Shown here: positions 1 to 64,000 of the stretch, piece by piece
Layout of the letters: each line of letters starts with the position of its first letter
How positions within the stretch are numbered: position 1 is the stretch's first letter
DNA from: Artemia franciscana
Lineage: Eukaryota; Arthropoda; Branchiopoda; Anostraca; Artemiidae
NCBI RefSeq assembly: GCF_032884065.1
Contig: NC_088868.1
Coordinates: 7,946,963 to 8,010,962, forward strand
Direction of reading: 5' to 3'
DNA length: 64,000 nt
Translations under genes and position numbers: made by a program
The notes under the pieces: model-generated
Databases searched by the model: none
What the model saw: the letters and a program-made list of their open reading frames with translations, nothing else
Told to the model about the DNA's origin: nothing

Positions 1-755
1 TTGTCCAAGATCCCATAAGAAGAGTTTTATTCCTTCTGGGGAAGGGGAGTTCCTCCAATTCTTTTTATTGTATAATATACTAGCTTTAATTGCCTATAAC
101 AAGCTTGTAGACAAAAAAAAGGTAAAATGGGAAAAAATAATAACAAACTGCAGTTGCCTAATTCCAGCTCTGTTACATTTAAAAAAAAAGTTAACTATAA
201 AACAGCCAAAATTGAATCAAACTCATTTAAAAATATTGAGTAATTCGCCAAAAGTAGAAAGGTGAAACAAACTAAAAACAAATGAAAGTCACTATTTCAT
301 AATCAATATCTGCTACTGTAATTTGTTCAATAAACTTAATTTGTCAGTCATAATATGGGTATTCACAACTAATTATGAGGTAAAAAAAAATATTATTCAG
401 CCAAAGCCATGTGGCAAAACAAGTCTCGTAAAAGAAAAAAAGATGCCAGTTGTATTTATCCAAAGAAACGCACAGGTGGCTTATAAGACTCAATAGTAAA
501 AATCACCACAATTACCAATTGAGAAAGAGATTTATTTAAAAACCGACCATAATTCTTTTGTCCAAATCATTTTTTAACAATAAACAAGAGTTATCAATTG
601 AGTGTCAGTTATGATTTAACAGATTTTTTAAGAATACTTTTCATTTCTTGAAGTAACTGAATACAAAATAAAGAAAAAAGTCAAAATCATAAGTTTAGCT
701 CAAGTCACAAGAATAACAGTCTGAATTTAGCACCAAAAAACTACAAACACTTTCC
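1..755. other. AT-rich stretch without a recognisable gene
   Basis: I see no coding region, RNA gene or clear repeat here. The short frame at 68-265 has a lysine-rich composition expected of AT-rich DNA and matches nothing I know. This is probably intergenic or intronic sequence. Confidence 0.5.
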
Positions 756-1015
756 ACTAGCAGCATGGAATCACTACTGCTATTACTAACAACTTACTGT
801 ACCACTAAGCCATTTGATACCAACAATGCTACGCATGCTCCTCATCTGTCTCAATATTTTAAAGCCCATCTCTTAATACACTCCCAAAGAAGTTCCAATT
901 TCTTTTGAATTCTTCCTTAAAACCTTGACCTCCTCCCTCACTCCAACCCGGAGACAACCTACCTTTGTTTCCTAGATGGTAGAATATTTTCCCAGCAAAA
1001 GACTCCTGGATTTTC
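756..1015 (-). mobile_element. 3' end fragment of an RTE-type LINE
   Basis: The sequence aligns by eye with 13235-13440, the 3' end of the larger RTE LINE further right, including the triplet-rich tail (ACTACTGCTATTACTAACAA at 773-792 against ACTACTGCTACTACTAACAA at 13239-13258) and the region of the last ~70 codons. Read on the minus strand it gives a decayed C-terminal LINE tail with several stops and frameshifts. Only the last ~250 bp of the element is present, as expected for a 5'-truncated, dead insertion. The next repeat begins after about 1015. Confidence 0.65.
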
Positions 1016-1084
1016 CAATTAGGAAATTTGGTTTTCTAAGTATAGTCAATTCTTGTCTTTATGTGACTAATTACATAAAAAACA

Positions 1085-1357
1085 ACTAGTTTTTTTTAAC
1101 TGAAAGTAAGGAGCGACATTAAAACTTAAAACGAACAGAAATTACTCCGTAAATGAAATGGATTGTCCCCTCCGCAATCCCTCGCTCTTTACGCTAAAGC
1201 TTTTAATTGTTTTAAAAAGCAGAATTGTGGCAAAGAGTCAAACTTTAGCGTAAAGAGCGAGGGATTGCGGAGGGGACAATCCATTTCATATACGGAGTAA
1301 TTTCTGTTCGTTTTAAGTTTTAATGTCGCTCCTTACTTTCAGTTAAAAAAAATTAGT
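1085..1357. repeat. Foldback element: 115-bp inverted arms, 43-bp loop
   Basis: Bases 1085-1199 and 1243-1357 are reverse complements over 115 bp, with about two mismatches that I can see, separated by a 43-bp loop. The outer part of each arm carries the module GTAAGGAGCGACATTAAAAC followed by AAAACGAACAGAAATTA. The inner part carries CTCGCTCTTTACGCTAAAG. Related modules occur at 1788-1865, 38900-39740 and 59050-59165, so this is a dispersed non-autonomous foldback or MITE family. No transposase is inside. The high arm identity implies a recent insertion or gene conversion between the arms. Confidence 0.9.
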
Positions 1358-1365
1358 TTTTTTAT

Positions 1366-1960
1366 GTAATTTCTGAACGTTTTTGAATTAATGCATGTTT
1401 GATTTTGACTCTCCACACGTAAACTATTCAAATGAAATTTGCATATTAATTCCTTTTTTGGCTAAATGGCTTTCTCTTAGTTTTGATCATACGATTTTGA
1501 GAAATATGGGATGGGGAAGGAGGCCTAGTTGCCATGCAATTTTCGGTTACATAAAAAGGCAACTATTAATTTTAATTTTAACGAATTTTTTTATTAGCAA
1601 AAAATATACGTAACTTTAGAATTAACTCACGTAACAAACTTTTATATTCTTTAATTTTTATTATGTATATGAGGGGGTTTGTACCCTCGTTAATACCTCC
1701 TTCTTTACACTAAATCGTAAGTTTTGTCCCAATTCTTTAAGAATGACCCCTGAATCAGAAAGGCCGTAGAATAAATAGTTGAAATTGCTAAAAATACTTT
1801 AGCATAAAGAGCAAGGTATTTATCTCCACCTAAATACCTCGCTCTTTATGCTAAAGTATTTTTAGAACCCCCCATATGCGTAATAATATCTGTTCGTTTT
1901 AAGTTTCAATGCTACTTCTTCCTTTCATTTGAAAAAAACGTTTTCATGTTTATTTTTCAT
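1366..1960 (+). repeat. Second copy of the foldback/dispersed repeat family
   Basis: The sequence shares phrases with the neighbouring repeats: a GGAAGGAGGCCTAGTTGCC stretch near 1516, TATGAGGGGGTTTGTACCCT near 1667, and a right end (about 1880-1940) close to the TCTGTTCGTTTTAAGTTT module of the hairpin at 1085-1357. It contains a compact hairpin at 1788-1865. The frame at 1395-1613 has no recognisable domain and I treat it as chance. Confidence 0.6.
1788..1865. repeat. Perfect-type hairpin: 35-bp arms, 8-bp loop
   Basis: Arms 1788-1822 and 1831-1865 are reverse complementary with one mismatch, around the loop TCTCCACC. Each arm contains a version of the GCATAAAGAGCGAGGTATT module, the same inner module as the long hairpin at 1085-1357 and the pair at 39100-39200. 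It is a core part of the foldback family. Confidence 0.85.
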
Positions 1961-2818
1961 TGTTTTCTTATAGTAATGCTAGAGAATCCTGCGCCCTTTT
2001 CATTGAATTTTTCTTCCCCCATGACAGATTCCTCCAAGGAAAGATCCTCCAACATAGCCCCCTCTCTTCAGCCCCACCCCCAAACAAAATAAAATCCCCC
2101 TGAAAACGTCTGTACACTTCCCAATAACCAGTACTATATGTAAACACTGGTCAAAGTTGTAACTTGCAGCCCCTCCCCCAGGGATTGTGGGGGAGTAAGT
2201 CATCCCCAAAGACATAGTTATTATGGTTTTCGACTATGCTGAACAAAATGGCTATCTCAAAATTTTGATCTGTTGACTTTGGGAAAAAAAATGAGCGTGG
2301 GAGGGGGCCTAGATGCCCTCCATTTTTTTTGGTCACTTAAAAAGGGCACTAGAACTTTTCATTTCCGTTAGAATGAGCCCTCTTGCGACATTCTAGGACT
2401 ACTTGGTCGATACGATGACCCCTGGGAAAAAAAAAAACAAAAAAAAACAAACAAATAAACATGCACCCGTGATTTGTCTTCTGGCAAAAAATACAAAATT
2501 CCACATTTTTGTAGATAGGAGCTTGAAACTTCTACAGTAAGGTTCTCTGATACGCTGAATCTGATGGTGTCATTTTCGCTAAGATCCTACGACTTTTAGG
2601 AGGTGTTTCCCCCTATTTTCCTAAATAAGGCAAATTTTTTCGGGCTCGTAACTTTTGATGGGTAAGACTAAACTTGATGAAACTTATATATTTAAAATCA
2701 GCATTAAAATGCGATTCTTTTGATGTAGCTATTGATATCAAAATTCAATTTTTTAGAGTTTTGGTTACTATTGAGCCGGGTCACTCCTTACTACAGTTCG
2801 TTACCACAAACTGTTTGA
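1961..2818 (+). repeat. Dispersed repeat 'D', long copy
   Basis: A non-coding interspersed repeat. Signature phrases are AAAATCCCCCTGAAAACGTC (near 2090), a GGGGGAGTAAGTCATCCCC stretch (near 2190), ATGGCTATCTCAAAATTTTG (2249), a GAGGGGGCCTAGATGCCCTCC type stretch (2300) and a distal part ending in GAGCCGGGTCACTCC (near 2775). The same order of phrases appears inverted at 38100-38890, and partial copies lie at 6640-7140 and 14760-15130. Small minus-strand frames here (2000-2215, 2151-2336) come from purine-rich repeat sequence and are not genes. The right end abuts the LINE tail at 2819. Confidence 0.75.
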
Positions 2819-4116
2819 TAATAATAATAATAATTTATTTGTGACCCACTTGAAACAGCGGAGTATAAAAACGAACACACAGAAAAAAAAACACAAAAAA
2901 AAACAACTTCTGATAACACATTAAATTACTGTAGAAAACATTTTAGAAGATCATGAAAAGGGTTAATAGTAAAATGTATCAAGTCGGACAGTTTCTGGTG
3001 TAGCACTTTAAGTTTATTTAATAAATCTGGAGCCCCGAAATTTGTTACCATATCACTGTTCTTGTACCAGGGAGGAAGATACAACAAAAAACGGAGGAAA
3101 CGAAAATAAGATGACTTGAGAGCCTTTAAATCTTTTCTTTTTAAAACAGGATACAATCCAGAAAGATATAAAACCGAGTGATCACAAAAGCAAGAACAAA
3201 TTTGTGAAAGGGCTTTGCGGTTGTATTTCCCCCTGTTCGCAACAATTTTAGAATAACCCACTTGAAGTTTAATCTTAGCATCAGAAACAATTTTATTACG
3301 AAAAGAGACTAAATTGTTAGTAAGGGTAATGCCCAGCCACCTTAAAGAAGTCACGCACGGAACGCTAAATTCAGAACAATTAAGTCTAGAAGATTTTAAG
3401 TCTAGAGGACCAAAATGAAGGAATTCACATTTATCAGGGTTAAGGGTTAGACCTACATTCGAGAAAGCAGTAGAGATACAACGAACAGAAGCCGAAAGCC
3501 CAGACTTAGTTCTACTAATGAGAAGAATATCGTCTGCATAGGCAAGATATGAGACATTTGAACTACCTAAAAGGTAAGTTGTAGGAAGACTATTTAAAAT
3601 ATCAGCAATACAAATTTTGAAAATTGACGGAGATAAAACTCCACCTTGTCTTACAGAGATCTTTAACATAGAAGGATCAAAAGGAGAAGATTTGACATGA
3701 AGGAAAGAATGACCATACCAAAATTTTAATAAAGAAACAATAGAAACATTCACTCCACATTTAAGCAATGAAAACCGGGCTTGGGAGTGAACTACAGAAT
3801 CAAAAGCCTTAGATAGATCTAAAGAACAAAAATAAAGATCATAGCCCTTCCCGGAAGCATCAGAAAGCAGAGTAGAAAGAACTTTATAGGCATGCTGACA
3901 TCCCAGACCACACTGAAAACCAAATTGGTTAACTCCAAAATTTATATTATCTGTTATAGAAGGGAGAAGTAAATACTCAAGGACTTTGCTTAAGATACAA
4001 GAAACAGTGATAGGACGATAAGATGAACAAGAAAATGGATCTCTCCCCCTTTTTAAAATAGAAGTACCTGTGCCACCTCTCCAAACTATTTTTTTTTTCC
4101 TATTGTTACTATGCAA
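2819..4116 (-). mobile_element. 5'-truncated non-LTR retrotransposon (LINE)
   Basis: On the minus strand the element comprises a reverse-transcriptase half-ORF (4116 to 2926), a short A-rich 3' UTR, a CACAAATAAATT motif and a (TTA)n tail at 2819-2836. The upstream part of the ORF2 protein (endonuclease) is missing, so the copy is 5'-truncated, the usual product of incomplete target-primed reverse transcription. A second copy of the same 3' end lies at 30343-31173. The (TAA)-type tail and the RT sequence suggest the I/Jockey/CR1 side of the LINE tree; the exact clade is not resolved. Confidence 0.85.
2926..4116 (-). CDS. LINE reverse transcriptase (ORF2 fragment, 396 aa)
   Basis: An RNA-dependent DNA polymerase domain of a non-LTR retrotransposon. 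Visible motifs in order: SSYRPITVSCILSK at residues 31-44 (RT motif 1), SLDLSKAFDSVVH at 98-110 (first catalytic Asp at 100), SVRQGGVLSPSIF at 154-166, AYADDILL at 192-199 (catalytic YADD), and TLNPDKCEFLHFG further on, followed by the thumb and a C-terminal tail with a LPPW motif. All catalytic residues are present and the frame is open. The annotated start is a TTG and not a real initiator, because the 5' half of ORF2 and its endonuclease are absent. An open frame in a truncated element suggests a fairly young insertion. It cannot move on its own. Confidence 0.85.
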   Translation of the reverse strand: MHSNNRKKKIVWRGGTGTSILKRGRDPFSCSSYRPITVSCILSKVLEYLLLPSITDNINFGVNQFGFQCGLGCQHAYKVLSTLLSDASGKGYDLYFCSLDLSKAFDSVVHSQARFSLLKCGVNVSIVSLLKFWYGHSFLHVKSSPFDPSMLKISVRQGGVLSPSIFKICIADILNSLPTTYLLGSSNVSYLAYADDILLISRTKSGLSASVRCISTAFSNVGLTLNPDKCEFLHFGPLDLKSSRLNCSEFSVPCVTSLRWLGITLTNNLVSFRNKIVSDAKIKLQVGYSKIVANRGKYNRKALSQICSCFCDHSVLYLSGLYPVLKRKDLKALKSSYFRFLRFLLYLPPWYKNSDMVTNFGAPDLLNKLKVLHQKLSDLIHFTINPFHDLLKCFLQ

Positions 4117-4845
4117 GAATATGTGAAACCTCTATGAGCAAAAAATAGTAGTGGTGTTCAAACACTGACGTCATCTAGCATCTGGCAATTTTTCAGACCT
4201 TAGACTTAGCCTACTAAATTTTTCCTATCTAACCTAGGCCTACTTTGGATACATTGAATTTTGGCTTCAAATTATTCTTGAAATAAAAAGGCCTGATATT
4301 AATCAGGATGCAAAAGAATAAAACAATTTTAGGCTTTTATTTTTTCTACTTAGTCTAATATTTCAATGCTGACACATGATTTTAGAGTATTTAGTTTATT
4401 TAATTGTAGTGAAAACTCGTATGATATTTTTGCACTTGGGACACAGGACTGGCGAATGCACCAAAAGCTATATTTTTAAAAATCCCAAATATAAATTTAA
4501 GTAATTCTTGTTTCTCTGTCTACTACCAACATTTGAGTCTAACTGCATCTTTTACTAACTTATTCAACATGAATTATATTACCTAGTCAATGTGAAGAAC
4601 ATGAATAAACAACAAACAAAAATGAACTATCTGCCCAGAAATGAGATATAATGTCTTTGGAACAGAATAAATACAAAATTTGTTTTTCTGGGAAAGTTGG
4701 GGAGCATCTGTATACAGATTGTCGAAAAGGTGTATATTATTAAAAATTGGTGAAAAATTTTGTCAAACATCTGAATAGTAAGCCAAAATCATGGATCCTA
4801 ACAGAGAAAATAAAAAAAAAAATTAATTTTTTTTTTCTTAACCAA
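4117..4845. other. Unassigned AT-rich spacer
   Basis: I see no gene or clear repeat unit here. The stretch contains only short AT-rich frames, homopolymer A/T runs near 4810-4840 and nothing matching the neighbouring repeat families. Confidence 0.5.
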
Positions 4846-6620
4846 TGAAAAAGACTATGTCAACTAGACCTATGTTGCCCGGGCAACGTATGTTGACTGT
4901 TCTGAAAAAGACAAAAATGGTTGGTAAAAATAACCAGCCCATTGGTGAAATCCTTTGCTCCCCCCCCCCCATTTTTTTGGCTAGTAACAACCCTGGTAGC
5001 AGTAATCATTGTTGTTGTTGTAACATTAGACATAGTAGTGATAACAATACGAGTAGCAGTACTAGCAAGCAAGTATTACCTTTAGGTTAGTTCAACATCC
5101 TCACACAAAATGCCCACTATGCATCAACCTAATAGTCCAATCCATTCCTAAGATATTGCTGATATGCCCTTTTATTGACCTTCTTAAATAAGGTGTGTAC
5201 TGATTTAATTCCAATTCCACTCAATATATCCCCTACAATTTTCGACTTCATACTCTTAGCCTTAGTAGCTTTAAATACTCTATGTTAATTCCAAGATATT
5301 GTTATATGCCCTTTTGACATCAGGCATAACACCCTACATTTATAATGTGTTTTCATGTAATTCAATATCCACTCAACATTCCTTGCAAGTTTCACCTTAG
5401 TACCATTATAATCAGTAGTGGCAGTAACCATAAGGATAGTACTAGTAGTATGCACATATTACCTTTTGGTTAGTTCAACATTACCCCCAAAACCCACTGA
5501 AAGTTTGAACTTGACACTCAAAGCTGTTGCAGAGATATTGCTAATACACCCTTTTGACAACTTACTGCATATACTGTTTTGATTTAGTCACAAAACCCCC
5601 TAAATATTCCCTGAATGCTTCACCTTAATACCCTTAGCCTCAGTAGTAGTAGTAGCTGTGGCAGTAGTCAAATCAAAAGCAGTGGCCTATGCACATAGTA
5701 CCTTTTTTTCAACATATCCTGAAAGTTACAACTTAATACCCTAGGCAATTCCTGGGATGTTGTTGATATGTCCTTTAGACAATCAAAATGCAAATAATTA
5801 GCTTTGATATAGTTCAACATGCTCTCATCATTTCCTGATATTCACACCTTAATATTCTTAACTTTAGCAGCAGCAGGAGTAGTTATAGCAGTAGTAATAG
5901 TAGCAATAGCAGTGAAAGGAATAGTAGTAGCAGTGTGCAACCATTGCCTTTTGTTTGTTCAACATCCTCTGTAGGTTTAAACTTAATACTCCAAAATATT
6001 CCCCAGATATTGCTAATACATCCTTCTGACAATGTGCATGCACATGGTAGGTTTTGATTTAATTCAAATTCCTCCACAATACTCCCTAAAATTTTCACCT
6101 TCATACCCTTAGACTTAGTAATAGTAGTTATCACAGCAGTGGTAGTTGGAGTAGTAGTAATAGTAGTAGCAGTTACAATATAAGCAGCAGTAGTATGCAC
6201 ATTTTGCCTTTTGATCAGTTGAAAATCCTTCTTGTCATGCCCTGGAAATTCCAAATTATTTCTCTAAGCTCTTCCTATGATATTGCTGATAAACCCCTTT
6301 GACAACCTCTTTACAGATAGTTTGTTTTGATTTACTTCAACTTTCAACATTCCCTGAAAATTTCACCTTAATAACATTAGTCTTAGAAGCTGTTCCCATA
6401 GAAGAAGTAGTTGTGGTAGTAGTGGTGATAGTAGTAGTAGCAGCAGTGTAAACATGTTACATTTTAGTCAATTGATTATTCCCCTCATAATTCCCTGAAA
6501 ATTGCAACTTAATACCCAAAGCAACTTGTGAGATAAGCCGTTTTGACAATCTCTGTGAGCATAAAATGTTTTGATTTAGTTCAACAATCCCTGACTATCC
6601 TTGGCCTTTTTAGGCACCAA
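4846..6620 (+). repeat. Degenerate ~250-bp tandem repeat with AGT-triplet blocks
   Basis: Units of roughly 220-380 bp recur. Each contains, in order, a line like CCTTTTGACAA, then TTTTGATTTAGTTCAACAT, a 'TTCCCTGAAAATTTCACCTTA' type phrase, CTTAGCCTTAGTAG, a block of (AGT/AGC)n triplets, and TGCACATATTACCTTTTG. Anchors at about 5170, 5550, 5770, 6020, 6290 and 6540 show the spacing. Apparent ORFs such as 4845-5090 and 5883-6254 are translations of the triplet blocks. The same family, inverted, fills 11100-12450 and 62780-64000. Confidence 0.8.
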
Positions 6621-6639
6621 AGGTCAAACATCCAATAAC

Positions 6640-7146
6640 AGCAGTCTTTCCAATAACAAATACTATAAGTAAACAATGGCTAAATTGCACAGCATCCCAT
6701 GCCCTGAGGGCTATAGGGGATTGACATCCAAAGAGGCGTAGTTGTTAAACTTTTCAACACTACTTAACAAAATGGCTATCTTGAAATTTTGATTTGATGA
6801 GCTTGGTGGATAAAGGGGCAGGGGATGGGGGCTGGTTGCCCTCTAATTACTTTTGATTCTTAAAAAGAGCACTATAACTATCCACTTCCAGGGAAATTAG
6901 CCCCTTCCAAAGTCTTGGCGATAGCTCCTTTAATGTGGAGTGCCTTGGTGAAAAGAAAAAAGTGAAAACATTGATCAAAAAAATAAAATAAACATATGAA
7001 TAAACTTAAAAGAGCACTATAACTTTCAACTTCCAGGGAAATTAGCCCCTTCCAAAGTCTTGACAATAGCTCCTTCAATTTGGAGTGCCTTGGTGAAAAG
7101 AAAAAAGTGAAAACATTGTTCAAAAAAAATTAAATAAACATATGAG
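6640..7146 (+). repeat. Partial 'D' repeat with an internal tandem duplication
   Basis: 6640-6870 follows the order of phrases of repeat D (short form of TACTATAAGTAAACAATGGC, then AAAATGGCTATCTTGAAATT). From about 6862 a segment of ~148 bp is duplicated in tandem (6862-7005 and 7010-7146), each copy ending in GAAAAAAGTGAAAACATTG. The minus-strand frame at 6878-7123 is a translation of this duplication and not a gene. Confidence 0.7.
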
Positions 7147-8500
7147 AATTGAAAAAAAATTATATTTCAATGATAATATGCATTATTTATTTGCTTGGTC
7201 ATCTACAAATAAGATGTTGGTTTTAGGGGGTATCTGTCTGGCAATAGTGACATCAATTCTGCATTGGGACTATTAAATTTAGTTACAAGCAATTGCAAAA
7301 CATTATTTTTAAAAATCGAAATACATCACTCTTTAGTAGCATCATTATTCTTCTTGGTATTTGACATAGGCCAAATTTAATGACATAGGCCAAACTTTGA
7401 CATTCAAAGGCCAAATTAATGATACAAAAAAGTCCTGCATAGCAGATAATATTTGTTAAATTAGTTGTTCCTGTGATTTTCGTGTGTCCATTGTTTGTTT
7501 CAGCATTATCTTTAATTGGTGTAATGTTTATAGGGGTAAGCTTTGTAAAGCTCCTTACTTCAATTGGTATTAGAAAGTAAATAAATATTTTACTGAATTC
7601 TACACACAAAAATTGAAAACATGGATACTGGCCAGATTATTCCTGGGTAAAAGAGACAGGGGGGGGGGGGGGGCAAAGGAAATACTTTTTTTCAAAATTT
7701 TGCTTCAACTTTATCATCTTATTATATTTTATATAGAATAAAACTGGAATAAAATATATTGATTGCTTTTATGTTTTTGTGTTTTAGGGTCTTATGAGAA
7801 TCATTACATAGAAGTTTGTTTTTTGTTTTTCTTCAAGGTTTGCTTTTAAAGAAGGACTAAATGTAGGAGCTTGTAAAAGCTGTACAAAACCCGGATTTGG
7901 GAAGAATTCTAGACAAGTGGTTGTTCATAGTTTGAAATGTAAATACCCTATAACCACTTTTTTTAATACAACAAGGACAATTGTTCCTCTCTATTGGTGT
8001 GCCTATTTGATGTTGTCTGTTTGTGTTTCCTTATGTCATACAGAAATAGGCTGACCACAATAAAAAGTAAAAGAGTGCAATAATATTGCAAAAATCTCCA
8101 TTACAATTCCTATTCAGTCAATTCATGGAAATGAAATTGTCTTTAATTTGTCCAATGTTCAGTGTGGTAGGCTTTGTAAAGCTTACTGCATTTGTTATTA
8201 GTGAATAAATAAAAAAATTGGTTTTGATCCTATTTTACCATTTTATTACAATCATATAATGTTTTATTCTTCTTTATTGTAGGGTAAAGTTACCAATGAT
8301 TTGACAGTTCAATCTTGGAACCACTGTCAAAGTTTTCCTTCAAAAAAGGATAACTCTTCTTAGTTGTGACTTGAAACACCATCTCTTGAAGCTGTCATTA
8401 GCCCAATTGGTAAAAGCTCTTGTTTCCCCAAAACATTTTGGCTAGTAACAACCCTGGTACAATTCTCAAGGCCTATTTATCATGTCCCAGATTAGGAGCC
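7147..8500. other. Unassigned sequence with two diverged repeats
   Basis: Two stretches resemble each other (about 7450-7600 and 8100-8215, sharing AAGCTTTGTAAAGCT-like cores and a following TTGGTATTAG/TTGTTATTAG), so an old direct repeat lies here. A 13-base G run lies near 7660. A cysteine-containing open stretch at about 7837-7940 (plus) has splice-like borders and is discussed as a finding. No gene can be named. Confidence 0.4.
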
Positions 8501-8504
8501 TGGC

Positions 8505-8629
8505 TAAAATTCTAGCCTAGCTACTTTTTGCCATATTTGAAAGTCTTAGGTTAGGAAAATGCAATTTTTGGAAATGGGTCTAGAGACTAAAATATGTCCT
8601 GGAAAGGTATTTTCAAGTACCTGTCTCAG
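8505..8629 (+). repeat. Isolated inverted-terminus fragment of the foldback MITE
   Basis: This ~125-bp stretch (AAAATTCTAGCCTAGCTACT through AATATGTCCTGGAAAGGTAT) is a diverged copy of the left arm of the MITE that starts at 8630. It is probably the remnant of an older insertion next to the newer one. Confidence 0.6.
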
Positions 8630-9250
8630 TAGAAATCTAGTTTAGTGACTTCTTGCTATCTTAGAAAGGGGTTAGGTTAGGAAAATGAAACTTTCAGGGA
8701 TGGGTCTACAGGCTAGAGTATTTCCTGGGAAGGTATTTTGAAGTACCCACCTCTACTCCCTCTCTCTCTCAAGGGCCCTGACCTTTGATGACCTTTAAAA
8801 ATATGTGTGTTATAAAAGTGAAACCTTGCAAAATAGATCTTTGCTTAATTGAAGTACGACAAAACTGTTTTCAGCTTCATAACTTTGCTCAATTCCATTT
8901 TATAAGGTTTTAAAGATATGCAAATACATTTCCTAAATTTAAAAAAAAAAACATTGATATGGCTCAAAATTCTACTCAAATAACAGGAATTGCATTTTCA
9001 GAACTAGAGGCAGAGAAAAAGCAACTAGTAACTGAAAATTAAGGTAAAATGTTGTTTTGTCAAAATTTCAATAAGTATAGACCTGTCATGTAGGCAAATT
9101 TCAGGGCCTTCTAGAGGGAGGAGTAGAGGTGGGTACTTTAAAATACCTTGCTGGGACATACTTTAGCCTGTAGACCCATCCCTAAAAGTTCATTTTCCTA
9201 ATATAAACCATTTCCAAGATAGCAAGAAGTCAATTAACTAGAATTTTACC
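8630..9250 (+). mobile_element. Foldback MITE, copy 1 (~620 bp)
   Basis: A non-autonomous element with long terminal inverted repeats. The left arm reads inward from AGAAATCTAGTTTAGTGACT through GTTAGGTTAGGAAAATGAAA to the GACCTTTGATGACC core. The right arm (about 9105-9250) is its reverse complement and ends in AATTAACTAGAATTTTACC. The middle contains TATGTGTGTTATAAAAGTG and a poly(A) stretch. No coding sequence. It is separated by only ~25 bp from copy 2. Confidence 0.85.
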
Positions 9251-9274
9251 TTTTACAGAGCCTATTATCTTTGG

Positions 9275-9896
9275 CAAAATTCTAGTTAATTGACTTCTTG
9301 CTATCTCAGAAAGGGTTTAGGTTAGGAAATTGAAGCTTTCAGGGATGAATCTACTGACTAAAGTATGTCCCAGGAAGGTATTTTGAAGCAACTACCTCTA
9401 CTCTTTCTCCCTCTAGAGGGCCCTGACCTTTGATGACCTTTAAAAATATGTGTGTTATAAAAGTGAAACCTTGCAAAATAAATCTTCTGCTTAATTGAAG
9501 TACAACAAAATTGTTTTCAGCTTCATAACTTTGCTCAATTCCATTTTATATGTTTTTAAAGATATGCAAATACATTTCCTACATTTAAAAAAAACATTGA
9601 TATGGCTCAAAATTCTACTCAAATAACAGGAATTGCATTTTCAGAACTAAAGGCAGAGAAAAAGCAACTAGTAACTGAAAATAAAGGTAAAATGTTGTTT
9701 TGTCAAAATTTCAGTAGGTATAGCCCTGTCATGTAGGCGAATTTCAGGGCCCTCTAGAGGGAGAAGGAGTGGAGGTGGGTACTTTAAAACTCCTTCCCAG
9801 GACATACTTTAGACTGTAGACCCATCCCTGAAAGCTTCATTTTCCTAACCTAAACCCTTTCTGAGATAGCAAGAAGTCAATTAACTAGAATTTTAC
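9275..9896 (+). mobile_element. Foldback MITE, copy 2 (~620 bp)
   Basis: The left arm (9275-9425) and right arm (9745-9896) are ~150 bp long and closely complementary, starting AAAATTCTAGTTAATTGACT and ending AGTCAATTAACTAGAATTTT. The arm tips pair with each other, so the whole element can fold into a long hairpin. The core matches copies 1 and 3 almost base for base. No transposase. The autonomous partner is unknown. Confidence 0.9.
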
Positions 9897-11100
9897 CTTA
9901 TCTTTGCTTAAGAAGGCCAAAGCACAATTTGATTAAACATAACAGTCTTTGATTATGTATTGTCCAAGTACACAGGATCTTACTCCAGAGCATAAAGTAA
10001 GGACTTGAATGGCATTACTTTTACTTTATTAAAACTTTTCCTTCTATAGAGCTGCTCAAATGCACTGTTAATGTATTCCTTTTCCATTCTACAGCCAAGC
10101 TCATAAAAAAAAAGACTTCAATTATATAGTATAAGAATAACACCCAAGAAAATATTGATATGCTATAAAAGTAACTTACACCGTTTCAAAGCATCTTCAT
10201 AGCTTAAAATTATGTGTTTTGATCCCTTCAGTCCCATTTTTCAAATGTATTCATTTTAGCCTATATTTATTTTATTTCTTCTAAAAACGACTTCCAAAAC
10301 GTATGACGTTGCGTTGAAAAGCGATTTTGCTTATTTTTTAGATTTTTTTTCTTTGTCAAAAGGGTGGAATGACATTAAAAATAAACAAGTCAGGGTAAAT
10401 TTAAACATAGCTATTACGGTCCCAAACCTTCTATAGCACATTAGTTAGTCATTTTGTTGTTAGTCATACTTGTTTGTAAACAGTCCAAACCATTGAGAGA
10501 TACGAAGAAATGGAGCTTATAATTTCTAGTTTAAAAGTTTTGGTGAGAAATCAAATAATTTTATTAGCAAAAGCTAACAAAACTATATAGGTAAATTGCA
10601 GGTAATAAACAACCAAAGCTTGAGATAAAATTTTATAAAAATAAAGGTTTAGATGACTCGATCAGAAGTCTGTAGCTAGCTACAAAAATGACCAGTGAGT
10701 TTATTTTGTTTTGAGCAGCATAACACGGTTCCTGCACAACACTCAATGCATCAGCTGATATGGCAGTAATAGAATATATAGACAAGAACAAACCAAGCTG
10801 GTCATGACAATGATAATCTGAATGGTTTCAATGTTTACAACTTAGGGAAGAAATCCTGCAGATAAAAAAGGAAATGAAATGTACCACTCCCTATTTAACG
10901 CTACGTCCAAGCACAGTAATACAGATGATTATAATCATATTCCTTCCTCTTAATAACTTAACAAAACATAAGCCTATCCCTTGGCTATCTAAAAAAGGCT
11001 TTTTTAGAACCAACTATATTTGTTTTGTGAACCAACTATATATAAGAAGAACGAGTAAAATAGTTCAAATCAATAAAGTTTGACAAAGTCTAAAACTAGA
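9897..11100. other. Unassigned AT-rich spacer
   Basis: I see no recognisable gene. The frame at 10874-11083 has no domain features, and nothing repeats within the window at a level I could detect by reading. Confidence 0.45.
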
Positions 11101-12450
11101 TCTGGCACAATTAAAAGGAGATGGTTGCACGAAGATGGATTTGCCATTCAGTTGGAACTTTCAGAGAATAGTTAACGGGGAAGATCAATGGACAAAAAGG
11201 TAATGTACGCAGATTACTACTAACACTAATACCACTGCTACTTTTAATAATACTACTACTGCTACTTAACTACTCCAAATACTACTTTGATTGCAAAAAT
11301 TTTAAAGGCTTAGAGTTTTAAGGTCAAAAGGGTGTCAAAAACGCACAACAACAATATTTTTGGGACAGCTTACCATTTCAAGGTAAAACTTATGGGGTAT
11401 CATGAAAGCGAAGCTCTTTTGACAAAAAAGCCAGCATGCACATGGTACTATTACTATTAATACTGATGCTACTGTTACTAATATAATACTAACGCTACAA
11501 CTACTTCTACTACCACCAAAACTACAATGATAATAGTTCTTTTAAGGCCAAGTCTTTAAAGGCAAAATTTTTAGACAATATTGATGGCAAATTCGAATTA
11601 ACAAAAGACAATATGTGCATTAAGACTATGAAAATAGTATATCATCATAAAAATTGATTTATTTATTAAGTTAGAACTCTCAGAAAAAACTTAAAGGGGA
11701 TGATCAAGTGACCAAAAGGCAATATGTGCACACTAATACTAATACTACTATCACTGCAACATTTACTAGTTCTACTATTACTATGGCTCCAGCTACTACT
11801 CCTATCTCAGTTACTTGTTAGATTAAGGGCATTATTTCAAGAATTATGTGAATATACAAAAAATCAAAAGGACATATCGACAATTTCATAGCAATGGCTA
11901 AATTGTTAAGTTGAGCGGTGATACAACTGCTTAGACTACTATTACAAGTATACCTAAGGGTATGAAGGTGAAACTTTCAGATAATGTTACTGAAAATTTC
12001 GTGTGTACGGATGATAACTTGCAATCTGTGTGAAGATTGTCTAAATGATATATCAGCAATACCTTTATGTTCATAAAGAATTTTAAAAGGGTGCCAAAGC
12101 GATTTCACAATACCGGCTTATATTGTTAAAATAGAGCTTTCAGGGTTAGGTTGTGACACATTTTAAACTAGCCAGAAGACACTATTTGTAGACTCTTAGC
12201 ATTACTTCTATGGTTACTGTGATTAATGACACTAAGGGCTTTATATTGACTAGTTCAGGGGAAGTTTCGATTAAACAAAAAAAAAACCATACGCATGCAA
12301 GTACTAAAAGAACAAATAAGTTAAATCACAGGTAATGCTGCTAAAATCATTGATATTTTAAAGGAACTAACTTGATTGAAAATTCCAAGCTCTAGTACCC
12401 TTCTTAAGAGTAAAAGTGACTGGAGGGCAATCAGTCCTCCTCCTTAGCTC
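11101..12450 (-). repeat. ACT-triplet tandem repeat family (inverted copy cluster)
   Basis: This is the same family as 4846-6620 but on the other strand. It has blocks of ACT/GCT triplets (near 11215-11280, 11445-11530, 11735-11810), each preceded by phrases such as AAAAGGCAATATGTGCACA and followed by GGTGAAACTTTCAG-like and GTGTCAAAA-like phrases. The phrases recur about every 230-300 bp. No coding content. Confidence 0.75.
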
Positions 12451-13231
12451 ATAATTTTCCAAGCCCTTCCAATCAAAATTTTAAATAAATATTTTGTCTG
12501 GCATAGCTGAACGGTCTTGTGACTTTATATCTAGGGCTGTTGCATAGGTCACCCCCCTCTAGTTATGCGACTGTTCCATTATGTTTAAAAACTAAATTTT
12601 TCTTTAAGATTAAATCAAAACGCACCGTGTGTATTCTGGTTGTCAATAATACATCTCAGCAATGTCCAAAGAAAAACTGAGGGTATTATGTTCAAACTTT
12701 CGGGGCTACTTCTATTGCAACTTCTTCTCCAACAATTATGTTTAAATCAAAAAGACTCTTAAATGCATCCAATCTGTCAAAGAGCATAAATATAATTTTT
12801 TGCGAATGGTCTTTAGTTTTATTGTTCAGGTTAACTATAGGAAATATAAAACAAAACTAAACGACACTATTTGTATCCAGATTTTTGAAAGGTTGTATGC
12901 TGTTACATATTGTTGAAAAAGTTTTTCCACCACACAAATAGCAGCAAAACAAAAATGAAACCCAAAACGAACAGAAATTACAATAAATAACCAAGTCAGA
13001 CTCAAAATGACCAGGAACATACATGAGTAAGGCTCAAAACCCCTGTGCCTTCCCATGGCCAGAGCAAAATTGTACTTTACTGAAAAAAATACGATGTTTT
13101 CACTTTTATAACTTTAATAAATCAAATATTATTAACATTTTAAGGAATAAATATAAGCTTATGTACATTATACTGACAATTCACATTCATTTGTATTCAA
13201 ACCTGGAAGTTTCAATTCACTACAATTAATT
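12451..13231. other. Unassigned spacer with repeat remnants
   Basis: 12451-12550 carries weak similarity to repeat D (GGAGGGCAATCAGTCCTCCTCC and CTGGCATAGCTGAACGG-type phrases) and about 12600-12720 to the triplet tandem family. The short frames at 12835-13056 and 13023-13229 show no domain features. No gene is supported. Confidence 0.4.
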
Positions 13232-14720
13232 CTTTCTCTACTACTGCTACTACTAACAACTCACTGCAACACCAAGCCACCTGAGACCAACACATCTAAC
13301 CACGCTCCTCCTCCATTCCAATCTATTCAAAGCTTCCCTCTTTACGCCCTGCCACAAAGTTCCCACTTCCTTTAAATCTTTCTACAGGAAATTCTCCCAT
13401 CCCAATCTTGGACGATCTGCTTTCCGTTCACCCCTAGATGGTTGGCTGAAAAGGAGAATATTCGACAATCCATCACCTTTAATCCGCAAAACGTGCCGTA
13501 GCAATCTCAACCTTTCCCTCATTATAGCCCTAGAAAACAGAATTGAGCCATAGTTCTTGTACATCCTAGTGTTTAAAACACGGTCAGTCAGCCGTGTACC
13601 CAAAACAATTCGTAGGCAATTTGTCTGGAGAACATCTAGCAAACCTTCATCCACATTTCAGAGCGCCCATGCTTTAGAGCCATATCTGACCACTCATCAC
13701 TGCAGCTTCCAAAATTCTAATCCTGGTTTGCCGGCTTATCTTTTTATTCAACCAATTTTTTTTTTTCAACTCTAAAAAAAACACTCTGAGTCTCATCCAG
13801 TCTATATTTAACACCTTCACCGCTCTTGCCATCTTTACTAATAGTACTACTAAGATAAGTAAAGCCATTCACCTGATCAATCTTTTCGTTAACCAACGTC
13901 ACCTTTTCATCTTCCCTAATTTTTAGCCTTAGTGACCTTGTCTTCTTAACATTAATTTTTAAACCTATTCCAGCTCCTTAAAGTCGCAAAAGCTCTAAAA
14001 TTTCATTCATTTTACTCATACTTTCATCTAGGATGTTTAAATTACCAGTATAATCTACCTCCACCAGAATTTTTCTTCTCCATTTGATTCCATAGTCTTC
14101 CATTGTCTTTACTGTGCTCCTTAAGACAAAATCCATAAAAATGACCCTTATAAAAGGGGGTAGAACACAGCTTTGCTTAACTCTTGATTTAATACGAAGT
14201 CAGCGGCTAACCTCTTTTCCTAGCTTGACTGCAGCAGTGTTATTCTCGTATATAACTCTAATCACTTGAATATATTTGTCAGGTATACCATACAAGGGTC
14301 ATATATTCGCTAAATCTCTTCTATAACGCTTGCTCATAATTTATAAAACTGAAGACCAAAGGTGTTCGATTACTCAAGCGTTTCTCTATTAGTAACCTAA
14401 GAGTGAAAACTTGGTCGACAGATCCTCTACCTTTTCTAAAACCGCACTGTTCTTCTCTTATAGATTTGTCTACAGCGTCTTCCAGTATAAAATTAACATA
14501 TTACTAAGTAATTTGCTACCTACAGAGACCAGACTAATGCCTCGATAATTACCACACTCACTCTTATCACATTTCTTGTACAGTGCTTTAATTTAGGTTG
14601 GCCTAAGATCGCTATTTTCCCTTTCTCAAAAATCATATTCATAATCTTTAGTAGCTTTATTTTAACCTTAGACCCATCATATTTAAATATTTAATCTCCA
14701 AAATTTATACAACCACCCAT
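13232..14720 (-). pseudogene. RTE-type LINE reverse transcriptase, decayed
   Basis: Translated on the minus strand with frame changes, this gives a recognisable RTE-clade ORF2 second half. It starts with MNMIFEKGKIASDWRP (about 14665-14600), then KSECGNYRGISLVSVGSKLL, EEQCGFRKGRGSVDQVFTLR (near 14460-14400), INYEQA, IPDKYIQVI, YENNTAAVKLGKEVS, a DYTGNLNILDES stretch (near 14050), INVKKTRSLRL, KISRQTRIRILEA (near 13740), and the C-terminal LLDVLQTNCLRIVLGTRLTD (near 13600) with RLRLLRHVLRIK. The catalytic YADD box is mutated to YTGN, and several stops and frameshifts are present, so it is dead. The 3' end lies at about 13235 in a (TAG)n-type tail. Fragments of the same element lie at 756-1015 and within the duplicated segments at 46505 and 52604. 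Confidence 0.85.
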
Positions 14721-15140
14721 TACATAAAAATATTGTATACCCCCATGGCATAACTTTCTCCCCTTGACCCTAGTTTTTTGGAGGTACTGTGTCAGCCCAA
14801 GAGGCACTGTTTCCTTATCTTTGAACTATTTAATACAAATAACTGGCTCCAAATTATGATTGAATCAATTGGGGAGGAAGGGTATGGAGGGGCTAGCAGC
14901 CCTTCGATCACTTTTAACTCTTAAAAGACGAAATAGAAATTTCAGTTTCCGATTAGAGCTTCTTCAAAGGTTCCTATGATCCCTCTGCCGTAAAAAAAAC
15001 TAGTACGCCTTCACGGCATCACTTACAGCCGTTTCCCCACGCTCTATGGGCTTGCGTCAACACTGAAATAGTTGTAATATGATCTTTGGATTGTTATGAA
15101 CAAAGTGGCTATCTCAAAATTTTGAATGGATGCATTGGAA
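14721..15140 (+). repeat. Partial copy of repeat 'D'
   Basis: The order of phrases follows repeat D: a purine-rich GGGGAGGAAGGGTATGGAGG, GGCTAGCAGCCCTTCGATCAC, then TTAAAAGACGAAATAGAAAT and AGTGGCTATCTCAAAATTTTG near 15103. Divergence is clearly higher than between the copies at 1961 and 38100. Confidence 0.55.
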
Positions 15141-15690
15141 ACTTAAAACCATAAAAAATTATCGTATTTTGGCTCCACATTTCTGACACAATTTGTTGCA
15201 AAGATGGTAAATTCTAGGCTAACGAGAAAAAATAACACTTCAATTTTAAACTACATTTTTCGTGTAAAAACTGGTTGCTCAAACCAAAAATAGTTTTGTC
15301 TCTTGTTATATAAGCAATTCAAAGGACTAGTCTCACGTTTCAAAGAATTATTTTTATCTTTAATCCAACATTTAAAAATTTGTCAGTGACATAATTGGGA
15401 ACCTCATTGTATTTGCAAAAAGTTCTGGCTTACCAAAATGTTACAACAAGAAGGGGTGACTTGTCAGTGGTGACGCCACAGGCACTTTGACAACACCCAT
15501 AGCCATTGCTCTTTTCTTTCTAAATGATTTAAAATGACGAAGAAGTTTAACAGTGATCCCCTCAAGAATCATATGGTATTAATTTTCTAAGAAATACAGG
15601 TGCTTGTTACGTAATAGGGAATGTTTTCTAAGAGATAAAGGTGTATTTTACATAATAGTATTTTTTTTTATTTGATTGTTTAAAAGCCTA
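15141..15690. other. Unassigned spacer
   Basis: I see no gene, RNA or clear repeat in this stretch. Confidence 0.45.
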
Positions 15691-16095
15691 GAGATGTAGA
15701 GGGACCTTCAGGACCTGCTGGTGGGAGACCTTTAAGAAGACAGACCCCTAGCGAGCTAAACCGGGTCCCTAGCAACTAATTCAACCGAGAGACTAGCAAC
15801 TTTTTCCAGCAGGGGAAGTGGCCCTCTAGCAGTCAATTTTAACGAATCTCTGGCAACCAATTTCAACTCTTGGACCTTTAGTATCCAATTTTACCTGGGT
15901 CTAACCTAACCTAACCACCGGGGCCCTAGTACCCAATTTCACAGAGGGACATAACATCCAATTTAAACTTGGGTTCCCAGATGTTGATCTTAACCGGGGG
16001 CCCAAGCAACCAATTCAAACGAGACCATGGTATCCGATTCTTCCAGGTGTCCTAGCATTCACTTTCAACTGCGCTGCAGCATCCAATTTCACCGT
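15691..16095 (+). repeat. Degenerate ~30-40-bp minisatellite
   Basis: A phrase of the form CCCTAGCAACCAATTTCAAC followed by a few G/C bases recurs with drift about ten times (for example near 15767, 15790, 15855, 15885, 15925, 15950, 16000, 16040, 16080). Near 15902 it includes CTAACCTAACCTAACC, about three copies of the arthropod telomere motif. It directly precedes the Q cluster. Confidence 0.7.
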
Positions 16096-17040
16096 CAAGA
16101 AGTTTTTTCAAGATATTTCATGACACTTCAAGTCGCTTTCAAGTGATTTTTCCTCTAAACGTTTTTCGAAACGTTTCAACGTGGTGATGAGGTCGGAAGA
16201 GCCAAGAGACAAGAGCTCATATGGCATTTTGACGAGATTGGAGCCTAAAACTAGACTTGGTGCTCCAGTTTCCAAGATTTCCATTTCCCCCCTGCACCCC
16301 CAATGTCCCTGGATCAAATCCAAATCGAAAATGGACCATCTGATAAATGATACATTTCTAAATTTTAAGTTTCATTAAGATCTGATCACCCATTCGTGAG
16401 ATGAACATACCTCATTTTCACGATGTCCCAACCTTCCACCCCCCCCCCCGCACAGATGGTTGAATTGGGGAAACGACTGTTATCAAGTCAATTTGTGCAG
16501 GTCCCCGACACGCTAATCAATTTTCATCGTCCTAGCAGGTCCAGAAGCGCCAAACTCACCAAAGCACTGGAAATCCCCTTCAACTCCAGCAAAGAGAGTG
16601 GATCCAATCTGGTTATGTCAATCACGTATCTAGGACGTTTGCTTATTCTTACCACCATGTTTCATCTCGATCTCTCCACTCTAAGAGTTTTTCAAGATTT
16701 CCGGTTCCTGCCTCTATATCCCCCAATGTCACCAGATCCAGTCGATATTTTAAATAAGAGCTCTGAGACACAAGACCCTTCTAAATACCAAATTTAATTA
16801 AGATTTGATCATCCTTTCGTAATTTAAAAATACCGCGTGTTTTCTAATTTTTCCCAATTAATCATCCTTCCTCCCCCCCCCCAGATGGTCGAATCGAGGA
16901 AGCGACAATTTGTAACTTAATCTGCTCTGGTCCCTGATACACCTGCAAACTTTCATCGTCCTAGCTTATCTGGAATTGCCCAAACTAGCAAAACCAGGAC
17001 CGACGAACAGACAGACCGACAGACTGACAGAAATTGCGGT
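16096..17040 (+). repeat. 'Q' repeat, forward copy 1
   Basis: First member of a large dispersed repeat. Signature phrases in forward order: GATCTGATCACCCATTCGTG, CAGATGGTTGAATTGGGGAA, CGACTGTTATCAAGTCAATT, ATCACGTATCTAGGACGTTT, CTCTCCACTCTAAGAGTTTT, AATTTTTCCCAATTAATCAT, and a right end made of GACAGACAGACCGACAG-like tetranucleotide runs. ORFs such as 16423-16797 recur with different stops in other copies, so they are by-products of the repeat. Confidence 0.85.
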
Positions 17041-18500
17041 AAGATTCGATCACCCGTTCGTAAGTTAAAAATACCTCAATAGCGATTGCAATTTCTTTCC
17101 GTCTGTCGGTCTGTCTGTCCGTCGGTTCCGGTTTCGCTAGTTCGGGCCCTTCCAGATAAGCCTCGTCACAAGTGCCATATGAGCTCTTGGCTCTTGGCGA
17201 TTTCTGTCCGTCTGTCGGTGTGTCTGCCTGTTGGTCCCGGTTTTGCTAGTTCGGGCACATCCAGACAAGCCTCGTCACAAGTGCCATATCAGCTCTTGGT
17301 TCTTGGAGATCACAATTTCTTTATGTCTGTCGGTCCCAGTTTTGCTATTTCGGGCGCTTGACTCTGTCAGAGCATTATAGCGATCTCAGAATAACGATTG
17401 CGATTTTTGTCTGTTTGTCAGTCCCGGTTCTGCCAGTTCGGGCATTTCCAGATAAGCTAGGACGATGAAAGCTGGTAGGTGCATCAGGGTCTAGACCAAA
17501 TTAAATTAGAGATAGTCCCTTCCCCTCTTCAACTACATGGGGGGGCGTGGAGTACAAGGACAATTAATTCGAAAAAATGAGGTATTTTTAACTTACGAAC
17601 GGAGAATCGAATCTTAACGCAATAGCAATCGCGATTTTTGTCTGTCTGTCGGTCTGTGAGCCTATCGGTCCCGGTTTTACTAGTTTGTGCACTTGGCTCT
17701 GTCTTGGCATAATAGTTACCTCAAAATAACGATCGCAATTTATGTCTGTCTGTCGGTCCCGGTTTTGCTAGTTTGGGCACTTCCGGATAAGATAGGACGA
17801 TTTAAGTTGGCAGGTGTATCAGAGAATTAGAAAGAATCATTTTCCCGATTCGACCTTCTGGGGTGGGGGTGAGTGGAAGGACGATTAATTCGAAACAATT
17901 AGAAAAAATGAGGTATTTTCAGCTTATGATAGGGTGGTTGATTCTTAATGAAATTTGATATTAAAAAGAGCTCGTGTCTCAGAGCTCTTACTTTAGATCC
18001 TGACCAGATCCGGTGACAGAGGGGGGAGTTGGACTAGGAAGCCAAAAATTTTGGAAAATGATTAGAGTGGAGTGATCGAGATGACACTTGGAAAAAAATA
18101 AGCACATAGATACAAGTCCTGGATACGTGATCGACATAACCAGACTGGGTCTGCTCTCTTTGGGGGAGGGGCATTTCCAGTGCTTTGGCTTATTCGTTGC
18201 TTCTGGACGTGCTAGAACGATGAAAACTGGTAGGTGCTTCGGGGACCTGCACAAATTGACTTGATAACAGTCATTTCCCCAATTCAATTTTTTTGGGAGG
18301 GGGGCTGGAGGAAGGGGAAATTCAAAATGACGTATGTTTATACATCATTACATACACCCTCACGAATGGGTGATCGAATCTTACTAAAACTTGATGTGTA
18401 GAAAGATGTCACGCCTCAGATGCTTGATTTTCAATTCGGAGCGGATCCGGGGACATTGGGGGTGGAGTGGGAAACAGAAATCTTGAAAACTGGAGTACTG
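17041..18500 (-). repeat. 'Q' repeat, reverse copies after a palindromic hinge
   Basis: At about 17000-17150 the repeat turns round: ACAGACCGACAGACTGACAG on the left faces CTGTCGGTCTGTCTGTCCGT on the right. From there the phrases run in reverse (GATAAGCTAGGACGATGAAA, then TTAACTTACGAACGG, ATAACAGTCATTTCCCC). Several shortened, rearranged copies of the CTGTCTGTCGGTCCCGGTTT end recur at 17100, 17210, 17320, 17410, 17640 and 17740. Confidence 0.8.
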
Positions 18501-19376
18501 AGTCTAATTTTAGGTTCCAACCTCGTCACAAGTGCCATATTAGCTTTTGGCTCTTCCGACCTCGTCACAAATGCCATATGAATCGATCCCTGTCGGAGAC
18601 AGCGATTGCAATTTCTGTCTGTCTGTCTATCGGTCCCAGTTTGCTAGTTCAAGCACTTCCAGATAAGCAAGGACGTTGAAAGCTGACAGGTGTATCAGGG
18701 ACCAAACTTAATTAAATTAGAAATAGTCAATTCCTCGATTCGACCATATGGGTAGGGGGGATGGAAGGACAATTAATTCGGAAAAATTAGAAGAATGTGG
18801 TTTTTTTAACTTACGAACGGGTGATCGAGTTTTGATGAAATTTGATATGTAAAAGGAGCTCGCATTTTAAATCCCGACCAGATCTGGCCTTATTGGGGGG
18901 AATTACAGGGGAAACCGGAAATTTGGAAAACACTTAGAGTGGAGAGATCAGGATTAAACTTGATGGGAAGAATAAGCACAAGTCCTATATACGTGATTGG
19001 CATAACCAGGCCGGTTCTGCTCTCTTTGGGGGAGATGGGGGGGAGATTTCCAGTGCTTTGGCGAGTTCGGGGCTTCTGGACGTGCCAAGACAATGAAAAT
19101 TTTTAGGCGTTTCGGGGACCTGTATACACTGACTTGATAACAGCCGTTTCCCTGATTTGACCTTCTGGGGGAGAGGGGCTGGAGGGAGAAGATATGGAGA
19201 AAAATGAGGTGTGTTATCATCACGAATGGGTGATTGGATCTTAATGAAACCTGATATATAGAAAGATGTCATGTCTCAAATGGTCTATGTTCAATTCGGG
19301 CCGGATCTGGGGACATTTGGGATGGAGGGGGAAACAGAAATCTTGGAAACCGGGGTAGTGAGTCTAATTTTATGTT
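18501..19376 (-). repeat. 'Q' repeat, reverse copy 2
   Basis: Reverse-oriented copy running from CCTCGTCACAAGTGCCATAT (near 18520) through AGCACTTCCAGATAAGCAAG, TTACGAACGGGTGATCGAG, GAGTGGAGAGATCAGGATTA and TGGACGTGCCAAGACAATGA to ACGAATGGGTGATTGGATC (near 19222). Frames at 18890-19272 on the minus strand are repeat-derived. Confidence 0.8.
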
Positions 19377-19460
19377 CCGATCTCTTCACAAGTGCCATAT
19401 GAGCTCTTGTGCTCTTTGTTCAAAAGCCAAAAGCTCATATGGCACTTGTGACGAGATCTG
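19377..19460. repeat. Palindrome at the Q-cluster hinge
   Basis: CACAAGTGCCATATGAGCTC on the left arm (from 19387) faces AAAGCTCATATGGCACTTGT on the right arm (to about 19448) around a short CTCTTTGTTC loop. It marks the second point where the orientation of the Q repeat switches. Confidence 0.85.
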
Positions 19461-21430
19461 GAGCCAAGAGCTTTCAGCCTCCAGATGGTCGAATCGGGAA
19501 AACGACTATTATCAAGACAATTTGTGCAGTTCCCCGACATGCCAAACAATTTTTATCGTCTTAGCACGTCAAAAAGCACCGAACTTGCCAAAGCACTGGA
19601 ATCCCCCCAAACTCAGAGCGGATCCGGTTATATCAATCACGTATCTAGAACTTGCACTTATTCTCGAACTTTCCAAAGCACAAGAAATCCCTCAACTCCC
19701 CCAAAGAGATCGGATCTGGTCCGATTATTCAATAACGTATCTAGGACTTGTGCTTATTATTCCCATTAAGTTTCATCCCGGTCTCACCACTCTAAGTGTT
19801 TTACAAGATTTTCGTTTTCAAAGATTTCTGTTTCTCCCCTCCATCCCCTATGTTCCCAGATCTGATCCGAACTCAAAAGGGAGCATCTGTGACATGCCAT
19901 CTTTCTATGTATCAAGTTTTATTAAGATCTGATCACCCATTCGTGAGATAAATATAATTCATTTTTCACGATCTCCCCTCCCTACCTTAGAGGGTTGAAT
20001 CGGGGAAACGACTGTTATCAAGTCAATGTTTGCAGGTCTCTGAAACGCCTACCAATTTTCGTCGTTCTAGCACATCCAGAAGCACCAAACTCGCCAAAGC
20101 ACTGAACCCCCCAGCCCTCCTAAGAGGATATCTGGTGCAGTCTTGACAATCACGTATCTAGGACTTCTTATTCTTCCACCAAGTTTCTTCCTGATCTCTC
20201 CGCTCTAAGCGTTTCCTAACATTTCCGGGTTTACCCCTCCAACTTCCCCAATGTCACCAGATCCGGTCGAGATTTAAAATAAGTGCTCTGAGACACGAGG
20301 TCGTTCTAAATGTTTAATTTCAATAAGATTCGATCATCCATTCGTAAGTTAAAAATACCTCATTGTCTCTAATTTTTATTAATTAATCGTCCTTCCACCC
20401 CCCCTCCAGATAGTCAAATTGAGGAAGCGACTATTTTTAATTCAATCTATTCTGGTCCCTGATACACCTGCCAACTTTCATCGTCCTAACTTATCAGAAA
20501 CTAAACAAATACTGCGTTGTGTACCAGGTTAAATACAATGAGCATTTCCTTCTTTTTCTGACAAAGCATAATTATAAAAACGTAGTTCAGGTTGACTGCA
20601 CTAGAATTTAACGTTTAAATCAGAATGTGACACTTGTGACGAGGTCGGAAGAGCCAAGAGCCAAGAACTCATATGACACTTGCGACGAGACCGGAACCTA
20701 AAATTAGACTCAGTAATCCGGTCTCCAGGATTTCAGTTTCCCCCCTCCGTCCCCGGATCCGAATTGAACATAGATTATTTAAGACATGACATCTTTCTAT
20801 ATATAAAGTTTCATTAAGATCCGATCACCCATTCGTAAGATAAACATGCCTCATTTTTCAAGAATTACCCTCCCTCCAGCCCCCCCAGATGGTCAAATCG
20901 GGGAAACGACTGTTATCAAGTCAATTTGTGCTGGTCCCCGACACACCTACCAATTTTCATCGTCTCAAACCTTCCAGAAGCACCAAACTCGCCAAATTAC
21001 AGGAAATCCCCCCCCCCAACTCCCCCAAAGAGAGTGGATCCAGTCCAGTTATGTGAATCATGTATCTAGGACTTATGCTTCTTTTTACCACCAAGTATTA
21101 TACCGATCTATCTACTATAGGTGTTTTTCAAGATTTCCGGTTTCCCTCTCCAGCTCCAATGTCACCGGGTAAGGTCGAGATATAAAATAAGAGCTTTGAG
21201 ACACGAGGTCCTTCTAAATATCAAATTTCATTTAGAATCGATCACCCAGTCGTAAGTTAAAAATACCTCATTTTTTCTAATTTTTCCGAATTAATCGTCC
21301 TTCGACTCCTCCCCCCCCCCCTCATATGTTCGAATCGGGGAAGCGACTATTTCTAATTTAATCTAGTCTGGTCCCTGATACACCTGCCAACTTTCATCGT
21401 CTTTGCTTGTCAGGAAGTGCTCCAACTAGC
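19461..21430 (+). repeat. 'Q' repeat, forward copies 2 and 3
   Basis: Two forward copies (about 19470-20510 and 20640-21430) carry the full order of phrases, including CACCCATTCGTGAGATAAAT, GGGGAAACGACTGTTATCAA, CACGTATCTAGGACTTGTGC, CTTTCATCGTCCTAACTTAT and the CTAGCAAAACCGG end. Between them lies a short unrelated stretch (20510-20630). Frames at 19372-19932, 19485-19769 and 20846-21172 are by-products. Confidence 0.8.
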
Positions 21431-21448
21431 AAAACCGGCGATCACAAT

Positions 21449-21637
<189 letters not shown>

Positions 21638-22445
21638 TGCCAAGTTTCATCGTTCTAGCTTGTCTGGAAGTACCCAAACTAGCAAAAACGGCGATCGCAA
21701 CTTCTATCTGTCTGTCGGTCTGTTGATCCCGGTTTCGATAGTTCGGGCACTTCCAGATAAGCTAGGACGATGAAAGTTGGCAGATGTATCAGGGACCAGA
21801 CTAAATTAGAAATAGTCGTTTCCCCGGTTTGACCATCTGGGGGGGGGAGTGGAAGGACGATTAATTTGGAAACATTAAAAAAAATGTGGTATTTTTTACT
21901 CACGATCAGGCGATCGAATGTTAATGACATTTGATATTTAGAAGGAGTATGTGTCTCAGAGCTCGTATTTTAAATCCCGACTGGATCCGGTGACATTGGG
22001 GGGAGTTGAAAGGGAAACCAGAAATCTTGGTAAACGCTTAGAGTGGATAGATCGGGATGAAACTTGGTGGGAAGAATAAGCACATGTCCTAGATACATGA
22101 TTGACATAACCAGACCAGATCCAATCTTGGGAGGAGTTGAGGGATATTTCCCGTGCTTTGGCAAGTTCGGTGCTTCTGGACGTGCTAGGACGATGAAAAT
22201 TGGTAGGCGTGTCGAGGACCTGCAAAAATTGACTTGATAACAGTCGTTTCCCTGATTCAACCATCTGGGGGGTGGGGGTGGAGGGAGGGGAAATCGTGAA
22301 AAATGAGGTATGTTTATCTAACAAATGGAAGATCAGATCTTAATGAAACGTGAAATATAGAAAGATGTCACGTTCAGATGCTCCATTTTCAATTCGGGTC
22401 AGATCCAGGGGCATTGGGGGGTGGAAGAGGGAAAAAAAAATCTTG
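21638..22445 (-). repeat. 'Q' repeat, reverse copy 3
   Basis: After a short direct piece (21638-21690) and the hinge CTATCTGTCTGTCGGTCTG, the repeat runs in reverse: ACTTCCAGATAAGCTAGGAC, GACCATCTGGGGGGGGGAG, TAGAGTGGATAGATCGGGAT, ACTTGGTGGGAAGAATAAGC, GACTTGATAACAGTCGTTTC. It ends near 22445, about 220 bp from the last exon of mRpS17. Confidence 0.8.
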
Positions 22446-22622
22446 GGTAGCGATTTTCAACGGGTGGGAAGCAAACAACCCCTACCTTAAATGATGCCCC
22501 TGGTCCTCCCAATTCATATTTTCTCATCCTCCAGTATTAATAACTGGAAATACGGTTTAGACTCACGTGTAATGTACTACACATTACAAAATCAAGATAA
22601 AAGTGTGTGTGGTAATCGTATT

Positions 22623-22628
22623 TTTAAT
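22623..22628 (-). promoter_or_regulatory. mRpS17: Putative poly(A) signal of mRpS17
   Basis: ATTAAA, the commonest variant poly(A) signal, lies 40 nt downstream of the mRpS17 stop codon on the minus strand. No AATAAA is closer. Confidence 0.4.
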
Positions 22629-22667
22629 CATAAATCACTGATAAAAAGCTCTACATAGCATTGTAAT

Positions 22668-37117
<14,450 letters not shown>

Positions 37118-38090
37118 AATTTTCAGCTCCTGAATCCACGCTAAAAGTGTTTGTCCTCAGCGCCAGAAAATAAATTTCAACGTTGCCATTAATAAAATGA
37201 AGTATCAATATCTATAAGTAAGAATTAAGGGTGCAGAAAGCACCGAAAAGTATAGTTTAAAAAAAGAAGAAAAGCCAGAGTCTGGTTAGTTTTATCTATT
37301 TATTCTGTTTGGTAGCTCTAAAATAGTAATAAGTAAAGATAGGATTCCTCTCGTTTAGGGCCAAATTTTACCGTACTTTTTTCTGAAACTGATTTCTTTA
37401 GACTCAACACATTCTTCAATCCTTATAAAATTTACATAATCTTTAAATCGTCTAATCTTTATCGTTAATAAATAAAAGGCAATAAAGGTAATTTAAAGAA
37501 AAAGGAATAAAAGGAGAACTTATGAGATTGTAGTAGATCAATATTCCAAAACAAAACACATTCCCTGCGAACACAGTAAGCTGGAAAGCTTATAGCCACT
37601 AGCCCTGCTTTATTGATCAGTCATGCCAGCAAAATCACTTGATATCTCTGTTTTACAATGTCATTTAATCAAAAATATTTGCCAAAAACTTTTGCAATAG
37701 ACTAACTTCAAACTAGAATTAACAAGACAGTTTTTTTTTCCAGAATGCTATTTAATTTCAGAAGACCAAAATAGTTTTCTGAACGCTTTCCTATTCCTTC
37801 AAGAGGATCTCCTACAGATTGAGATCTCGAATTCATTTTTAGGAATGAAATAATAAATCGGCCATAAGTTCCTCGTTCAAATATGATTCTCGTGCGGTAC
37901 AAGCCTCCAAAAGAAATTGTCCGCTATAAAAGCCTTGTTACTCCCTTCCTCAACACAAGTCCTACATAAGATTTTTTTTTAGGCAAATTCTGCATTAAGC
38001 TGGGTTTCGAAAGTCTTTTTGTACCAGTCTAAAGGACCCAGAATGCACCTAGTTGAAATTGTTATAGCATTGCTAAAGACCTACTGCTAT
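37118..38090. other. 5' flank of mRpS17 and unassigned sequence
   Basis: The 5' UTR and promoter of mRpS17 must lie at the left end (37118 to about 37250), but I see no TATA box or certain initiator. A minus-strand frame at 37708-37902 has an unusually protein-like composition (IIFERGTYGRFIISFLKMNS) but matches nothing I know. Confidence 0.4.
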
Positions 38091-38890
38091 CTTTCAAACA
38101 GTTCGTGGTAAGGACCTTTAAGAAAGGACTCACCCGGCTCAAAAGTAACCGAAATTCAAAAAAATTGAATTTTGATAACAATAAATACGTCAAAAGAATT
38201 AAATATTTATCCCGATTTTAAATATGCAGATTTAATCAAGTTTAATACCATCCATCAACAGTTACGAGCCTGAGAAAGTTTGCCTAATTCTTGTAAAAGA
38301 GAAAAAAACCTTCGCAGAATTTTAATGAAAATCATACCATCAGATACAGCGTTTCAAGCTCCTATCTTCACAAATGTGGAATTTTGTATTTTTTGCCATA
38401 AGGACGATCATGGATTCGTGTTTATTTATTTTTTTTCCCGGGGTGATCTTATCAACCCATTGGTCCTAGAATTTTTCGAAGGGGTTAATTCGAATGGAAA
38501 TTAAAAGTTCCAATGCCCTTTTTAGACAACCAAAATATTGGAGGACAACTAGGCCCCTCCCACGCGCATTGTTTCTCAAAGTCACCAGATCAAAATTTTG
38601 AAATAGCCAAGCAAAGTCAAAATTTTTAATAACTATGTCATTGAGGACGATTTAATCCCCCGAAGTCCCCGAGGGAAGGGCTACAAGTTATAACTTTGCT
38701 CATTAAATTATTGATTATTAGTAATTATACAGACGTTTTCAGGGGGATTTTTTCTGGCGGTGTGGGTGTCGGGGGGATTGGGTTATGTGGGAGGATCTTT
38801 TCATGGAGATATTTTCCCTGGGGTAAGATAATCTCTATGTTAGCTCGGTATATCCCGGTATTATTTAAAAATGGTCAGAAACAAAATTAA
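38091..38890 (-). repeat. Dispersed repeat 'D', inverted long copy
   Basis: Reverse of 1961-2818: it starts with AAACAGTTCGTGGTAAG, GACTCACCCGGCTCAAAAG, passes CCCTTTTTAGACAACC, GGCCCCTCCCACGCGCATTG and CAGACGTTTTCAGGGGGATT, and ends in a foldback module. Both long D copies end in the same AAACTGTTTGA motif, which defines that terminus. Confidence 0.75.
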
Positions 38891-39745
38891 TAAACAAGAT
38901 TTTTCAACTGAAAGTAAAGAGTAACATTAAAACTTAAAACAAACAGAAATTTTTACATATACGATGAGGCCAGTTCCCTTGGCAATACCTTGCTATTTAC
39001 ACTAAAGTATTTCAAGTAATTTCAAAAGAGCTAATTATTCTAATTAAGCAGCCTTTGTGATTCAGGGGTATTCTTAAAGAATTGGAACACAATATGAATT
39101 TTAGCGTAAAGAGCGAGGTTCTGACCAGGAGGCAAACCTCCTCATATTAAGTGTATGAAGGAGTTCGCAACCTTGTCAATACCTCGCTCTTTACGCTAGA
39201 CTTTGAATTTTACAAAATAATGGCCAATATAAGCAACAACTTGTTTGTGTTATTTTCAGGCCAATCTTAGCATTGAATTTTACCTTAAGCAGCTTCATAA
39301 TTATGATTTTTATGTGATAATAAACCAAATATATTGTATGTGCTTGGCTGGTGATTGCTACTAAATTAAAAAGAAGTTTTTTTTCCAACTGAAAGTAAGG
39401 AATAACATTAAAACTTAAAACGAACATAAATTATCACGTATATCTTTTAAAGATTTTTTCCTTCATTTAATTCAGTCATTTGAGCATTGTTCAATTTGTG
39501 ACTCTATTTCAGGAAAATAGTTTCGACCTTTTTGGCTGTTTTGTTACTATGCCTTAAGAAACTAGTTCTGTAAATACTTCTAACTTAAGTTACGTGGGAG
39601 AATCTTTCCATAGAGGGAGAGCTGGATTCCCAAACATTATTTAAAAACTACCGGTAATTATACAAAATAAGTTTTTTTCAATTAAAAGTTTTTTTCAAAT
39701 AAGAAGCAACATTAAAACTTAAAACGCTATATGAGATGGGTTGCT
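38891..39745. repeat. Foldback family modules, broken copies
   Basis: Three outer modules (CAACTGAAAGTAAAGAGTAA at 38909, CAACTGAAAGTAAGGAATAA at 39388, and a partial one at 39700) and an inner inverted pair (TAGCGTAAAGAGCGAGGT near 39105 and ACCTCGCTCTTTACGCTA near 39182, ~60-bp loop) belong to the foldback family seen at 1085-1960. Confidence 0.75.
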
Positions 39746-40519
39746 TCTCCTCAGTAGCTCGCTCTTACGTTAAAGTTTCTTTTGAGCTTTTAAAAAAGGT
39801 TATGACTTATTTCGGTTTATAAAGATTCTGTGGGAATAATTAAATTATATTTATTGTATTCTAAGATCCAACGAACAGGAAGCATATTATGTTTTTGCTT
39901 CCAATTTGCTGTGTAATAGACTAGAAAGATATTTTATGAGAGTGAGGGAATCCTGTTCAGGCCGTAGAGCCTTTATGGGCATCACTGAATTATGTTTCTT
40001 TGATGATATTGTTTGACAAAGTTTATGAACTTCAGAAGAAAATTTGTGTCGTTTCACTTTGTGTCCCAACAGTTCTTAATTCCAAAAGGAAGCCAGCCTT
40101 TTGAAGTCTTCTATTTTAAAAGCTGCCAGAAAACAAAAATTCTATATTAAAAATCTCCCTTTTTTAATCATTTATTGATTTCTTGTTCTATCTTTCTTAG
40201 CTAGTGTTTGACTAGTGTTCGTATTCTCCCTCCTTTTCAGGCGGTAGAGCCTCTATGGGCATCACTCTAAAATGTTGTTTTTATGATATTTTCTTTTTTA
40301 AATATTGAAATACATTTCACATTATAAAAATGTATTTTACATGATTGAAAAATGTAAGAGGGTATTAGAAAAACTTGTAAACTTCAGAGAAGACATTTTC
40401 TTTTTGTCGCTACCAAACTAAAGACCACTGATAACGACGAACGAGGTTTTTCCCGTAAAAAATAAAAACAAACAAACCTGTCAGCAGCTGTCTTGTTGTC
40501 TTCATCCCAAGACTCTTAA
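39746..40519. other. Unassigned spacer with a direct repeat
   Basis: The phrase CGTAGAGCCTTTATGGGCAT followed by CACT (39961) recurs as CGGTAGAGCCTCTATGGGC and CATCACT (40242). About 100 bp around each share ATGATATT and AACTTCAGA(G)AGA. This is an old direct repeat, ~280 bp apart. No gene is visible. Confidence 0.45.
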
Positions 40520-41105
40520 TAAGAATGAATTTCATTGGTTGGCTTCGGGTTGCCTTTTTATTTCCTTTTATTTTCATTTTTCCACGAATAAACTTTGCAT
40601 CCACAACTATGCCTCTCCTGGCTGCCTGGGACTTCAGCACCCAAGTGGAGAGGTCAATGGTGACTTTTTCTTGGGAGCTGTGAGACACTTTACGGAGATC
40701 ACCAAGCTAGAAGCAGAGACTCCGACCCTTCTGCTATTGGACAACCATGACAGCCATCTCGATCTATTGGAGATAGAATGCAAGGAAAAGTTTGCGACAT
40801 TTTTGACATTTTCACCTCACTGTTCGCATAACTGCAATCACTAGACGTATGTTTTCTGTCTCCTTTCAAGAACGCACTAAAAGGGCTTTTCAACGAGTGG
40901 CTACAGTTGCATCCCGTTCAGCCTATTCCGATTTACGAAGTAGCTCCACTCAGCAGGGTTCCCTTCCAAGAGAAATGTATTGCATCGAACATTATATCTG
41001 CGTTCCCAGCCACTGGGATCTTACCTTTCAATCGTGACATATTTCCGAAGGGAGCTTTCACACCATCCAGATTCACCCCGCATCCGAACCAATCCCATTT
41101 TCCAC
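40520..41105 (+). pseudogene. Pogo-like DDE transposase, C-terminal half
   Basis: In order: FIFIFPRINFA (a degraded 'FPR-NF' strand, another frame), HNYASPGCLGLQHPSGEVNG (40600), FFLGAVRHFTEITK, TPTLLLLDNHDSHLDLL (40720-40770, second catalytic Asp), FATFLTFSPHCSH (to about 40828), then after a single frameshift LQSLDVCFLSPFKNALKGLF (third catalytic acidic residue in LDV) and NEWLQLHPVQPIPIYEVAPL, ending NIISAFPATGILPFNRDIFP and KGAFTPS (to 41075). This is the DDE_1 domain of pogo/jerky-type transposases. The DNA-binding N-terminal half is missing. Its signature (LLLDNHDSHL) differs from the Tigger at 23340, so it is a separate lineage. Confidence 0.85.
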
Positions 41106-42300
41106 TTCACAAGCATATATAAAGTAGTCAACCAAAAAAGTATCTGAGGCCTCAGAATGACCTTTGCCCTCATTTAATTTTGTCAATGGTCCAACTTGTG
41201 GCGAATAACACCTTCTTTAAAAATGTCCCATCGGTCTGTTGACAGCGTTATTCTTTTTGACCTTATTCTCATTCTGTAACATTGAAAATATAATTTTAAC
41301 ATCAGAGTAATGAACAATATAGTTTTGTTAAATCAGAAAGTCACAAAGAACATTAACAATGGGGAACAAATTGATTTTTATGATTTATCTAAGGGAAATG
41401 TTCTTCACTATATAAAAATATATTTAGGGCATAATCAGCCATCAACCGAGCTACTATATAAAAGTACATATGGAGTAGACCACCAAAAAAATCATTTGAG
41501 CATTTAAAATATTCTTTCCTCTAGGATAACTTTGTTTGTGCCTCAGCTTATGGCAAGTGACAGCTCATTTGAAGCGTCTCATCTTCCTAATGACAGCACT
41601 ACATTTTCGACGTAAATAAGAACATTGCTCTCATTCTGTGACCTTGAAAGATGTTTTTAAACTCAGAGCGATGAAAAAAAAGGTTTTGTTAAATACGAAA
41701 GGCACAGAGACCTTTAACAATGAGGAATAAATTGAATTGTATGATAAATCTAAGGAGAAATGTTCTTCGCCAAATAAAAACGCTATACAGGGATTAATAA
41801 GCTTAAGCAGGGCCAAAACCTGGGTTGCTATATTCAATTTGCCAGAAAAACTTTATTTGGAAACTAAATTGAATCCAAAACTTTTAAATGTGTTAAAACG
41901 AATATACCCTGAATCAGAGAAAAAATAAATTTCGAATGAGCTATTACACAAACATATATGAACTAGCCCCCCCAAAAAGTATCTGAGGCCTTAGAATACC
42001 CTTGCCCTGGGTTAATTTTGTTCCTGGTCTTACTCGTGGTGAGTGACACCTTCTTTAAAATGTATCATCGGTCTGTTGACAGCGCTACCCTTTTTGATAA
42101 GGATAGCAGCATTGTTCTCATTCTGTGACATTGAAAGTAGAATTTTATTAACAGGGCGATGGAAAAATGGTTTGTTAAATAATATAGTCACAAAGAACTA
42201 TAACAATGGTGAAAAATTGAATTTTAGGAAAAATCTAAGAAGAAAAATTCTTCACTAAATAAAAACGATATGAAGGGTATAATTTACCAAACCAGGACCA
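41106..42300 (+). repeat. Three diverged tandem units of ~360-490 bp
   Basis: Anchors recur three times: the phrase TCTGAGGCCTCAGAATGACC at 41144, ATCATTTGAGCATTTAAAAT at 41491 and TCTGAGGCCTTAGAATACCC at 41982; 'CTGTTGACAGCG' at 41236, 'AATGACAGCACTAC' at 41588 and 42072; TCTCATTCTGTGACCTTGAA-like at 41268, 41626 and 42117. Spacing is ~358 then ~488 bp. The second and third units are also carried in the 6.1-kb duplicated segments. Confidence 0.8.
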
Positions 42301-45039
42301 TCCTCCCTTCAGTTAATTTAAATTTGACACATTTATTTAAAAGAAATTGTCAAAGAGAAAAAAAGGGCGTCAAAAAAACTTGGGGAAGGGCTCACTGTCA
42401 ACCCAGCACCCTTTCTGTAGCCACCCCTGGTATCTTTTTTTACAGTCTTTATATCCTATTTGCAACATATTTTTTGCTAATTTTAGCAATATCAATAGAA
42501 AGTTTTTTTTTATTCTATGCTGTCTTATAAAATATTTCTTAAATTTAATTTTATTAATAAAAAATTTGGTGTGAGAAACTATTCGGAATCAATCATTCTT
42601 TAATTTTGTCATGGCTATACACCCTACCTGCATGTTTATTTAAAAAACAAAGACGTTGCCAAGATTATATTTGAAAATTAAATACTAAATGAGCATTTCT
42701 ATTATTTAATATATTTTTTATGGATCTTTAGGTTAGTATAAGACAGAATACGTCATCACTGTAATTAATTTTATAGATTGGGCGATCGACGAAGGGCGTT
42801 TCCTACATAATTTGTCAACACTGTGCGCTGGGCAATAGCCAGGGTGACGGGTGATCGGCTATTTCTTCAGACTAGTGTCCATGGATTCCACGGATAAATG
42901 TTATGGTCCACACGAACAGTACGTTCGTAAGTAAGTACGTTCCAATCTATTTTTTCTGATCAGCTTGTTTTTTTTATGTTTATTGACTCAACTCTGTGAA
43001 TTCGGCCCATGTTATGATACTTCTTTTCCAGAAAGGAATCTAAGCTAACACAGAAGTTTCTCCTAGGGAAGGAGGGTTTTTAAAAAGAACAAACTATACC
43101 TTAACGAACTATACGTTAAATATGGAGGTAATTGTAGAAAGCTCTAATATCCTTTTATAAAAGGGAGTCCTGACTGAAAGGTTCTTTTCCCTGAATATGA
43201 ATATTTTTGTATATATTGACTACTATACGTTAAACATGTTTAATACGTTATGTTAAATACGTTAATTAATAAATACGTTAAACAAACTATACGTCAGATA
43301 TGGAGGTAATTGTAGAAAGCTCTAATAGCCTTTTATAAATGGGAGTCCTGACAGAAAGGTTCTTCTCCCTGAATATGAACCTTTTTGAATATTTTGACTA
43401 CTATAGGTTAAATATGTTTAATACGTTAAACAAACTATACGTTAGATATGGAGGTAATTGTAGAAAGCTCTAATATCCTTTTATTAAAGGGAGTCGTGAC
43501 TGGAATGTATTTCTCCCTGAATATGAACCTTTTTGAAGATATTGACAACTATACGTTAAATATGTTCAATACATTATGTTAAATACGGTTAATTAATAAA
43601 TACGTTAAACGAACTATACGTTAGATATGGAGGTAATTGTAAAAAGCTCTAATATCCTTTTATAAAAGGGAGTCCTGACTGAAAGGTTCTTCTCCCTGAA
43701 TATGAACCTTTTTGAATATATTGACTACTATACGTTAAATATGTTTAATACGTTATGCTAAATACGTTGATTATTAAATACGTTAAACAAACTATACGTT
43801 AGATATGGAGGTAATAGTAGAAAGCTCTAATATCCTTTTATAAAAGGGAGTCCTTAAGGGGGTCGTCCCTTTTTATAAAAGGGAGTCGTTAATTAATAAA
43901 TACGTTAAACGAACTATACGTTAGATAGGGAGGTAATTGTATAAAGCTCTAATATCCTTTTATAAAAGGGAGTCCTTAAGGGGGTCGTCCCTTTTTATAA
44001 AAGGGAGTCGTTAATTAATAAATACGTTAAACGAACTATACATTAGATATGGAGGTAATTGTATAAAGCTCTAATATCCTTTTATAAAAGGGAGTCCTTA
44101 AGGGGTCGTCCCTTTTTATAAAAGGGAGTCGTTAATTAATAAATACGTTAAACGAACATATACGTTAGATATGGAGGTAATTGTAAAAAGCTCTAATATC
44201 CTTTTATAAAAGGGAGTCCTGACTGAAAGGTTCTTCTCCCTGAATATGAACCTTTTTGAATATATTGACTACTATACGTTAAATATGTTTAATACGTTAT
44301 ATCAGATACGTTATGCTAAATACGTTGATTATTAAATACGTTAAACAAACTATACGTTAGATATGGAGGTAATTGTAGAAAGCTCTAATATCCTTTTATA
44401 AAAGGGAGTCCTTAAGGGGGTCGTCCCTTTTTATAAAAGGGAGTCGTTAATTAATAAATACGTTAAACGAACTATACGTTAAATATGGAGGTACTTGAAA
44501 AAAAGCTCTAATATCCTTTTATAAAAGGGAGTCCTGACTGAAAGGTTCTTCCCCCTGAATATGAACCTTTTTGAATATATTGACTACTATACGTTAAATA
44601 TGTTTAATACGTTATATCAGATACGTTATGCTAAATACGTTGATTATTAAATACGTTAAACAAACTATACGTTAGATATGGAGGTAATTGTAGAAAGCTC
44701 TAACATCCTTTTATAAAAGGGAGTCCTTAAGGGGGTCGTCCCTTTTTATAAAAGGGAGTCGTTAATTAATAAATACGTTAAACGAACTATACATTAGATA
44801 TGGAGGTAATTGTATAAAGCTCTAATATCCTTTTATAAAAGGGAGTCCTTAAGGGGGTCGTCCCTTTTTATAAAAGGGAGTCGTTAATTAATAAATACGT
44901 TAAACGAACTATACGTTAGATAGGGAGGTAATTGTAAAAAGCTCTAATATCCTTTTATAAAAGGGAGTCCTGACTGAAAGGTTCTTCTCCCTGAATATGA
45001 ACCTTTTTGAATATATTGACTACTATACGTTAAATATGT
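41563..45039 (+). repeat. Higher-order repeat copy 0 (3.5 kb, lacks 1.26 kb)
   Basis: First of three tandem copies of a large segment. It has the unique part (41563-42917), then joins directly to GTAAGTACGTTCCAATC (42930), and then a satellite array (43095-45039). Relative to copies A and B it lacks about 1.26 kb, which in them holds a LINE fragment. The unique part is almost identical to 45051-46400 and 51152-52499. Confidence 0.92.
43095..45039 (+). repeat. Satellite array 0, ~13 units of 122-192 bp
   Basis: The unit phrase is GTTAGATATGGAGGTAATTG, TAGAAAGCTCTAATATCC, TTTTATAAAAGGGAGTCC, then either (long form) GACTGAAAGGTTCTTCTCCC, TGAATATGAACCTTTTTGAA, TATTGACTACTATACGTTAA and a run of TACGTTA sub-repeats, or (short form) TTAAGGGGGTCGTCCC and TTTTTATAAAAGGGAGTCG. 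From the GCTC anchor, spacings are 178, 148, 179, 178, 122, 122, 122, 192, 123, 192, 122 and 122 bp. Each unit has one AGCT (AluI) site. No coding content. Confidence 0.95.
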
Positions 45040-45169
45040 TGAAGCGTCATTTGAAGCGTCTCATCTTCCTAATGACAGCACTACATTTTCGACATAAATA
45101 AGAACATTGCTCTCATTCTGTGACCTTGAAAGATGTTTTTAAACTCAGGGCGATGAAAAAAAAAAGGTT

Positions 45170-45412
45170 TTGTTAAATAGGAAAGGCACAGAGACCTTTA
45201 ACAATAAGGAACAAATTGAATTGTATGATAAATCTAAGGAGAAATGTTCTTCACCAAATAAAAACGCTATACAGGGCTTAATAAGCTTAAGCAGGGCCAA
45301 AACCTGGTTTGCTATATTCAATTTGCCAGAAAAACTTTATTTGGGAACTAAATTGAATCCAAAACTTTTAAATGTGTTAAAACGAATATACCCTGAATCA
45401 GAGAAAAAATAA
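45170..45412 (+). other. Conserved small frame (80 aa), probably not a gene
   Basis: The frame with EQIELYDKSKEKCSSPNKNA and ends NVLKRIYPESEKK is open here and at 51221-51511 (96 aa), but in copy 0 (41737-41928) it is interrupted, because CAA of the second codon group is TAA there. Between the copies the changes are at a few sites, some altering amino acids. No domain is recognisable. The frame is inherited with the duplication and I see no sign of selection. Confidence 0.25.
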
Positions 45413-46504
45413 ATTTCGAATGAGCTATTACACAAACATATATGAACTAGTCCCCCCAAATAGTATCTGAGGCCTTAGAATACCCTTGCCCTGGGTTAAT
45501 TTTGTTCCTGGTCTTACTCGTGGTGAGTGACACCTTCTTTAAAATGTATCATCGGTCTGTTGACAGCGCTACCCTTTTTGATAAGGATAGCAGCATTGTT
45601 CTCATTCTGTGACATTGAAAGTAGAATTTTATTAACAGGGCGATGGAAAAATGGTTTGTTAAATAATATAATCACAAAGAACTATAACAATGGTGAAAAA
45701 TTGAATTTTAGGAAAAATCTAAGAATGAATATTCTTCACTAAATAAAAACGATATGCAGGGTATAATTTACCAAACCAGGACCATCCTCCCTTCAGTTAA
45801 TTTAAATTTGACACATTTATTTAAAAGAAATTGTCAAAGAGAAAAAAAGGGCGTCAAAAAAACTTGGGTAAGGGCCCACTGTCAACCCAGCACCCTTTCT
45901 GTAGCCACCCCTGGTATCTTTTTTTGCCGTCTTTATATCCGATTTGCAACATATTTTTTGCTAATTTTAGCAATTCAATAGAAAGTTTTTTTTATTCTAT
46001 GCTGTCTTATAAAATATTTCTTAAATTAAATTTTATTAATAAAAAATTTGGGTGTGAGAAACTATTCGGAATCAATCATTCTTTAATTTTGTCATGGCTA
46101 TACACCCTACCTACATGTTTATTTAAAAAACAAAGACGTTGCCAAGATTATATTTGAAAATTAAATACTAAATGAGCATTTCTATTATTTAATATATTTT
46201 TTATGGATCTTTAGGTTAGTATAAGACAAAATACATCATCACTGTAATTAATTTTATAGATTGGGCGATCGACGAAGGGCGTTTCCTACATAATTTGTCA
46301 ACACTGTGCGCTGGGCAATAGCCAGGGTGACGGGTGATCGGCTATTTTTTCAGACTAGTGTCCATGGATTCCACGGATAGATGTTATGGTCCACACAAAC
46401 ACCGTCGGTCTTCTCCAAGTGGTCCTGTCCTTGGTCCAGTTGGTCCACACATGGCTTCATCCTTAACAGAACTTCAGCGGGAGGAGATTTTTCCATAGTT
46501 ATCG

Positions 46505-46690
46505 GAGCGCCCATGCTTCAAAGCCATACTTGCCTATTGTCTTTAATACAATTTCCAATATTCTAATCTGGGTTTACAGACTTATTCTCTTATTCTTCTA
46601 AGTTTTTTTTTTCAAAAAACACCATGGGCCTTTGTTATTATATTTTAAACATCTTCACTGTACCCACGACTCTACTAATATCACGGAAAT
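46505..46690 (-). mobile_element. RTE LINE fragment inside copy A
   Basis: The plus strand matches 13660-13860 of the RTE LINE: GAGCGCCCATGCTTCAAAGC for AGAGCGCCCATGCTTTAGAG, CCAATATTCTAATCTGGGTT for CCAAAATTCTAATCCTGGTT, then CTTTACTAATA-like and the ACACCATGGGCCTTTGTT counterpart of ACACTCTGAGTCTCATCC. It therefore lies in minus orientation. It is present in copies A and B and absent from copy 0. Confidence 0.75.
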
Positions 46691-47690
46691 GAGGAAAAAG
46701 TATACTAATAACACGAAAATGAGGAAAAGATCTTGTTTGAAAAGATCTTTTAATTACAAAAGGTCCGTTAATTACAAATCAGTTACTATTACCCAATTTT
46801 ACGGGCAGGCCGAGTAAGACAAACCCAGCGCGCCGACTGAATCCATCTGTGAAACAGAATTCTTTCATGTAGTAAATGGCTCAGTCGTACCAATTTAAAA
46901 TCAGGTCCCAAAAAGGTAATTACAGACCCCTTAGTACACCAGAAAACATATTCGTCCATAAAGAACACACTATTTAATCAACATTTTTATAAATCTATTT
47001 TTATTTTTAAGTAAAAATTTAAAATTTTCAACAGTTGGGAAGTTTGAAGCATTTCCACCATTTGAAGAAAAAAAAATAAGTCCCTTTTCACGATACGGCT
47101 AGTGATCATTTCAGTGACAGTGACACTACAAAAAAAACACAGACCTTTTAAAAATAAAAATTGCTTATATTTTTCTAGCTCAAATTGTACGGAATGAACG
47201 AACTTTCTTTTCTGATATGAAAAAAAAAGTTTGTTACCTTGAAGAAATTTTGAGTTTTTAGCCTGTCTTTGAGATATTTGACGAATTTTATAGCACTTAT
47301 TTTGAAACTGTAGTAAATAGAGAAAAAAACCGTGTTTCTTTCAATTTAAAAATCATATTCTTGTAGATCTATATCTCTCCTTTCGATTGATATAACAATA
47401 CCCCGGATTCCTCAACCCGATAACTCGAAAAAAAATATCCTGAATCGTCACACTTAGTTATAGGCTAACCAAGTTGGCATTTTTGGTCTGTATCTCAGAA
47501 ACGCCCCGACGGCGAACATGCGCCCTGCGATATTCGTATTCAGCATGGTTGGCTACCCTAGGATCCATCCTCAGCACTTTCGTACCTTCCGCCATGGGTG
47601 GGTGCACGATACAGAATTTGGCGCCCTGGCTATTACTATGTTAAAAATATCATGGCCAAGAGGCTAGGCCGAGTAAGTACGTTCCAATCT
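46691..47690. other. Unique 1-kb part of the duplicated segment
   Basis: AT-rich with a GC-rich end (47500-47640, GCATGGTTGGCTACCCTAGG and CGCCATGGGTGGGTGCACG). The 11-bp GGCCGAGTAAG occurs at both ends (46809 and 47668), and AATAGCCAGGG (near 46316) has an inverted partner CCCTGGCTATT (near 47626). No gene is recognised. Confidence 0.5.
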
Positions 47691-47834
47691 ATTTTTTCTG
47701 ATTAGCTTGTTTTTTTTATGTTTATTGACTCAAAACTGTGAATTCGGCCCATATTATGATACTTCTTTTCCAGAAAGGAATCTAAGCTAACACAGAAGTT
47801 TCTCCTAGGGAAGGAGGGTTTTTAAAAAGAACAA

Positions 47835-50800
47835 ACTATACCTTAACGAACTATACGTTAAATATGGAGGTAATTGTAGAAAGCTCTAATATCCTTTTAT
47901 AAAAGGGAGTCCTGACTGAAAGGTTCTTTTCCCTGAATATGAATATTTTTGTATATATTGACTACTATACGTTAAACATGTTTAATACGTTATGTTAAAT
48001 ACGTTAAACAAACTATACGTCAGATATGGAGGTAATTGTAGAAAGCTCTAATATCCTTTTATAAATGGGAGTCCTGACTGAAAGGTTCTTCTCCCTGAAT
48101 ATGAACCTTTTTGAATATTTTGACTACTATAGGTTAAATATGTTTAATACGTTATGTTAAATACGTTAAACAAACTATACGTTAGATATGGAGGTAATTG
48201 TAGAAAGCTCTAATATCCTTTTATAAAAGGGAGTCCTGACTGAAAGGTTCTTCTCCCTGAATATGAACCTTTTTGAATATATTGACAACTATACGTTAAA
48301 TATGTTCAATACGTTATGTTAAATACGGTTAATTAATAAATACGTTAAACAAACTATACGTTAGATATGGAGGTAATTGTAGAAAGCTCTAATATCCTTT
48401 TATAAATGGGAGTCCTGACTGAAAGGTTCTTCTCCCTGAATATGAACCTTTTTGAATATTTTGACTACTATAGGTTAAATATGTTTAATACGTTATGTTA
48501 AATACGTTAAACAAACTATACGTTAGATATGGAGGTAATTGTAGAAAGCTCTAATATCCTTTTATAAAAGGGAGTCGTGACTGGAATGTTTATCTCCCTG
48601 AATATGAACCTTTTTGAATATATTGACTACTATACGTTAAATATGTTTAATATGTTATGTTAAATACGTCAAACAAACTATACGTTAGATATGGAGGTAA
48701 TTGTAGAAAGCTCTAATATTCTTTTATAAAAAGGAGTTCTGACTGAAAGGTTCTTCTCCCTGAATATGAACCTTTTTGAATATATTGACTACTATACGTT
48801 AAATATGTTTAATAAATCATGTTAGATACGTTAATTAATAAATACGTTAAACGAACATATACGTTAGATATGGAGGTAATTGTAAAAAGCTCTAATATCC
48901 TTTTATAAAAGGGAGTCCTGACTGAAAGGTTCTTCTCCCTGAATATGAACCTTTTTGAATATATTGAGTACTATACGTTAAATATGTTTAATACGTTATA
49001 TCAGATACGTTATGCTAAATACGTTAATTATTAAATACGTTAAACAAACTATACGTTAGATATGGAGGTAATTGTAGAAAGCTCTAGCATCCTTCTATAA
49101 AAGGGAGTCCTTAAGGGGTCGTCCCTTTTTATAAAAGGGAGTCGTTAATTAATAAATACGTTAAACGAACTATACGTTAGATAGGGAGGTAATTGTAAAA
49201 AGCTCTAATATCCTTTTATAAAAGGGAGTCCTGACTGAAAGGTTCTTCTCCCTGAATATGAACCTTTTTGAATATATTGACTACTATACGTTAAATATGT
49301 TTAATACGTTATGTTAAATACGTTGATTAATGATCACGTTAAACAGACTATACGTTAAATATGGAGGTAATTGTAGAAAGCTCTAATATCCTTTTATAAA
49401 AGGGAGACATGACTGAAAGGATCTTCTCCCTGAATAAGATCCTTTTTGAATATATTGTCTACTATACGTTAAATATGTTTAATACGTTATGTTAAATATG
49501 TTACGTTAAATACGTTAAACAAACTATACGTTAGATATGGAGGTAATTGTAGAAAGCTCTAATATCCTTTAATAAAAGGGAGTCCTGAGTGAAAGGTTCT
49601 TCTCCCTGAACATGAACCTTTTTGAATATATTGACTACTATATGTTAAATATACGTTAATTATGTTTAATACGTTATGTTAGATACGGTAATAAATAAAT
49701 ACGCTAAACAAACTATACGTTAGATATGGAGGTTATAGTAAAAAGCTCTAATATCCTTTTATAAAAGGGAGTCCTGACTGAAAGGTTCTTCTCCCTGAAT
49801 ATGAACCTTTTTGAATATATTGACTACTATGCGTTAAATATATTTAATACGTTATGTTAAATACGTGAATTAATAAATACGTTAAAAAAACTAAACGTTA
49901 AATATGGAGGTAATTGTAGAGAGCTCTAATATCCTTTTATAAAAGGGAGTCCTGAGTGAAAGGTTCTTTTCCCTGAATATGAATCTTTTTGAATATATCG
50001 ACTACTATACGTTAAATATGTTTAATGCGTTATGTTAGATACGTTAATTAATAAATACGTTAAACAAACTATACGTTAGAAATGGAGGTAATTGTAAAAA
50101 GCTCTAATATCCTTTTATAAAAGGGAGTCCTGACTGAAAGGTTCTTCTCCCTGAATATGAACCTTTTTGAATATATTGACTACTATGCGTTAAATATTCG
50201 TTAAATATATTTAATACGTTATGTTAAATACGTGAATTAATAAATACGTTAAAAAAACTAAACGTTAAATATGGAGGTAATTGTAGAGAGCTCTAATATC
50301 CTTTTATAAAAGGGAGTCCTGAGTGAAAGGTTCTTTTCCCTGAATATGAACCTTTTTGAATATATCGACTACTGTACGTTAAATATGTTTAATGCGTTAA
50401 GTTAGATACGTTACATTAAATACGTTAATTAATAAATACGGATAAACAAACTATAAGTTAGATATGGAGGTAATTGTAAAAAGCTCTATTATTATTTTAT
50501 AAAAGGGAGTCCTTAAGGGGGTCGTCCCTTTTTATAAAAGGGAGTCGTTAATTAATAAATACGTTAAACGAACTATACGTTAAATATGGAGGTACTTGAA
50601 AAAAAGCTCTAATATCCTTTTATAAAAGGGAGTCCTGACTGAAAGGTTCTTCTCCCTGAATATGAACCTTTTTGAATATATTGACTACTATACGTTAAAT
50701 ATGTTTAATACGTTATATCAGATACGTTATGCTAAATACGTTGATTATTAAATACGTTAAACAAACTATACGTTAGATATGGAGGTAATTGTAGAAAGCT

Positions 50801-51139
50801 CTAATATCCTTTTATAAAAGGGAGTCCTTAAGGGGTCGTCCCTTTTTATAAAAGGGAGTCGTTAATTAATAAATACGTTAAACGAACATATACGTTAGAT
50901 ATGGAGGTAATTGTATAAAGCTCTAATATCCTTTTATAAAAGGGAGTCCTTAAGGGGGTCGTCCCTTTTTATAAAAGGGAGTCGTTAATTAATAAATACG
51001 TTAAACGAACTATACGTTAGATAGGGAGGTAATTGTAGAAAGCTCTAATATCCTTTTATAAGAGGGAGTCCTGACTGAAAGGTTCTTTTCCCTGAATATG
51101 AATATTTTTGTATATATTGACTACTATACGTTAAATATG
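47835..51139 (+). repeat. Satellite array A (3.3 kb)
   Basis: Same unit as array 0, mostly long-form units in the left half and a return of short-form units (TTAAGGGGGTCGTCCC) after about 50490. One unit near 49420 carries a paired change in its hairpin (GGATC...GATCC instead of GGTTC...GAACC). Variant units recur in the same order in array B, so the array was copied as a block. Confidence 0.95.
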
Positions 51140-52603
51140 TTGAAGCGTCATTTGAAGCGTCTCATCTTCCTAATGACAGCACTACATTTTCGACGTAAAT
51201 AAGAACATTGCTCTCATTCTGTGACCTTGAAAGATGTTTTTAAACTCAGGGCGATGAAAAAAAAGGTTTTGTTAAATAGGAAAGGCACAGAGACCTTTAA
51301 CAATGAGGAACAAATTGAATTGTATGATAAATCTAAGGAGAAATGTTCTTCACCAAATAAAAACGCTATACAGGGCTTAATAAGCTTAAGCAGGGCCAAA
51401 ACCTGGCTTGCTATATTCAATTTGCCAGAAAAACTTTATTTGGGAACTAAATTGAATCCAAAACTTTTAAATGTGTTAAAACGAATATACCCTGAATCAG
51501 AGAAAAAATAAATTTCGAATGAGCTATTACACAAACATATATGAACTAGCCCCCCCAAAAAGTATCTGAGGCCTTAGAATACCCTTGCCCTGGGTTAATT
51601 TTGTTCCTGGTCTTACTCGTGGTGAGTGACACCTTCTTTAAAATGTATCATCGGTCTGTTGACAGCGCTACCCTTTTTGATAAGGATAGCAGCATTGTTC
51701 TCATTCTGTGACATTGAAAGTAGAATTTTATTAACAGGGCGATGGAAAAATGGTTTGTTAAATAATATAATCACAAAGAACTATAACAATGGTGAAAAAT
51801 TGAATTTTAGGAAAAATCTAAGAATGAATATTCTTCACTAAATAAAAACGATATGCAGGGTATAATTTACCAAACCAGGACCATCCTCCCTTCAGTTAAT
51901 TTAAATTTGACACATTTATTTAAAAGAAATTGTCAAAGAGAAAAAAAGGGCGTCAAAAAAACTTGGGGAAGGGCTCACTGTCAACCCAGCACCCTTTCTG
52001 TAGTCACCCCTGGTATCTTTTTTTGCAGTCTTTATATCCGATTTGCAACATATTTTTTGCTAATTTTAGCAATTCAATAGAAAGTTTTTTTTATTCTATG
52101 CTGTCTTATAAAATATTTCTTAAATTTAATTTAATTAATAAAAAATTTGGGTGTGAGAAACTATTCGGAATCAATCATTTTTTAATTTTGTCATGGGTAT
52201 ACACCCTACCTGCATGCTTATTTAAAAAACAAAGACGTTGCCAAGATTATATTTGAAAATTAAATACTAAATGAGCATTTCTATTATTTAATATATTTTT
52301 TATGGATCTTTAGGTTAGTATAAGACAAAATACATCATCACTGTAATTAATTTTATAGATTGGGCGATCGACGAAGGGCGTTTCCTACATAATTTGTCAA
52401 CACTGTGCGCTGGGCAATAGCCAGGGTGACGGGTGATCGGCTATTTCTTCAGACTAGTGTCCATGGATTCCACGGATAAATGTTATGGTCCACACGAACA
52501 CCGTCGGTCTTCTCCAAGTGGTCCTGTCCTGGGTCTAGTTGGTCCACACATGGCTTCATCCTTAACAGAACTTCAGCGGGAGGAGATTTTTCCATAGTTA
52601 TCG

Positions 52604-52789
52604 GAGCGCCCATGCTTCAAAGCCATACTTGCCTATTGTCTTTAATACAATTTCCAATATTCTAATCTGGGTTTACAGACTTATTCTCTTATTCTTCTAA
52701 GTTTTTTTTTCAAAAAACACCATGGGCCTTTGTTATTATATTTTAAACATCTTCACTGTACCCACGACTCTACTAATATCACGGAAATG
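52604..52789 (-). mobile_element. RTE LINE fragment inside copy B
   Basis: Duplicate of 46505-46690, differing at only a few bases. It is carried by the segmental duplication and not by a separate insertion. Confidence 0.7.
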
Positions 52790-53934
52790 AGGAAAAAGTA
52801 TACTAATAACACGAAAATGAGGAAAAGATCTTGTTTGAAAAGATCTTTTAATTACAAAAGGTCCGTTAATTACAAATCAGTTACTATTACCCAATTTTAC
52901 GGGCAGGCCGAGTAAGACAAACCCAGCGCGCCGACTGAATCCATCTGTGAAACAGAATTCTTTCATGTAGTAAATGGCTCAGTCGTACCAATTTAAAATC
53001 AGGTCCCAAAAAGGTAATTACAGACCCCTTAGTACACCAGAAAACATATTCGTCCATAAAGAACACACTATTTAATCAACATTTTTATAAATCTATTTTT
53101 ATTTTTAAGTAAAAATTTAAAATTTTCAACAGTTGGGAAGTTTGAAGCATTTCCACCATTTGAAGAAAAAAAAACTAAGTCCCTTTTCACGATACGGCTA
53201 GTGATCATTTCAGTGACAGTGACACTACAAAAAAAACACAGACCTTTTAAAAATAAAAATTGCTTATATTTTTCTAGCTCAAATTGTACGGAATAGAACG
53301 AACTTTCTTTTCTGATATGAAAAAAAAAGTTTGTTACCTTGAAGAAATTTTGAGTTTTTAGCCTATCTTTGAGATATTTGACGAATTTTATAACACTTAT
53401 TTTGAAACTGTAGTAAATAGAGAAAAAAACCGTGTTTCTTTCAATTTAAAAATCATATTCTTGTAGATATATATCTCTCCTTTCGATTGATATAACAATA
53501 CCCCGGATTCCTCAACCCGATAACTCGAAAAAAAATATCCTGAATCGTCACACTTAGTTATAGGCTAACCAAGTTGGCATTTTTGGTCTGTATCTCAGAA
53601 ACGCCCCGACGGCGAACATGCGCCCTGCGATATTCGTATTCAGCATGGTTGGCTACCCTAGGATCCATCCTCAGCACTTTCGTACCTTCCGCCATGGGTG
53701 GGTGCACGATACAGAATTTGGCGCCCTGGCTATTACTATGTTAAAAATATCATGGCCAAGAGGCTAGGCCGAGTAAGTACGTTCCAATCTATTTTTTCTG
53801 ATTAGCTTGTTTTTTTTATGTTTATTGACTCAAAACTGTGAATTCGGCCCATATTATGATACTTCTTTTCCAGAAAGGAATCTAAGCTAACACAGAAGTT
53901 TCTCCTAGGGAAGGAGGGTTTTTAAAAAGAACAA

Positions 53935-56695
53935 ACTATACCTTAACGAACTATACGTTAAATATGGAGGTAATTGTAGAAAGCTCTAATATCCTTTTAT
54001 AAAAGGGAGTCCTGACTGAAAGGTTCTTTTCCCTGAATATGAATATTTTTGTATATATTGACAACTATACGTTAAACATGTTTAATACGTTATGTTAAAT
54101 ACGTTAATTAATAAATACGTTAAACAAACTATACGTCAGATATGGAGGTAATTGTAGAAAGCTCTAATATCCTTTTATAAATGGGAGTCCTGACTGAAAG
54201 GTTCTTCTCCCTGAATATGAACCTTTTTGAATATTTTGACTACTATAGGTTAAATATGTTTAATACGTTATGTTAAATACGTTAAACAAACTATACATTA
54301 GATATGGAGGTAATTGTAGAAAGCTCTAATATCCTTTTATAAAAGGGAGTCGTGACTGGAATGTTTATCTCCCTGAATATGAACCTTTTTGAATATATTG
54401 ACAACTATACGTTAAATATGTTCAATACGTTATGTTAAATACGGTTAATTAATAAATACGTTAAACAAACTATACGTTAGATAAGGAGGTAATTGTAGAA
54501 AGCTCTAATATCCTTTTATAAATGGGAGTCCTGACTGAAAGGTTCTTCTCCCTGAATATGAACCTTTTTGAATATTTTGACTACTATAGGTTAAATATGT
54601 TTAATATGTTATGTTAAATACGTCAAACAAACTATACGTTAGATATGGAGGTAATTGTAGAAAGCTCTAATATCCTTTTATAAAAGGGAGTCGTGACTGG
54701 AATGTTTATCTCCCTGAATATGAACCTTTTTGAATATATTGACAACTATACGTTAAATATGTTCAATACGTTATGTTAAATACGGTTAATTAATAAATAC
54801 GTTAAACAAACTATACGTTAGATAAGGAGGTAATTGTAGAAAGCTCTAATATTCTTTTATAAAAAGGAGTTCTGACTGAAAGGTTCTTCTCCCTGAATAT
54901 GAACCTTTTTGAATATGTTGACTACTATACGTTAAATATGTTTAATAAATCATGTTAGATACGTTAATTAATAAATACGTTAAACGAACTATACGTTAGA
55001 TATAGAGGTAATTGTAAAAAGCTCTAATATCCTTTTATAAAAGGGAGTCCTGACTGAAAGGTTCTTCTCCCTGAATATGAACCTTTTTAAATATATTGAG
55101 TACTATACGTTAAATATGTTTAATACGTTATATCAGATACGTTATGCTAAATACGTTAATTATTAAATACGTTAAACAAACTATACGTTAGATATGGAGG
55201 TAATTGTAGAAAGCTCTAGCATCCTTCTATAAAAGGGAGTCCTTAAGGGGTCGTCCCTTTTTATAAAAGGGAGTCGTTAATTAATAAATACGTTAAACGA
55301 ACATATACGTTAGATAGGGAGGTAATTGTAAAAAGCTCTAATATCCTTTTATAAAAGGGAGTCCTGACTGAAAGGTTCTTCTCCCTGAATATGAACCTTT
55401 TTGAATATATTGACTACTATACGTTAAATATGTTTAATACGTTATGTTAAATACGTTGATTAATGATCACGTTAAACAGACTATACGTTAAATATGGAGG
55501 TAATTGTAGAAAGCTCTAATATCCTTTTATAAAAGGGAGACATGACTGAAAGGATCTTCTCCCTGAATAAGATCCTTTTTGAATATATTGTCTACTATAC
55601 GTTAAATATGTTTAATACGTTATGTTAAATATGTTACGTTAAATACGTTAAACAAACTATACGTTAGATATGGAGGTAATTGTAGAAAGCTCTAATATCC
55701 TTTAATAAAAGGGAGTCCTGACTGAAAGGTTCTTCTCCCTGAACATGAACCTTTTTGAATATATTGACTACTATATGTTAAATATACGTTAATTATGTTT
55801 AATACGTTATGTTAGATACGGTAATAAATAAATACGCTAAACAAACTATACGTTAGATATGGAGGTTATTGTAAAAAGCTCTAATATCCTTTTATAAAAG
55901 GGAGTCCTGACTGAAAGGTTCTTCTCCCTGAATATGAACCTTTTTGAATATATTGACTACTATGCGTTAAATATATTTAATACGTTATGTTAAATACGTG
56001 AATTAATAAATACGTTAAAAAAACTAAACGTTAAATATGGAGGTAATTGTAGAGAGCTCTAATATCCTTTTATAAAAGGGAGTCCTGAGTGAAAGGTTCT
56101 TTTCCCTGAATATGAATCTTTTTGAATATATCGACTACTATACGTTAAATATGTTTAATGCGTTATGTTAGATACGTTAATTAATAAATACGTTAAACAA
56201 ACTATACGTTAGAAATGGAGGTAATTGTAAAAAGCTCTAATATCCTTTTGTAAAAGGGAGTCCTGACAGAAAGGTTCTTCTCCCTGAATATGAACCTTTT
56301 TGAATATATTGACTACTATGCGTTAAATATTCGTTAAATATATTTAATACGTTATGTTAAATACGTGAATTAATAAATACGTTAAAAAAACTAAACGTTA
56401 AATATGGAGGTAATTGTAGAGAGCTCTAATATCCTTTTATAAAAGGGAGTCCTGAGTGAAAGGTTCTTTTCCCTGAATATGAACCTTTTTGAATATATCG
56501 ACTACTGTACGTTAAATATGTTTAATGCGTTATGTTAGATACGTTACATTAAATACGTTAATTAATAAATACGGCTAAACAAACTATAAGTTAGATATGG
56601 AGGTAATTGTAAAAATCTCTATTATTATTTTATAAAAGGGAGTCCTGACTGCAAAGTTCTTCTTCCTGAATACATACCTATTTGAATATACTGTA
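53935..56695 (+). repeat. Satellite array B (2.76 kb)
   Basis: Same satellite, mostly long-form units with the variant order of array A (for example TCGTGACTGGAATG, then AAGGATCTTCTCCC near 55550, then the ATTCGTTAAATATAT unit). The right edge at about 56695 is the end of the whole repeated block. Confidence 0.95.
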
Positions 56696-57037
56696 TAGTT
56701 CAGAGTTTGGCAGTTTTTCTCACCAGGAGGATTTTTCCTATGAGCACTGAAGGTCTACTTTTCAGCAAAGCTCCTGTTGCTCTTTTTAAATGCGTGTGTT
56801 TTTTTTTATGAAGTTTTGTGCACATATTTTTGCTAACACCTATCTAAAATCTATTTATATAGTCAATATTCTATTTTTATCCATATATTTTATCGATCAG
56901 CGTGTTCCCATATGTCAACCATTACATCTCGGAATTGAAACGAAAAACGCAGGTGCTATACTCTAATAAATATAAAGGTCACGTCTGTGTATCTAAGGGT
57001 AAAAGTGTCAGTGTATCTTCAGGTGGGTAAGGCTTGT
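56696..57037. other. 3' flank of the zinc-finger gene
   Basis: Single-copy AT-rich sequence between the satellite and the stop codon. The 3' UTR of the zinc-finger transcript should lie here on the minus strand. I found no AATAAA on that strand within 150 nt of the stop. Confidence 0.4.
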
Positions 57038-57798
57038 CTAATATTTCACATTTTGGCCATGTATCTTCAAATGAACAGTCAAATTACAATTTTTGGCAAA
57101 TCTCCTCTGACATATTTTACATTCGTATGGCTTCTCCCTGGTATGAACCCTCCTATGATCCCTTAAATTCTGACTTTGGACGAAGCGTTTTTGACATAAC
57201 TCACACTGATATCGCTTTTCACCTGTATGAGATCTCATATGTCTATTCAAGCGGTGTCTTTCAGCGAATTTCTTTTTACACAATTCACACTCATGCGGCT
57301 TTTCACCTGTATGGATTTTCATGTGACTACTCAAATGTGGTCCTTGACTGAAGCACTTTTTACACTGTGGACATTCATATGGTTTGTCACCAGTATGGGT
57401 CCTTCTGTGTCTAGTTAAATTCTGTCTCCGAGCAAAGCTCATGCTGCAGTATTCACACTGATATGGTTTCTCACCTGTATGAATCCTTGAATGATCAATC
57501 AACGCCCGTTTATTGGAAAATGTTTTACTGCAAACATCGCAATCATAGATCTTTACTGCAGCTGAGGACAGCACTTTCTGCAATCGAACGACAGGATTCT
57601 CTATCTCTTCTTGTCTAGCATCATACATTCCAGAAATCGTTTCCACTTTGATGAAAGTGAAGCTTCTCATCTGACCTTCATCTTCTTCTATCCAAGGTTC
57701 ATGGGTTTCTGGTTCTGAAGCTGATTCTATTTCTTCCTTTACATATACCTTCGGATAGTCTGTCATATAAGGTGGCTTGGCTGATGACAGATTCAAAT
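57038..57798 (-). CDS. C2H2 zinc-finger protein, last exon, six fingers
   Basis: A DNA-binding, nuclear, putative transcription factor. The first ~80 residues are acidic, with two SUMO-consensus sites (VKEE at residues 19-22, IKVE at 49-52). Six classical C2H2 fingers follow at residues 84-106, 112-134, 140-162, 168-190, 196-218 and 224-246, in strict 28-residue register with TGEKPY-type linkers. Recognition-helix cores are NKRALID, RRQNLTR, QGPHLSS, ERHRLNR, QSQNLRD and KNCNLTV. All Cys and His ligands are present. The stop is TAG at 57038-57040. The open frame appears to start at a TTG, but an acceptor (TTGGTATAG) ends at 57799, so this is a 3' exon beginning at 57798 with AT completing a split codon. 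The N-terminus lies upstream. The family is too common to name an orthologue. Confidence 0.93.
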
Positions 57799-57861
57799 CT
57801 ATACCAAGAAAAATAATCTTAAAAATAGCAAAAGAATTACCACTGGGTTCTTATCTTAGTC

Positions 57862-57898
<37 letters not shown>

Positions 57899-58597
57899 AT
57901 GACTTTAAAATGTAGAAGCAACTGTTCCAGCAAATCTTAATAGATACTGATCAGGTTGTTGTTGGCAAAATAGTTTGCTTTTAAGGATTGCTGTAAGAAA
58001 TAACGTTTTATCTCCCTCCCTTTCCATAAGAAAAACAAAGACATGACAGAATACACACTGCATATAAGCATGATCAAGGTGCCTATATATAAACTATACA
58101 TGTGCACATATAGGATCCTGATAAACAAAAGAAGGTTCTTTAATGGCAAAATTTCGAGCCTTGTTCATCTAGACATAAAATATTTTTTAGTTTAAGAATA
58201 ATACTTATTTGAATATTTTTCAAAATTAAATTATCAAGTCCTTTTATTTTGGCCTCTTTTTAAGATCATTCTCAATTTCAACCGGAAGTTATGGAAAAGT
58301 AAACTACAATGTTGCAGTGGCGGACCTATTCTTTTCTTAGGAGGGGCAAATCTACATTTTGCCACCCCTACCATACTATTAATACTGTCAATATTACAGT
58401 TTCCGTTTAGAGTGATGGTTAGATATATGTCCTGGAAAAAGATGATATTTATTTATTATTTTTATGTTATATATTAAGTATGCTGGGTTTATCAACTCAC
58501 AGTTTAATTCCACTACTTTTTGAAGATGCATGGTATTGTCGATTTAAAAGGAACTTTACACTCTCTTACATAGCCTAAGGCATAAACTTAGCTAAAT
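57799..58597 (-). other. Zinc-finger gene intron, right part
   Basis: Contains a 26-base T run (57867-57892) and, near 58318, a CAGTGGCGGACC motif typical of transposon ends, followed by a stretch without coding content. Nothing else is recognised. Confidence 0.4.
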
Positions 58598-58913
58598 ATA
58601 GTAGTAGTAGTAGTAAGTAAGACGGCACTAGACCATTAAGGTCCAAACCGGCGGTGCTGATCTCCGTTTCATGGTCCTTCAGCCAGGAAGTGCAATGGGG
58701 GGTTGGGGAGCAACCATCGTGTGCTTTCACACACCCTTCCTGCCTACCTTCCCCAGATTTCTCCAGGTACCCATTTAGAGCTCGTGCGACTCTGGCTGAG
58801 CTTACAGAGTCACGCTACTGACCCCCCCCCCAAACTAAATAACTGGTCACAACTGGGATTGAACCCGTGCCCCCTAGCTAAATGGTATTGTGTTAGGCTA
58901 TAAGAACGTGAAT
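58598..58913 (-). mobile_element. tRNA-derived SINE with (TAC)n tail
   Basis: On the minus strand, from 58913, an A-box-like TATAGCCTAACACA is followed ~30 nt later by the B-box GGGTTCAATCCC (58850 region), the split RNA polymerase III promoter of a tRNA. A GC-rich body follows (GTAGCGTGACTCTGTAAGC, CAGCCAGAGTCGCAC, GGTCTAGTGCCGTC), and the element ends in TACTACTACTAC tail repeats at 58598-58618. Length ~310 bp and a simple-sequence tail are typical of SINEs. It sits in the zinc-finger gene intron in the sense orientation. Confidence 0.7.
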
Positions 58914-59398
58914 CATAACATTTATGAAGTATAGAGTTGAAGTCATTAAGACACCATAAATTTTTTCTTCAATTCTTGCGGATGCCGGATCGAAAGCAGT
59001 AGCAAGTAAACCCAAGATCTGTCAAAATGAAGGCAATTTTAAAGCTCTATGAAAAAACCGTAGGGAGCGAGATATTGAGGAGGTGGCAAGCCCCTTCATA
59101 TATGAAATGTTTTCTGTTCGTTTTATGCTTTAATTTCGCTCTTTACTTTCATTTGAAGAAACTTGTTTTTTTGTTAAATAAAAAGTAGGCACAATCAAGG
59201 TCATATCAAAGGGGGGGGGCTGTAAGGGGATTTGAACACTCTCCTTCCCCCACAATGTGTGTCGATTGCAATAAACGTAACAAAAATGAATGAAAAAAAA
59301 AATGATTATTTTTTTTTAAAGTTTTTCAGTAAAAAAACCTACTGGGCGACCTAGCGTCTAGCAACCAGTACAAAACATGACCGCAGTCAGAGTATATC
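58914..59398. repeat. Foldback-family fragment and spacer
   Basis: At 59060-59165 the outer and inner modules of the foldback family recur in diverged form (GGGAGCGAGATATTGAGGAG, then TTCTGTTCGTTTTATGCTTT and CTCTTTACTTTCATTTGAAG). 59170-59398 holds homopolymer A/T and a 9-base G run, otherwise nothing. Confidence 0.55.
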
Positions 59399-59514
59399 TT
59401 AGAAAAGAGTCACCTTGTGCAAGGAAACACTTATCTTTCGTTGTTGTGAATTGTACCCAAGGCAATAGATGAGAAAACCAATATTAGGGCTGCTTACATA
59501 AGAATATATGGTAC

Positions 59515-59685
59515 CTTTGTCATTACCAGCAGTTGAACCAGATTCGGAGAATCCAGAGACAATATCAATCTGACCAGAGATACAGGGCGAAACAAGTAAG
59601 GAAGAATCTTCGCAAATAGGTTGGATAACCGAACTTGTAGGTTCAAACGAGTCTTCAGCGTGGCTTTTTGTTGTGTCTTCAATAT
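59515..59685 (-). CDS. Candidate upstream exon of the zinc-finger gene
   Basis: The minus-strand reading frame from the acceptor CTGCTTTTAG is ATTGAAGACACAACAAAAAG onward: IEDTTKSHAEDSFEPTSSVI, then QPICEDSSLLVSPCISG and QIDIVSGFSESGSTAGNDK, 171 nt ending in AAAG|GTACCA. It is acidic and Ser-rich, like the linker regions of zinc-finger proteins. It starts with AT (completing a codon) and ends with a single G, so joining it to 57798 gives G|AT (Asp) and keeps the zinc-finger frame open. The donor GTACCA is weaker than the usual GTAAGT. Without transcripts this remains a candidate. Confidence 0.42.
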
Positions 59686-59936
59686 CTAAAAGCAGACAAC
59701 ATTGATGGACCTGGCTAGACTTCAAGAAAATTACAAGACAAAAAGGCATATTCTCAAACTTCATTGTGGAAATTTTTTAACTTTGTTTTTAAACTAGAAA
59801 TGAAATTTTTGATTGCAACCGAATTTTATCAGGACAAATTTGAAAATGCACTGAGGTTTTCTTACAAAACGGAAAGTGAAACAAAGACACTGAATACACC
59901 CTTCCAACCAAGGTTATTACCCCTGCACCCCCACAC

Positions 59937-60050
59937 CTCTGAGCTGAATTTCAGAATCTTCTCTCTAAATAGGTAGGTCTCGTATGGATTGTCTTCAAAC
60001 CATTTCTTTTTAACTTCTAATGCGTCATAAAGAAGATGTTTTCGGGTCCC
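59937..60050 (-). CDS. Possible exon, 38 codons
   Basis: Acceptor TATTTCAG before GGGACCCGAAAAC, donor AGAG|GTGTGG, and an open phase-0 frame GTRKHLLYDALEVKKKWFED then NPYETYLFREKILKFSSE. The composition is protein-like and the borders are plausible. The phase does not match the 59515-59685 exon directly, so if both are real an extra exon would be needed between them. No homology recognised. Confidence 0.25.
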
Positions 60051-60062
60051 CTGAAATATCAA

Positions 60063-61790
60063 ACAAGAGCTAATAGCTCATATGGCACTTGTGAGGAGGC
60101 AAGAAGAGCTATGAGCCAAGAGATTATATGGTAAGAGCTCTAGCAAAATTCTATAAATCCATATATTGATTTAAAAGGAAAATAAGAGGCTTAATGCCGG
60201 TAGAATTTAAAATAAGAGCTATGAGTCATGATGTCCTTCTAAAAATCAAAATTCATTAAGATCCGATCACCCACTCGTATGTTATAAATACCTAATTTTT
60301 TCGAATTTTTCCTCTCCCTTTAACCCCCCATTTGGTCGAATCTGGGAAAAAGACTTTATCAAGTCAATTTGTGCAGCTCCCTGACACGCCTACCAATTTT
60401 CATCGTCCTTGCACGTCCATAAGCACCAAACTCGCCAAATCACTGGACCCCTCCCCCCAACTCCCCCAAAGAGAGCGAATCCAGTACGGTTCCGTCAATC
60501 ACGTATCAAGGGCATTTACTTATTCTATCCACCAAGCTTCATCCCGATTCGTCTACTCCAAGTGTTTTCCAGTATTTCCCCCTCCAACTCCCCCCAATGT
60601 CAAAAGATCTGGTCGGGATTTGAAATAAGAGCTCTGAGACATGAATTCCTTCTAAATATCATATTTCATTAACATCCTATCATCTATTCGTAAAATAAAA
60701 ATATTCCAATTTTCACGTTTTCCAAGAATTCCGGTTTCCCCCTCCAACTCCCCCCAATGTCACAGGATCTGGTCGGAATTTAAAATTAGAGCTTTAAAGC
60801 GCAAGACCTTTCGAAATATCAAATTTCATTAAGATCTGGTCAGACTTTCGTAAGTTACAAATACCTCAATTTTCAAAATTATCCACCCCCCAACTCCACC
60901 AAAGAGAGTAGATCCGGTCCTATTATGTCAATCACGTGTCTTAAGACAGGTTTTTATTCTTCTATCCAGTTTCATCTTGATCTAACCGCCTTAAGTATTT
61001 TCTAAGATTTCCGGTTCCCCTCAACTGCCCCCTCCCCCAATTACGCTGGATCCGGTTCAGATTTAAAATAAGAGATCTGGGTCACGAGGTCCTTCTAAAT
61101 ATCAAATTTCTTTGAGATCCGATCACCCGTTCGTAAGTTAAAAATACCTCATTTTTTCTAATTTTTCAGAATTAACCCCCCCCCCCCCAACAACCCCAAA
61201 GAGAGCGGATCCGTTCCGGTTATGTCAATCATTTATCTAGGACTTGTGCTTATTTTTCCCATCCCAGCTCCCCCCCCAATGTCACCAGATCCGGTCAGGA
61301 TTTAAAATAAGAGCTCTGAGACACTCAGAGCTTTGATTTATCCTTCTAAATATCAAATTTCATTGAGATTCGATCACCCGTTTGCAAGTTAAAAACACCT
61401 CATTTTTTCTAATTTTTCAGAATTAACAACCCCCCCCCAACTACCCCAAAGAGAACAGATCCGTTCCGGTTATGTCAATCATGTATCTAGGACTTGTGCT
61501 TATTTTTCCCACCAATTTTCATCCCAATCCCTCCACTCTAAGTGTTTTCCAAGATTTTTGGTTTTCCCCTCCCGACTCTATTTTTTCCGAATTAACGAGC
61601 CCCCCACTCCCCTCCAGATGGTCAAATCGGGAAAACGACTATTTCTAATTTAATCTGGTCCGGTCCTTGATACGCATACCAAATTTCATCGTCCTAGCTT
61701 ACCTGGAAGTGCCTAAAGTAGCAAAACCGGTACCTACAGACCGACAAAATTCGCGGTTGCTATATTTCACTTGGTGAATACCAAGTGCCA
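60063..61790 (+). repeat. Second 'Q' repeat cluster
   Basis: Forward copies in the order seen at 19461-21430: a TAGCTCATATGGCACTTGTG start (60074), CATTAAGATCCGATCACCC (60252), AGACTTTATCAAGTCAATTTG (60351), CAATCACGTATCAAGG (60496), CTCCCCCCAATGTC (60590). Then three shortened units begin near 60860, 61180 and 61430, each with CGGTTATGTCAATCA. It ends at CTGACAG-like CAGACCGACAAAATTCGCGG (61737). Frames at 60332-60672 are repeat by-products. Confidence 0.85.
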
Positions 61791-62779
61791 TAAAAAGAGT
61801 ATTTTGTATGGAAGTCTCTAATATTTCTTAAGATTACAGGAGCCTAGAACCCATTCTCCAGGGAGCCCCTTGTGTGCACGTATGTTTGAGGTAGTAATGT
61901 TTGACCGTTTCTAATCAAGGAACAAATATATGCAGGAATCATCTTTTTTTTGGGGGGGGGAAGGGGGAAGGTTAGTCTAAAAACTAATATACTTCATATA
62001 AGCCAGAAGCAACACATGATTTTTCATCCAATTTACAAAGGTGGAAAAAATCAGAAAAAAAAACAAAAAAAAACATATGGATAATTATATACATTTACTA
62101 AATAAAACATATATAAAATTTATATTTAATACGTATTTTAAATTAAAAAATGTTTACATATATAAAAAAAAATAATTTATGCATATCATGACAGAACTAA
62201 AGAGTGATTGAAAGCAGTCAAATTAAAATACGTCCGCCAGGGGGTGTTATTGTTTGGATATAAAGAGGAACAACGAGACCCGACGCATGGCCATGCAATA
62301 TACCTCATTCGTTTTTGAAGCGCCAACGACGGAGAGAAAAAGAACAACTCGTGGCAGTCATCTTGTTGGTCAAAATTGTTCATCTCTAATAGGAAGAAAT
62401 AATAAAATACAAACAAATTCCGTCTCCCACCATATCTCCAGTGCAGTTAGAACACAAAATTTTAATCTGGCCAACAGAGAGGGAGTACTAGAAGGGCACT
62501 AACTACAAAACAGTCCAACTATTGTCACCTTTGTAGCAGAATCTAGCCTAGTTATTTTTCGTAATGGTTCAGAATATTAATTTGTTAGGGTCAAATTTTC
62601 CCTAAAAACTGGAAGGTCAAACCAGTTTCTTGGGTCATAAACATCTAGACATTGTCGCAGAGAATCTGGCAGATCTTTCGGTTTTTTCTTTTTAGAAATT
62701 CGTTGCCTTTTTTGGCATCTAAAGAAATACTTTTTCCAAGATTTCAATTAGGCTATTCTTCCAACAGTATGTTTGAAAA
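61791..62779. other. Unassigned sequence
   Basis: 61791-62190 is AT-rich. 62215-62520 is comparatively GC-rich with CpG (CGTCCGCCAGGGGGTGTTAT, CGAGACCCGACGCATGG) and could hold a promoter or 5' UTR of the minus-strand zinc-finger gene, but no TATA box or initiator is certain. The frames at 62186-62502 overlap on both strands and match nothing known. Confidence 0.35.
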
Positions 62780-64000
62780 TCCTATCATAGGCAACGTAAT
62801 TGCGCTGCCTAAGTAAAGAGCGATGTGGGCACAACGTGTTATTTTTTTCACCAAGGCACTTCGTATAAAACGAGTTGTCTTAGAAACTGTAGAAGGAGCT
62901 TATGCGATTGGATTCTGAAAGGTCTGCAACGAGTACTACCAGGGCTGGGGGTATTGAAGTGAAACTTTCAGAAAATGTTGAGGGGAAGGTTGAGCTAAAT
63001 CAAAACATACTATCTGCATACAGATTGTATGCACAAAAACGATCTGTTTATCGTTTTTGTTTATTTACAATACTCTGTACTTTGTGATTTTTTTATACTT
63101 TTACGGGTAACAAAGTTCATTCATTCGTTCATTGTCATAAGGGTGTATCAATAATATTTAGGGAACGGCTTACAATATCATGCTGAAACTTCCAGGGATC
63201 ATGAAGAGGATGTTCAGCCTGCTAAAAGGCAACACATATTACTACTGATATTAATACTGCTTCTACTACCGTTACTACAACACCAGCACAAGGATACTAC
63301 TGCACCTACTATTACCGCCACTAGTATGATACTAGTACTATTAAGACTAAGGGTAAAAGGTGAAATATTTGAGAGAATACAGAGGGAAAATTTGAACTAA
63401 ATCTCAACACACTATGGACCTGCAGATACTCAGAAACAGCATATCTCTGGAATGGATTAAGGTATTAAGTTGGAACTTTCAGGGAATGCTTAAAGGGGAA
63501 GATCAATTGACCAAAGGGTAACCTTCGCACAACACTACTACTATTACTGCTACAACTACTACTACCACTACAACCACTGCTTTTGTAGCGAGTACTACCA
63601 AGGCTGTGGATATTGAAGTGGAAATTTGAGGAAATGTTCAGGGGAAAGTTGAAATAAATTAAAACATACTATGTGCATAGACATTGTCAAAACAGTGCAT
63701 CAGCAATATCTTTGGTATGGCTTGCCGTATCAAGCAGAAACTTCCAAGGCATCATGAGGGGGATCCTCAAGTGGCCAAAAGGTAACATGATCATATTACT
63801 ACTGCTATTAATACTGCTCCTAATACTGTTACTGCTACTACTTATACAACACTACAACTGCTACTACTGTTACTACAGCTAATAATACAACGCTAGTACT
63901 GCCACAACTACTATGATACTAGTGTGGAGGGTATGAATGTGGAAATTTGAGAAAATATAAAGGAGAAATTTGAACAAAATCAAAACACACTATGTGCATG
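62780..64000 (-). repeat. ACT-triplet tandem repeat family, right-end copies
   Basis: Same family as 11101-12450. The phrase CAAAACATACTATCTGCATA-like recurs at about 63001, 63404, 63661 and 63981, and blocks of (ACT)n triplets lie at 63240-63310, 63530-63590 and 63790-63915. It runs off the window edge. Frames at 62902-63087 and 63673-63882 are by-products. Confidence 0.8.

Follow-up and report, generated by a model that had tools for sequence, protein, structure and literature searches.

We analysed a window of 64,000 nucleotides of Artemia franciscana DNA, which sits on a 40.6-Mb contig of an assembly comprising 1.27 Gb in 6,468 contigs. Self-BLAST, the sequence itself and pairwise alignment revealed in this window three copies of one unit, placed head-to-tail in direct orientation. 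The unit is composed of non-array sequence, divided here into a left (U1), a middle (U2) and a right part (U3), followed by an array of tandem monomers. The copies and their non-array parts are as follows, with the boundaries fixed from the sequence and drawn outside the filler bases.

41565..45040, plus strand: copy 1 (3.5 kb), consisting of U1, a deletion, U3 and array 1 (self-BLAST, sequence, pairwise alignment)
45047..51141, plus strand: copy 2 (6.1 kb), complete, with the chimeric array 2 (self-BLAST, sequence, pairwise alignment)
51148..56699, right edge approximate, plus strand: copy 3 (5.6 kb), whose array grades into the right flank (self-BLAST, alignment)
45047..46401 in copy 2, plus strand: U1, left non-array part, with counterparts at 41565-42918 in copy 1 and 51148-52500 in copy 3 (pairwise alignment)
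46402..47671 in copy 2, plus strand: U2, middle part (1.27 kb), with a counterpart at 52501-53771 in copy 3 and none in copy 1 (alignment)
47672..47836 in copy 2, plus strand: U3, short right non-array part, with counterparts at 42930-43094 in copy 1 and 53772-53936 in copy 3 (alignment)

An earlier note on this DNA had described non-array sequence and array as repeated together every 6.1 kb. Self-BLAST and alignment bear this out, the period from copy 2 to copy 3 being 6,101 bp (45047 to 51148) and spanning both components. The note had counted two copies, whereas three exist, of which the first is shortened: it lacks the equivalent of 46402-47671 (about 1.27 kb), and its array holds 13 monomers as compared with 20 and 16 in the other two. 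The copies are adjacent, direct, longer than 1 kb and at least 90% identical, and, within the window, the flanks fall outside the duplicated block, as expected of a tandem segmental duplication. Neither of the flanking segments, 40000-41564 and 56700-58500, occurs a second time in the window in near-identical form; all they show there is old low-identity similarity.

U1 is present three times, with pairwise identities of 97.9-98.7%. Copies 2 and 3 differ at 23 of 2787 non-array sites (0.83%), which break down into 18/1353 mismatches in U1 (1.33%), 5/1269 in U2 (0.39%) and 0/165 in U3. The claim that these parts differ by well under 1% thus holds for the non-array sequence overall and for U2, but not for U1. 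In the aligned stretch of arrays 2 and 3 (47837-50500 versus 53937-56633), we counted 25 mismatches in 2663 positions (0.94%) and four gap openings. In U1, copy 1 differs from copy 2 by 28 mismatches and from copy 3 by 21 (1352 sites each), and copies 2 and 3, with their 18, are the most alike pair in this part; in U3, copy 1 differs from copy 2, and likewise from copy 3, at 4/165 sites. Between copies 2 and 3, the mismatch rate of U1 differs from that of the rest (Fisher p = 0.005). Chance is an unlikely cause of this unevenness, and local exchange with copy 1 is a possible one.

The earlier note had seen in the locus a very young or ongoing amplification; on such a reading, the array-containing unit might even be copy-number polymorphic now. 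Three copies have already accumulated, and their long homologous arrays could still recombine. Nevertheless, the closest copies have diverged by about 0.8-0.9%, in the non-array sequence and the aligned array alike, and differ by several indels, which places their age at roughly 0.4-4.7 million years if rates between 1e-9 and 1e-8 per site per year are assumed; moreover, these three are the only near-identical copies found in the assembly among the matches listed. Ongoing amplification is accordingly a quite improbable reading.

The unit appears to be non-coding DNA, made of old repeat debris and an array private to the locus. The window contains 26 open frames of at least 110 amino acids, ten of which were tested against Pfam. 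Four lie in the unit; the two of these that were tested (45825-46157 and 46987-47340) had no Pfam match at E 0.001, and the other two (51924-52256 and 53068-53445) lie in the matching parts of copy 3. As neither an Rfam match at gathering score nor a tRNA-type gene (ARAGORN) turned up anywhere in the window, we rejected both a gene or RNA inside the unit, as far as Rfam, the tRNA search and Pfam for two frames of at least 110 amino acids can tell, and a repeat cluster of rDNA, tRNA or other RNA genes. No function of the duplication is indicated.

Several other features lie in the window. A few hundred bases to the right of the duplication, an open frame at 57038-57850 (minus strand) encodes several C2H2 zinc fingers (Pfam). 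The left neighbour of the unit, 40422-41119, contains broken open frames that by eye resemble, presumably, the end of a pogo/Tigger-type transposase; two pieces of it gave no Pfam match at E 1. Fragments of reverse transcriptase are found at 2926-4131 and 30740-31174 (both minus strand), the second scoring below Pfam's cut-off. According to self-BLAST, a sequence of about 0.8 kb also occurs at least three times within 16184-21436; its copies are 76-79% identical, and one of them is inverted.

The word 'unique', which the earlier note had used for the non-array sequence, does not quite fit, given the many distant relatives of the left part. Of 63 matches to U1 and the sequence directly to its left, three are the window's own copies and 60 are relatives at 64-84%, located in many places of the genome; all 12 loci fetched from this match list show the family. 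By this similarity, U1 is a fragment of an old dispersed repeat family. In two of these loci, tandem repeat finding detected sub-repeats, of 502 bp in L021 (3349-5178) and of 491 bp in L022 (3944-5172), indicating that the family itself is inclined to tandem arrangement, and the same pattern occurs in the window as an old self-similarity of 72-80%. U2 includes two further pieces of dispersed sequence.

46499-46680: dispersed-repeat fragment; scoring of 40 among 1190 candidates listed 38 other places, 78-80% like it
46747-47637: piece of another element; scoring of 40 among 1696 candidates listed 37 other places, 84-88% like it

Because the element piece is only 84-88% like its scored relatives, and hence far more diverged from them than the copies are among themselves, copy 1 has probably lost U2, rather than copies 2 and 3 having gained it. 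That U2 entered copies 2 and 3 later than the first duplication is unlikely, both on this likeness and on the observation that, in the five relatives compared, similarity extends past the end of the window's copy.

The remainder of each copy is its array, in which the monomers are 121-193 bp long, end pieces excepted. Some monomers are of a 122-bp variant that contains an inverted repeat (hairpin-type).

43095..45040, plus strand: array 1, 13 monomers, 6 of them hairpin-type (monomer annotation)
47837..51141, plus strand: array 2, 20 monomers, 4 of them hairpin-type, chimeric (monomer annotation, comparison)
53937..56699, plus strand: array 3, 16 monomers, 1 of them hairpin-type, the final monomer degenerate (monomer annotation)
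50495..50513, plus strand: putative crossover interval in monomer 16 of array 2, 19 bp common to both parents

Two array queries against the 1.27-Gb assembly, in a search that ignores simple repeats and very common words, returned matches at this locus only (31/31 and 15/15). The term 'satellite' in the earlier note was therefore too strong: genome-wide satellite DNA, which occupies many loci or reaches a very high copy number, does not describe an array whose matches are all local. A centromeric satellite higher-order repeat was likewise rejected, as the locus has three units separated by non-array sequence.

Comparison of the arrays monomer by monomer showed that array 2 is a chimera, like array 3 up to monomer 16 and like the end of array 1 for monomers 16-20. 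When monomers 1-15 of array 2 were compared with monomers 1-15 of array 3, the best match was in register for 13/15 (one tie counted in and one counted out), and none of 20000 permutations of monomer order reached the observed score, in agreement with the claim that the variants keep their order between these arrays. The additional 3′ block of array 2 has its match in the end of array 1 and not in array 3; here, monomers 16-20 correspond in register to monomers 9-13 of array 1 in 4/5 cases. The same switch appeared in 150-bp windows along array 2: array 3 was closer in 17 of the 18 starting at 47838-50388, and array 1 in all four starting at 50538-50988, the final window of 3 bp carrying no information. 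Within monomer 16, array 3-specific bases extend to 50494 and array 1-specific ones begin at 50514. A switch inside shared sequence, with parental order on either side, is what the product of an unequal crossover looks like. The notion that the array was copied as a block therefore stands as regards the order of the monomers, but not for the array 1-like 3′ block of array 2 or for the two of 15 monomers that were locally exchanged.

A few monomers depart from this scheme. Besides these two on the array 3 side, one of five, monomer 2.18, is out of register on the array 1 side, being nearer another array 1 monomer than its register partner. Monomer 2.20 has six mismatches to 1.13 and is partly nearer monomer 1.1, so that later local exchange has to be invoked for 2.18 and 2.20. 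The end block of array 2 differs from the array 1 end at 9/630 positions, a rate not below that of the rest.

The junctions between the parts contain short fillers.

45041..45046, and again at 51142, plus strand: filler at the array-to-next-copy junction, 6 bp (sequence)
42919..42929, plus strand: filler at the deletion point of copy 1, 11 bp (sequence, alignment)

Both at 45041 and at 51142, the array breaks off within a monomer; GAAGCGTC comes next, and then the start of U1. The filler is the 8 bp GAAGCGTC, to 45048, if two ambiguous bases that possibly belong to U1 are included, and hence measures 6-8 bp. The identity of the two junctions indicates a single non-homologous event that was copied afterwards. 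The same 8 letters occur again 4 bp downstream of the junction filler, a recurrence like that in templated end-joining fillers. The monomer in which array 1 breaks off has 2.9 and 3.9 as its best matches in arrays 2 and 3, without a mismatch; this broken monomer, like 2.9 and 3.9, comes after a hairpin-type monomer. Array 3 runs into the right flank via its degenerate last monomer, and for this reason we take its edge to be the original right edge.

These features also bear on the possibility that two haplotypes, or a collapsed repeat, were chained by the assembler into false tandem copies. Heterozygosity in outbred invertebrates spans the range of about 0.8-1.3% by which the copies diverge, and to that extent the divergence is compatible with such an artefact. 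An artefact of this kind is nonetheless very unlikely, given that the same non-homologous filler junction is seen twice and that the flanks are unrepeated in the window beyond old low-identity similarity. It would also have to accommodate copies that differ by the 1.27-kb deletion and in array length, and a chimera that switches within just 19 identical bases, far fewer than the overlaps used by assemblers.

Taken together, these results point, with good though not complete confidence, to a probably neutral local segmental duplication that arose in two main steps, end joining and then unequal crossover, with a deletion in copy 1 in addition. In the first step, as the junction with its filler suggests, error-prone end joining would have connected a break inside monomer 9 of the array with the beginning of the unit, leaving the templated filler of 6-8 bp and two tandem copies (U-array1-U-array3). 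In the second, two chromatids would have misaligned, so that array 3 of one lay with its right end against the hairpin-type monomers in array 1 of the other, and a crossover within the 19 identical bases would have yielded three copies, with array 2 as the recombinant. A single crossover of this kind in a two-copy ancestor, involving array 1 and the end of array 3, suffices to give the observed arrangement; the chimera is seen directly, and unequal crossover is the mechanism that we infer from it. Copy 1 would also have lost about 1.27 kb through a separate end-joining event, and some monomers would have been altered by local exchange.

Not every observation sits easily with this two-step history: the out-of-register monomers, the 9/630 mismatches in the end block of array 2 and the uneven divergence of copies 2 and 3 all count against it. 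So does the kinship of the copies, which we assessed at 33 differing sites with the dispersed relatives as outgroup. Two sites group copies 2 and 3, two group copies 1 and 3, and none groups copies 1 and 2; seven are single-copy changes, three fit no copy and 19 are uninformative. The sites thus give no preference to a sister relationship of copies 2 and 3 (2 versus 2). That copies 2 and 3 are left unseparated from copy 1 would suit a single complex event of replication template switching that produced all three copies together, with which the short junction fillers are also compatible. We regard such an event as unlikely, since array 2 is the simple, expected product of an unequal crossover and since, as weaker evidence, copy 1 is further from copies 2 and 3 in U1 than these are from each other.

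As to what might have driven the rearrangements in the two-step history, we considered the 122-bp variant with its inverted repeat. The putative crossover links an ordinary monomer to this variant, inside the variant's repeat arm, and the variant numbers six, four and one in arrays 1, 2 and 3. Folded as single-stranded DNA, it scores better than all 200 shuffles (z = -3.1), but a 141-bp piece of the ordinary monomer likewise folds better than its shuffles (z = -3.5), and foldability alone therefore fails to set the variant apart. It is doubtful that the variant was the engine of rearrangement; were it so, a new hairpin within a monomer might make a quiet array a hot spot of recombination, amplifying both itself and the sequence on either side.

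The duplication is a genuine and ordinary structural variation of a known type, with a legible history. The locus can be read as a fossil of tandem duplication growth, in which an end-joining scar, a crossover chimera and a deletion are all visible. It leaves the known picture of such growth unchanged, and is of use as a worked example and as a warning not to take any high-identity tandem repeat for ongoing amplification.

Among known systems, locus-specific minisatellite arrays share with this array head-to-tail monomers at one locus and variant monomer types; here, in contrast, the array was carried along inside a larger duplication, and classical minisatellite monomers are shorter than the 121-193 bp seen here. 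Centromeric higher-order repeats also retain the order of monomer variants between larger units, whereas the present units are only three, each with non-array sequence, and lie outside any large satellite array. For the founding junction, a C. elegans study (PMC8654963) describes, in helq-1 mutants, tandem duplications that range in length from about 100 bp to 10 kb, and insertions templated from beside the break, ties both to polymerase-theta end joining and reports such duplications as rare in wild-type worms. The likeness lies in the tandem duplications and in fillers templated next to the break; in the Artemia locus the footprint alone is visible, as distinct from the helq-1 case as described there, and polymerase-theta may, by analogy, have been the enzyme. 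In overall form, the locus parallels tandem segmental duplication through non-allelic homologous recombination: direct copies of kilobase size lie side by side, the founding junction is non-homologous, and the repeat at the recombination site is chimeric. Nothing essential distinguishes the present locus from tandem segmental duplication by unequal crossing over, the substrate here being the internal tandem array.
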